A stretch of DNA of 64,000 nt from Muricea muricata (lineage: Eukaryota > Cnidaria > Anthozoa > Malacalcyonacea > Plexauridae): contig OY979717.1 in the NCBI GenBank assembly GCA_963855995.1, positions 33,881,997 through 33,945,996 on the forward strand, given 5' to 3'. Below, piece by piece: positions 1 through 64,000 of the stretch. How positions within the stretch are numbered: position 1 is the first letter of the stretch; every line of letters starts with the position of its first letter. The notes beneath the pieces are model-generated. The model was not told where the DNA came from and ran no database searches. It saw only the letters and a list, made by a program, of their open reading frames with translations. The position numbers and the translations under genes were made by a program.

Positions 1-594
1 GCGTAATGGATAGCGAAACCCATGAATTGGAACACAGGAACAGAGGTTAGACTCACGCTGCAGTTGGCGCTAGGATTCATATTTTTTTAGGTTCTGTCTT
101 ACTAATTTCTTTTGACATCAACCTTTACTCAATTAATTTAAAAATGCATTAGCCGAGAAGGACCCGAATATATTAATATTCAGCCATTCGGCTCTGAATT
201 GGAAAAATGGATGCATGTGCGGGAAAACGCTCGTAGGATTAATCTAGCACGAATCTCACAATATTTCTCATGGTGGAAACACGTATGAAAAGGGGATAAT
301 ATGTAGAAAAAAACGGTTAGTCTGACCGCTTACTTCGAGTGTGTATCCACACTGAGCTGAGCAAGCTGCAAAACGCGCCTGAGTACGGAGGGGATCAGGG
401 CCCTGGTGGGAATCGACTTTTGACGAATGCCATTATGCCAGCCAAATGCACTGCTATACTGAGAGGTCACGTCGACTTGAGTAATGTGATATTTCGAAAC
501 AGAATCTATTTTTCAGCTTTCCTGGTGTGGGTATATAGACTCTAGTCTAAAAACACAAACATCATTTTCGGCTGAGTACATAACGCTAGGATAA

Positions 595-714
595 GGCCTG
601 TATGAGACGTCGAACTTTTCATGTGCCGAACCTAATGTAAATGAGCCAAAGCAAAGAGTTTAGTTCATTTGCATTAGACTCGGCACATAAAAAGTTCCAC
701 GTCTGAAACAAGCC
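595..714. mobile_element. Harbinger-like MITE, unit 1 copy
   Basis: A 120-bp hairpin-forming element with inverted repeats of about 50 bp beginning GGCCTGT. It is flanked by TAA on both sides (592-594 and 715-717). A 3-bp TAA/TTA duplication is the habit of PIF/Harbinger elements. It is present at the same site in all three units, so it predates the duplications. No coding capacity. Confidence 0.6.
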
Positions 715-731
715 TAAGACACAATGAAAAT

Positions 732-998
732 CAGGCCCGGATTAAGGGGTGGGCCCAAGGGGCCCGGGCCCCAGGCCCCCCACCAAGAGCTTCCCACCAT
801 ATAGGGTGATTTTTAGAATTATACAAAAAATATTTATGACTGTTGCATACGGCCTGAAATTTCTTGCTACAAAGTTTAAATTGTTACGGCCAGTCTGGGA
901 CCGGGACCAGTTTTAATAACTTAAAAACTTAGGAGTACATTAAGAGGCCTCCCACCAAGGCGGGGCCCCAGGCCTCCCAAGGAGTTAATCCGGGCCTG
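732..998. mobile_element. hAT-type MITE, unit 1 only
   Basis: A 267-bp non-autonomous element with terminal inverted repeats CAGGCCCGGATTAA. It is flanked by the perfect 8-bp duplication ATGAAAAT (724-731 and 999-1006). Units 2 (near 30945) and 3 (near 49640) carry the undisturbed site with a single ATGAAAAT. An 8-bp duplication with CAG-starting ends is typical of hAT elements. The interior has GC-rich ends and an AT-rich middle without an ORF. Confidence 0.85.
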
Positions 999-1539
999 AT
1001 GAAAATGACGCCCGATTACATTCAAGAAACGCTGATTCAACTTCAAAGGAACTGGAATGGGCGTTGTGCCCGCAATCCAATGGTTGTACATTTCCACCGT
1101 GCCCCGTGGTCAGGCATATATTTCGCTACAGACTCAGGGTTGCTCCACAACGACATTTTTACCTGAGTATACATAACACCAGCTAGTCCACCATAACACC
1201 AATTGGATGGGAAATAGTTCTGTTTCCTGGGAAGTAAATTTAGTTTCTTGAGAAAGTAGGATTGAGGTAAGCAAACAGAAAACGTTATTAGGAGCCCCAA
1301 TGATAGTGCAACAATGTTTCCTGATTTGAGATCAGAAAGAACCCCCCCCTTAAAAAAAGGGAAATGTTTTCTACATGCGCAGTGAATGCCATTATTATGT
1401 ATTCTATTTAAGGAAGAAATCAGTGAAAAACCTAAAAATATTAATGTAGGTCTGAGCTATGAGCACAAACTTCAATTGGAGTCATGAAACGACTGAATAA
1501 AAAACGACAACAGTGGCTGAGATGAACAAAGTTCGAAAA

Positions 1540-2975
1540 ATCATCGCCTTACAACCAATTATAAATCATAATAGCTTGTGAATATTTTATCTTGCTCAAG
1601 AAAAGACTGTAGTTTATATAATAAACAGGAAATACATGGGTGCTTGAAAATGCCAGATTTGCTTCTTGTGTTGAACACAGTGAACTTGAACATGACAGTT
1701 TGTCTGTACCAACACTAACTGTTTCTACAAAATTATTATTGCAAAATATTAGCTTTGAATGTTTTGTCCATAGCATTATATACTTTTACAAATTTCAACA
1801 ATATTTATATATTACAAAACTACCTTATGTTATAAAAAAATATAGAAAGTACTCAAATAATATTTAAACAAGAGACACATTCAAATATAATTTGAACATT
1901 GACAATTCACAAGCAGACAAGTTTAAACTTTGATGGCAAGAAATATATTACTGGCACAGATGCACAATATCAGTATCACAGCATTGCACAATAATCACCT
2001 ATGCCAGGACATGAGAAAATCATCATTTTACAGCTTGTCTGTACCTACACTAATTGTTTCTACAAAATTATTATTGCAAAACTATTAGCTTTGAATAATG
2101 TTTTGTCAATAGCATCATATATTTTCAAAAATTTCAACAATATTTATATATTATAAAAATCTCGGTCATGTCATGTCATGCATTGAAAACAAGTACTTAA
2201 AGCAGACAAGTTTAAACTTTGATGACAAGAAATATATTGGCACAGTATCAGTATCAGTATCACAGTACTGCACGTACATGATCACCCATGCCGGGACATC
2301 AGAAAATCATTGCTTTACACCAACTATGAATCATAGCTCATGGATATTTTATATTGCTACAAAAGACTGTAGTTTATATAATAAATAGAAAATACAAGGG
2401 TGCTTGAAAATACCAGTTTTACTTCTCGTGTTGAACACTTGAACATGACATTTACAATGATATTTATACAGCTTACCTGTACCAACACTAACTGTTTCTA
2501 CAAAATTATTATTGCAAAATTATTAGCTTTGAATGTTTTGTCAATAGCATTATATACTTTTTAAAATTTCAACAGTATTTATGTATTACAAAACTGTCTG
2601 TCATGTCATACATTGAAAATAAAAGCATATACTCAAATAATATTTGAACAAGAGATACATTGAAACATAATTCGAACATTGGCAATTCACAAGCAGACAA
2701 TTTTTTGATGACAAGAAATAATATATTGTATTGACACAGACGCACAGTATCAGTATCACAGCATTGTATGATAATCACCCATGTGAGGACATCAGAAAAT
2801 CATCGCTTTACAACCAATTATAAATCATAATAGCTTGTGGATATTTTATGTTGCTCAAGAAAAGACTATATTTTATATAATAAACAGGAATTACATGGGT
2901 GCTTGAAAATGCCAGATTTGCTTCTCGTGTTGAACACTTGAACACAGTGAACTTGAACATGACATTTACAATGAC
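1540..2975. repeat. Degenerate satellite-like tandem block, unit 1
   Basis: AT-rich, imperfectly repeated modules. The phrase CTGTACCAACACTAACTG and close variants recur near 1705, 2040 and 2478. The AAATCATCGCTTTACA-type phrase recurs near 1540, 2025, 2305 and 2797. Short ORFs on both strands here follow from the repetition and show no protein family. I see no gene. Confidence 0.7.
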
Positions 2976-3593
2976 ATTTATATCGTATTCTTACATTATC
3001 AGGCTAGTTCGTTATCTAGTAGGTGATGAAATATGAATTGGTCACAAAAAGTTGTTGATAAATTACCTTAAAATCCTTGTTAATGTTCCGTTAAGTGCGA
3101 TCGCCGGCGGCCGGCGTTCGTTTCTCATGACTTCATGCATAAAATTTTCGACATGTTGGATTGAAAAATCAGTATATCACTCCAGTTGAGGTTTTGAAAA
3201 GTTTTCCAATTTGTTAGTTCAGTGAAAATTTTAACAAACGTCATCCAAATGTTTTCAGTAATTGGCTATAAGCTAACATTACAGTTATACAGTTACAGTT
3301 ACGCGCACAACTACAATATATCTGCATTCGCAGATACAAAAATGAACATGAGATGACGATGAAACAAGTCGGGAAATGATTAAAAGGAAATTGAATTTTC
3401 ATTCGTTAAGCTTAAATGTCTCGCTATTTTCTCAATATAGACTTCAGAAGTGCTACGTCACACAGTTTCGATCTATTAATACAAAACGAGACTACTTTTA
3501 TCCTGCATACATACAGTGGAGGAAATGAGACAGCCCTCTTAAAAGGTCCATGTTCGGAAGTCGGAACACACAAGTTTACGCCCTCCCTCCGTG

Positions 3594-3669
3594 TTATAAA
3601 TTAAATCGGCAGCAGCTAGGCTTAACTATATCGCGTCAGTTAACACAAGGACAGAAGATCAAGTACCGG
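3594..3669 (+). promoter_or_regulatory. Candidate promoter and non-coding first exon of the DUF3472 gene, unit 1
   Basis: A TATA-like TATAAATT at 3595 is followed by an initiator-like TCAGTT near 3636 and a consensus splice donor (exon ending CCGG at 3669, intron starting GTAAGTC). The block is kept in all three units. The first good acceptor in the right place is the pyrimidine-rich ...TTCATGTAG at about 12710, just 5' of the DUF3472 start codon. This would give a leader intron of about 9 kb. The linkage is inferred; no transcript evidence is available. Confidence 0.35.
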
Positions 3670-4593
3670 GTAAGTCAAAAGATAGATATATTAGCAACAA
3701 AATTCAACCATGTCCGAATTGAAAAGAAATCCTTCTCCTTGGCCTTGACAAAAGGTTACTTTGTAATTTTTGTGGTGTCATTTTGAGCCTATATGCACTG
3801 GACAGGCTAAAAATGTTTATCCGGACATAGCGTAAAATTCGTGAAGATGGCGGTTGTGAAAATTCGCTCAAGCGATACAGCACTTCTACTAGTTACAGTC
3901 GATCTTTAACGTGAAAGATGTGTCGTTGTTTGCTGTGGAAGATACTGAAATTCTCAGGCAGAAATTATGGCTTCGTGTTCGATCAAAACACACCAGGCAC
4001 AATTTTCATGAAGGTCCCTCTGCAGGTTATTGGCTATGCAGTGATGCTAAGAAATACCCTGGTCCTGCATGACTCCTCAAAGTTTTGTTGTATATGAAGG
4101 GAATATATAAAATAATACAAGTGTACGTGAGACAGGCGATGCGCCAAAGGTTACTAAATCTTTATTGGCTTATAATTTTAGATATCAAATCAAATAGATT
4201 TATCCCTTTAGAACCACGAGTGTGAGTTTTGATCTTCTAGGAAAGATGTGAGCAGCATCTTGCATTTTGCGCAGCGGTTCAGCTCATGACAATTATGCCC
4301 AAACTTCCCATCTTTCCACCTCTTTTACAATCGAAACACTTAATTATTTATGAGAATAGCAAAGCAGAACAGTGTCAGATATCTAGATAATATCTATCTC
4401 ATTTTACAAGTGTAAAAGTTTAAAATGTAAACAAAGTGTTCGATTACATTAAGGACTTTGACCACTCTTTAATTCTACTGACAGCGAGTATCCGAGACTC
4501 CGAGTGATATTTATTTAGCAATATACCTGATTCAAGCAAACGTGAAAATGTACTATCATTGTATATCTCAAATGATATGCAGTTCAAAAACTA

Positions 4594-4625
4594 ATAACAG
4601 TTGGGCTTGCAAGCCTAACTGTTAT
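4594..4625. repeat. Short near-perfect palindrome, unit 1
   Basis: 32-bp inverted repeat with arms ATAACAGTTGGGCTTG / CAAGCCTAACTGTTAT and one mismatch. Units 2 and 3 carry a longer 40-bp version that also includes TGGC/GCCA. It could form a cruciform or be the stub of a small foldback element. Confidence 0.7.
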
Positions 4626-4799
4626 GCCAGTCGCTACACTACTCTGTATACACAGTCAAGTGGTAATTATCCGTGCATTGACATGGTTGACACCTGGAAC
4701 TGCAAAATAATGCTTCATAAACTGATTTAGATGCAGGCAAAGTGATCGAGATTGTTGCATTGTTAATCATCGTAAATATATGTTGTATTTTATTATTTA

Positions 4800-5700
4800 C
4801 AGCTATTTGCGTCTAAGCAGCAAGCGCAAACATTTTTACGTTTGTAACGTGCCGTTTGCCCTTTGAAACGCAACGTTTGCCGTTATAATTCTTACTGTTT
4901 TAAATGATCAAAACTGAGTTCACGTGTAAGAAACGAATATTTAGAAGTCTTTTATCGCTTTTGTATTATTTGAAATCCTGAACAAGCTTCTACGCCTTTA
5001 TAAAAAAATGATATAACGTGCATCAAAACATGACATAACATGGCATTTGCAGTACTACCATTTGCATTCAATCGTTACACCGCGCCGCGAAATGAAAGTT
5101 GTTTCGAGTTTTCCAACGCGTGTTATCATTATACAACTTTACGTTTTATATTTCAAACTTCTAATTAGGGGGCGTGAACGTTTGCAACCGTCAGCAACCA
5201 GCCGAAAATAGCTCGACTGACACGTCAGTTTTATGTTACATGATCACGAAGCTGAAATTGTTCAGTTTCGAATTTTGTCGTTCAATATTAATGTATTTGC
5301 TGTACAAAGAGATGATTGAATGGTTTTCAAGACAATTTAGTGATAATTATTGCAAAAGAACGATTTAATATATATTTGTTTACGTTAGCGGTTGCTATTT
5401 ATAGCGGTTCGCCGGATATAATTGCAAAAACGGTTGTAAACGTTCACGCCCCCTAATTAGAAGTTTGAAATGTAAAACGTAAAGTTGTCCAATTATAACA
5501 CGCGTTGGAAAACTCGAAACAACTTTCATTTCGCGGCGCGGTGTAACGATTGAATGCAAATGGTAGTACTGCCAGTACAAAACCGTCGTCCCTCGGGTTT
5601 TGCATCTGAATGCTTCCGTTTCAAACGGCGAAACGTCACGTTACAAACGTAAAAATACTCGCAAAAATGTTTGCGCTTGTTGCTTGGATGCAAATAGCTG
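4800..5700. mobile_element. TIR element with CAGCTATTTGCG ends, unit 1 version
   Basis: A 901-bp element bounded by inverted repeats starting CAGCTATTTGCGTC and flanked by TA on each side. The arms are several hundred bases long: the sequence from about 5040 to 5190 is mirrored at about 5430-5580. The same ends occupy the same site in units 2 and 3, but the interior there is different and longer. No transposase ORF. A TA target would fit Tc1/mariner, but the family is not certain. Confidence 0.6.
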
Positions 5701-5745
5701 TATTTGTTCTTCCAGATTAACAAAAAGTTAAAATACTTTTGCCTA

Positions 5746-5965
5746 ACGTTTCGCTGTCTTCTACGGAAATTAGTATCAAACACCATGTCATGAAACTATG
5801 AAATTCATAGTGTTTGATAACCAGTCGTAATCAAGGACAGGACAATGAGATGAGAAAGTTTGATATGGCTGAAGAGTACCAATGGGCAATGGATAAGTTG
5901 ATCAAAACAGTAAGAGTTATTGGTTAAAAGTTTCCGTACTCGAGAACGAAACGTTAGACGAAAGT
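5746..5965. repeat. Inverted repeat with AACGTTTCG ends, unit 1
   Basis: The left arm (CTAACGTTTCGCTGTC...) is mirrored by the right arm (...GAACGAAACGTTAG), with an inner hairpin around ATTTCATAGTTTCATG. Units 2 (about 40780-40898) and 3 (about 63357-63475) carry a shorter version. This looks like a MITE or a fragment of one. No coding sequence. Confidence 0.5.
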
Positions 5966-6429
5966 ATTTAAACTGTTTGTTAATCCTCTCAATATATGTT
6001 GTGTTGTAATCCGAGCTCAATCAATTGAACTGAAATTTCACTTGTTGGGATTGGCTAGTACTATTATGCATGTATCAATTTTCAGCCCGAGGGGGGGGGG
6101 GAGCCGGGCATATGTGGGGGATTTAAAACTTTACCATCAGAAGTGTTCAAATGCCTGACAGTGGGGCATAAAATGACAATCAAATAAAGGAAAATATCTC
6201 CACCCCCGGGAGGTGTGGAACTTGCACACCTAGTATAACCAGGAATGGCACACTTTGGGTAATAATGATCAACAGTTTAGAAGAAGTTTGTCCGGGCGCA
6301 AACTATTTTAAATACTAATCAATACAACACAATTTTTAATTTAATGTATTTAAGGTATTTAACTACATGCCTCCTTGTTCCCAACAATTAACAAAAGGAA
6401 ATATAAATATCAACAATAGTGGTATCTGT

Positions 6430-6888
6430 CTATGCACTTTTGCAAGTGTCACATAACCAATATATGGGTATATGCTGTAAACCAGTACAGATTTGGTGGA
6501 ACCAGGATGAACAGTTACTGCAAGCTATCCAGGCAAAGTCGTCATCGTAATTATCTTGCAGCTCAGGAGGATTAAATTCGCCACATGTATTGCACAGTTC
6601 ATCACCATCTGAATCTCTCAGTGGCTATTTGTCTGTAGTCCCACCTTGATTTTTTGCCATTCTTGTAGCGGCAGCTTTCTTCGCTCCTTTCTTCCTGTTA
6701 TTTTGCACGATTTCTAGGTGTTTAAAACACATTCGTACTTCTCCAGGTTGAAGTAAAGCATTGCTTGCAGTTGCAGCTATTACATCTTCATCAGGGAACC
6801 ATTGAGCACTTGTGAAGGGGGTATTGCCTTTGATGGAATGGTAATGGAACTCACAAGCTTGTCTGGTTTTAAATAGTGACCTGCACAA
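6430..6888 (-). pseudogene. C-terminal part of the TIR-transposon protein, with PHD finger
   Basis: This is the last segment of the element's gene. Residues encoded from 6888 to 6628 continue the preceding frame after a frameshift near 6860 and end in a basic Lys/Arg-rich stretch. A TAG at 6625-6627 interrupts, but the frame stays open beyond it to a TAG at 6430-6432. That tail contains a complete PHD pattern: CNTC, then CSNC after W-I-A, then WFHQIC, then CDTC (Cys4-His-Cys3). PHD fingers read histone tails, so the intact protein may have tethered the transposon to chromatin. The family assignment rests on spacing alone; function is inferred. Confidence 0.7.
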
Positions 6889-8332
6889 AACCCATCACAA
6901 TCTTCACAATTGAGGTTGCCAAACGGGCGTTCTGGATCAGGTGTGGGTGAAGGGGAAAAATCTAGGGAGGGTCCATCTGGATACCAAAACTCATCAACAG
7001 ACACACCACTTCGGCACAATGGATGGATACACTGTGGACTATAACAACACCTTAGGTAAAACACATACTGAACAGGCAAGCCCTTAACCATATGTCTCTG
7101 CCTTAATTGCCATATGCTCTCAATATTTTTGTATAAATCAGGATATTGTAACTTCGCTTGTTTCTCGTCTTCAGCTTTTCCTTTTAAGAATTTAATAACA
7201 ATTTCTCTCTGTTTCTGCTCATCGTCGCTATTTGCTCCCTTTGTAAGATGAATGACAGTTTTGGCACAAGGTGATTTGTTTACTCGAGAAAGGTAAACGT
7301 CAATAGCTGAATCTAGATTTTTGCATAACATTTCATCGTTCACTTTGCCTGAAATTATACACGACCCGTTTAATGTCGAGGGAATGAAGAGATTAGCATG
7401 ACCCAAAGGAAGGCACCCATTTTGAAGTTCCATTCTGTTTTTGTAACTTGAACCACTGCTTTGCGTGGACACCATCATTGCTTTAGTTTGTTTTACCAGA
7501 TGTCTTTTGGTCCACCAATACTGTACCTCCTCGTGCACAGGACCCTCATCACCGCCACCGTCAACCCTAATACACTCTATATCCTTCTGTTTGCTAGTGC
7601 GAGGATTTAAAAATGCTTGCTTGATGTCCTCGTGTTTTTCTAACATTAGCATATCAGCATAATGTTGTGCGGGGTTTTTATTGAATAATTTCTTTGCCTT
7701 TACAACTCCACCACATACTTCATTTGTTGTTTCAGTTGAAGGAAAGTTGTAGCTCGTTGTTTGTAAAGCAGAGGGGTACGGACTCATATAGTCGGTTCTG
7801 GCTGTTGTAGATACGTGATATTCGTCGATAAGGTGTCTAGTCGAAAACCGGCTTGGTCATCACGCCCACGTTCATTATGTGTGTACCATCTTTGTATTGA
7901 ATATAATCTAAGCCTCTGTATAGAGCAGCACTCCAGTGACTGTCCGGTTTCTATTAAGGCGAATCCTTTCCTTGCACGACGCTGCGCAACCTCAGCTAGT
8001 CCCTTGTACCTCGCTGCTGATTTACGACATTTGTTCCTAGGCATACACAACTGAACAACAGTTCCATAGCTGATTTTCCTATGGTATTTTGCTTCCAAAT
8101 GTGCTTGAATAGTACGAAATGTTACTTTTTTCCCTAGCTTTCTACTTCCGTCGAATGTTAACAGTCCTGTCCTCCGCCATTCATTTGCACCCACGCCCCT
8201 CTTTCTGACAAATTCTTCTATCGTTGTTCCGATGTCAGGACATTTATCTTCTAGCCTTTTTACTTTTTTGCTTCGTCGTCTTTGAAAGAAACGTCTCTCT
8301 GAAATCCTTTTTTTAATCTCCCTGGTAGCCTT
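6780..8332 (-). pseudogene. Central, probably catalytic region of the TIR-transposon protein
   Basis: Two overlapping frames join here. The upstream frame is open from just after a TGA near 8333 to 7784 and includes a basic start and the phrases LLTFDGSRKLGKKVTF and GRDDQAGFRLDT. A one-base shift near 7787 leads into 335 codons containing RVDGGGDEGPVHEEVQYWW. The clustered acidic residues (DD, then D-x-D, then E) are candidates for an RNase H-like DDE transposase core, but I cannot align them to a named superfamily. A further shift near 6860 leads to the PHD-bearing tail. Confidence 0.6.
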
Positions 8333-8358
8333 TCATTTTATAAAAGCTCTCTTCCTTC

Positions 8359-9637
8359 TCAACACTTCTTTTCCTTTGCGTCCAGAGGATCTTTAATAGT
8401 TGAAAGTTCGTGCAGGTCTTCGCAGTCAGATTCAGACAAAATGATTCCATTGTCAATGTCATCTTCTTTTTCATTCAGCTGTTTTTTAAGGTTGCATACT
8501 TGCCGAGACTGCTCGATAACATGCAATTCGCATTCTTTCAAATTAAAACTAGGTAATCTCCCTGCAAAAGCATTTAGCATACTTTTGACAGAATTTGAAG
8601 CGGGTAGACTTCTTTGCATTTCGCCTGTGACACGAACAAATTCCAACCAGTTAAGTTCGCATTGATACAGTATATTACGAAGCTGATCATCGTTGATAGT
8701 CAGCTTCTTAGTATAAAACTCTTGGTCTTCAGTTACGTTCCTAGCACTATCCTCACGATGATTACGTCCAATTACATCGGTAGCACTGTCGACGTTATCG
8801 TCATTACCCGCAGTTACATCTTCCTGTTCACTGTCTGTTTCACTATTATCGGAACCTTCCGAGCTGCATGTCTGAATCATAAATGCCAAACGAATTAAGA
8901 AGTGCACGATCCTTACTCCCTGCTATGTTCTCAATAACTTCGCGAATTGCTGTAGCCTCCTCTAGAGCATCTTTGACCTCTTTGGTCTTGGCTACTATAT
9001 CGTCAAAACCGTAAATAGATTTTGCTTTGTTGCTAGACAAGCCGGCTGCCCCAACGATGGCAAATTTCAAGCGTTGCTTTTCACTCTCTGATTCTGCAAG
9101 TTTTAAAAGTTTGTTCACGGTTTCTCTACTTAGAACTGGTTTCTCCTTTTGTTTGCAAGTCACCAAATTTTTAAGTAATGACTTGAAAATATTGTAATGG
9201 ACACTAGAATTCTTCTCTGCCAAAAAAACACAGTAGTTGCCTTTAGACCTTTCACTAATCCCCAAAGTTGCAAGAAACATTTGTAAAAGTTTTCTACGGG
9301 CGTGCAAAGCCGTGTAAGTAACGTTTGGGCTTACTATTTCGAATGCAACTTTCAACTTCATGTATCCATCTTCAATTATCTTTTGTGCAACTTTAAGCAT
9401 GGCAAAACACAAACTGCAGGGTTGGGCATGTCGCTTGCAACAGACGTACCTCCGAGCTTCTATATAGTTAATTAAAGTAAGACCTTCAAAGATAGAAACA
9501 TGTACATCATTACTAACACGGTTAAATTTGGACAAAAGACGTTTTATTTGTTCAGTGTAAGTTTTCACATAATTAACATCAATATAATCTTTTTCTTCTT
9601 CACTTCTTTTGCAACTGTTGGGGGAGGCCTTTAACAA
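8359..9637 (-). pseudogene. Middle region of the TIR-transposon protein
   Basis: Two frames overlap around 8846-8907. The first (to 8846) is mostly helical, with a Cys/His group CCKRHAQPCSLC that may bind a metal. The second (to 8359) is acidic, with a Ser/Asp/Glu-rich start. Neither frame begins with a credible ATG, as expected for internal pieces of one protein split by indels. No family is recognised. Confidence 0.5.
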
Positions 9638-10583
9638 AAATTCTGCTCTTCTTCTGTCTGAGGTGTCCCTTGGACCAATTCCTTAGCGCAGTCGTTTACC
9701 GTTGAACGAGATTCCTCAATTAGGACAGGTGACTGGGGTGCATCCTGATCCAATTCCTGGAGATCTTCTTCCATGGTTGCATGGGTTTTCAAATCTAGAT
9801 CCTCCGGATCAGAAATAATGAGTGTATTATCAGTACTGCAGGTGCTTGTGCTGGACATTGAATCTTGCTTGAACAAATTAGGCAGCTTGGACTGGTTGTC
9901 GCGAACATTTTTTGGTTTTGAAGAGGACTTCTTAGATTTACCAGAAGATACCATTGAGCTTTGTTTCTTTTTTCACCAGAGCTGTAAACTGACGGTCAAC
10001 AGATTTCTTTTCCTTCTGGACTTCCAATATTTTCTCACTAATTTCATTACACTTCTTATAATTGTTCATGGCTTTTTCTTTCTGTAGCTGTTGGTTTTTA
10101 AACATTATACGATTTTCCAACAATTTTATAGTTTCGTGTAACGAATCAATCTCAAGAGCTCTTTCCTCGGATGATAATTTGGCTCTTTTCTTGGCTGGGC
10201 TTTTTGATTTTTCCACTTTGCTTCTTGACTGTCCCTTGACAAAAGCATACCCATCTTGAATGACCTTTTCTTTCGCCTTTTCCAACAAATTACCTAAACA
10301 GGAAGTTTACTATTTAGTGCTGAATATGTTTTGTAGCTATGAAGTTACCCATTTATTCACTTCAAAATTTTTGTTGTTCAATTGTCACATATTATTATAC
10401 TATCTGGGAAAATTATACAATACCTCTGTTAAGAATTACCATTGCATTCTCCTTGGCAATGGCTGCTGCAGCATCATTCACAGCAAGTTGGTATTTTGTG
10501 AGAGGTTTGGTTGAATTACGCCCATAAATTTGAGTTTTTTCCAGGACATCATTCTTTTCCATTGCTTCATACTGGGCAGTTTC
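9631..10583 (-). pseudogene. N-terminal exons of the TIR-transposon protein
   Basis: A 160-nt exon at 10424-10583 (acceptor TTGATAG, donor GTATTG) splices in phase to an exon starting at 10293 (acceptor TGTTTAG), giving a junction reading VILNRGNLLEKAKEK. The product is helical and charged: a basic stretch GQSRSKVEKSKS, then a heptad-like coiled coil to about 9950. Frames then shift near 9950 and again in a T-run near 9637, linking to a Ser/Glu-rich linker. More upstream exons probably exist but were not resolved. Splicing shows the source gene was a normal nuclear gene. Confidence 0.65.
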
Positions 10584-10897
10584 CTATCAAGACATAAAAA
10601 TTATTTACTTAACACATAGGTTTAATTTTCAACAACTGCATCTTTAACAATAGTATACAGTAAAATGTGGCAAAATAAGATAAGCATATTCACACGTAAT
10701 AAGCAACATATGTATTTGTTATGCAAAAAAAGTTATAAATAATTGAAAGAAGAGTTCAAAATTTACCAGTGCAGAAACTGGTATCATTCCTATACATACA
10801 AACATAAATTTGAATTCTCATGGTACCTTTTATGTGCTTTCAAATGTGCAAGTTCTATTATTTTTTCTATTTCCTGTAATATAAAACAGTTAAAATA

Positions 10898-11262
10898 CAG
10901 GGTGTCCCAAAAAACCCCAAAAACTATTGAAATCACCTATTGTTAACATTTGAATGCCCTAGCACTTGTTAAAAATTCAAATATCTTTGTAAAGTACGTT
11001 TGTTTTGCTCATGGGAATATTGATAAAAACCAAATGGAATAGGCTAAAATAGCCCATGCATAAAATTTGATTGCATTTTTAATATGCACTCGTAGGTTTA
11101 GTTTTTTTGTCTGGCATAAAAATAGTTAACACTGAGTATTACTATTAATTATGACGGTTATGTCAATAGTTTATCCACTCGTGGGTTCAATTTAGTGCTA
11201 GGCATTGAAATTCTAACAATAGATCATTTTCAATAGTTTTGGGGTTTTTTTGGGACACCCTG
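10898..11262. mobile_element. Mariner-type MITE nested in the TIR transposon
   Basis: 365 bp with inverted ends CAGGGTGTCCCAAAAA and flanking TA dinucleotides (10896-10897 and 11263-11264). This is the usual signature of Tc1/mariner non-autonomous elements. It shares internal sequence, in the opposite orientation, with the MITE at 14227-14693. Confidence 0.85.
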
Positions 11263-11829
11263 TATAACGGCAAATATTTCAAAGATCTTTAATACTCAAA
11301 CAATCCATTATTTACATATTAAATTATACTGAATTATGTATATATAAAATTTACATATACGCATTTCTAAAATAAAATAAGCAGGCGTGTTTTGCACTGT
11401 TTAAAATTGCACTTGAGAGTTATGCTTTTCTGATATCGATGGTTTAAATAATCTATGGATTAAATGGGATTATATTAAAAATTGAATGTAAAACTTACCT
11501 TTAAAAATTCGCAGACGCAAACTCATAATTGAACTTCGTAATCGTATTCTTCGAACATGTGCTCTAATATGGTCACGTGTATATCGCTATCACGCGGTAA
11601 GCACACAAATATCGTGAACGTATAAATATAACACCGCGTGCACCGTAAAATACCGTAGAAATTAACCGTAAATTCCGTAAAAAGTTAAAAATTAACATGG
11701 TTCAAAACCCCCACCCTGGGACGGCGTTTAAGAAGCAAAAGCCCCAGGGTGGGAGCACAACCACATGTCAAACCCCCCACATATGCCCGGCCTCCCCCCC
11801 CCTCGCGCTTAACATTGATACATGCATTA

Positions 11830-12710
11830 GGATTGAAAGAGCCTTCTCGGTTCCGTGTCTGTTTCGGTTCTTTTAAACAAACAATATGTACAAAGAATTT
11901 GCTCAACAAATTATATCACAACTTCAAATTCATATTCAAATTAAAAAGTTAATTGAATAATTATGAATTATAAATTGAAAATGAGTTTCATAATTTTCTT
12001 CTTACATCTATTTCCATGCATATTTTTTCTCACTTTTGTCTGTGAAGGTTTACACAACTTCATAGGCGAGGTTGTCACGTGAAAAGCCGAGACTGACGGT
12101 TCTTTTACGGACGCTCTGTGCCAACATCTCTGCCAAGAAGAAACCCGAACCGAGCGAGATTTTCAGTTAATCACGCACCTCCATTTTGTTTCCAATTTCG
12201 ACTCTGCACAGGTTTTGCCCCTAGTGACTTAGACGCGATCACACGATGGGACATGTCGCATGCGACTGTAATTCTAGCGCACGAAAACGACTGCTAGCGC
12301 TAATATTTCTGTTTATCAGTTACAGGCAAAATTTAAAATGTGATAGCCTTACACCCAAACTCAATTGCATACGCCAAATTGAGAATCGCACGGGACACGG
12401 GTAAACAGGCCTTACATACTTGATGATTTTTATGCTTATTCATTTCAAACATACTTTGAAAACCTTGTGGCAATCCCTATTTTAATTATAATATTGTCAT
12501 ATATTGTGATATTGATTGTAAAATATGCCTACACCTGAATAAACAATAGTGCAATTGTGCAGATTGTTAGCAACCACGTAGACCCATGTATGCAACGAGC
12601 GTACATATTTTTTATTAGTCTAGCTAGAAAAGAATTTTCTTTTCAAAAACTTTAACTTGTCGGTTAATGTCGATTTATCAATTTAATATTTTTTATCGCC
12701 TTCATGTAGA
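11830..12710. other. Non-coding region upstream of the DUF3472 gene, unit 1
   Basis: Homologous to 40950-41830 in unit 2 and 63529-64000 in unit 3, with small indels. No ORF of note. It ends at a pyrimidine-rich acceptor (TCGCCTTCATGTAG) that probably opens the first coding exon's 5' UTR. Confidence 0.6.
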
Positions 12711-12748
12711 ACCCACGCCGAAAACATCGACTTTATAGAATTCTAAAA

Positions 12749-13531
12749 ATGCCAGATGTATCAAAGCTACGACTTACTTCGGTCAGTGTCCAAGATTATG
12801 GTAGCAACCAAGGCGAGTACTCGCGTGATAACCGTTCAGTTGGAGGTAAAAACATCTGGATCGCTCAAAGCATCAGTCGAGTAATATTCAACTCAGGAGG
12901 CGCATGGATCATCACCGGTACTAATTATATCCAAGAAGTTCTAAGCGGTACGGCTACCGGAGGTTTCGCGTCTTCCAACCGCGCCGGGGACACGCCATAC
13001 GAAGCCGATTGGAGTCCGAATTATAAAGTGAGTGAAGTGTACCTGACAGCATCAGCACGTTGGGTCCCTGCTACAGAGGTCTTCCTATCTCCATCCGTGC
13101 ACATCGCTTGGTCAGCTCCCTCTAATCCACAAGCGATAACCTGGTTCTACACGGAGGTAACTGTGACCGAGTCGGCTATCAACACGTACTACATGACGAA
13201 CGGATTCTACGGTGGCTACATGGGCATCCAAGATCGCACGCCAAAATGGGTCATCTTCTCAATATGGGACAAGACGTCCACTGACGACGATCCTAATGCA
13301 TCACCTGATGACTTGGTGAAGCTCATTGCCAAAGGAAAGGATGTGAAAGTTACACGTTTCGGTGGAGAGGGCACGGGAGGGAAAAGTTACCTTGAATATA
13401 CGTGGAATGTTGGTCAAACATACCAGCTGATGGTCAACGTTCGACCGAGTGTGGAGCCGGACAAAGCTATCTTCACTGGTTGGTTCCGTATCCCTGAGCT
13501 GAATATCTGGCGGATGCTCGCGTCATTTCAG
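12749..13531 (+). CDS. DUF3472-family protein, copy 1, first coding exon
   Basis: 261 codons from the ATG at 12749 to a phase-0 donor (CATTTCAG|GTACTT). With the exon at 15662-16009 it encodes 376 residues. The sequence matches what I know of the DUF3472 family: a beta-rich N-terminal part (about residues 35-150), then the core phrases GGYMGIQDRTPKWVIFSIWD and FGGEGTGGKSYLEYTWNVG. The family is widespread in bacteria and aquatic animals and has no established function. No signal peptide or membrane segment is seen. The start is chosen because a likely splice acceptor lies 38 bases upstream and the second copy keeps the same ATG. Open and apparently intact. It differs from copy 2 at about 18 residues, including R/L, I/T, K/N and V/A changes. 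Confidence 0.85.
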
Positions 13532-14226
13532 GTACTTCCATGGAGTAAATGTGTCTTAATCTCACGAAGAAATCATCAAATATAGATCCTCGGACAGGAA
13601 CCAAACCATAGTTAATAGAGCCAGATGGTTTGGAAATGCATTAGAATTACAATGTAAGTCATTATCTATGCTTTTGTTCTGGTTTATGCAAAAATAAGTA
13701 CGGCCTTTGTCGTCACGTGCGTATTGTATTTTTACCAAACTAACCAATAACAACGTTTTGGAAAAGTAAGCCATCCGCGACTTGAACAATAGGGTAAATC
13801 AAGAATTCCTATTGGTGGATTTGGCAAAAACACAATATACATGTGACGACCAAGAACAATATTTTTGCATGAACTTTGACCAACATAGATAATGAGTTAT
13901 ATTATTGTTACTCTCATGAATTTTCAAACCATCTACTCTATTAACTTTGAGCAAACCCACTGTCCTAAGCCAATGGTTTAATTCGTGCACTGCACCGGCA
14001 TCGCAAAGCCGTTGATTCATTCACGCGTGATGTAATTTTTATAGAATAATGGTATTTTTTCTCGACAGTTTGCTATCAAGGCACATTTACCCTAACTTTA
14101 GAAATTATCCGATATTTAGTAAAGTGCCATAGAATCAAAATTTCTTTACCTCGACTATTTGCATCAATGCATGGTTTACCACCCAAGAATTCATAAAAAA
14201 TAACACTTTCTTTTGACAGCTATCTA

Positions 14227-14693
14227 CAGGGTGTCCCAAAAACCCCCAAAACTATTGAAAATGATCTGTTGTTAGAATTTCAATGCTTAGCACTAAATTG
14301 AACCCACGAGTGGATAAAGTATTGACATAACTGTCATAATTGATAGTAATACTCAGTGTTAACCATTTTTATGCCAGACAAAAATTTAAAAGTGTTTCGC
14401 ACTTCAGTTGTACTGAGTGTTCTCGTATAACTTAACACAATGAAAAGTCTTTGTTCGCCAGTTAGTTGAACCATTTCTCTCGAAGTGATAACAGGACTAA
14501 TCAGCATTGTTTTCATTCTTTCTAAGCCTGATTTGCTTTTAGAGTTTAGAGAAAACAATTTACAAATGTAAATTCCCATGAGCAAAACAAACGTACTTTA
14601 CAAAGATATTTTAATTTCTTAACAAGTGCTAGGACATTCAAATGTTAACAATAGATCATTTTCAATAGTTTTTGGGGTTTTTGGGACACCCTG
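14227..14693. mobile_element. Mariner-type MITE in the DUF3472 intron, unit 1 only
   Basis: 467 bp with inverted CAGGGTGTCCCAAAAA ends and TA on each side (14225-14226 and 14694-14695). The unit 2 intron at about 43500-43510 reads GCTATCTAGAATTTCC, an exact empty site with one TA. It contains only a meaningless 83-codon minus-strand ORF. Confidence 0.9.
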
Positions 14694-14863
14694 TAGAATT
14701 TCTATTCAGTGCAATTTGGCGAGAGAGCGGAATTTTGCGATCGCTATCTTTTGAAATATGTTCAGCCAGCCATATATAATGATATGCATATGTACTTGAC
14801 AACACACACTTCATAAGAAAGAAATCGCACAAATCTGTGCGCTCGCTAGATTGCTCGGAAAGA

Positions 14864-14936
14864 AAATCTGGCTTTAGTGGTCAGAGCATTGCATGTACGA
14901 CATCGCGAAAAAGAAATTCGATTCCTGCTGAGGGTT
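14864..14936 (+). other. tRNA-like (SINE-type) relic in the DUF3472 intron, unit 1
   Basis: A box A-like TTTAGTGGTCAGAGCA is followed at tRNA-like distance by a box B-like AATTCGATTCCT. I could not fold a convincing acceptor stem, so a working tRNA is unlikely. It is better read as the head of an old tRNA-derived SINE or a decayed tRNA. It is also present in unit 2 near 43678. Confidence 0.35.
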
Positions 14937-15010
14937 CATATTGATGAATAATTTCAACTGTTCATGAGAGATTACCATTCGAGATTAAGGCACATTATAA
15001 CCCTTTAATA

Positions 15011-15594
15011 TTATACCTCAAATTCAAATTGTCCAATCAAAATATCGTATTTCTACCACGTGATGAGGTGATTTCTCACTGTATCTCACTTTTAAAGTGA
15101 GATACCACTGAATCTCACTTTTAAAGTGAGATACAGTAAAGATCTCACGCTGTCATGGCAACGCTTGTACACGCAAGCACAGATTGGCAAGTTTTCGTAA
15201 ACAAAAATGGCGGGATGTGCGAAAAGTTTGATGAACTTCACGAAGAATTATAAATTATTTTGGAGGACAAGGACGTTGAAAACACAAATATTTAAAAAAT
15301 TAAAAAGAATTTTCTGTACTTCTCGTTATGAAAATAAACAAAGAACTGGCTATTTTGTATTTTAGAGCATCGTATTCACGAAGGTATGTTCAACTTAAAG
15401 AACTTAAAAGTTTATTCTTACGGAAGTTTTTGATTTTCGGTATAATATATCATTTATAGACCCTCCGCTCGGGGGATTCAGTGAAATATTTCCTTCAGTG
15501 ATGATATTTCCCTCGGGCTAAAGCCCTCGAAGAATATCATCACTTCAGGAAATATTTCACTGAGTCCCCCTCGCTCTGGGTATATGAATGATAA
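15011..15594. mobile_element. Palindrome-rich insertion in the DUF3472 intron, unit 1 only
   Basis: About 580 bp between CCTTTAA and GAATTACCC that are adjacent in unit 2 (near 43815). It holds two copies of TCTCACTTTTAAAGTGAGA (about 15085-15135) and a larger palindrome at about 15440-15590 with arms CAGTGAAATATTTCC. The termini and target duplication were not settled, so the element type is open. Confidence 0.55.
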
Positions 15595-15661
15595 GAATTA
15601 CCCATTATCGAGTGAGGTGCTACAAAATCACGACTGATTATTTACTCTTAACTCGTTTCAG

Positions 15662-16009
15662 GTACGCCCATTAGCAACAAGCAAGACATTCCACGGCATC
15701 TATTCTTTCATTGAAGATTGGATTGGAAACGGACACCGACGCCAAGGAGAATGGGGGCCGACGTGGATCAAGTCAGATACCGGCTCCTGGGTACAAGCAA
15801 CAGTTGGACGAGGTACGACCACTGGACCGAGCGCCAAAAACCGTAATCTCTTCTTGTCCCAAGATCAAAAGCGCATCGGAATGACAAGTGGAGGGCCTGC
15901 ATTAGAGGATACATCACTGGGCCCGTACACGTCTGCAAATACCTCTCTTCCAACTGTGCTGTCCTTGAATCCTCTGCCGTCTAATGATGGAGATCCTGCA
16001 CGCGTGTGA
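15662..16009 (+). CDS. DUF3472-family protein, copy 1, second coding exon
   Basis: Acceptor CTCGTTTCAG at 15661, phase 0, 115 codons and a TGA at 16007-16009. It completes the DUF3472 domain: SFIEDWIGNGHRRQGEWGP, a TGSWVQA phrase, then a low-complexity tail ending NDGDPARV. The junction (ASFQ|VRPLATSK) and the same structure in unit 2 support the splice. The 2.13-kb intron has collected a mariner MITE and a second insertion that are absent from unit 2. Confidence 0.85.
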   Translation, partial: VRPLATSKTFHGIYSFIEDWIGNGHRRQGEWGPTWIKSDTGSWVQATVGRGTTTGPSAKNRNLFLSQDQKRIGMTSGGPALEDTSLGPYTSANTSLPTVLSLNPLPSNDGDPARV

Positions 16010-16935
16010 CGTTATTTGCCCGATCCTTTCACGATTTACGATTTCATTTTTCGTACAGTACAATTCGTAAAGGTGAACAAACATAATCTGAGGAACCATA
16101 TTGTAGCACTACTAATCATAATACTAATGATCATATTAATACTAATTACGACACTTAATAAGCATTTTGCACGTCATCGATGCGTTTACAGCGGTTAAAA
16201 CAATAGAATCTGCACATAAAATTTCCAACAATTGTTACTAATAAAAATTTATGCTAACAAAGAAATCTACCTTAAATTGTTACAGCAAATTATTTCATAG
16301 CCTAATAAAATTGTAAAGATGCCACTGTTGGGAGCATGATGTCCCTACAATACACTTTTGTTAGGGGTTGATTATATGATCACGCTTACCCGGGATTAAA
16401 TGAAGCGTAAAATGATCTTGAGGTATTGAAAAAAGTCATTTAATGTATTACGAAACAACCAAAGTTAGATTGCCTTCAGTATTGATCAGTAAAAAACGTA
16501 TTTTACAAACATTTATGCCCAAGACTATTTTGTTTATTTCATATTTCGGCAAAACGAAAATCTAGAGAAATCAGGAATTAAACATTTTTTATATCATAAA
16601 CTATGACTTATTCCAATACCTCAAAATCATTCTACGCTTCATTTAATCTCGGGTAGGCGGGATCATATAATCAGCCCCTAAAAGATGAACGAATATAATC
16701 TTTAACTATTTAAACGTAGAGAGTTGTTGCACGACGATAACCTCCCCCCTGACATCATATTATTTTAACCTAAGGGACACAGAAACCAACTTAAACCGAA
16801 CGGGGCAGCCACTTAAATAGGCCACTGACTTCTGAAGTTTAATATTTTTAAGGTTTAATTCTTTCGATACAATATAATCGTGCAAAGTTAAAACTGCTGA
16901 AACATTTTAAAATGATTTTATTTGTTTAATGCGTG
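16010..16935. other. 3' UTR and downstream spacer, unit 1
   Basis: Contains the DUF3472 3' UTR and, at 16370-16680, a loose inverted repeat. One arm reads GGGTTGATTATATGATC with TGAAGCGTAAAATGATCTTGAGG, and it is mirrored near 16615-16680. This looks like a decayed MITE. No gene is seen. Confidence 0.45.
16240..16245 (+). terminator. Polyadenylation signal of DUF3472 copy 1
   Basis: AATAAA 231 bases after the stop codon. The same hexamer is kept at 44498-44503 downstream of copy 2. Confidence 0.5.
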
Positions 16936-17600
16936 AAGAGTATTGTCACTCTTGTAACCTTTCCATACACAGTATTGCCACGCCTGTAACCTTGCCATAC
17001 ACAGTATTGTCACGCCTGTAACATTGCCATACACAGTATTGTCACGCTTGTAACCTTTCCATACACAGTATTGCCACGCCTGTAACCTTGCATTATACAG
17101 TATTGTCACGCCTGTAACCTTGACATACACAGTATTGTCACGCCTGTAACCTTTCCATGCACAGTATTGCCACACCTGTAACCTTGCATTACACAGTATT
17201 GCCACGCCTGTAACCTTGCATTACACAGTATTGCCACACCTGTAACCTTGCATTACACAGTATTGCCACGCCTGTAACCTTGCATTATACAGTATTGCGA
17301 CGCCTGTAACCTTGCATTACACAGTATTGTCACGCCTGTAACCTTGCCATACACAGTATTGTCACGCCTGTAACCTTTCCATGCACAGTATTGCCACACC
17401 TGTAACCTTGCATTACACAGTATTGTCACGCCTGTAACCTTGCCATACACAGTATTGTCACGCCTGTAACCTTTCCACACACAGTATTGTCACGCCTGTA
17501 ACTTTTCCATACACAGTATTGTCACGCCTGTAACTTTTCCATACACAGTATAGCCACGCCTGTAACCTTACCATATACTATATTGCCAAGCCTATAAACA
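16936..17600. repeat. 32-bp minisatellite, left array, unit 1
   Basis: About 20 head-to-tail copies of a 32-bp unit, CACGCCTGTAACCTTGCCAT followed by ACACAGTATTGT, with variants. The shared frame gives long repetitive minus-strand ORFs that are not genes. The matching array in unit 2 (45212-45560) has about half as many copies. There are no spacers, so it is not a CRISPR-like array. Confidence 0.9.
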
Positions 17601-17672
17601 TACCGTATACGATTGAAGTGGTTTTCGTTGATGTACCGCAGGCTGTATGTTAGAGTTAAATACCGAGAAGGA

Positions 17673-17739
17673 GGGATGTATGTCATATACAGCCCCCAAG
17701 GACGCGCAGCGTCCGAGGGCTGTATATGACATACATCCC
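17673..17739. repeat. Hairpin with GGGATGTATGTCATATACAG arms
   Basis: 67-bp palindrome with arms of about 24 bp and a GC-rich centre around GACGCGCAGCGTC. It lies just after the left minisatellite and has no equivalent in unit 2. It is probably a small inserted palindromic element. Confidence 0.7.
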
Positions 17740-17977
17740 GACTTTCGAGGTATTTAAGTAACTTAATTTATTTTTGAAGAGGTTTTCTAACAGAGTCTTT
17801 TGATTTTAAACAATTTAAGTCGAGATTCGTTGAGATTTTCCACAACTTTGATCCAATTATTATTTAAGGAAAATAGCCAACTCAAAAATAAATTAACATA
17901 AATACCAGTCATTAGGCCTCTAGTGTGTTAAAGCACGGGGAGGGAGTTGATATTCAGCAGGGAAGAGCGGGGCTTAT

Positions 17978-18077
17978 GAATTGAATTAACCAGATAATTA
18001 TAAATGCACGGGCTGTATCTAAATGCAGCTCGCTGAATACAGCTCGTGCATTTATAATTATTTAGTTAATTCAATTC
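17978..18077. repeat. 100-bp palindrome, GAATTGAATTAAC arms
   Basis: The arms pair over about 43 bases with few mismatches (GAATTGAATTAACCAG... / ...TTAGTTAATTCAATTC), around a centre with CTGTATCTAAATGCAGCTCG. Unit 2 keeps the left arm near 45830-45870 but the right arm differs. Confidence 0.7.
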
Positions 18078-18260
18078 ATTTGTCCGCTCTTCCCTCCTTA
18101 ATATTAAATCCCTCCCGTACTTTATCATGCTTTACTGGTGCTTTATTATTTCTTTCGTTCGCCCATTCTTTCCGAGCACGAACTGCCCAAGCTGTATTAT
18201 GTTTCGTGTTTAACGGGATTCGGCCTTCTTTCTTTTTCTCCAACTCTTCATCGCTGATAA
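18076..18260 (-). pseudogene. 3' half of a split ORF (KIAA1958/DUF3504-like N-terminal region), unit 1
   Basis: Encodes EELEKKKEGRIPLNTKHNTA followed by WAVRARKEWANERN. This resembles the region ahead of the recombinase-like DUF3504 domain in cnidarian KIAA1958-like or Crypton-derived proteins. The upstream half lies at 27465-27658, separated by the 9.2-kb insertion. In unit 2 the two halves are adjacent (45898-46261). The recombinase domain itself is absent; the ORF runs into the palindrome. Identity is from memory of the motif and moderate. Confidence 0.45.
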
Positions 18261-18892
18261 TGATATTGCTGGGACCATAGGCGTACCGGTCAAAAAAGAT
18301 TGGGGGGGGGGGGCGGACACATTTTTGCCCGACGCATCCTAAAGTTGCCCGACGGGTCAAAAATTAATCAAAAAATCGTTTAATCGATGCATGAGGCAAC
18401 ACTATATCTATATTAATACGTATCATATTACAGCACGTACTAGCAATATAATTTACGCCGCCACGTTTAATCAACTATGGTTATAATGGTTTAATTCAAG
18501 GAATAAGTTTTCCGGAATAGTGTAAGTTCTTTGTCAAACTTCTTATACACATGGAGTATATTTCCACGTTATGCATTTCAAAACTCGAAGAAAATAAAAG
18601 TTCTAAACTATGGATACGTAGCATGGAGGCAAATTATTAGTCATTACTCCATTCTGGCTGGCTCCATCGATACAATTACGATTACTCGACTCGTTCTCTT
18701 TCGTTACATTTCTCTGACCAACAAAAGTGACAAGTTCAAATGTTCACTGCTTCCTGCATGTCAACGCAGTAAAGAACAGGACGCAAAGCTTAAGTCCACT
18801 GACAGTACTTTTAACCAATAGAAATGCTTTCAATAACATTTTTTCTACGGCAGAATGTTGTTTAGATACTTTAATAAGTATTGTAGAGAATT

Positions 18893-20083
18893 TCAAAAAA
18901 ACTGTAAAGTCCTGTGACTGCGTCCACCGAAAACGTCAAAGATTTTTTCAATGTCGTTTTCAATTGTACGATTAGTGTAAACACGTTCCATTGCTAAAAG
19001 CGCAATACTAGAGAGGCGGTCTTGACCCATTGTCGAACGCAGGTATGTTTTCACGCGGCGTAGTCCATTAAACAAACGCTCAGCAGAACATGACGTGGCT
19101 GGAATGGTTGCCAATATGGAACTGGTTTTGTAAAAGACTGGAAGAACTTCATGGAGGCCATTTTCATAAAGAGTGTTAACAACGGTTGCTGCTTGGTTGC
19201 CTTCGAACGGTACTGGATTATCAAACAGGAAATTCTGAAAGACCTTCACCTCAGCGTCTAATATTGCTTTATCAAGTGAATAGGTTGAAGAAACAAAAGA
19301 AAAACTGTCTTCTGGTGGTGTTTGACTGAGAACGACGTCAGCTAAAGCACACAAGATATGTTGATCATTCGTTTCAAAGCGGTTTTTCATCTCACTGAGT
19401 ATCTTATCCAAGGTCTGATAGTAGGCGGTAACTCGATAATGGCTCTCTGGTGTTGCTTGTTGATGCGGGGTCGTGCTGGAAGACTCGCCAATTAGAGACT
19501 GTAACCTACGTGACGGAGCTTTGGCTCTCCGCGCCGCCGCATCTATGAATGAAAATCTGATACCGGCGATTTCTTTCCTTATTTCATCAGACAAGATTTG
19601 AGCTCTTGACCATACTAGATGGAAGCCTTCTTCATTTCAGCATTTCGGCAATCATTGAGTCTGCTGTTTTCTTAGCAGTGATGACATCCATATTCTTCCC
19701 TTGAAGATACTTGGATAGGCTGTCTGTATTTGATAGAACAACTTTGAGCAATATCAAGCCAAAAACCAATTTAAAGTCACAAATTGAACTTAGTAAGGTA
19801 TTGCTATCGGTATAAAGTTTGGGGTCGCGATCATCACAGTAGGAAAGAAGCGTACGAATAATTCTTGTCATTTGCTCTAACACCGCTCTTACAGCCTCCC
19901 AACCACTACTTACAAAAATGCCATGTATCTGCGATTGCGACGTTTCACTTTCTTCCTACTATGGACGTTTTTCATGTGGGTATTTGCGTGGTCTGCATCC
20001 ATTTCCTTTTGACATTCATTGCACTTTACTCGATACCACCGGTAAGCTCGTTTTCGTGGTCCAGTTTTAGGTTTAGAAAACAT
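18893..20083 (-). pseudogene. Decayed hAT transposase (ZMYM1-like type)
   Basis: Three pieces on the minus strand. At 19910-20083, 57 codons from an ATG encode a basic start and a zinc-finger pattern (CNEC ... HANTHMKNVH). At 19632-19883 lies a middle helical region. At 18893-19630 lies the C-terminal hAT dimerisation region with the hallmark phrase PATSCSAERLFNGLRRVKTY and RLSSIALLAMER. The last two join across a one-base shift near 19632 (reading ...EEGFHLVWSRAQIL). The total is far shorter than the usual 600-800 residues, so the catalytic centre is largely deleted. A relic. Confidence 0.75.
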
Positions 20084-20421
20084 AATGAATTTGCTAAAGC
20101 ACTGTAAAATAGCAAAAATATAGGGAAATATTTATTGATTAAGTTGCGAATTACATATCATGAATAACAATAACAAACGCTTATTTTGCGCCAGTGTTAT
20201 CAAGTTATCAAAATTAAATATCAAAACCAAACCTCGACTAAAATAAAATTCCAAAATCACAAAAATTACATCCAACAACTTTTTTGATAAATTACTATTG
20301 TATTATAAATTCGATTCAAAGTTGGTTTGCCTGAATGTGAAACAACTTTAAAGGAAAATGGCAATATATTTTCTTATCGGCTTATTTACAAAAAGCTTTG
20401 AAGTCATTGTAATATCCGTTG
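20084..20421. other. AT-rich spacer between the hAT relic and the Helitron
   Basis: No ORF or repeat of note. The 3' end of the Helitron (CTRR with a preceding hairpin on the minus strand) should lie here or just to the left, but I could not identify it with confidence. Confidence 0.4.
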
Positions 20422-21265
20422 TTATTGTTTTGGCAACATATCCTTAACACGCAAGTTTTTAAAGATGTACGTTTCACCTGTCTCGATGGAATTGACTTGA
20501 TCCTCCCATAATAGAATTTTCATTTGTCCTGATGGATCAAGTAGTATTCCCTCTTGCTTGTCAAGTGTTTTATTAAGTTTTGTTGTTATTTTCTTGACAT
20601 TATCCAAGCTGTGCACTTTCACCTTTACTGTAACAAATTGTTCTGCTACCGCATTTTTTGTCGAGTCCAGTGTAGTAATTCTGTCTGAAGGCACGAAATT
20701 TGGCGTGAACATTTGTTCTTCGGTCAATGTTGTGGGTGATATTTCAGTTTTTTGGTCCACAACAACATCATTCGAAGCTGCAGTGCAAAACTGGTTTATC
20801 TTTACTGGCACTTTTTGATCCTGAAAATGGCTCATATTTGCTCTTTTCTCTGGGGAGAAACAGACTCCTCTTCTTGTATGGGATTTGGTTTGGATATTGA
20901 AGTTGAAATATTTTCTGTTTCCATTGCTTTTGACTGGTGAGACATTGACAAGGTATGCACACATTTCTTCATTGTCGTCTGATGATGTACCTGTCAATAA
21001 ATATTTTTTATTATGTTTCACTTTGTGGTAAGAAGGAATTTTTCAAGTATTGATTAATCAATGCAAGAAGGTACCGTACTCAAGGATTGGCTATGTTCAC
21101 TTGATCAATTAATTTGCGTTCAATTAGACAGTATACAATAGTTTTTTACAATTCTTGAGCACATCCTATGAAACGTTTACAGATTGGAATTTGACAGACC
21201 AAATTTCAGAAACGCTCAAGTATTACTTGATTACCTAGAAAATACTTACCAGCTTGTAGATTCAT
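20422..21265 (-). CDS. Helitron RPA-like single-stranded-DNA-binding protein
   Basis: Two exons: 21250-21265 (ATG plus MNLQA, donor GTAAGT) and 20422-20990 (acceptor TTGACAG), joined in phase to give 194 residues. Two OB-fold-like regions are seen: residues about 10-65 (AYLVNVSPVK ... CFSPEKR) and about 110-190 (VTVKVKVH ... GILLDPSGQMKILLWEDQV ... NLRVKDML). The second resembles the large-subunit RPA DNA-binding domain. Helitrons commonly carry such a protein, presumed to coat single-stranded DNA during rolling-circle transposition. The frame is open throughout, unlike the other Helitron genes here. Confidence 0.7.
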
Positions 21266-21372
21266 TGTTCCCTTGTAACTATAAGCAGAAACATTATAGA
21301 ATATTAATTAAACAACTTCAATTTAAAAAAAAATAATTAAAAGTAAGGCAAAGTTATGTCTGATCAAATTCA

Positions 21373-24093
21373 CTAAGCCAAGATTTCTAATCTTTTTTCT
21401 TCATCAAGCCTGCATTTTAAGTTTGCTGATGACTTGATGCCTGTCAACCTTTCAAATCTCATTGGTTCAATAACACAGGATGCCAATGTTTTCACTCTAC
21501 TGATAGCAACATAAGAGATACCAGGAGTTTTTTCTGATTTACCAATATCTATCCAGGTTTTAGGAAGGGTAAGCCCCTGACTCTTGTGTATTGTAAGAGC
21601 ATAAGCAAGTCTTAGAGGTAATTGTTGCCTCTCATGGACACTTTCAGAGATCTGAGCAGAGACAGTTACAGGACATATTGGAACACATGAATGTAATGTA
21701 TCACTGATAGACGGACCACTGTAATCATCAAATTTGACAATTACTGCTACAGGCAACTGGGGTGGTTGCTGGTCAACTTGATATACATAATCAATTATTA
21801 TTCCAGTAGCTCCATTACATAACCCAACAGATGGCCAAAGATTCATTGTTAACATTACTTTTGCACCTTTTGCTAAGAATACTACTGGTTCTAAACCCGA
21901 CATGTCTGAAGGGGAAATATTTTTTGCTGTTAGAGACGAATGGTGTGCATTAATAACAGCAACAGGTTGTTGCAGTTTGATGAGTTGATCATGATTGTAT
22001 GATGCAACTTGGTCATTGCTATAAAACAATCTAGTAGCTTCATTAAATAGTGTTAGATCCTTTATGTTTGCTGGTTGCCGTGTCAAAAGCATTTCCCAAT
22101 CATTGGATGTAGAGTTACCGACACGCAATCTGATAAGCAAGTCTCGAAACTGTTGCTGTTCTACACTGGCACCTTGTACTCTTTGATTAACAATGAGTTT
22201 AACTACTTTGTTAAGCATTCTATATGTTTGGTACCCCTGTTCTGCAATAGCATTTGATGGTTTGGGATGATACAGTGGTTTATCTCCAACAGGGGGCAAC
22301 TGGCCAGGGTCGCCAGTTAAAATAAAAGATTTCCCTCCAAGAACTTGGTGATGGTGACCAGATGCTTGTTTGCACCGTTTGTCGATCCAACCAAATGTAG
22401 TTTGCCCAAGCATGGAATATTCATCTACTATAATGTAATCAATACCATTAAGGCTTTCTTGTAATTTGTAAAGAGATTGTCCTGTAAGATCTTTGTTACC
22501 TCTTATTCCTATTGGTAGTTTTAATAAGGAATGAATTGTAACACCTTTAATATTGAAAGATGCTTTTCCTGTTGTGGCAGTTACGGCACATTTGCTTTGC
22601 AAAAGATGACAAATAGCATTAATCAAATAGCTTTTGCTTGTGCCAGCTTCCCCTATTATAATAAGACACAAGGGGCCTTTTTCTGGAGATTCATTTCCAA
22701 AATGTGTTTTTATGATATTATATGCAAGTTGTTGGATTGTACTAAAACTGTTTATGTCTACTACATCATAAGGTGGTTGCACTGTAGTACTTGATTGCTC
22801 TTTCATGGTTTTAATCCAATTCGGTGTTTCACCAACTTGTTGATCAGTGTAGCTAGCTCTATCCTGATGCCAGTAGTCCGTTGATTCTGCTTCCACAAAA
22901 TTTTCAAATGGAGTATGCATATCAGATATGACCATCCACTCTTCACGATCAACAGTGTCTTGCTCCTGAAGGCAATTCTCAGATTCCTGACTCTGGATGG
23001 CAGTTTCAAGTTTATCAAACCAATCTGGGACATTAGCTTGTGCATAGGGAGTCTGCAGAAATTCTTGCCACTGAGAAACAAATACTTCATCACAAGGTTC
23101 TTGGTTACCCCATGCATCACTTTGAGTATGTTTCCATGGTTTATACCTTAACAGCTGATACTTGCAGTAATTAGGAAAATTCTGCCCTTTTGGATTGGAA
23201 GAATAAGTTGGAAAAATGCGAGGAACAACATTTTCTGGTAATTTTGAAAGTTTACCATTGTTAACTTTGTATTTAGTGGTAAACTGCACAAAGTTTAGAT
23301 TCATTGTCTCTGGTGAGCTATCATACTGATGACGATTAGCATACACATCGAGAGGTGAATTGCTTGTACAGCTGGCATTACCATTATCAAAGCAGTGGTT
23401 GGTATGTACTCTACGGGAACCATTCAGACTTACAGGAACAACATTGAATGACGAACTGTGCAATTTTAATGACAATAGATGATGCATTGTTTCTTGAGCC
23501 GAGTAATCTCGTTCACCCAGAGTTTTCATTACAACTTTTTTAATAGCTTTCTGTGGATCACTGTTGAGTTCAACATTCTGAATAATAGAGTTAAATGCAT
23601 TTTTAAGTAATGGTGACCTTGGCTCACCCTTTGCTGTATACTTAGTGAGGTATTCAACACAAGCATAATGGTCGATAACAACTTGAATGTCGCAGTTTGC
23701 CCTCCAGCCTTGTAGTTGTAGCTGTTGGTGATTGTTCAGTCTAGGGTCGTTTCTTTTAGTGACAATTTTTGCTCTGTAATGTGATTCAGTACTCTTAGTG
23801 TGAACTTGTTCAAATTCTAACTTTGTCTGTTGACAGTGTTCAAATGGGAAGTTAAAACGGCATTTTAAATCAGAATTATTAGGTTTTTTTCTTAAGCAGT
23901 AAAAAGTACTACAGCGAGTATGACGTTGAACTGTATTCAAGAGATCAATGTAATCAGAATTTAATTCTGATTTAAGAATGTCCTTATATGATCTCTGACA
24001 TGGATGTACTTGTGGCCTAATACTGACATGCAATGTTAGCTGCTTTATTACCAGCTTCAATATCTTGGTTAAGCTCTGAAGTAGCAATGCCAT
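21373..24093 (-). pseudogene. Helitron Rep C-terminus and Pif1-like helicase
   Basis: 906-codon frame; the true coding part begins after a one-base shift near 24030 that joins it to the upstream Rep frame. Early on it holds the Rep tyrosine motif (HYACVEYLTKYTAKGE). The helicase follows: Walker A GEAGTSKSYL (Ser where Gly is usual), Walker B IIVDEYSMLG, GDPGQLPPVGD, then ALTIHKSQGLTLPKTWIDIG and YVAISRVKTL near the end. This is the SF1 Pif1 pattern that unwinds DNA for Helitron movement. The helicase part is uninterrupted, but the Rep frame is broken, so it is listed as a pseudogene. Confidence 0.85.
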
Positions 24094-24808
24094 GTTCCTC
24101 TTTGTATTTTTGAGCTAAAAATCCCTTTAAGGCAATTTCAGTGAGTTCATATAATCCTGGATCATTTTTTAGTTTAGCAGTGCCATGGCAGTGTATACTA
24201 CCTCTACCTTGGTATTCATACCTAAACCAGTGCCATTTTGCATCCAGAGTATTATACAACCAGTATTTAATAAAGCATTCTAACCTTTGAGTAAAGAACC
24301 AATCAACGATATGTGGATTATTAATAACATTTTGTCGCTTTGCATCATTGCTATTATCACTGTTCTCTCCGAACAAGGAGTGAAGCTCAGGCCAATGCAT
24401 GTCAGCTGATGAAAATGTAAAGAACAGTGTTGGTGTTCCAACATTTGTTATTATTGTCTTAAGGTCTTCCTTTATGCTATGCCAATAGGCATTTGAGCCA
24501 ACAATGTTAGCAACATACCTAGACACCTTAGAAATGAAGACAGCAGAATTGCCACTTGTGGCCATTTCACGCAACTTATCAATGGTAAGATGTGCTTCAC
24601 CTGGATTCTGTTTCAAAAATATTCCAGTTTGTTGCAAAGTTCTCATTCTCTGAATCATATTAAATGCCCAGTAACCAAATCTGGGATGATTAGCAAAACG
24701 GTAAACCCACTTACCATCAATTTTTTCCCCAACTTTCATTAGATGCTTGATTCTCTCAGAAAGAGGAACGTTTCTTTGGAGTGCTTGATTTGTTGGATCT
24801 CCCTTTCC
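24017..24808 (-). pseudogene. Helitron Rep HUH endonuclease region
   Basis: Carries the Helitron N-terminal signature ([25 protein letters not shown]-like NPHIVDWFF) and the metal-binding HUH motif in [13 protein letters not shown]. The frame runs on into the helicase frame after a one-base shift, and is cut upstream by the MITE at 24809-24978. The nicking tyrosines lie in the next segment. Together they would make the rolling-circle endonuclease. Confidence 0.8.
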
Positions 24809-24978
24809 CAGGGGCGTAGGAAGCAACGTGAAGTTGGGGGGGCACTACATTATAAGGGCACCTTTTTCATTAAAAAAGGGCATTTTTCCCATTGTTTTAT
24901 CTTGAGAAAAGGGCACTTTGGGGAAAAATTGGGGGGGGGGCACATGCCTCCAATGCCCCCCCGGTTCCTACGCCTATG
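24809..24978. mobile_element. hAT-type MITE inside the Helitron Rep gene
   Basis: 170 bp with ends CAGGGGCGTAGGAA / CATAGGCGTAGGAA and a perfect 8-bp duplication CCCTTTCC (24801-24808 and 24979-24986). Removing the element and one duplication joins FPDGKG directly to DPTNQ, restoring a continuous Helitron frame. The insertion therefore broke a frame that was open at this point. Confidence 0.9.
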
Positions 24979-25815
24979 CCCTTTCCATCAGGGAATAGAG
25001 TGAGAAATGCCATGGTTGCAAGATACTGGGTTTGGTATTCATTTAATGGGTGATCTTCAATTGTGGGCCAAGGCATCGGTTCCTCAGCAGAACGCTGATT
25101 TCTTACAGCATCTAGTTCTTGTTGATGTTCTTCACCAACAGGTAAAAAACTACTCATTTCGGTAGAATTGTTATATACAGTATCTTCAGAAAAGTTATCA
25201 GTAGGTGGACCTACATCATTTTCAACTGTTTGACGAGTAACATCATCATTTGTCTCAACAGTCAAAAAGTTTGTTGGGCTTCCATTAACAGGCAATTCAT
25301 TTAGTGCTTGTGAATCAATTTCTACATTTTTATACTGAGGGTTATTTCGCTTAAGCCACAATAAGGAGTCAAGAACTTTTTGCCTTCTGACATTTACATC
25401 TTTAAAGGTATTTTCTTTACCTTTAACTTTAACAATGATCACAGGCAGATCTTTTGGATATCGCGGTAATGAAGATGCTAATTCATCAACATGTTGGGGC
25501 AGATTAACACAATGCCCAAAGTAACCTCGTTGGCCACCAGGTTTAATGTATACTCTCATTAAAGGCAGCGCACGGGCAATTAACATCTCTTCTATCTGAG
25601 TCAAACCTTTTAACTCAGAAGGGACTGGAGAAGGGATCATAGAATTTTCTACTGAAAACTTTTTTGGAATTTTTTTGTCCTTACTACATCGTGAGCATGT
25701 GTGTCTGGTGACTTGGGGTTTGATTTTAATGGCCATGCCTCATAACAAACAGTACACTGAAAAATTAATTGAACCATAGAATTTTGATATAAATGATTGT
25801 GCCCAACTTTGTTCA
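24979..25815 (-). pseudogene. Helitron DUF6570-containing region, 5' part of the Rep protein
   Basis: Holds the phrase [20 protein letters not shown] and [15 protein letters not shown], which I associate with DUF6570, a domain preceding Rep in many animal Helitrons. A Cys-pair start ([10 protein letters not shown], then [11 protein letters not shown]) suggests a zinc-binding element. The two Cys pairs lie in different frames, so there is another one-base shift near 25735. Confidence 0.65.
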
Positions 25816-25906
25816 TGTAGTTTACCATATTTTACAGAATCAAATTCTTTCAAATAATCCTCTTGAGAAAGGACAGGTACTGGTTGACTGTTTTGTCGTT
25901 TTGCTT

Positions 25907-26968
25907 TCATATTTTCTTTGACCTTATCAAGCCTTTTTTTTTCTCAATAGGAGACTGTTCTGACCTTTTTCTTTTCTGAAGTGCATTATTTTTTTGCAAC
26001 CTAATTTCCCTGTCAGTATCAGTTTCATTAGCAATCATTCTTTGCTTATAGTCTCTAGCCTTTTGAAGCCTGTTTTTTCTTTGAGTTTCAGTTTCAATTC
26101 GCATTTTTTTTGTAGTAGGTGCATCGGCAGCATTAAGCTCAAAGCTACGTATGTGAAACTCAACTGGTACAACCTCAAAAAATTGACTATTTAATTCATG
26201 GGAGAGGGAAAACAAATGTTGCTCTAGCATAAAAACATTGGCAAATTTCATGACAACAGCAGTGCCTTTTGGATCAGGCATACCAAAAACATTTCGTGAA
26301 TGAGAATCAAACAAATAAATACAATCTGTATGAGTACTTCTTAATAAAGCCATAGTGTAGGCTTCTAATATTATGAATGCATAATTATTGTTGGAAAAAA
26401 CATTCATTAAAGCTGAACGTAAAGTATAATACAAGCTGTGATTTTCGTGCTCGTCGAACACATTTATAGTTCTTCCTTGATAAAACTCTTTATAATCTAC
26501 TAACCATAAAAAAGTGTTGCTTTGCGAGTTTTGAGTTGTCACCGGTAGATCAGAATTGGTCACTCTGTTAGGCGACTGAACATCCGCCCAGGGAGGCAGA
26601 TTATTTGCTTTTGATTCAGCCCGAAGAAGCGAATCGTTTGTTTGTCTAGTGTAAATTTGCATAATGTTTCCATCAACAGCAAAGGGCACCTAGTCCAGGG
26701 ATAACGTTTCTCTGTCAGGTATAGACCTATTTTCAAAAGCATGCAGGTAAAATCGATCTCCCTGAGCAAGAATCTGATCTACATCAGATGCGGTCCACTG
26801 TTCAGTCGGCAATGTGTGAGCAAATAATAACGCTGAAAAACTCATAAAAGAACATTGCCTCCCACGTGAACCGTCACTAAAACGTTCACTGCCTTGATGA
26901 ATGCTTCCAGCAATAAGTAAGTTTGAATTAGACATGATTTTAATAGAATAACTAACCTTTGTCTTCAT
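25907..26968 (-). pseudogene. Helitron cysteine protease-like ORF (C76/OTU-like)
   Basis: Starts at the ATG at 26968 and is interrupted by a single in-frame TAG at 26690-26692, then open to 25907. The phrase GSRGRQCSFMSFSALLF supplies a likely nucleophile Cys, and CIYLFDSHSRNVFG supplies a Asp-x-His pair. This is the layout of peptidase C76-like cysteine proteases found in many cnidarian and fish mobile-element proteins. The C-terminus is basic and repetitive (RKNRLQKARDYKQR). Substrate unknown; a deubiquitinase role is only inferred from the family. Confidence 0.6.
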
Positions 26969-27460
26969 CGCGACTTTCCAACCTTCTCTTCTACCTTCAA
27001 CAAATCAGTAACTGACAACGTGCTTCAGTCACGTGCTGCTGATACGTATGCGCATGAATGGCAAATGGCAATGGCGCATACGCATAAATCTGATAATGAA
27101 ACCGCAGCACATACGCACACTTGCTCAAAATCATCCTGACAAACAAAAATCTCACAAATCAGGTTGAACGTCGAGAATAGGGGGCTGCTCGCCGGCGCTC
27201 GCAGCAATTATTACAATTTGATGACGCAAGGCATAATAATTTCGAACGAAAGCAAGGTCGTTCGTTCGAACGTTCGCGAAAAGTCGTTCAGAAAACCGTG
27301 TGAATTTTGGCCTTTGATCGTTCGCAATTTTCAGTCCAAATCAATGAAACGTTCGAGTAGTTCGTTGAAAATTTCACACCGTTCGTTCCCCGTTCGTTAG
27401 TCGTTCGTTGAATTTTTCGTTCCAACGAAAGATCGTTAACGTTGGTTTTCCCGTGGACGG
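26969..27460. other. Non-coding flank of the Helitron
   Basis: Contains CGTTCG-rich sequence at about 27230-27440 and direct/inverted ACGCATA-type words near 27040-27110. The Helitron 5' end (minus-strand TC) should be here but was not located. No gene. Confidence 0.4.
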
Positions 27461-27464
27461 TCAC

Positions 27465-27658
27465 ATATTTCTCTTATTTGTCGATTCAGCATGACTAGTA
27501 TTTGCACGAGTAGGTTCTTTGTAGTCAACAAAATCACGATTTTCAGATTCTAAAATACTTGCAATTACACTTAGTTCGTTATCTAAAATAATGTGGTTCG
27601 GTAAAAATGTATTTTGGGTTAATATTGATGGCGAGAAGTCGTCTTCATTACTCTCCAT
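27465..27658 (-). pseudogene. 5' half of the split KIAA1958/DUF3504-like ORF, unit 1
   Basis: Begins at an ATG at 27658 (MESNEDDFSPSILTQNTF) and runs for about 64 codons to the insertion boundary, where the frame stops. The rest of the ORF is at 18076-18260. Its counterpart in unit 2 is continuous, apart from a damaged start. Confidence 0.45.
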
Positions 27659-27776
27659 TTTGCTTGTGAATCGAAGCAACTCATTTAGCCAAAAGCCCCG
27701 AAAATTTACGAATAAATTAAACTGTGACGTAAAGCTTCTTTGGGATTCTCCGTCTCGATATCTCGGCTTTTAGCCG

Positions 27777-27821
27777 AATACAGCCTTCGGGCTTCGCCCT
27801 CACGCTGTATTTGGCTAAAAG
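27777..27821. repeat. Hairpin CTTTTAGCC / GGCTAAAAG, unit 1
   Basis: Arms CTTTTAGCCGAATACAGC and GCTGTATTTGGCTAAAAG around a GC-rich loop. The same hairpin is at 46367-46420 in unit 2, directly before the right minisatellite. Confidence 0.7.
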
Positions 27822-27849
27822 TCTCGCTTCGCGGGCTTTAACTCTCACT

Positions 27850-28110
27850 TGTGACGCCTGTAACCGTACCATATACCGTATTGTTATGCATGCTTGTAAT
27901 CTTACCATATACAGTATTTTCACGCCTGTAACCTTACCATACACAGCATTTTCACGCCTGTAACCTTACCATACACGGTATTTTCACGTCTGTAACCTAA
28001 TATATACAGTACTATCACGCCTGCATGCAACCTTACCAAATACAATATTGTCATGCCTTTAATTTAAGCTTACGATATACGGTATTCTCACGCCTGTAAC
28101 CTTACCATAT
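27850..28110. repeat. 32-bp minisatellite, right array, unit 1
   Basis: About eight degenerate copies of the same CACGCCTGTAACC family unit as the array at 16936-17600, in the same orientation. The pair brackets the split ORF and composite insertion. Unit 2 has the equivalent at 46450-46770. Confidence 0.85.
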
Positions 28111-28607
28111 AAAACGATCAACAATGAACAATCCATGAAGAAAACACAAAAGAAACATATCTAATCAATATTTGTAAATCGGATAAAGATTTTGCCCTGA
28201 TTTACATAAACTTTGAGTTTGAGATTATGAAAGAATACGAACGTTTTCATCCAGGCATTTTATAAGTACGATAAAGCATTCCGCTCGTGACTGTAAATCT
28301 GGTACGGAGCAATTGCTTATGCTTTATAGAAAGCAGAAAAAATTATTTTGCCCTATATCTCAGATCAGTTTATAACCAGTTTGATTCAAATTAGAACTGA
28401 CTGGACCATTTGCTACTCTCTTAAGTCTCGCTCAGGTATAAAATGCGTCCCTAATTTTTCATTGCGTATGTTGTTTTGCGCATCCGATTCAAGGTTATCA
28501 TATTGCAATGAAACTCGTCCCCACCCCCTTCCCACTTCAGTCTCTGGATGGACCTTGATAATATAATTTTGCAAACATACAAACTATTGCGGGCGATTAA
28601 TTTTCCC
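28111..28607. other. Spacer 3' of the GPCR gene, unit 1
   Basis: AT-rich, homologous to 46780-47281 in unit 2. It probably contains the GPCR 3' UTR. No other gene is seen. Confidence 0.5.
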
Positions 28608-29564
28608 TTAAACACAGATGTTTTTGAAGATTTTTTTCGCTTTCGCTCTTAAAATCGGATTGTTCCAAAAGAAGACGAGGGAATTCAGTGATGAAGCACT
28701 CAGCGATATAGTAACACTCCAGAGTACGGAGAGCAGTAGCGTATCATTTGCCGGTTGGGAATAAGTGATTGTGAACGGAACATTGCAACACAAAGTGAGA
28801 CCAACAGCAATTGCGCACGATTTGGCCATTTTGATCATGTGTATCTGCTTTGTCCGACTGATTCGACCCATAACTTTCACTTCAGTAACTTGCTCGTCAG
28901 TCTCAAGTGTATCCGCGCTCCGAGAACTTGCCTTTACAGTGAGATATATCACAACATTGATATATAAACTGGCGAACGCAATAAAACCAGAAAGAGCGCT
29001 AATAATAATGTACACATCTTTACCGAAAACCAAGCCGGATAAACGTACAGCTAAAACAAGCAACCATGACGCAACGACGATTTTCAATATTCTTGATTTG
29101 GTCACTTCTGTACGATGGTAAATGGGATGTAAGACAGCCAAATATCGTTCGATGTTCAGGCCAAAGAGAGTCACTGTACTCATGGAGGCAGAACAAAAAA
29201 CTGCAAAATTATACAGAATACGAATTTTGCAGCTTGGGTGTTCAACTACGATTGTAAAAAGCATTAAAACGTAGCTCGTGTTTCCAAACAGGCCCACTAA
29301 AAGATCATTTACGGATAACAGCAATATTAAGAAGTACGATTTCTTGCTTGTAAGTTGAGGTGAAATCATGTATGCCAGAATTGTGAGCGAGTTCAGAAAT
29401 ATTGTTGATATAGTTAATAAAATATTGAGAATTAGTCCGATGATATAGTTGATGTAATATGCCTTGGATGGGAGCCCCACGACCATTCGGATTTCATCTT
29501 CGTAAAAGTGACATACTCCCCAAACTTTCTTGCCATCAAAAGTGTCGTTATTGCTGATCGCCAT
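28608..29564 (-). CDS. Rhodopsin-class (class A) GPCR, copy 1
   Basis: Intronless, 318 residues from the ATG at 29564. Seven hydrophobic segments are visible: about 38-65, 74-104, 112-138, 158-180, 184-211, 246-270 and 276-300. Class A landmarks: N58 in TM1, D87 in TM2, C112 at the start of TM3, E139-R140-Y141 (the DRY position), W167 in TM4 and P263 in TM6. The NPxxY position reads NSLVF followed by FWNNP, a variant. An N-glycosylation sequon lies at N6 (NDT). The third intracellular loop is charged and the C-tail short. Small intronless receptors like this are numerous in cnidarians; the ligand is unknown. It lies tail-to-tail with DUF3472 copy 1. Confidence 0.85.
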   Translation of the reverse strand: MAISNNDTFDGKKVWGVCHFYEDEIRMVVGLPSKAYYINYIIGLILNILLTISTIFLNSLTILAYMISPQLTSKKSYFLILLLSVNDLLVGLFGNTSYVLMLFTIVVEHPSCKIRILYNFAVFCSASMSTVTLFGLNIERYLAVLHPIYHRTEVTKSRILKIVVASWLLVLAVRLSGLVFGKDVYIIISALSGFIAFASLYINVVIYLTVKASSRSADTLETDEQVTEVKVMGRISRTKQIHMIKMAKSCAIAVGLTLCCNVPFTITYSQPANDTLLLSVLWSVTISLSASSLNSLVFFWNNPILRAKAKKIFKNICV

Positions 29565-29769
29565 ATCTGCACTTAGTGAACTGTACGTGAGTATATTTTA
29601 CAGGCTAATTCCATATGTTTGACAATGATAATTTCCAATATTGCTGAATAATTAAGGGCATATTAGGCGCAGCAGCTGAAGCAATTAAGCTCAACTATAT
29701 GTTACAGTGATCCCAATGGCCCATTGTCTATCACATCTACATCATCCTGCAATGAGTAGTTTACTTTTA

Positions 29770-29959
29770 AGGTACGTTTAAACGCTATAATTTGTCGGGC
29801 AGCCGCACAATTCAAAATTCCAGCTGGTCTATGCACGTGAATATATAAAGCATGCGCGCTGTGTCTAATTTAGGTTCGCAATCGATTCAAAGTTGATGTG
29901 TTATGGCAAATAACAGAATAACAGAATTTGAATCGCAGCTGACAAATGTAAACGCACCT
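29770..29959. mobile_element. Harbinger-like MITE upstream of GPCR copy 1
   Basis: 190 bp with inverted ends AGGTACGTTTA / TAAACGCACCT and TTA on each side (29767-29769 and 29960-29962). The identical element is in unit 2 at 48467-48656. It lies about 0.2 kb upstream of the receptor start codon and so may overlap its promoter. Confidence 0.6.
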
Positions 29960-30813
29960 TTACGTCTTCGGAAAAAAGGAAACACCCATGCTTCCTTTAC
30001 TGTTTTGCTCTCTTTCCAAGCGTGAGCAGACTAACTGTGCTTGGGTTTCACATGACGTCTAGACTCCAGTGGGGTCGAACTTCAATCCAGACACAGTCAT
30101 CACAATGAATTAAATGTTAATAGCATGTGTTAGCCTTGTGTTTGATAGAAAAACGTGCAATTTTGTATAAATTTCAGAAATCATAAGCATCAATACAGTT
30201 GAGATTACCTGTCTAAGATTCGCTGCGTAATGGATAGCGAAACCCATGAATTGGAACACAGGAACAGAGATTAGACTCACGCTGCAGTTGGCGCTAGGAT
30301 TCATATTTTTTAAGGTTCTGTCTTACTAATTTCTTTTGACATCAACCTTTACTCAATTAATTTAAAAATGCATTAGCCGAGAAGGACACGAATATATTAA
30401 TATTCAGCCATTCGGCTTTGAATTGGAAAAATGAATGCATGTGCGGGAAAACGCTCGTAGGATTAATCTAGCACGAATCTCACAATATTTCTCATGGTGG
30501 AAACACGTATGAAAAGGGGATAATATGTAGAAAAAAACGGTTAGTCTGACCGGTTACTTCGAGTGTGTATCCACACTGAGCAAGCTGCAAAATGCGCCTG
30601 AGTACGGAGGGGATCGGGGCCCTGGTGGGAATCGGCTTTTGACGAATGCCATTATGCCAGCCAAATGCAATGCTATACTGAGAGGTCACGTCGACTTGAG
30701 TAATGTGATATTTCGAAACTGAATCCATTTTTCAGCTTTCCTGGTGTGGGTATATAGACTCTAGTCTAACAACACAAACATCATTATCGGCTGAGTACAT
30801 AACGCTAGGATAA

Positions 30814-30933
30814 GGCCTGTTTCAGACGTCGAACTTTTCATGTGCCGAACCTAGTGTAAATGAGCTACAACAAAGAGTTTAGTTCATTTGCATTAGACTC
30901 GGCACATAAAAAGTTCCACGTCTGAAACAAGCC
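30814..30933. mobile_element. Harbinger-like MITE, unit 2 copy
   Basis: Same element and site as 595-714, flanked by TAA. About 120 bp. Confidence 0.6.
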
Positions 30934-31486
30934 TAAGACACAATGAAAATGACGCCCGATTACATTCAAAAAACGCTGATTCAACTTCAAAGGAACTTGA
31001 ACGGGCGTTGTGCCCGCAATCCAATGGTTGTACATTTCCACCGTGCCCCGTGGTCAGGCATATATTTCGCTACAGACTCAGGGTTGCTCCACAACGACAT
31101 TTTTACCTGAGTATACATAACACCAGCTTGTCCACCATAACACCAATTGGATGGGAAATAGTTCTGTTTCCTGGGAAGTAAATTTAGTTTCTTGAGAAAG
31201 CAGGATTGAGATAAGCAAACAGAAAACGTTATTAGGAACCCCAATGATAGTGCAACAATGTTTCCTGATTTGAGATCAGGAAGAACCCCCCCCCCTCAAA
31301 AAAAAGGGAAATGTTTTCTACATGCGCAGTGAATGCCATTATTATGTATTCTATTTAAGGAAGAAATCAGTGAAAAACCTAAAAATATTAATGTAGGTCT
31401 GAGCTATGAGCACAAACTTCAATTGGAGTCATGAAACGACTGAATAAAAAACGACAACAGTGGCTGAGATGAACAAAGTTCGAAAA

Positions 31487-32925
31487 ATCATCGCCTTACA
31501 ACCAATTATAAATCATAATAGCTTGTGGATATTTTATCTTGCTCAAGAAAAGACTGTAGTTTATATAATAAACAGGAAATACATGGGTGCTTGAAAATGC
31601 CAGATTTGCTTCTTGTGTTGAACACAGTGAACTTGAACATGACAGTTTGTCTGTACCAACACTAACTGTTTCTACAAAATTATTATTGCAAAATATTAGC
31701 TTTGAATGTTTTGTCCATAGCATTATATACTTTTACAAATTTCAACAATATTTATATATTACAAAACTACCTTATGTTATAAAAAAAATATAGAAAGTAC
31801 TCAAATAATATTTAAACAAGAGACACATTCAAATATAATTTGAACATTGACAATTCACAAGCAGACAAGTTTAAACTTTGATGGCAAGAAATATATTACT
31901 GGCACAGATGCACAATATCAGTATCACAGTATTGCACAATAATCACCTATGCCAGGACATGAGAAAATCATCATTTTACAGCTTGTCTGTACCTACACTA
32001 ATTGTTTCTACAAAATTATTATTGCAAAACTATTAGCTTTGAATAATGTTTTGTCAATAGCATCATATATTTTCAAAAATTTCAACAATATTTATATATT
32101 ATAAAACTCTCGGTCATGTCATGTCATGCATTGAAAACAAGTACTCAAAGCAGACAAGTTTAAACTTTGATGACAAGAAATATATTGGCACAGTATCAGT
32201 ATCAGTATCAGTATCACAGTACTGCACGTACATGATCACCCATGCCGGGACATCAGAAAATCATTGCTTTACACCAACTATGAATCATAGCTTATGGATA
32301 TTTTATATTGCTACAAAAGACTGTAGTTTATATAATAAATAGAAAATACAAGGGTGCTTGAAAATACCAGTTTTACTTCTCGTGTTGAACACTTGAACAT
32401 GACATTTACAATGATATTTATACAGCTTATCTGTACCAACACTAACTGTTTCTACAAAATTATTATTGCAAAATTATTAGCTTTGAATGTTTTGTCAATA
32501 GCATTATATACTTTTTAAAATTTCAACAGTATTTATGTATTACAAAACTGTCTGTCATGTCATACATTGAAAATAAAAGCATATACTCACATAATATTTG
32601 AACAAGAGATACATTGAAACATAATTCGAACATTGGCAATTCACAAGCAGACAATTTTTTGATGACAAGAAATAATATATTGTATTGACACAGACGCACA
32701 GTATCAGTATCACAGCATTGTATGATAATCACCCATGTGAGGACATCAGAAAATCATCGCTTTACAACCAATTATAAATCATAATAGCTTGTGGATATTT
32801 TATGTTGCTCAAGAAAAGACTATATTTTATATAATAAACAGGAATTACATGGGTGCTTGAAAATGCCAGATTTGCTTCTCGTGTTGAACACTTGAACACA
32901 GTGAACTTGAACATGACATTTACAA
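31487..32925. repeat. Degenerate satellite-like tandem block, unit 2
   Basis: Counterpart of 1540-2975 with point changes and a small GTATCA repeat expansion near 32185. No gene. Confidence 0.7.
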
Positions 32926-33549
32926 TGACATTTATATCGTATTCTTACATTATCAGGCTAGTTCGTTATCTAGTAGGTGATGAAATATGAATTAGTCACA
33001 AAAAGTTGTTGATAAATTACCTCAAAATCCTTGTTAATGTTCCGTTAAGTGCGATCGCCGGCGGCCGGCGTTCATTTCTCATGACTTCATGCATAAAATT
33101 TTCGGGACATGTTGGATTGAAAAATCAGTATATCACTCCAGTTGAGGTTTTGAAAAGTTTTCCAATTTGTTAGTTCAGTGAAAATTTTAACAAACGTCAT
33201 CCAAATGTTTTCAGTAATTGGCTATAAGCTAACATTACAGTTATACAGTTACAGTTACGCGCACAACTACAATATATCTGCGTTCGCAGATACAAAAATG
33301 AACATGAGATGACGATGAAACAAGTCGGGAAATGATTAAAAGGAAATTGAATTTTTATTCGTTAAGCTTAAATGTCTCGCTATTTTCTCAATATAGACTT
33401 CAGAAGTGCTACGTCACACAGTTTCGATCTATTAATACAAAACGAGACTACTTTTATCCTGCATACATGCAGTGGAGGAAATGAGACAGCCCTCTTAAAA
33501 GGTCCATGTTCGGAAGTCGGAACACACAAGTTTACGCCCTCCCTCCGTG

Positions 33550-33626
33550 TTATAAATTAAATCGGCAGCAGCTAGGCTTAACTATATCGCATCAGTTAAC
33601 ACAAGGAACAGAAGATCAAGTACCGG
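33550..33626 (+). promoter_or_regulatory. Candidate promoter and non-coding first exon, unit 2
   Basis: TATAAATT at 33551 and donor GTAAGTC starting at 33627, as in unit 1. Here the leader intron to the acceptor before 41830 would be about 8.2 kb. Confidence 0.35.
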
Positions 33627-34259
33627 GTAAGTCAAAAGATAGATATATTAGCAACAAAATTCAACCATGTCCGAATTGAAAAGAAATCCTTCTCCTTGGC
33701 CTTGACAATAGGTTACTTTGTAATTTTTGTGGTGTCATTTTGAGCCTATATGCACTGGACAGGCTAAAAATATCTATCCGGACATAGCGTAAAATTCGTG
33801 AAGATGGCGGTTGTGAAAATTCGCTCAAGCGATACAGCACTTCTACTAGTTACAGTCGATCTTTAACGTGAAAGATGTGTCGTTGTTTGCTGTGGAAGAT
33901 ACTGAAATTCTCGGGCAGAAATTATGGCTTCGTGTTCGATCAAAACACACCAGGCACAATTTACACGAAGGTCCCTCTGCAGGTTATTGATGGCTGTGCA
34001 GTGATGCTAAGGAATACCCTGGTCCTGCATGACTCCTCAAAGTTTTGTTGTATATGAAGGGAATATATGAAACAATACAAATGTACGTGAGACAGGCGAT
34101 GCGCCAAAGGTTACTATATCTTTATTAGCTTATAATTTTAGATATCAAATCAAATAGATTTATCCCTTTAGAACCACGAGTGCGAGTTTTGATCTCATAA
34201 GAAAGATGTGAGATTATTAAAGATAGGTAAAAAAGCCGTTTAGCTCACAACAATTAGTG

Positions 34260-36590
34260 GTGCCCACATATGTAAACATAAGAAAAAACATACTCCGAAA
34301 AACAACATCTTGTAAACTCAAGATTCGAGCTTTTAAAAACAAGACAACAATTTTGCGGTGATATTTCGACTCCATTTCAAAGTCATAGTCAAACCAGAAT
34401 AAGCTATTTACAAACCTGCTATCATATTATATACAAAGAGACAGGAAGAGATGACGTATTAGAAACATTACACTATTGACATATGATGATGCTTAGGAAA
34501 AGACCACGAGTTCTTTAGACGCTCTTAATCCATTATTTAGCACGGGATTTCTATATTTAATATATAAAGCTTCAAGGAATAGGAGAAGGTTGGAATTGGT
34601 GCGTTTAAGAGTGTGTAGAGTTTGAGTGTTGGCCATCATGAGATTGTGACGAGAAAGAGGTGTGTCTGGTTTGTTTGTGTCCTTGTCATTAATGTCATTA
34701 AAGTTGTAAAAGATGTGGTTCAAATTCAGGATATAATTAGTGTGTTCACATTCCCACAAATGTTTAGCGATCGAACTTTTTTGTGGATCAGAGTGTTCCG
34801 ATAAACGAGTAGCCAAATTTCTTTCTGTTTTGCCTATATAGGAACTGTTGCAACCCGGGCAAGTGAATTCGTAAACTAAATTGCTACGCGAAGTGTTAGG
34901 AATTTTGTCTTTTTTAGACAAGAAATATGACATCTTCTTTGTGTCATAGATTACGGCAAATTTGACCGGTTGTGTGAGATTCCGCTGTGTTTTCCTAAGA
35001 AGTTTTTTAACCAAAAACTCTCCCTGCTTACCCAAGAAAGGTATTCTTATCCAGATTTTAGGTCTGGGATCATGAGAAAAATCATTTTGAGGTGGTAGTT
35101 CATTGGTGTTGTGTTTGCTACAATATGTGTTAGAGTTGACTTCATACTTGGCCTTTAATTTCCGAATAATTGAGAACCACACGTTGGCAGGAAAGCCATT
35201 CCAAGACATCAATTTTGAAATCATAGAGATTTGTTTGTTCATGAAAGTCAAGTTACTACATGTATTTACGGCCCGGTGAAAAAGCGACCTGACCCACGCC
35301 GTTTTGCGTGACCAAGGCTCGAAACTGTCAAAACGGGTGCACTGACCTGTGTGCGTTGACTTCCGAAAGATATCAATGCCGGAATCGGAAATTTCTAAAT
35401 CTAGAAAGTGAATTTTGCCGTTCTCAAAATTATCCACGGTGAATTTTAGATTTTTATCGAAACTGTTTACCTTGAAGCTTTATATATTTCCTTGAAGCTT
35501 TATATATTAAATATAGAAATCGCGTGCTAAATAATGGATTGAGAGCGTCTAAAGAACTCATGGTCTTTTCCTAAGCATCATCATATGTCAATAGTGTAAT
35601 GTTTTTAATACGTCATCTCTTCCTGTCTCTTTGTTGCTGCGGAGCGAGCGAGCGAAGCAGCAGACCTAATTTGTGTATGTAGGGGAGAATTTATCTCAAA
35701 CCATGTTTACCGCAGTGCATTGTGGTCATGCGCGTTCGGAAATGACGTGTACGTTTCCGGCTTCAATTTTATTTGTATTTTGTATTACGATGCACTATCC
35801 AGTGGTCAAAACTCAAAAGCAAATGCCTTATCAAGGTTAAATTATATATGCGAGAGGAAGTCCAACATTACCATTTATGCTGATAGTCAACTGTAATCGA
35901 AGTTAACAAACCACAGTTGAACAGAGACGCTGCATAATATATTCGTGTTATGTTCTAAAACGCATCTGCTGTTCACGCAACATTATTTGCCGTGGAATTA
36001 TGACAGTTTTAAATTTCGTGTGTTTGTATTCTAGAAAATATTTCCAACAAGCATAGTTATACAACAACTAAGTATTTCAGAGTTCACTGTAGTTGTAAAA
36101 ATTTATTCCTTATCGATAAAACATTTGCTTTTCGACTTCGTTCAACGTTAACCCCTTTTGACCCCTTATGCTTAAGCCAGTCTGAAGCATGATATCTTCT
36201 GGCAGACAAACTGAGTCATGCCGAATAATGTACTGGCAGGCTAGTAATGCACATTGGTATCCCACTGAATATATTTTGGGTTGCATAAATGTCATTTTCC
36301 AATAACCTATAAAATAATTAAGGCTCCGCAGCATTCCCTACCTTGCAGGTAACCTAGTATATAATATGATAGCAGGTTTGTAAATAGCTTATCTGGTTTG
36401 GCATTCTGCATAACCCGGACTCGGACTCGGACCCGGACAATGACTTTGAAATAGAGTCGAAATATCACCGCAAAATTGTTGTCTTGTTTTTAAAAGCTCG
36501 AATCTTAAATTTACAAGATGTTGTTTTTCGGAGTATGTTAGTTTTTCTTATATTTTATTAAATTGTCTGCTGGTAATGGTTTTACATGTA
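34260..36590. mobile_element. Penelope fragment within a large inverted repeat, unit 2
   Basis: The outer arms (about 34273-34440 and 36355-36550) are inverted copies: AACAACATCTTGTAAA on the left is mirrored by TTTACAAGATGTTG on the right. Inside is the 3' part of a Penelope-like element plus an inverted copy of its own 3' end (34470-34580 mirrored at 35480-35630), a known habit of these elements. The insertion is shared with unit 3 and absent from unit 1. Confidence 0.75.
34493..35437 (-). CDS. Penelope-like element C-terminal fragment with GIY-YIG endonuclease, unit 2
   Basis: 314 codons, open. The N-terminal part (GKIHFLDLEI ... STHTGQCTRFDSFEPWSRK) matches the end of a Penelope reverse transcriptase. 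The C-terminal part is a GIY-YIG nuclease with a CPGC zinc pair followed by SSYIGKTERNLATRLSEH and a His in IAKHLWEC. The RT catalytic region is missing: homology ends near 35475 where the inverted 3' copy starts. It is 5'-truncated and cannot move by itself. The first Met is internal to the parental ORF, so translation is doubtful. Confidence 0.8.
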   Translation of the reverse strand: MDNFENGKIHFLDLEISDSGIDIFRKSTHTGQCTRFDSFEPWSRKTAWVRSLFHRAVNTCSNLTFMNKQISMISKLMSWNGFPANVWFSIIRKLKAKYEVNSNTYCSKHNTNELPPQNDFSHDPRPKIWIRIPFLGKQGEFLVKKLLRKTQRNLTQPVKFAVIYDTKKMSYFLSKKDKIPNTSRSNLVYEFTCPGCNSSYIGKTERNLATRLSEHSDPQKSSIAKHLWECEHTNYILNLNHIFYNFNDINDKDTNKPDTPLSRHNLMMANTQTLHTLKRTNSNLLLFLEALYIKYRNPVLNNGLRASKELVVFS

Positions 36591-37094
36591 AACATAGTCC
36601 AGTCTTTCCAACTCTTTTACAATCGAAACACTTATTTATTTATGAGAATAGCAAAGCAGAACAGTGTCAGATATCTAGATAATATCTATCTCATTTTGCA
36701 AGTGTAAAAGTTTAAAATGTAAACAAAGTGTTTGATTACATTAAGGACTTTGACCACTCTTTAATTCTACTGACATCGAGTGTCCGAGTGATACTTATTT
36801 AGCAATATACCTGATTCAAGAAAACATGAAAATGTACTTTTATTGTATATCTCAAATGATATGCAGTTCAAACTGGCATAACAGTTGGGCTTGCAAGCCT
36901 AACTGTTATGCCAGTCGCTACACTACTCTGTATACATCCGTGCATTGACATGGTTAACTGACACCTTGAATTGCAAAATAATGCTTTATAAACTGATTTA
37001 CTAAATGACAGGATGCAGGCAAAGTCAAAGTGATTGAGAATATTGAATATTGAATTGTTAATCATCGTAAATACATGTTGTATTTTATTATTTA
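35640..37094. other. Non-coding stretch, unit 2
   Basis: Holds the right arm of the Penelope-associated inverted repeat and the 40-bp palindrome at 36874-36913 (TGGCATAACAGTTGGGCTTG and its mirror). Relative to unit 3, about 0.37 kb near 35741 and 0.13 kb near 35862 are missing. No gene. Confidence 0.5.
36874..36913. repeat. 40-bp near-perfect palindrome, unit 2
   Basis: Arms TGGCATAACAGTTGGGCTTG / CAAGCCTAACTGTTATGCCA, one mismatch pair. Conserved at 59787-59826, and in shorter form at 4594-4625. Confidence 0.75.
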
Positions 37095-40000
37095 CAGCTA
37101 TTTGCGTCTAAGTACAGAAGCCCAGAGGCGACAGTGTAAAATTACTTTCGTATTTTACATTTTTGTGTTTTATATTTTACATTTTTATGTTTTATATTTT
37201 ACATTTTTATGTTTTATATTTTGCATAAAAATGAAAAGTTAGAAATTCAAAAGTAAAAAGTTAAAAATATAAAAGTGAAAAGTTGAAAATATAGAAGTGG
37301 AAAGTTAAAAATATAAAAGTGAAAAGTTAAAAATATAAAAGTGTAAAGTTAAAAATATAAAAGTGTAAAGTTAAAAATATAAAAGAGAAAAGTTTAAGAT
37401 GGAACGTCTGATCCGGAAACTGCTTGAGGCTATTGCATTGCATTATATGTATGCGCGCTTAGGCCGTCATAGCTGGCAAACGTTAACAAACGTTAAGGAG
37501 CAAACGTTAAGAACAAACATTAACGCAGAGCTGCTTCATAGATCCCGACATGGAAATTACTAACGGTGAGCATATGATTTATTTTGCTACATACAATCTT
37601 AAAACATTTGTTATAATGTGTGCTCATTTTCATTTTCATATTTTAGGTTTGATTAGGCGACAGTTAAGTCAAACGCACTAATTATCAAGTGCCTTTACAA
37701 AAGCTACGGTTTAACTCTCAGGTTGGAATAAAAATACCTTTCATTATTGCCTACATATGCATGTTTGAAACAATGTATGTGAGGAGTCACATCACTGTCG
37801 TATCTTTTTAAATGATACTTCTTCATTATTCGCAGTAGAGTCCGCTCGCTATTCACACGACAATAGTAAGGATTACATTGTAGTAATGTAGTTAGTAAAT
37901 AAAAACAGACATACATTACTTCAAACATGCATATATAGGGAATAATGAAACATATTTTTATTCAAACCTGAGAGTTAAACTGTAGCTTTTGTAAAGGCAC
38001 TTGATAATTAGTGCGTTTGACTTCAATTTAACTGTCGCCTAATCAAATCTAAAATATGAAAATGAAAATGAGCACACATTATAACAAATGTTTTAAGATT
38101 GTATGTAGCAAAATAAATCATATGCTCACCGTTAATAATTTCCATGTCGGAATCTATGAAGCGGCTCTGCGTTAATGTTTGTTCTTAACGTTTGTTCCTT
38201 AACGTTTGTTAACGTTTGCCAGCGATGACGGCCTAAGCGCGCATACATATAATGCAATGCAATAGCCTCAAGCAGTTTCCGGATCAGACGTTCCATCTTA
38301 AACTTTTCACTTTTATATTTTTAATTACTTTACACTTTTATATTTTTAACTTTTCACTTTTATATTTTTGACTTTTCACTTTTATATTTTTAATTACTTT
38401 ACACTTTTATATTTTTAACTTTTCACTTTTATATTTTTGACTTTTCACTTTTATATTTTTAACTTTTCACTTTTATATTTTTGACTTTTCACTTTTATAT
38501 TTTTAATTTTCACTTTTATATATTTAGCTTTTCACTTTTATGTTTTGCAAAATATAAAACATAAAAATGTAAAATATAAAACATAAAAATGTAAAATATA
38601 AAACACAAAAATGTAAAATATAAAACACAAAAATGTAAAATATAAAACACAAAAATATAAAATATAAAACATAAAAATGTAAAATGCGAAAGTAATTTTA
38701 CACTGTCGCCTCTGTGCTTCTGTATCTAAGCAACAAGCGCAAACATTTTCGCCAGTTTTTTTACGTTTGTAACGTGTCGTTTGCAATTCAGCTGCTGTCG
38801 TTTGCAACAAAGGAGACTTTTGTCTGATTGGTCAACTCTTTTAAGAGTTTTCTTTGATGAAATTTACTTCCGGTTCGGCAAGCCGTGAAGGAGCGGGCAA
38901 AGTTTATAAAACAATTAGTCGACAATTGAAACAGCGTTTACAAACAGTATTTGCTTCTGATCTTTCTGAAACCAAAGTTAATTGATGCAGCAAGTGTTTG
39001 TCTTAGGCAGCCGTTAAACTTGGGAATTTTGATGCAGTATTTCAAAGTTTTAATGCCGTTCGTTCTGGAGCAGTGAAAATATATATGCACGTAATGATAC
39101 AATGTTCATAACAGGCTTCGCGTTTTATTATTTTTATGTTCAATCAAAGGAGGTTAGAACGGCTAACTCGGCAAGTAATATTAATGATATATGGTCAGTT
39201 AAATGATTATAAAGTAAAGTTATGGAAACTAGTATTATAGGAAAAACAAAGCCTTGTTTATATGTGTAATATTCTAGCCAAAAACAAGCAAAAAAGATAC
39301 ATAGCCTTCAACCATGGTAATTTCAAGGCTTGATATACAACTGATCATCTCCGAACTTTGCATGCTCAGACTTCAAAGATATATTGTCTCGGAAGTGAGT
39401 TTTCACATTATGACAATATTTCTTTGGAAAGTTATTACCTTTTGTTTTGAACATTAAATTTAAACAAGAAGGCTGTTTCGTTTTTCATTTGCTCACACAA
39501 AAATGCCTGGACTAATGTAACGAGCTCGTGTGATGGGAATTCCCTTTAAACACACTGAAATTATACCCTCCTTTTTCAGTAATTACAGTTATTTTTTCAA
39601 TGCAACATGTTCCACATGTAATTTTAATAGTTTCAATCGTGCGGGTTGTCGTTCAGGTTTAATGAAAGGACAAGATTACAAGCAGTGTTTGCCTGCTTAG
39701 TAATTACATATATTTGCATGCTTTAGATACAGAATATTTGCAGATAAGTTTGTTTTTACCTAAACTTTTATGATCCCAAGCTCTTGAAAATGGTAAAGCA
39801 TACGTTCATACGCTTTTTACTGTTTTCTTAAAATTTTTTTCTAAACAAAAATTAGAGAGGAAATGTGTAGGTTGAAACTTATGAGTTTTTCGCCGCTTGT
39901 AAACAAACGAAAGCGTGTGACGGGAAAAGGCTACCAGGCTGGGTTGTTTATGTGAAGCTACTGTTTAAAATGAGTTTTATTTTTTTGTTGACCCTGCACT

Positions 40001-40739
40001 GCATTCGTGGTGGGTAAAAAACTGGCAAAATAGATTCCATTACGAAAAAGCTAAAATTACTATCACGATAAATGCTGAAAACAAAAGCCGATAACTTTCA
40101 GACAAAATACTGTTATTACACGAAAATTGATAATCAAAGTGACTTACCTTATTAGTTTAAGCAAGTAAAATTTGGAGTTAATCAGATGCATATAAAACTG
40201 TCAATTGAGCACAATAGAAGGTATATGTCGAGGTATACATGTTCTTTGCCAGTTCATGTCAGGAAAACCGAACACAATAAACAGGTCTTCTTTTCTTATT
40301 ATATTCGCTTTCGTAACTTAATTCTTTCATCACTTGACAACTCGTATAGTCTTTCGATGCTATACCTTGAATTAGCGCTGTTTTAGTATTATCCCTTTGA
40401 AGGTAGAAACATCAAACGTAAAATCATGTAGCTATTAAAGTAGTTGCATTCGTGTGGAAGTGTTTTTTAAGACTGACACACTGATCGGGATTAAAACGTT
40501 TAAAATCTGTATCCAAAGTCTCAAAAGTGAGTATGTCGAAGATAAATACCCGTACATCTTCCAGCGTTAAATTCAGAAGCAACAAAGATAATTTCGAACT
40601 GTGATTGCTCGTTTAGTTAGGCTAGTTGACCTTGTTGTTTTTTAAAATCTTCGTCTGCTTTTTCGAGCGAAACGTCACGTTACAAACGTAAAAATACTCG
40701 CAAAAATTTTTGCGCTTGGTGCTCGGACGCAAATAGCTG
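37095..40739. mobile_element. TIR element with CAGCTATTTGCG ends, unit 2 version
   Basis: Same termini and TA flanks as 4800-5700, but about 2 kb of different interior (38731-40690), plus the foldback element nested near its left end. The interior has no recognisable transposase. Short ORFs such as 40186-40386 are not family members. It could be a longer relative that the unit 1 copy lost or replaced. Confidence 0.55.
37113..38724. mobile_element. Foldback-type element, unit 2
   Basis: 1612 bp, nearly all palindrome. It is flanked by the 6-bp duplication TCTAAG (37107-37112 and 38725-38730), which is single in unit 1 at 4812-4817. The ends read TACAGAAGCCCAGAGGCGAC. Each arm of about 600-700 bp contains runs of short A/T-rich subrepeats (CTTTTCACTTTTATATTTTT and TTTTATATTTTACATTTT) and then unique sequence. 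Only about 250 bp at the centre is unpaired. Arms built of tandem subrepeats are the hallmark of foldback transposons. No protein of its own. Confidence 0.8.
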
Positions 40740-41830
40740 TATTTGTTCTTCCAGATAAACAAAAAGTTAAAATACTCTTGTCTAACGTTTCGGTGTCCTC
40801 TACGGAAATTATTATCAAACACCATGTCATGAAACTATAAAATTCATAGTGTTTCATACTGATAAAAGTTTCCGTACTGGAAAACGAAACGTTAGACAAT
40901 CAATTGAACTGAAATTTCACTTGTTGGAATTGGCTAGTACTATCAGGGCTGGAAGAGCCTTCTCGGTTCGGTGTCTGTTTCGGTTCTTTTAAACAAACAG
41001 TATGTACAAAAAAATTACTCAACAAATTATGTCACAACTTCAAATTCATGTTCAAATTCAAAAGTTAATTGAATAATTATGAATTATAAATTGAAAATGA
41101 ATTTCATAATTTTCTTAATCTTACATCTTTCCATGCGTATTTTTGCTCACTTTTGTCAGTGAAGGTTCACACAACTTCATAGGCGAAGTAACCGAAGTTG
41201 TCACTTGAACAACCGAGACTGACGGTTCTTTTACGGACGCTCTGTGTCAATATCTGTGCCAAAAAGAAGCCCGAATCGAGCGAGATTTTCAGTTAATCAC
41301 AAACCTCGATTTTGTTTGCAATTTCGATTCTGCACAGGTTTTGCCCCTAACAACAATGTCAGCGAATGTCATTCTAGCGTATAAAAACGACTTCTAGCGC
41401 TAATATTTCTGTTTATCAGTTACACGTGGTTAGGGCAAAATTTAAACCCAAACTCAATTACATACGCCAAATTGAGAATCGCACGCGACACGTGTAAACC
41501 GGTTTTAAATGTTTGATGATTTTCATGCTTATGCATTTAAAACCTACTTTGAGGCAATCCTTATTTTTAATTATAATATAACCTTGTGGCAATCCTTATT
41601 TTTAATTATAATATTGTCATATTGATTGTAAAATGCACCTGCACCTGAATAAATTATAGTGCAATTATATAGATAGTTAGTAACCACGTAGGACCCATGT
41701 ATGCAATGTGCGTACATACTTTTTATTAGTCTACTAGTCTAGCTAGAAAAGAGTTTTTCTTTCAAAGACTTTAACTTGTCGGTTAATGTCGATTTATCAA
41801 TTTAATATTTTTTATCGCCTTCATGTAGAA
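40740..41830. other. Non-coding region upstream of DUF3472 copy 2
   Basis: Includes the small AACGTTTCG inverted repeat (about 40780-40898), the empty site of the 5.76-kb transposon (40943) and a short local duplication of CTTGTGGCAATCCTTATTTT-type sequence near 41555-41610. No gene. Confidence 0.55.
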
Positions 41831-41867
41831 CCCACGCCGAAAACATCGACTTTATAGAATTCTAAAA

Positions 41868-42642
41868 ATGCCAGATGTATCAAAGCTACGACTTATTTCG
41901 GTCAGTGGCCAAGATTATGGTAACAACCAAGGCGAGTACTCGCGTGATAACCGTTCAGCATCACATCTGGATCGCTCAAAGCATCAGTCGAGTAATATTC
42001 AACTCAGGAGGCACATGGATCATTACCGGTACTAATTATATCCAAGAAGTTCTAAGCGGTACGGCTACCGGAGGTTTCGCGTCTTCCAACCTCGCCGGGG
42101 ACACGCCATACGAGGCCGATTGGAGTCCGAATTATAAGGTGAGTGAAGTGTACCTGACAGCATCAGCACGTTGGGTCCCTGCTACAGAGGTTTTCCTATC
42201 TCCATCCGTGCACATCGCTTGGTCAGCTCCCTCTAATCCACAAGCAATAACCTGGCTCTACACGGAGGTAACTGTGACCGAGTCGGCAACCAGCACGTAC
42301 TACATGACGAACGGATTCTACGGTGGCTACATGGGCATCCAAGATCGCACGCCAAAATGGGTCATCTTCTCAATATGGGACAAGACATCCACAGACGACG
42401 ATCCAAATGCATCACCTGATGACTTGGTGAAGCTCATTGCCAAAGGAAACGATGTGACAGCTACACGTTTCGGTGGAGAGGGTACAGGAGGGAAAAGTTA
42501 CCTTGAATATACGTGGAATGTTGGTCAAACATACCAGCTGATGGTCAACGCTCGACCGAGTGCGGAGCCTGACAAAGCTATCTTCACTGGTTGGTTCCGT
42601 ATCCCTGAGCTGAATATCTGGCGGATGCTCGCGTCATTTCAG
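41868..42642 (+). pseudogene. DUF3472-family protein, copy 2, first coding exon, frame-damaged
   Basis: The ATG equivalent to copy 1 is at 41868, but near 41960 twelve bases are replaced by four. This net loss of 8 shifts the frame and stops translation from that ATG soon after. A second ATG at 41875, in the +1 frame, reads through 30-odd altered residues and enters the correct DUF3472 frame at IWIAQSIS. From there the exon is open to the donor at 42642. Use of 41875 would give a 371-residue protein with a new N-terminus, so the copy may not be dead. The core motifs are kept, with substitutions including T, L and AT for A, R and IN. Confidence 0.7.
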
Positions 42643-42723
42643 GTACTTCCATGGAGTAAATGTGTCTTAATCTCGAGAAGAAATCATCAAGTTTTTATCC
42701 TCGGAGAGGAACCAAACCATAGT

Positions 42724-42947
42724 CATAGAATAAGAAATGAATAGAAGGGCCACTCAGCAGTGCAACATGTCACCCTATGTTTATGAAGTTTACTGGCTGC
42801 CACCAGCCAGTTCAGCATTCCTATTGGCCAGAAAATGCAATTGACTGGCTGAGAAAATGCTAATAACGTGCGTAATGCGACATGCGCGGCTTCAAAAACT
42901 TCAAAGGCTCCGACGCGAGTGGCCCTTCTATGTATTCTTATTCTATG
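42724..42947. mobile_element. MITE in the DUF3472 intron, unit 2 only
   Basis: 224 bp with ends CATAGAATAAGAA and subterminal TAGAAGGGCCACTC on both sides. It is flanked by the 7-bp duplication CCATAGT (42717-42723 and 42948-42954). Unit 1 shows the empty site at 13606-13612. The 7-bp target suggests a P-like or hAT-related source. Confidence 0.85.
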
Positions 42948-43677
42948 CCATAGTTAATAGAGACAGATGGTTTGGAAACGCATTAGAATTACAATATAAG
43001 TCATTATCTATGCTTTTGTTCTGGTTTATGTAGAAATAAGTATGGCCTTCGTCGTCACGTGCGTATTGTATTTTTACCTAACTAGCCAATAACAACGTTT
43101 TAGGAAAGTTAGCCATCCGCGACTTGAACAATAGGGTAATTTAAGAATTCCTAGTGGTGGATTTGGCAAGAACGCAATACACACGTGACGATGAAGAACA
43201 ATATTTTTGCATGAACTTTGACCAGCATAGATAATGAGTTATATTGTTACTCTAATGAGTTTTCAAACCATCTACTCTATTAACTTTGAACAACTAAACC
43301 AGTGGCTTAATTTGCGCACTGCACCGGCATCGCAAAGCCGTTGATTCATTCACGCGTGAGGCACATGTACCCTAACTTTAGAAATTATCCAATATTTAGT
43401 AAATAGAATCAAATAGAATCAAAATTTACCTCGACCATTTGCATCAATGCATGGATTACCACCCAAAAATTCATAAAAAACAACACTTTCTTTTGTCAGC
43501 TATCTAGAATTTCCATTCAGTGCAATCTGGCGAGCGCGCGGAATTTTGCGATCGCTATCCCTTGAAATGTGTTCAGCCAGCCATATATAATGATATGGAT
43601 ATCTAATTGCAGCACACATTTCAAAAGAAAGAAATCGCACAAATCTGTGCGCTCGCTAAATTGCTCTGAATGGAAAT

Positions 43678-43746
43678 CTGGCTTTAGCGGTCAGAGCATT
43701 GCACGTACGACATTGCGAAAAAGAAATTCGATTCTTGCCGAGGGTT
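43678..43746 (+). other. tRNA-like (SINE-type) relic, unit 2
   Basis: Counterpart of 14864-14936 with a few changes (TTTAGCGGTCAGAGCA, then AATTCGATTCTTGC). No convincing acceptor stem. Confidence 0.35.
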
Positions 43747-43885
43747 CATATTGATGAATGTTTCCAACTGTTCATGAGAGATTACCATTCGAGATTAAGG
43801 CACGTTATAACTCTTTAGAATTACCCATTATCGAGCGAGGTGCTACAAAATCACAACTGATTATTTCACTCTTAACTCGTTTCAG

Positions 43886-44233
43886 GTACGCCCATTAGCA
43901 GCAAGCAAGACATTCCAGAACATTCATTCTTTCATTGAAGATTGGAGTGGAAATGGACACCGACGCCAAGGAGAATGGGGGCCGACGTGGATCAAGTCAG
44001 ATACCGGCTCCTGGGTACAAGCAACAGTTGGACAAGGTACGACCACTGGACCGAGCGCCAAAAACCGTAATCTCTTCTTATCCCAAGATCAAAGGCGAAT
44101 CGGAATGACAAGTGGAGGGCCTGCATTAGAGGATACATCACTAGGCCCGTATACGACTGCAAATACCTCTCTTCCAACTGTGCTGTCCTTGAATCCTCTG
44201 CCGTCTAATGATGGAGATCCTGCACGCGTGTGA
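43886..44233 (+). CDS. DUF3472-family protein, copy 2, second coding exon
   Basis: Same length and phase as copy 1 (115 codons plus TGA), with acceptor CTCGTTTCAG. Substitutions include HGIY to QNIH, DWIG to DWSG, GRG to GQG and TSA to TTA. The exon is intact. Whether it is translated depends on the start problem in the preceding exon. AATAAA follows at 44498. Confidence 0.75.
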   Translation, partial: VRPLAASKTFQNIHSFIEDWSGNGHRRQGEWGPTWIKSDTGSWVQATVGQGTTTGPSAKNRNLFLSQDQRRIGMTSGGPALEDTSLGPYTTANTSLPTVLSLNPLPSNDGDPARV

Positions 44234-45211
44234 CCTCCGTTGAATGAACATTCAACTCAATTGCCCGATCCTTTCACGATTTACGATTTCATTTTTCCTA
44301 CAGTACATTTTTGTAAAGGTGAACAAACATAATCTGAGGAGCCATTGAAGGCACAGAATTGTTGCACTACTAATCATAATACTAATGATCATATTAATAC
44401 TAATTACAACACTTAATAGGCATTTTGAACGGCATCGATGCGTTTACAGCGGTTAAAACAATAGAGTCTGCACATAAAATTTCCAACAATTGTTACTAAT
44501 AAAGATTTATGCTAACAAAGAAGTCTATCTTAAATTGTTACAGCAAATTATTACATAGCCTAATAAAATTGTAAAGATGCCACTGTTGAGAGTATGATGT
44601 CCCTACAATACACTTTGTTAGCGGTTGATAATATGATCCCACTTACCCGGGATTAACTGAAGCGTAAAATGATCTTGAGGTATTGAAAAAAGTCATTTAA
44701 TGAATTACGAAACAACCGAAGTTAGAATGCCTTCAGTATTGATCAGTAAAAAACATATTTTACAAACATTTATGCCCAAGACTATTTTGTTTATTTCATA
44801 TTTCGGCAAAACGAAAATCTAGAGAAATCAGGAATTAAACATTTTTTATATCATAAACTTTGACTTATTCCAATACCTCATTTAATCTCGGGTAGGCGGG
44901 ATCATATAATCAGCCCCTAAAAGATGAACGAATATGATCTCCGGAACTATTCAAACGCAGAGAGTTGTTGCACGACTGATAACCTCCCCCTGACATCATA
45001 TTATTTTAACCTAAGGGACACAGAAACCAACTTAAACCGAATTGGGCAGCCACTTAAATAGGCCACTGACTTCTGAAGTTTAATATTTTTAAGGTTTAAT
45101 TCTTTCGATACAATATAATCGTGCAAAGTTAAAACTGCTGACACATTTTAAAATGATTTTATTTGTTTAATGCGTGAAGACTAACAATGGTGTCATGCTT
45201 ACCACAACAAG
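44234..45211. other. 3' UTR and spacer, unit 2
   Basis: Homologous to 16010-16935 with small deletions, including the right arm of the loose inverted repeat near 44878. No gene. Confidence 0.5.
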
Positions 45212-45560
45212 TTTCAGTATTGCCACGCCTGTAACCTTTCCATACACAGTATTGCATTGTCACGCCTGTAACCTTGCCATACACAGTATTGTCACGCCTG
45301 TAACCTTTCCATACACAGTATTGCCAAGCCTGTAACCTTGCCATATACAGTATTGTCAAGCCTGTAACCTTGCCATACACAGTATTGTCACGCCTGTAAC
45401 CTTGCCATACACAGTATTGTCACGCCTGTAACCTTGCCATACACAGTATTGTCACGCCTATAACCTTGCCATACACAGTATTGTCACGCCTGTAGCCTTG
45501 CCATACACAGTATTGTCACGCCTGTAACCTTTTCATATACTATATTGCCAAGCCTATAAA
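45212..45560. repeat. 32-bp minisatellite, left array, unit 2
   Basis: About eleven copies of the CACGCCTGTAACC unit, half the copy number of unit 1. One shortened repeat near 45253 (GTATTGCATTGTCACG) shifts the phase. Confidence 0.9.
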
Positions 45561-45696
45561 CATACCGTATACGATTGAAGCGGTTTCTTTGATGTACTGC
45601 AGTCTGTATTTAACATAAATACCACTCATTAGGCCTAGTGTGTTAAAGCACGGGGAGGGATTTGATATTCAGCAGGGAAGAGCGGGGCTTGTGAAT

Positions 45697-45827
45697 AGCA
45701 CTTATGCGGGTTTTCCCGAAGGCTTTTATTCTCACCACCAAGTCTCACTTTGATGTAAAAGAACGTATGCGTCAATACGAGGCTTGGTGGTCAGGACAAT
45801 AGACTCAGGGAAACCCGCATAAGTGCT
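45697..45827. mobile_element. Palindromic MITE, unit 2 only
   Basis: 131 bp with ends AGCACTTATGCGGGTTT / AAACCCGCATAAGTGCT and an inner hairpin (CACCACCAAG / CTTGGTGGTC), flanked by AT. The corresponding unit 1 sequence near 17975 lacks it. Confidence 0.7.
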
Positions 45828-45897
45828 ATTGAATTAACCAGATAATTATAAATGCACGGGCTGTATCCAGATACACCACGGAAATATCGGGCTGAAT

Positions 45898-46287
45898 CTA
45901 AATACAGCTCGCTGGTACTTTATCATGCTTTACCGGTGTTTTATCATTTCTTTCGTTCGCCCATTCTTTCCGAGAACGAACTGCCCAAGCTGTATTATGT
46001 TTGGTGTTTAACGGGATTCGGCTTTCTTTCTTTTTCTCCCACTCTTCATCCCTGATAGGTGATATATTTCTCTTATTTGTCGATTCGGCATGACTAGTAT
46101 TTGCACGAGTAGATTCTTTGTAGTAAAAAAAATCACGATTTTCAGATTCTAAAATACTTGCCATTATACTTAGTTCGTCATCTAAAATAATGCGGTTCGG
46201 TAAAAATGTATTTTGGGTTAATCTAGCTTGATGACGAGAAGTCGTATTCATTACTCTCCATTTTGCTTGTGAATCGAAGCAACTCAT
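45898..46287 (-). pseudogene. KIAA1958/DUF3504-like ORF fragment, unit 2
   Basis: Continuous 129-codon frame joining the two halves that are 9 kb apart in unit 1: NRDFFYYKEST ... NISPIRDEEWEKKKESRIPL ... WAVRSRKEWANERN. The ATG matching 27658 is at 46261, but that frame meets a TAG after about 12 codons, so the start is damaged by a small indel. Only the N-terminal region is present; no recombinase core. A relic. Confidence 0.45.
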
Positions 46288-46366
46288 TTAGCCAAAAGCC
46301 CCGAAAATTTAGGAATAAATTAAACTGTGACGTAAAGCTCCTTTGGGATTCTTGCCGATATCTCGG

Positions 46367-46420
46367 CTTTTAGCCGAATACAGCCTTCGGGCTTCGCCCT
46401 CACGCTGTATTTGGCTAAAA
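46367..46420. repeat. Hairpin CTTTTAGCC / GGCTAAAA, unit 2
   Basis: Counterpart of 27777-27821, next to the right minisatellite. Confidence 0.7.
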
Positions 46421-46449
46421 ACCTCGCTTCGCGGGCTTTAACTCTCGCT

Positions 46450-46770
46450 TGTGACGGCTGTAACCGTACCATATACCGCATTGTTATGCATGCCTGTAAT
46501 CTTACCATATACAGTATTTTCACGCCTGTAACCACACTATACACAGTATTTTCACGCCTGTAATCTTGCCATACACAGTATTTTCACGCCTGTAATCTTA
46601 CCATATACCGTATTTTCACGCCTGTAACCTTACCATACACGGTATTTTCACGTCTGTAACCCTAATGTATACAGTACGATCACGCCTGTATGCAACCTTA
46701 CCAAATACAGTATTGTCATGCCTTTAATTTAAGCTTACGATATACAGTATTCTCACTCCTGTAACCTTAC
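46450..46770. repeat. 32-bp minisatellite, right array, unit 2
   Basis: About ten degenerate copies, two more than in unit 1, in the same orientation as the left array. Confidence 0.85.
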
Positions 46771-47281
46771 CATATAAAACGATCAACAATTCATGAAGAA
46801 AACACAAAAGAAACATATTTAATCAATATTTGTAAATGGAATAAAGACTTTGCCCTGATTTATATCAACTTTAAGTTTGAAATTATGAAAGAATACGAAC
46901 GTTTTCATCCAGGCATTTTATAGGTACGATAAAGCATTCGCATCTGATCTTTATCCGATCTACAACCGCTCGTCTTCGGCTCGTGTTTGTAAATGTGGTA
47001 CGGAGCAATTGCTTATGCTTTATAGAAAGTAGAAAAAATTATTTTGCCCAGTATCTCAAATCAGTTTATAGCCAGTTTGATTCAGGTTAAAACTGACTGG
47101 ACCATTTGCTACTCTCTCTTTAGTCTCGCTCAGGTATATAATGCGTCCCTAATTTTTCATTGCGTATGTTGTTTTGCGCATCCGATTTAAGGTTGTCATA
47201 TTGCAATGAAATTCGTCCCCACCACCGTCCCACTTAAGTCTCTGGATGGACTTTGATGACATAATTTCCCAAACATACAAG

Positions 47282-47611
47282 CTATTGTGGACGATTAATT
47301 TTCCCGTAAACACAGATGTTTTTAAAGATTTTTTTCGCTTCCGCTCTTAAAACCGGATTGTTCCAAAAGAAGACGAGGGAATTCAGTGATGAAGCACTCA
47401 GTGATATAGTAACACTCCAGAGTACAGACAGCAGTAGCGTATCATTTGCCGGTTGGGAATAAGTGATTGTGAACGGAACATTGCAACACAACGTGAGACC
47501 AACAGCAATCGCGCACGATTTGGCCATTTTGATCATGTGTATCTGCTTTGCCCGACTGATTCGACCCATAACTTTCACTTCCGTAACTTGCTCGTCAGTC
47601 TCAAGTCTATC
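47282..47611 (-). pseudogene. GPCR copy 2, TM6-TM7 remnant
   Basis: Continues the receptor from ETDEQVTEVK through TM6 (CAIAVGLTLCCNVPF) and TM7 (NSLVFFWNNPVLR), but in a different frame from the first part. The original TAA stop has become TAC, so the frame runs eight residues past the copy 1 end. Confidence 0.85.
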
Positions 47612-48261
47612 TAGTCTCGAGAACTTGCCTTTACAGTGAGATATATCACAACATAGATATATAAACTGGAGAACGCAATAAAACAAGAAAGAGTGCTAAT
47701 GATAATGTACACAGCTTTACCGAAAACCAAGCCGGATAAACGTACAGCCAAAACAAGCAACCATAACGCAACGACGATTTTCAATATTCTTGATTTGGTC
47801 ACTTCTGTACGATGGTAAATGGGATGTAAGACAGCCAAATATCGTTCGATGTTCAGGCCAAAGAGAGTCACTGTACTCATGGAGGCAGAACAAAAAACTG
47901 CAAAATTATACAGAATACGAATTTTGCAGCTTGAGTGTTCAACTACGATTGTAAAAAGCATTAAAACGTAGCTCGTGTTTCCAAACAGGCCCACTAAAAG
48001 ATCATTTACGGATAACAGCAATATTAAGAAGTACGATTTCTTGCTTGTAAGTTGAGGTGAAATCATGTATGCCAGAATTGTGAGCGAGTTCAGAAATATT
48101 GTTGATATAGTTAATAAAATATTGAGAATTAGTCCGATGATATAGTTGATGTAATATGCCTTGGATGGGAGCCCCACGACCATTCGGATTTCTTCTTCGT
48201 AAAAGTGACATACTCCCCAAACTTTCTTGCCATCAAAAGTGTCGTTATTGCTGATCGCCAT
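47611..48261 (-). pseudogene. GPCR copy 2, TM1-TM5 part, truncated
   Basis: 216 codons from the ATG at 48261, nearly identical to copy 1 through TM4. In the third intracellular loop twelve bases are replaced by eleven, so SSR is followed by D and a TAG. The product would lack TM6, TM7 and the C-tail and cannot signal as a normal GPCR. Some truncated receptors act on full-length partners, but nothing here shows that. Confidence 0.85.
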
Positions 48262-48466
48262 ATCTGCACTTAGTGAACTGTACGTGAGTATATTTTACAG
48301 GCTAATTCCATATGTTTGACAATGATAATTTCCAATATTGCTGAATAATTAAGGGCATATTAGGCGCAGCAGCTGAAGCAATTAAGCTCAACTATATGTT
48401 ACAGTGATCCCAATGGCCCATTGTCTATCACATCTACATCATCCTGCAATGAGTAGTTTACTTTTA

Positions 48467-48656
48467 AGGTACGTTTAAACGCTATAATTTGTCGGGCAGC
48501 CGCACAATTCAAAATTCCAGCTGGTCTATGCACGTGAATATATAAAGCATGCGCGCTGTGTCTAATTTAGGTTCGCAATCGATTCAAAGTTGATGTGTTA
48601 TGGCAAATAACAGAATAACAGAATTTGAATCGCAGCTGACAAATGTAAACGCACCT
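48467..48656. mobile_element. Harbinger-like MITE upstream of GPCR copy 2
   Basis: Same 190-bp element as 29770-29959, with TTA flanks. Confidence 0.6.
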
Positions 48657-49512
48657 TTACGTCTTCGGAAAAAAGGAAACACCCATGCTTCCTTTACTGT
48701 TTTGCTCTCTTTCCAAGCGTGAGCAGACTAACTGTGCTTGGGTTTCACATGACGTCTAGACTCCAGTGGGGTCGAACTTCAATCCAGACACAGTCATCAC
48801 AATGAATTAAATGTTAATAGCATGTGTTAGCCTTGTGTTTGATAGAAAAACGTGCAATTTTGTATAAATTTCAGAAATCATAAGCATCAATACAGTTGAG
48901 ATTACCTGTCTAAGATTCGCTATACGTAACGGATAGCGAAACCCATGAATTGGAACACAGGAACAGAGGTTAGACTCACGCTGCAGTTGGCGCTAGGATT
49001 CATAGTTTTTAAGGTTCTGTCTTACTAATTTCTTTTGACATCAACCTTTACTCAATTAATTTAAAAATGCATTAGCCGAGAAGGACACGAATATATTAAT
49101 ATTCAGCCATTCGGCTTTAAATTGGAAAAATGAATGCATGTGCGGGAAAACGCTCGTAGGATTAATCTAGCACGAATCTCACAATATTTCTCATGGTGGA
49201 AACACGTATGAAAAGGGGATAATATGTAGAAAAAAACGGTTAGTCTGACCGGTTACTTCGAGTGTGTATCCACACTGAGCAAGCTGCAAAATGCGCCTGA
49301 GTACGGAGGGGATCAGGGCCCTGGTGGGAATCGGCTTTTGACGAATGCCATTATGCCAGCCAAATGCAATGCTAAACTGAGAGGTCACGTCGACTTGAGT
49401 AATGTGATATTTCGAAACTGAATCCATTTTTCAGCTTTCCTGGTGTGGGTATATAGACTCTAGTCTAACAACACAAACATCACTATCGGCTGAGTACATA
49501 ACGCTAGGATAA

Positions 49513-49628
49513 GGCCTGTTTCAGACGTCGAACTTTTCATGTGCCGAACCTAGTGTAAATGAGCTACAACAGTTTAGTTCATTTGCATTAGACTCGGCAC
49601 ATAAAAAGTTCCACGTCTGAAACAAGCC
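49513..49628. mobile_element. Harbinger-like MITE, unit 3 copy
   Basis: Same element as 595-714, shortened by 4 bases in the loop. Confidence 0.6.
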
Positions 49629-50186
49629 TAAGACACAATGAAAATGACGCCCGATTACATTCAAAAAACGCTGATTCAACTTCAAAGGAACTGGAACGGG
49701 CGTTGTGTCCGCAATCCAATGGTTGTACATTTCCACCGTGCCCCGTGGTCAGGCATATATTTCGCTACAGACTCAGGGTTGCTCCACAACGACATTTTTA
49801 CCTGAGTATACATAACACCAGCTTGTCCACCATAACACCAATTGGATGGGAAATAGTTCTGTTTCCTGGGAAGTAAATTTAGTTTCTAGAGAAAGTAGGA
49901 TTGAGATAAGCAAACAGAAAACGTTATTAGGAGCCCCAATGATAGTGCAACAATGTTTCCTGATTTGAGATCAGGAAGAACCCCCCCCCCCCCCCTCAAA
50001 AAAAAGGGAAATGTTTTCTACATGCGCAGTGAATGCCATTATTATGTATTCTATTTAAGGAAGAAATCAGTGAAAAACCTAAAAATATTAATGTAGGTCT
50101 GAGCTATGAGCACAAACTTCAATTGGAGTCATGAAACGACTGAATAAAAAACGACAACAGTGGCTGAGATGAACAAAGTTCGAAAA

Positions 50187-51620
50187 ATCATCGCCTTACA
50201 ACCAATTATAAATCATAATAGCTTGTGGATATTTTATCTTGCTCAAGAAAAGACTGTAGTTTATATAATAAACAGGAAATACATGGGTGCTTGAAAATGC
50301 CAGATTTGCTTCTTGTGTTGAACACAGTGAACTTGAACATGACAGCTTGTCTGTACCAACACTAACTGTTTCTACAAAATTATTATTGCAAAATATTAGC
50401 TTTGAATGTTTTGTCCATAGCATTATATACTTTTACAAATTTCAACAATATTTATATATTACAAAACTACCTTATGTTATAAAAAAAAATAGAAAGTACT
50501 CAAATAATATTTAAACAAGAGACACATTCAAATATAATTTGAACATTGACAATTCACAAGCAGACAAGTTTAAACTTTGATGGCAAGAAATATATTACTG
50601 GAACAGATGCACAATATCAGTATCACAGTATTGCACAATAATCACCCATGCCAGGACATGAGAAAATAATCATTTTACAGCTTGTCTGTACCTACACTAA
50701 TTGTTTCTACAAAATTATTATTGCAAAACTATTAGCTTTGAATAATGTTTTGTCAATAGCATCATATATTTTCAAAAATTTCAACAATATTTATATATTA
50801 TAAAACTCTCGGTCATGTTATGTCATGCATTGGAAACAAGTACTCAAAGCAGACAAGTTTAAACTTTGATGACAAGAAATATATTGGCACAGTATCAGTA
50901 TCAGTATCAGTATCACAGTACTGCACGTACATAATCACCCATGCCGGGACATCAGAAAATCATTGCTTTACACCCAACTATAAATCATAGCTTATGGATA
51001 TTTTATATTGCTACAAAAGACTGTAGTTTATATAATAAATAGAAAATACAAGGGATCTTGAAAATACCAGTTTTACTTCTCATGTTGAACACTTGAACAT
51101 GACATTTACAATGATATTTATACAGCTTACCTGTACCAACACTAACTGTTTCTACAAAATTATTATTGCAAAATTATTAGCTTTGAATGTTTTGTCAATA
51201 GCATTATATACTTTTTAAAATTTCAACAGTACTTATATATTACAAAACTGTCTGTCATGTCATACATTGAAAATAAAAGCATATACTCAAATAATATTTG
51301 AACAAGAGATACATTGAAACATAATTCGAACATTGGCAATTCACAAGCAGACAATTTTTTGATGACAAGAAATAATATATTATATTGACACAGACGCACA
51401 GTATCAGTATCACAGCATTGTACGATAATCACCCATGTCGGGACATCAGAAAATCATCGTTTTACAACAAATTATAAATCATAATAGCTTGTGGATATTT
51501 TATGTTGCTCAAGAAAAGACTATATTTTATATAATAAACAGGAATTACATGGGTGCTTGAAAATGCCAGATTTGCTTCTCGTGTTGAACACTTGAACACA
51601 GTGAACTTGAACATGACATT
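50187..51620. repeat. Degenerate satellite-like tandem block, unit 3
   Basis: Counterpart of 1540-2975 and 31487-32925. Just upstream is an expanded C-run at 49981. No gene. Confidence 0.7.
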
Positions 51621-51959
51621 TACAATGACATTTATATCGTATTCTTACATTATCAGGCTAGTTAGTAGGTGATGAAATATGAATTGGTCACAAAAAGTTG
51701 TTGATAAATTACCTTAAAATCCTTGCTAATGTTCCGTTAAGTGCGATCGCCGGCGGCCGGCGTTCATTTCTCATGACTTCATGCATAAAATTTTCGACAT
51801 GTTGGATTGAAAAATCAGTATATCACTCCAGTTGAGCTTTTGAAAAGTTTTCCAATTTGTTAGTTCAGTGAAAATTTTAACAAACGTCATCCAAATGTTT
51901 TCAGTAATTGGCTATAAGCTAACATTACAGTTATACAGTTGGGTAAGGGTAAAACGCGG

Positions 51960-52075
51960 ATACGGACGGACGGACGGATGGGCGGCGGACGGACGGACGG
52001 ACGGACGGATGGGTGGCGGACGGACGGACGGACGGACGGACGGACGGACGGACGGACGGACGGACGGACGGACGA
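51960..52075. repeat. (ACGG)n tetranucleotide tract, left arm
   Basis: Interrupted ACGG repeats inside the TIR. The mirrored tract in the right arm (55403-55632) is about twice as long, so the two have drifted in length since insertion. Confidence 0.9.
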
Positions 52076-52964
52076 GAAGGTAAAACACGGATATGAGAGT
52101 AAAACGCGGATGAGAGGATGACATTGGTAATCATAACATTGGTAATCATCATTATAACATTTTAAGGGACCGATTACATGGGCGAGTTGTCCTGCAAACT
52201 GAGTTGAACTCGGGCACGGGAGTGATTTTAATCTTGAAATTGTAAACAAATAAAAGTCATTAAACTCAAAATAGCAAATGAATTATGTTTTATGTTTCAA
52301 CACACGCTTTAATAACATTTTGGACTGCAAAATTAAAACATTTCACGAAAACCGAAATCGTAAAATTGAAAAGCAAAAAACCGATCGGGGCCAATAGCTA
52401 CTAAACAAAATTATCGCGGCTAAAACTTCCTTCCGATACGTAAGGAAGTCATAACATGCAATATACATACCATTATATATTAATAAAAATTTTGCAACGA
52501 TTTTTCGAGTGTTGTGCATTTTCAATCTATGCGTTTTTTTAAAGACCTCAACCGTAATTAAGACGGCATGACATGTAGAACACAAATCTTGGGGGAGGGG
52601 AAATGATTGGTTTTCTTGTCACAACGGAAAATATCTACAGAAATGAGCGTATTACACCCGTTTTCAAAATTATAATATCTAATCCCAACTATTGGAATTT
52701 AGCGGCTGGCTATGCAAACACAGTGGACTTGTCGGCTATCGATCGCAAGTGAAATTCCCGAAATGTAGCAAAATCTCCCAGTAAAATTAGTTGGATGGAA
52801 TACACAGCCGAATACTTCTGTAGTTCTGTAATAAATGTCACGTGCCAGTGAAATTCCCGAGATGTAGCAAAATCTCCCCGTAAAATTAAGTTGGAATAAA
52901 AAGCTAAATAATTCTGCGTGTTCATTAAAGTAAAATGTCACTCTTCGGAAACTTGGTGCGGACA

Positions 52965-53088
52965 TAGCCTCCTCCGCAGGCAACTCTTTCGCATAAATAT
53001 TTAAAATTTTAAAGTTAAGAATTGTTAGGGATCACTGAGGATAAAAGAGGAACACTAGGGATTCAAGAGTTGCCTGCGGAGGAGGCTA
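52965..53088. mobile_element. 124-bp MITE nested in the left arm of the unit 3 element
   Basis: Inverted ends TAGCCTCCTCCGCAGGCAAC. The flanks are GTGCGGACA (52956-52964) and GCGCGGACA (53089-53097), a 9-bp duplication with one mismatch. The right arm near 54432 is uninterrupted and gives the empty site. A 9-bp target again suggests a MULE-type source. Confidence 0.85.
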
Positions 53089-53210
53089 GCGCGGACAGAC
53101 TAAATCCGATTTAGATTTTAGAGAACTGCCTATTTTTTCATACAAAAATTTGGTCGATAAAGAGGAAATTGGAGTCGGCGCATTTGCGGTTGTTTTCACG
53201 GCGATCCAAG

Positions 53211-54324
53211 GATAGTGCCAAGTTTCAGAACTCCGACAAATGTATAAAAAACTGACACAAATAGAAACAATGAATACAATACATACAGAACAATAAATGT
53301 GAAAACTGTGGTCTGCAATTAGAAGGTATATTTTTGAAAGTTTCAAAGCGTTTAAAGTCAATCCTTTTGAATATGTAAACATACAATTTCATCCCGTTGT
53401 AGGGGTTGAGAGCATTAACTGGACTCTCATTAAGAGAAACTTTATAAAGCCACCTCAATTACATGAATCTATGACATCGAAACTTTTTAAGGATATCGCT
53501 CAATGTTTGCATAAACTTGAAAATTTTCAAAATTTTCCCCTTTGGCTTGCGCAGTTTTACAACGAAATATAGTACTTCCGGTTAATTTTGTTTACCTCAA
53601 ATAAATACTTCGCACGCTAAACTTTATTTATCACTACTTCGAAGAATTCGTTATATCTTGTCTATTTTCTTGTATTTTCGATTGAAGCGTTGCAAAAATA
53701 TTAAGGAAACGACACCGCTTCATATGGTGATATTTTGAGGAATATACGATAAAGGAATAGCCGAATATATGATAAAATTTTTAGATATGTATGTGTACGT
53801 TCGCACTAACGACGAGCAGTCGGCAAGCGCCCGCTTCATTATAATACGCGAAAGATTTCGCTGTATCTTGTTTGTTCTTTATTATTTTCGCACGGAGCTT
53901 TGCCAAAATGTAGAGAAAACTACGGCTATTCATTTTAGAGTAATTTACGGAATATACGACGTAACATAGCGAAAATTTTAGAAGATGAAAACAACTGTTG
54001 TTTTGATGCAGGTACTTTAAACCAGACGCTACGTCAATGCTGCGTGAATAAATGCTGCAACATTCATCCCATCGCAACTAGACTGTTCGCAAACCGCTAG
54101 AAATTCAGCAAGGCCGAATATCGCATCCAAATGGACTACAATCAAAATATGCATATTCCAGCAGTAAAGAAAGCTGGTCCGTGCATATCCCCTTAAACTC
54201 TACGACATTAGCATCGCGAAGGTTTTGGAGTAATCAGCGCTTCTTTAATTAATAAGAGATTTCTTAGTTTCTTCGTCAGCACTCATCCACTTTCTAACGA
54301 CTTTGCTTTTGTCAGGAAGCTTCG
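53211..54324. other. Unpaired centre of the unit 3 element
   Basis: AT-rich, with a few short ORFs on both strands and no recognised protein. Confidence 0.4.
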
Positions 54325-55402
54325 CCGTGAAAACAACCGCAAATGCGCCGACGCCAATTTCCTCTTTATCGACCGAATTTTTGTATGAAAAAATAGGCAG
54401 TTCTCTAAAATCTTAATCGGATTTAGTCTGTCCGCACCAAGTTTCCGAAGAGTGACATTTTACTTTAATGAACACACAGAATTATTCAGCTTTTTATTCC
54501 AACTTAATTTTACGGGAAGATTTTGCTACATCTCGGGAATTTCACTTGCACGTGACATTTATTACAGAACTAGAGAAGTATTTGGCTGTGTATTCCATCC
54601 AACTAATTTTGCAGGGAGATTTTGCTACATTTCGGGAATTTCACTTGCGATCGACTGCCGACAAGTCCATGTGCTTGCATAGCCAGCCGCTAAATTCCAA
54701 TAGTTGGGATTAGATATCATAATTTTGAAAACGGGTGTAATATGCTCATTTCTGTAGATATTTTCCATTGTGACAAGAAAACCAATCATTTCCCCCCCCC
54801 CCCCCCCTAGATTTGTGCTCAACATGTTATGCCGTCTTAATTACGGTTGAGGTCTTTAAGGGGCTAAGTGAGTTGACTCGCCTTGCAGAGCTGACTTGTA
54901 AATTGCGATTATACATGTGCCGGGATGGCTCCAGAACGCATTGAGATTAAAAATTAATGCACAACACTCGAAAAATCGTTGCAAAATTTTTATTAATATA
55001 TAATGGTTTGTATATTGCATGTTACGACTTCCTTACGTATAGAAGGAAGTTTTAGCTGCGATAAGTTTGTGTAATAGTAGCTATTGGTCCGATCGGTTTT
55101 TCGCTTTTCAATTTTACGATTTCGGTTTTCGTGAAATGTTTTAATTTTGCAGTCCAAAATGTTATTAAAGCGTGTGTTGAAACATAAAACATAATTCATT
55201 TGCTATTTTGAGTTTAATGACTTTTATTTGTTTACAATTTCAAGATTAAAATCACTCCCGTGCCCGAGTTCAACTCAGTTTGCAGGACAACTCGCCCATG
55301 TAATCGGTCCCTTAAAATGTTATAATGATGATTACCAATGTTATGATTACCAATGTTATCCTCTCATCCGCGTTTTACTCTCATATCCGTGTTTTACTCT
55401 CT

Positions 55403-55632
55403 CGTCCGTCCGTCCGTCCGTCCGTCCGTCCGTCCGTCCGTCCGTCCGTCCGTCCGTCCGTCCGTCCGTCCGTCCGTCCGTCCGTCCGTCCGTCCGTCCG
55501 TCCGTCCGTCCGTCCGTCCGTCCGTCCGTCCGTCCGTCCGTCCGTCCGTCCGTCCGTCCGCCCATCCGTCCGTCCGTCCGTCCGCCCATCCGTCCGTCCG
55601 TCCGTCCGTCCATCCGCCCATCCGTCCGTCCG
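55403..55632. repeat. (CCGT)n tetranucleotide tract, right arm
   Basis: About 40 almost pure CCGT units followed by interrupted ones. It forms part of the right TIR of the unit 3 element. Confidence 0.9.
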
Positions 55633-55965
55633 TATCCGCGTTTTACCCTTACCCTATACAGTTACAGTTACGCGCACGACAACAATATATCTGCATTCGC
55701 AGGTACAAAAATGACTGAGATGACGATTAAACAAGTCGGGAAATGATTAAAAAGAAATTGAATTTTCATTCGTTAAGCTTAAATGTCTCGCTATTATTTT
55801 CTCAATAAACTTCAGAAGTGCTACGTCACACAGTTTCGATCTATTAATACAAAACGAGACTACTTTTATCCTGCATACATACAGTGGAAGAAATGAGACA
55901 GCCCTCTTAAAAGGTCCATGTATGTTCGGAAGTCGGAACACACAAGTTTACGCCCTCCCTCCGTG

Positions 55966-56041
55966 TTATAAATTAAATCGGCAGCAGCTAGGCTTAACTA
56001 TATCGCGTCAGTTAACACAAGGACAGAAGATCAAGTACCGG
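55966..56041 (+). promoter_or_regulatory. Candidate promoter and non-coding first exon, unit 3
   Basis: TATAAATT at 55967 and donor GTAAGTC starting at 56042, as in units 1 and 2. The coding exons would be outside the window. Confidence 0.35.
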
Positions 56042-56679
56042 GTAAGTCAAAAGATAGATATATTAGCAACAAAATTCAACCATGTCCGAATTGAAAAGAA
56101 ATCCTTCTCCTTGGCCTTGACAATAGGTTACTTTGTAATTTTTGTGGTGTCATTTTGAGCCTATATGCACTGGACAGGCTAAAAATATCTATCCGGACAT
56201 AGCGTAAAATTCGTGAAGATGGCGGTTGTGAAAATTCGCTCAAGCGATACAGCACTTCTACTAGTTACAGTCGATCTTTAACGTGAAAGATGTGTCGTCG
56301 TTTGCTGTGGAAGATACTGAAATTCTCAGGCAGAAATTATGGCTTCGTGTTCGATCAAAACACACCAGGCACAATTTTCATGAAGGTCCCTCTGCAGGTT
56401 ATTGATGGCTGTGCAGTGATGCTAAGGAATACCCTGGTCCTGCATGACTCCTCAAAGTTTTGTTGTATATGAAGGGAATATATAAAACAATACAAATGTA
56501 CGTGAGACAGGCGATGCGCCAAAGGTTACTATATCTTTATTAGCTTATAATTTTAGATATCAAATCAAATAGATTTATCCCTTTAGAACCACGAGTGCGA
56601 GTTTTGATCTCATAGGAAAGATGTGAGATTATTAAAGATAGGTAAAAAAGCCGTTCAGCTCACAACAATTAGTGGTGCC

Positions 56680-59510
56680 CACATATGTAAACATAAGAAA
56701 AAACATACTCCGAAAAACAACATCTTGTAAACTCAAGATTCGAGCTTTTAAAAACAAGACAACAATTTTGCGGTGATATTTCGACTCCATTTCAAAGTCA
56801 TAGTCAAACCAGAATAAGCTATTTACAAACCTGCTATCATATTATATACAAAGAGACAGGAAGAGATGACGTATTAGAAACATTACACTATTGACATATG
56901 ATGATGCTTAGGAAAAGACCACGAGTTCTTTAGACGCTCTTAATCCATTATTTAGCACGGGAATTCTATATTTAATATATAAAGCTTCAAGGAATAGGAG
57001 AAGGTTGGAATTGGTGCGTTTAAGAGTGTGTAGAGTTTGAGTGTTGGCCATCATGAGATTGTGACGAGAAAGAGGTGTGTCTGGTTTGTTTGTGTCCTTG
57101 TCATTAATGTCATTAAAGTTGTAAAAGATGTGGTTCAAACTCAGGATATAATTAGTGTGTTCACATTCCCACAAATGTTTAGCGATCGAACTTTTTTGTG
57201 GATCAGAGTGTTCCGATAAACGAGTAGCCAAATTTCTTTCTGTTTTGCCTATATAGGAACTGTTGCAACCCGGGCAAGTGAATTCGTAAACTAAATTGCT
57301 ACGCGAAGTGTTAGGAATTTTGTCTTTTTTAGACAAGAAATATGACATCTTCTTTGTGTCATAGATTACAGCAAATTTGACCGGTTGTGTGAGATTCCGC
57401 TGTATTTTCCTAAGAAGTTTTTTAACCAAAAACTCTCCCTGCTTACCCAAGAAAGGTATTCTTATCCAGATTTTAGGTCTGGGATCATGAGAAAAATCAT
57501 TTTGAGGTGGTAGTTCATTGGTGTTGTGTTTGCTACAATATGCGTTAGAGTTGACTTCATACTTGGCCTTTAATTTCCGAATAATTGAGAACCGCACGTT
57601 GGCAGGAAAGCCATTCCAAGACATAAATTTTGAAATCATAGAGATTTGTTTGTTGATGAAAGTCAAGTTACTACATATATTTACGGCCCGGTGAAAAAGC
57701 GACCTGACCCACGCCGTTTTGCGTGACCAAGGCTCGAAACTGTCAAAACGGGTGCACTGACCTGTGTGTGTTGACTTCCGAAAGATATCAATGCCGGAAT
57801 CGGAAATTTCTAAATCTAGAAAGTGAATTTTGCCGTTCTCAAAATTATCCACGGTGAATTTTAGATTTTTATCGAAACTGTTTACCTTGAAGCTTTATAT
57901 ATTTCCTTGAAGCTTTATATATTAAATATAGAAATCGCGTGCTAAATAATGGATTGAGAGCGTCTAAAGAACTCATGGTCTTTTCCTAAGCATCATCATA
58001 TGTCAATAGTGTAATGTTTTTAATACGTCATCTCTTCCTGTCTCTTTGTTGCTGCGGAGCGAGCGAGCGAAGCAGCAGACCTAATTTGTGTATGCAGGGG
58101 AGAATTTATCTCAAACCATGTTTACCGCAGTGCATTGTGGTCATGCGCGTTCGGAAATGCGCAGAACACCTTTACTCACCTGTGTTTCGTAACCAATTAT
58201 GTCTTGTGTTCAGAAGATATCATGTTTCAGACTGGCTGTTTAGAAAATCGTAGTTAGTCAAAAGCATAAAGCTCGATAGCGCATCTATTGTTGGGTTTTG
58301 AAGCCAGAAGTACGTCATATTTTTAGACTTGCGGCCATGTTGAATGGCCCCACTTGAGCATTGAATGGCATAGATTTCTACTACAGGACAAATAGCTTAC
58401 GTTTTGAAAGAAAAGTTTTACGTTTTAAGGCAAAAGCTTCCTAAACATCAGTTTTCTAAAAGAAACTACGTTGATTTAATTCTTGAGTGGGGCCCTTATA
58501 CATGGCCGCCGCTCTCAAAATATGACGTGTACGTTTCCGGCTTCAATTTTATTTGTATTTTGTATTACGATGCACTATCCAGTGGTCAAAACTCAAAAGC
58601 AAATGCCTTATCAAGGTTAAATTATATATGCGAGAGGAAGACAATTTGTTTTTCTGAATATATTCATTTTTGAAGTCTGCTGTTTGCGTTAATAATCAAG
58701 TACTAACTACAATTTAAAACGAGTTTGTTATTCGCACGACAAAAGCGCGTTTTTTTTTGTCGATAATGATTTTCCAACATTACCATTTATGCTGATAGTC
58801 AACTGTAATCGACGTTAACAAACCACAGTTGAACAGAGACGCTGCATAATATATTCATGTTATGTTCTAAAACGCATCTGCTGTTCACGCAACATTATTT
58901 GCCGTGGAATTATGACAGTTTTAAATTTCGTGTGTTTGTATTCTAGAAAATATTTCCAACAAGCATAATTATACAACAACTAAGTATTTCAGAGTTCACT
59001 GTAGTTGTAAAAATTTATTCCTTATCGATAAAACATTTGCTTTTCGACTTCGTTCAACGTTAACCCCTTTTGACCCCTTATGCTTAAGCCAGTCTGAAGC
59101 ATGATATCTTCTGGCAGACAAACTGAGTCAAGCCGAATAATGTACTGGCAGGCTAATAATGCACATTAGTATCCCACTGAATATATTTTGGGTTGCATAA
59201 ATGTCATTTTCCAATAACCTATAAAATAATTAAGGCTCCGCAGCATTCCCTACCTTGCAGGTAACCTAGTATATAATATGATAGCAGGTTTGTAAATAGC
59301 TTATTCTGGTTTGGCATACTGCATAACCCGGACTCGGACTCGGACCCGGACAATGACTTTGAAATAGAGTCGAAATATCACCGCAAAATTGTTGTCTTGT
59401 TTTTAAAAGCTCGAATCTTAAATTTACAAGATGTTGTTTTTCGGAGTATGTTAGTTTTTCTTATATTTTATTAAATTGTCTGCTGCTAATGGTTTTACAT
59501 GTAAACATAG
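56680..59510. mobile_element. Penelope fragment within a large inverted repeat, unit 3
   Basis: Same structure and site as 34260-36590. It keeps about 0.5 kb on the right side (58160-58530 and 58640-58770) that unit 2 has lost. Confidence 0.75.
56908..57852 (-). CDS. Penelope-like element C-terminal fragment with GIY-YIG endonuclease, unit 3
   Basis: Same 314-codon open frame as 34493-35437 with about nine residue differences. The CPGC pair, SSYIGKTERN and the RT tail are conserved, and the 5' truncation is identical, showing descent from one insertion before units 2 and 3 separated. Confidence 0.8.
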   Translation of the reverse strand: MDNFENGKIHFLDLEISDSGIDIFRKSTHTGQCTRFDSFEPWSRKTAWVRSLFHRAVNICSNLTFINKQISMISKFMSWNGFPANVRFSIIRKLKAKYEVNSNAYCSKHNTNELPPQNDFSHDPRPKIWIRIPFLGKQGEFLVKKLLRKIQRNLTQPVKFAVIYDTKKMSYFLSKKDKIPNTSRSNLVYEFTCPGCNSSYIGKTERNLATRLSEHSDPQKSSIAKHLWECEHTNYILSLNHIFYNFNDINDKDTNKPDTPLSRHNLMMANTQTLHTLKRTNSNLLLFLEALYIKYRIPVLNNGLRASKELVVFS

Positions 59511-59786
59511 TCCAGTCTTTCCAACTCTTTTACAATCGAAACACTTATTTATTTATGAGAATAGCAAAGCAGCACAGTGTCAGATATCTAGATAATATCT
59601 ATCTCATTTTGCAAGTGTAAAAGTTTAAAATGTAAACAAATTGTTTGATTAGATTAAGGACTTTGACCACTCTTTAATTCTACTGACATCGAGTGTCCGA
59701 GTGATACTTATTTAGCAATATACCTGATTCAAGAAAACATGAAAATGTACTTTTATTGTATATCTCAAATGATATGCAGTTCAAAC

Positions 59787-59826
59787 TGGCATAACAGTTG
59801 GGCTTGCAAGCCTAACTGTTATGCCA
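59787..59826. repeat. 40-bp near-perfect palindrome, unit 3
   Basis: Same as 36874-36913. Confidence 0.75.
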
Positions 59827-60007
59827 GTCGCTACACTACTCTGTATACATCCGTGCATTGACATGGTTAACTGACACCTTGAATTGCAAAATAATGCTTT
59901 ATAAGCTGATTTACTAAATGACAGGATGCAGGCAAAGTCAAAGTGATTGAGAATATTGAATATTGAATTGTTAATCATCGTAAATACATGTTGTATTTTA
60001 TTATTTA

Positions 60008-63000
60008 CAGCTATTTGCGTCTAAGTACAGAAGCCCAGAGGCGATAGTGTGAAATTACTTTCGTATTTTACATTTTTGTGTTTTATATTTTACATTTTTG
60101 TGCTTTATATTTTACATTTTTATGTTTTATATTTTACATATTTGTGTTTTGTATTCTACGTTTTTATGTTTTATATTTTACATTTTTATGTTTTATATTT
60201 TACATTTTTATGTTTTATATTTTGCATAAAAATGAAAAGTTAGAAATTCAAAAGTAAAAAGTTAAAAATATAAAAGTGAAAAGTTGAAAATATAGAAGTG
60301 GAAAGTTAAAAATATAAAAGTGAAAAGTTAAAAATATAAAAGTGTAAAGTTAAAAATATAAAAGTGTAAAGTTAAAAATATAAAAGAGAAAAGTTTAAGA
60401 TGGAACGTCTGATCCGGAAACTGCTTGAGGCTATTGCATTGCATTATATGTATGCGCGCTTAGGCCGTCATAGCTGGCAAACGTTAACAAACGTTAAGGA
60501 GCAAACGTTAAGAACAAACATTAACGCAGAGCTGCTTCATAGATCCCGACATGGAAATTACTAACGGTGAGCATATGATTTATTTTGCTACATACAATCT
60601 TAAAACATTTGTTATAATGTGTGCTCATTTTCATTTTCATATTTTAGATTTGATTAGGCGACAGTTAAATTGAAGTCAAACGCACTAATTATCAAGTGCC
60701 TTTACAAAAGCTACGGTTTAACTCTCAGGCTGGAATAAAAATACCTTTCATTATTGCCTATATATGCATGTTTGAAACAATGTATGTGAGGAGTCACATC
60801 ACTGTCGTATCTTTTTAAATGATACTTCTTCATTATTCGCAGTAGAGTCCGCTCGCTATTCACACGACAATAGTAAGGATTACATTGTAGTAATGTAGTT
60901 AGTAAATAAAAAGCAGACATACATTACTTCAAACATGCATATATAGAGAATAATGAAAGATATTTTTATTCAAACCTGAGAGTTAAACCGTAGCTTTTGT
61001 AAAGGCACTTGATAATTAGTGCATTTGACTTCAATTTAACCAACTGTCGCCTAATCAAATCTAAAATATCTACATAAAGTTACATGAAAATGAACACACA
61101 TTATAACAAATGTTTTAAGATTGTATGTAGCAAAATAAATTATATGCTCACCGTTAGTAATTTCTATGTCGGAATCTATGAAGCGGCTCTGCGTTAATGT
61201 TTGTTCTTAACGTTTGTTCCTTAACGTTTGTTAACGTTTGCCAGCTATGACGGCCTAAGCGCGCATACATATAATGCAATCCAATAGCCTCAAGCAGTTT
61301 CCGGATCAGACGTTCCATCTTAAACTTTTCACTTTTATATTTTTAATTACATTACACTTTTATATTTTTAACTTTTCACTTTTATATTTTTGACTTTTCA
61401 CTTTTATATTTTTAACTTTTCACTTTTATATTTTTGACTTTTCACTTTTATATTTTTAACTTTTCACTTTTATATTTTTAATTTTTCACTTTTATATATT
61501 TAGCTTTTCACTTTTATGTTTTGCAAAATATAAAACATAAAAATGTAAAATATAAAACATAAAAATGTAAAATATAAAACACAAAAATGTAAAATATAAA
61601 ACACAAAAATGTAAAATATAAAACACAAAAGTATAAAATATAAAACATAAAAATGTAAAATGCGAAAGTAATTTTACACTGTCGCCTCTGTGCTTCTGTA
61701 TCTAAGCAACAAGCGCAAACATTTTCGCCAGTTTTTTTACGTTTGTAACGTGTCGTTTGCAATTCAGCTGTTGTCGTTTGCAACAAAGGAGACTTGTCTG
61801 ATTGGTCAACTCTTTTAAGAGTTTTCTTTGATGAAATTTACTTCCGGTTCGGCAAGCCGTGAAGAAGCGGGCAAAGTTTATAAAACAATTAGTCGACAAT
61901 TGAAACAGCGTTTACAAATATCATCTCCGAACTTTGCATGTTCAGACTTCAAAGATATATTGTCTCGGAAGTGAGTTTTCACATTATGACAATATTTCTT
62001 TGGAAAGTTATTACCTTTTGTTTTGAACATTAAATTTAAACAAGAAGGCTGTTTCGTTTTTCATTTGCTCACACAAAAATGCCTGGACTAATGTAACGAG
62101 CTCGTGTGATGGGAATTCCCTTTAAACACACTGAAATTGTACCCTCCTTTTTCAGTAATTACAGTTATTTTTTCAATGCAACATGTTCCACATGTAATTT
62201 TAATAGTTTCAATCGTGCGGGTTGTCGTTCAGGTTTAATGAAAGGACAAGATTACAAGCAGTGTTTGCCTGCTTAGTAATTACATATATTTGCATGTTTT
62301 AGATACAGAATATTTGCAGATAAGTTTGTTTTTACCTAAACTTTTATGATCCCAAGCTCTTGAAAATGGTAAAGCATACGTTCATACGCTTTTTACTGTT
62401 TTCTTAAAATTTTTTTCTAAACAAAAATTAGAGAGGAAATGTGTAGGTTGAAACTTATGAGTTTTTTGCCGCTTGTAAACAAACGAAAGCGTGTGACGGG
62501 AAAAGGCTACCAGGCTGAGTTGTTTATGTGAAGCTACTGTTTAAAATGAGTTTTATTTTTTTGTTGACCCTGCATTGCATTCGTGGTGGGTAAAAAACTG
62601 GCAAAATAGATTCCATTACGAAAAAGCTAAAATTACTATCACGATAAATGTTGAAAACAAAAGCCGATAACTTTCAGACAAAATACTGTTATTACACGAA
62701 AATTGATAATCAAAGTGACTTACCTTATTAGTTTAAGCAAGTAAAATTTGGAGTTAATCAGATGCATATAAAACTGTCAATTGAGCACAATAGAAGGTAT
62801 ATGTCGAGGTATACATGTCCTTTGCCAGTTCATGTCAGGAAAACCGAACACGATAAACAGGTCTTCTTTTCTTATTATATTCGCTTTCGTAACTTAATTC
62901 TTTCATCACTTGACAACTCGTATAGTCTTTCGATGCTATACCTTGAATTAGCGCTGTTTTAGTAGTATCCCTTTGAAGGTAGAAACATCAAACGTAAAAT

Positions 63001-63315
63001 CATGTAGCTATTAAAGTAGTTGCATTCGTGTGGAAGTGTTTTTTAAGACTGACACACTGATCGGGAGTAAAACGTTTAAAATCTGTATCCAAAGTCTCAA
63101 AAGTGAGTATGTCGAAGATAAATACCCGTACATCTTCCAGCGTTAAATTCAGAAGCAACAAAGATAATTTCGAACTGTGATTGCTCGTTTAGTTAGGCTA
63201 GTTGACCTTGTTGTTTTTTAAAATCTTCGTCTGCTTTTTCGAGCGAAACGTCACGTTACAAACGTAAAAATACTCGCAAAAATTTTTGCGCTTGGTGCTC
63301 GGACGCAAATAGCTG
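60008..63315. mobile_element. TIR element with CAGCTATTTGCG ends, unit 3 version
   Basis: Counterpart of 37095-40739. About 0.41 kb of interior present in unit 2 (about 38945-39345) is missing here near 61917. No transposase seen. Confidence 0.55.
60026..61700. mobile_element. Foldback-type element, unit 3
   Basis: 1675 bp, same ends and TCTAAG duplication (60020-60025 and 61701-61706) as in unit 2. The left arm has extra TTTTATATTTTACATTTT subrepeats, so the arms differ in repeat number. Confidence 0.8.
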
Positions 63316-64000
63316 TATTTGTTCTTCCAGATAAACAAAAAGTTAAAATACTTTTGTCTAACGTTTCGGTGTCCTCTACGGAAATTATTATCAAACACCA
63401 TGTCATGAAACTATAAAATTCATAGTGTTTCATACTGATAAAAGTTTCCGTACTGGAAAACGAAACGTTAGACAATCAATTGAACTGAAATTTCACTTGT
63501 TGGAATTGGCTAGTACTATCAGGGCTGGAAGAGCCATCTCGGTTCGGTGTCTGTTTCGGTTCTTTTAAACAAACAGTATGTACAAAAAAATTACTCAACA
63601 AATTATGTCACAACTTCAAATTCATGTTCAAATTCAAAAGTTAATTGAATAATTATGAATTATAAATTGAAAATGAATTTCATAATTTTCTTAATCTTAC
63701 ATCTTTCCATGCGTATTTTTGCTCACTTTTGTCAGTGAAGGTTCACACAACTTCATAGGCGAAGTAACCGAAGTTGTCACTTGAACAACCGAGACTGACG
63801 GTTCTTTTACGGACGCTCTGTGTCAATATCTGTGCCAAAAAGAAGCCCGAATCGAGCGAGATTTTCAGTTAATCACAAACCTCGATTTTGTTTGCAATTT
63901 CGATTCTGCACAGGTTTTGCCCCTAACAACAATGTCAGCGACTGTCATTCTAGCGTATAAAAACGACTGCTAGCGCTAATATTTCTGTTTATCAGTTACA
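63316..64000. other. Non-coding region upstream of DUF3472 copy 3
   Basis: Matches 40740-41424 closely, including the empty site of the unit 1 transposon near 63521. No gene before the window ends. Confidence 0.6.

Follow-up and report, generated by a model that had tools for sequence, protein, structure and literature searches.

Boundaries and gene content of the element

The window, a 64,000-nucleotide stretch of the Muricea muricata genome, contains a transposon with terminal inverted repeats (TIRs) whose gene lies on the minus strand (Table 1). Its inverted arms lie at 6066-6124 and 11770-11827 (I4 and I5, with 91% complementarity in either pair). The TIRs start with TGCATGTATC, and the termini of the element and of its relatives are TGCA. 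The joined flanks match two element-free segments of the window, at 40897-41144 (92.0%) and 63473-63720 (91.6%), in an alignment that spans the point of insertion, extending 49 nt to its left and about 198 nt to its right. The left flank is rearranged farther out from the insertion point, and the empty site at 40897 has TCA in place of the TTA beside the element. These inverted arms and flank alignments bear out the clean delimitation claimed by the initial annotation from TIRs, TTA flanks and two empty sites. Across copies, the target site duplication (TSD) is TWA, the same on both sides, in all 11 elements with both ends recognised.

The element is a decayed member of a group made up of several families. 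The same 453-Mb genome has 119 matches, and there are families whose core proteins are just 45-64% identical to each other. The window copy itself is dead: its transposase frame is interrupted at several places, which the initial annotation passed over, and its ORF1 frame is disrupted within 9938-9972. In a relative, L010, ORF1 is open until a premature stop immediately ahead of the slip site.

Table 1. Positions of the transposon's features within the window, with the evidence for each.
Feature	Position	Strand	Evidence
Whole TIR transposon	6067..11826	- (gene on minus strand)	Inverted arms, TTA flanks, empty sites
Target site duplication TTA, left copy	6064..6066	.	Flank sequence; empty sites
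Target site duplication TTA, right copy	11827..11829	.	Flank sequence
5' TIR (gene orientation), start TGCATGTATCAATGTTAAGC	11772..11826	-	Inverted-arm comparison
3' TIR	6067..6121	+	Inverted-arm comparison
Short element nested in the 5' part, having TIRs of 38 bp; outside the family	10895..11265	.	Inverted repeats
Putative upstream exon of ORF1 (..TKPLTKYQLAVNDAAAAIAKENAMVILNR), 5' limit approximate	10424..10583	-	Sequence; similar motif in L021, L022, L026, L028
Putative GT-AG intron, 130 bp	10294..10423	-	From sequence
ORF1: basic/coiled-coil part and Ser/acidic tail	9631..10293	-	ORF comparison with relatives
Slippery site G AAT TTT; ORF2 goes on in -1 frame	9637..9643	-	Sequence; comparison of families
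ORF2 transposase, split by frameshifts into 8846-9682, 8359-8922, 7784-8332 and 6780-7856	6780..9640	-	ORFs; intact relatives
N-terminal Cys/His cluster of ORF2	9407..9448	-	Sequence, relatives
Conserved helical segment, putative DNA-binding HTH	8045..8131	-	Inferred from sequence
GRDDQAGFRLD: first catalytic Asp (beta-1), one of its invariant Asp residues	7835..7867	-	Alignment, predicted fold
RVDG: second catalytic Asp	7557..7568	-	Alignment, predicted fold
NRMEL: catalytic Glu (DD43E)	7425..7439	-	Alignment, predicted fold
Homeodomain-like helices	6694..6792	-	Sub-threshold Pfam match in 3/19 relatives; homeodomain rows in L011 structure comparison
PHD finger C4HC3, W/W at cage positions, past a TAG absent from L009	6442..6594	-	Pfam; relatives

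A predicted DD43E core and its classification

The Cys/His cluster and the conserved acidic region (RVDGGGDEGPVHEEVQYWW) named in the initial annotation were both located, the latter at 7512-7568. The same annotation could not place the catalytic region, and Pfam, NCBIfam, PHROGs and PDB-sequence searches likewise gave no transposase match for the core; the region is now read, from alignment and predicted fold, as an RNase H-fold DD43E transposase core. Its D..D(43)E residues are invariant in 11 of 11 families and follow the order of the predicted RNase H fold, with structure matches that are just modest. The group has the TIRs, the fixed-length TSD and the invariant D, D and E by which DDE cut-and-paste transposons are recognised.

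It is possible, if rather doubtful, that the group is a diverged branch of a named superfamily with a 3-bp TSD (Zator, PIF/Harbinger, AcademX or CACTA/Chapaev). TWA is the Harbinger target site and PHD fingers are present in Chapaev, both of which speak for such a branch. However, when 19 members were compared with Pfam at E up to 10, the 22 families matched included no transposase model and no XPG or helicase. DDE_Tnp_4 was absent from these matches, which speaks against PIF/Harbinger; that superfamily has a transposase and a Myb-like protein, whereas this group has one large protein. CACTA and Chapaev have termini of the CACTA/CACTG type, and the group's TGCA termini and the lack of a Pfam transposase match speak against them. 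Zator was considered because the core region after the second Asp presumably resembles it. PF07592 (ISAzo13/Zator-like) is not among the families matched by the 19 members, and in the genome it finds one other locus and none of these elements.

The relevant portion of PMC10045372 lends the branch reading further support, as it gives a 3-bp TSD for Zator/ISAzo13 and one of 3-4 bp for AcademX; unlike Zator/ISAzo13, the group combines a TWA target with a PHD finger and a putative frameshift. The same portion describes Academ as encoding a nuclease or helicase, and hAT, MuDR, P, Kolobok and Dada as having C/DxxH between the second D and the E. These described features set both apart: the 19 members have no Pfam match to a nuclease or helicase, and alignment A3, inspected by eye, has no conserved C/DxxH from RVDG to NxVEL. 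Moreover, searches of viral and prokaryotic collections with a few short peptide patterns each found no relatives, nor did two short conserved patterns find a sequence relative in prokaryotic genomes. The group is possibly a new superfamily, although it may already be listed in Repbase.

A C-terminal PHD finger

The initial annotation had also described a complete C-terminal Cys4-His-Cys3 PHD finger past an in-frame TAG. The window PHD matches PF00628 at E 1.1e-5 with 25.8 bits, above the cut-off of 24 bits, which upholds that description; the TAG shares its frame with the exon at 6625-6894, and L009 has CAG at the same place. Intact relatives read the PHD in one frame with the transposase, as in L009, where a single open frame of 582 aa covers both the catalytic core and the PHD. 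Neither of the two outcomes that the initial annotation had named as fatal to its reading was seen, since the PHD is in frame and the central region matched none of the family models searched. Judged from open frames, the PHD had seemed confined to one clade, a reading dropped because PHD exons appeared downstream in other lineages. Overall, 19 of 27 loci have either the whole PHD or just the second half of it.

Most likely, to judge from its residues and relatives, the PHD would tether the transpososome to H3K4-methylated, active chromatin, in line with the chromatin-guided targeting that the initial annotation had suggested. A less favoured explanation, which we consider unlikely, is that the PHD only makes contacts with protein or DNA, or is carried along neutrally, and plays no part in targeting; consistent with it, no PHD was found in some families and its place in the protein varies (internal in L032). 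Against it, the PHD is retained across lineages, and W/M and W occupy what we take to be the H3K4me3-cage positions in 15 of 15 PHDs compared, several of which are second halves only. Further, the closest solved relatives of the L032 PHD include DIDO1, BPTF, PHF2/PHF8 and CFP1, and the matches listed in the structure comparison include H3K4me3-bound PHDs of AL1 and TAF3.

A transposon-borne PHD has precedent, because in the RAG1-RAG2/RAG-like system, with its transposon-derived RNase H recombinase, the partner RAG2 carries an H3K4me3-reading PHD. There the PHD is on a second protein, whereas in this group it is on the transposase itself; no relation to the RAG core was seen, and the sole match to RAG2_PHD came from one member, at E 0.16.

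The overlap between ORF1 and ORF2

The gene likely has an upstream intron, as its sequence suggests. The spliced gene of the initial annotation survives to this extent, in that 10294-10423 can be read as a GT-AG intron. What links ORF1 to the transposase ORF, in contrast, is a -1 overlap that contains a slippery site and that the initial annotation does not mention. Across 18 families, a coiled-coil ORF1 and a transposase ORF overlap in the -1 frame at such a site, and the phase of its T-run relative to both frames is constant. The slippery heptamers are canonical or virus-proven in 15 of the 18 (GGAUUUU in seven families, GGGUUUU in one), and a 0-frame stop lies no more than 6 nt away in nine; in the window copy, this stop is the TAA at 9631-9633, after the slippery site. 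A downstream stem-loop is unusually strong in 8 of 14 tested (lowest 2.2% of MFE), folding is unremarkable in five (W, L013, L029, L030 and L031), and L026 stands at 0.096.

We read this overlap as a signal for programmed -1 ribosomal frameshifting of the kind used by bacterial IS3 elements, with ribosomes presumably slipping at the T-run. Improbably, a short intron across the overlap could instead splice ORF1 to ORF2, the T-run then serving as the polypyrimidine tract of a 3' splice site. The likely upstream intron, a putative splice acceptor slightly upstream of the overlap in L011 and AG dinucleotides after the T-run in several families are in keeping with splicing. However, no intron signature was found at the overlap in the 18 families, and ORF1 is open up to the T-run, with ORF2 directly after it, despite the low identity of the cores. 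The conserved phase of the T-run also speaks against splicing, which would leave the stems and known slippery heptamers without an explanation. Re-initiation is conceivable because the frames share only a few bases, yet two separate proteins with an independent ORF2 start are very improbable: the first ORF2 ATG falls anywhere from residue 8 to 120 by family, often within or beyond the conserved Cys/His module, is absent from the compared part in 3 of the 18, and provides no common start. Polymerase slippage was considered unlikely, the T-run being short.

The predicted signal has close counterparts. In bacterial IS3 elements, a frame-0 ORF (orfA) and a DDE transposase ORF (orfB), often in the -1 frame, are fused by frameshifting, as summarised in the pertinent part of PMC5009743; the group has the same arrangement of ORFs and differs in its introns, TWA TSD and PHD finger. 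The polymerase frameshift signals of PEMV (umbravirus) and BYDV (luteovirus), as given in the pertinent part of PMC4737148, resemble the group's in GGAUUUU or GGGUUUU, a nearby 0-frame stop (in half of the families) and, in most, a predicted stem-loop a few nt downstream. This likeness concerns signals and not proteins, and the group's signal sits in a DNA transposon. A literature search returned no case of frameshifting in eukaryotic DNA transposons, and that same part of the recoding review (PMC5009743) names only ciliate elements (Tec/TBE) as linked to it.

Proposed mechanism and significance

Under the proposed mechanism, most ribosomes would translate ORF1 alone, yielding a basic, coiled-coil protein with a Ser/acidic tail, while a fraction would slip back one base at the U-rich heptamer, assisted in most families by the predicted stem-loop, and continue into ORF2. 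ORF2 would encode a Cys/His module, a putative HTH, the DD43E core of RNase H type, additional Cys/His segments and a homeodomain-like region, together with the PHD finger in most lineages. The ORF1-ORF2 fusion would be the transposase, acting at TIRs that start with TGCA and inserting at TWA, which it would duplicate.

We are confident, short of certainty, in reading these elements as cut-and-paste transposons that possibly form a superfamily of their own, with programmed -1 frameshifting producing an ORF1-ORF2 fusion as the transposase, often with a PHD finger. The fuller proposal is evenly balanced: that they form a new eukaryotic DDE superfamily (DD43E, TWA TSD, TGCA termini), control their activity by an IS3-like -1 frameshift that joins the transposase to a coiled-coil regulator, and use an ancestral H3K4me3-reading PHD to steer insertion into active chromatin.

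Bacterial insertion sequences commonly hold transposase output low via ribosomal frameshifting, with signals that are also at work in RNA viruses. If confirmed, the group would combine translational dosage control and histone reading in a single transposase. For comparative work it would supply 18 natural -1 shift signals, all from a single genome and at one homologous site, whose stems have diverged; its transposase would also be a candidate for directing insertion by way of chromatin.

State of the window copy and its relatives

The inverted repeats delimit an element whose gene lies on the minus strand, with TTA at either side, and its joined flanks match two insert-free paralogous stretches of the window across the insertion point; the repeats and flank alignment confirm the TIR transposon and the two empty sites described in the initial annotation. 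The copy (W) is broken, its transposase frame being fragmented into several pieces, the last two separated by a TAG. A short element with 38-bp TIRs starting CAGGGTGTCCC and, by eye, TA at each side is nested in the transposon's 5′ part, and does not align to the relatives L009 and L010. Large duplicated blocks (~95-98% identical) occupy much of the window, which also holds a tandem array.

Coordinates of features in the window and in related loci
Feature	Position	Strand
Element	6067-11826
Transposase frame pieces of W	8846-9682, 8359-8922, 7784-8332, 6780-7856, 6625-6894, 6430-6624	minus
GGCCTCCCCC after the W slip site	9620-9629	minus
Nested short element	10895-11265
Insert-free paralogous stretches	starts 40897 and 63473
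Duplicated blocks	27459-33250, 46058-51940, 999-4252 and others
Tandem array, period ~32 bp	16939-17610
PHD of L032	2900-3300 (locus)
Trinucleotide-repeat run in L033	from about 2950 (locus)
Zator/ISAzo13-like fragment (L035)	C9:6374870-6375232

The central piece of W has at least 119 matches in the host genome (453 Mb, 74 contigs), a lower bound in which pieces of a single copy may be counted separately. The other matches range from 94% down to 30% identity to W, and about 20 sit within open frames of at least 1000 aa. From these relatives, 26 stretches (20 + 6) and 20 short ones were sampled; pairwise identity among 11 core sequences is 45-64%. Because near-identical copies (98-99.9%) occupy different genomic places, some families moved recently. 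The first 20 bases of the W TIR occur at 11 genomic places (9 exact, 2 with one mismatch), compared with none for the reversed control. A long trinucleotide-repeat run interrupts the L033 transposase gene, and the same genome holds a lone Zator/ISAzo13-like fragment (PF07592, 35.4 bits).

The termini start with TGCA, and the target duplication, checked across copies, is an identical TWA (TTA or TAA) on both sides in all 11 elements with both termini recognised (W, L009-L015, L018, L023 and L024). As printed, it is TTA in 4 and TAA in 7, which are mutual reverse complements. At most one end was found in each remaining locus among L009-L028. Two other pairings were false: the far end of L016 was not found, and a second L018 pairing used an internal motif. 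The catalytic core, which the initial annotation could not place in a named superfamily, is a DD43E enzyme that matches none of the available family models.

A widespread PHD finger

The PHD finger proposed earlier is genuine and widespread across the group: its patterns are present in 19 of 27 loci (W and L009-L034), Pfam supports every finger tested, and in all 15 fingers compared IxC is preceded by W or M and xH by W. W, L009 and L011-L018 carry the finger in line with the core; L027 and L028 have it complete within a later open frame. For L021, L025, L026, L029, L031 and L034, the match covers the second half, which occupies its own open frame; a first half turned up in L029 alone. The natural reading is an intron within the finger, putative in the other five loci. 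No pattern was detected in L010, in which a remnant survives a deletion, nor in L019, L020, L022-L024, L030 and L033, some with little 3′ sequence covered.

The L032 finger is a single exon internal to the protein, between CPHPLC and WxxGP; its closest solved structures are the DIDO1, BPTF and PHF2 PHDs. L031 is the sister of L032 in the core tree (support 1.0; deeper nodes weak). Because the L032 finger is internal and L031 breaks at the same place, the finger has moved or been gained anew in this lineage.

A candidate −1 frameshift signal

In loci with readable 5′ parts, the upstream frame (ORF1) is open as far as a run of T, where the transposase frame (ORF2) takes over in the −1 frame.

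Heptamers at the ORF1/ORF2 overlap in 18 families
Heptamer	Families
GGATTTT	L011, L013, L018, L026, L028, L034, L048
GGGTTTT	L044
AAATTTT	L022
TTTTTTA	L031, L032, L033, L041
TTTTTTC	L029
TTTTTTG	L030
GAATTTT	W, L021
GCCTTTT	L015

Across 14 families, stops in the 0/−1/+1 frames number 2/38/18 in the 25 codons upstream of the site and 34/0/33 in the 25 codons downstream; both 0-frame upstream stops belong to L011 and lie upstream of a putative intron acceptor. Four added families give 0/12/5 upstream and 10/0/8 downstream. An in-phase T TTT occurs in all 18 overlaps against 1.3 expected from summed chances, a comparison that flatters, as the four added families were chosen for having the site and site-less loci stand outside the 18. 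Among the 20 short stretches, the site is clear in 10 (L036, L037, L041, L042, L044, L047-L049, L054, L055), ambiguous in L038, and absent or without a match in 9 (L039, L040, L043, L045, L046, L050-L053). The larger loci L019, L020 and L027 show no site, L025 gave no match, L010 has a stop ahead of the site, and the near-copies L012, L023 and L024 were left out.

Downstream structure was assessed by folding 50-nt windows that start 0-6 nt past NNT TTT and comparing their lowest MFE with ~3000 other positions. This MFE falls within the lowest 2.2% in 8 of 14 families (L011, L015, L018, L021, L022, L028, L032, L034), ranks at 0.096 in L026, is unremarkable in L013, L029, L030 and L031, and in the W family is weaker than at 98.9% of positions. 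With dinucleotide shuffles, z is about −3 or lower in 6 of the 14 (mean −1.6) and positive in W (+2.2) and L029 (+1.8). Where present, the stem starts ~4-9 nt past the heptamer, and its sequence varies from family to family. Because the changes observed among near relatives alter a single partner of a base pair, and the L011 stem is weaker in L055, these comparisons demonstrate no compensatory change within families. By eye, GGCCTCCCCC, downstream of the W slip site, matches the complement of GGGGGAGGCC in the G-rich TIR; a long-range pairing between the two might replace a local stem in the W family.

Comparison with known systems

In excerpts of PMC4737148, the PEMV slip site is GGAUUUU, with a 5-nt spacer and a stop at the site or 3 nt beyond, and that of BYDV is GGGUUUU. 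Excerpts of PMC5009743 describe upstream and downstream ORF fusion in IS elements, often by −1 frameshifting, and ciliate elements as eukaryotic cases. The target duplication is given as 3 bp for Zator and 3 or 4 bp for AcademX (PMC10045372, in part); Zator and classification are also treated in parts of PMC7386202, PMC8533490 and PMC4455052. The titles and abstract openings surveyed, with Repbase outside this scope, describe no such PHD transposase, new superfamily or frameshifting DNA transposon; at that level, the PHD topic did bring up RAG1-RAG2 and Mutator work. As read from these sequences, the most unusual property of the group is a conserved, predicted −1 frameshift signal, which the initial annotation did not contain.
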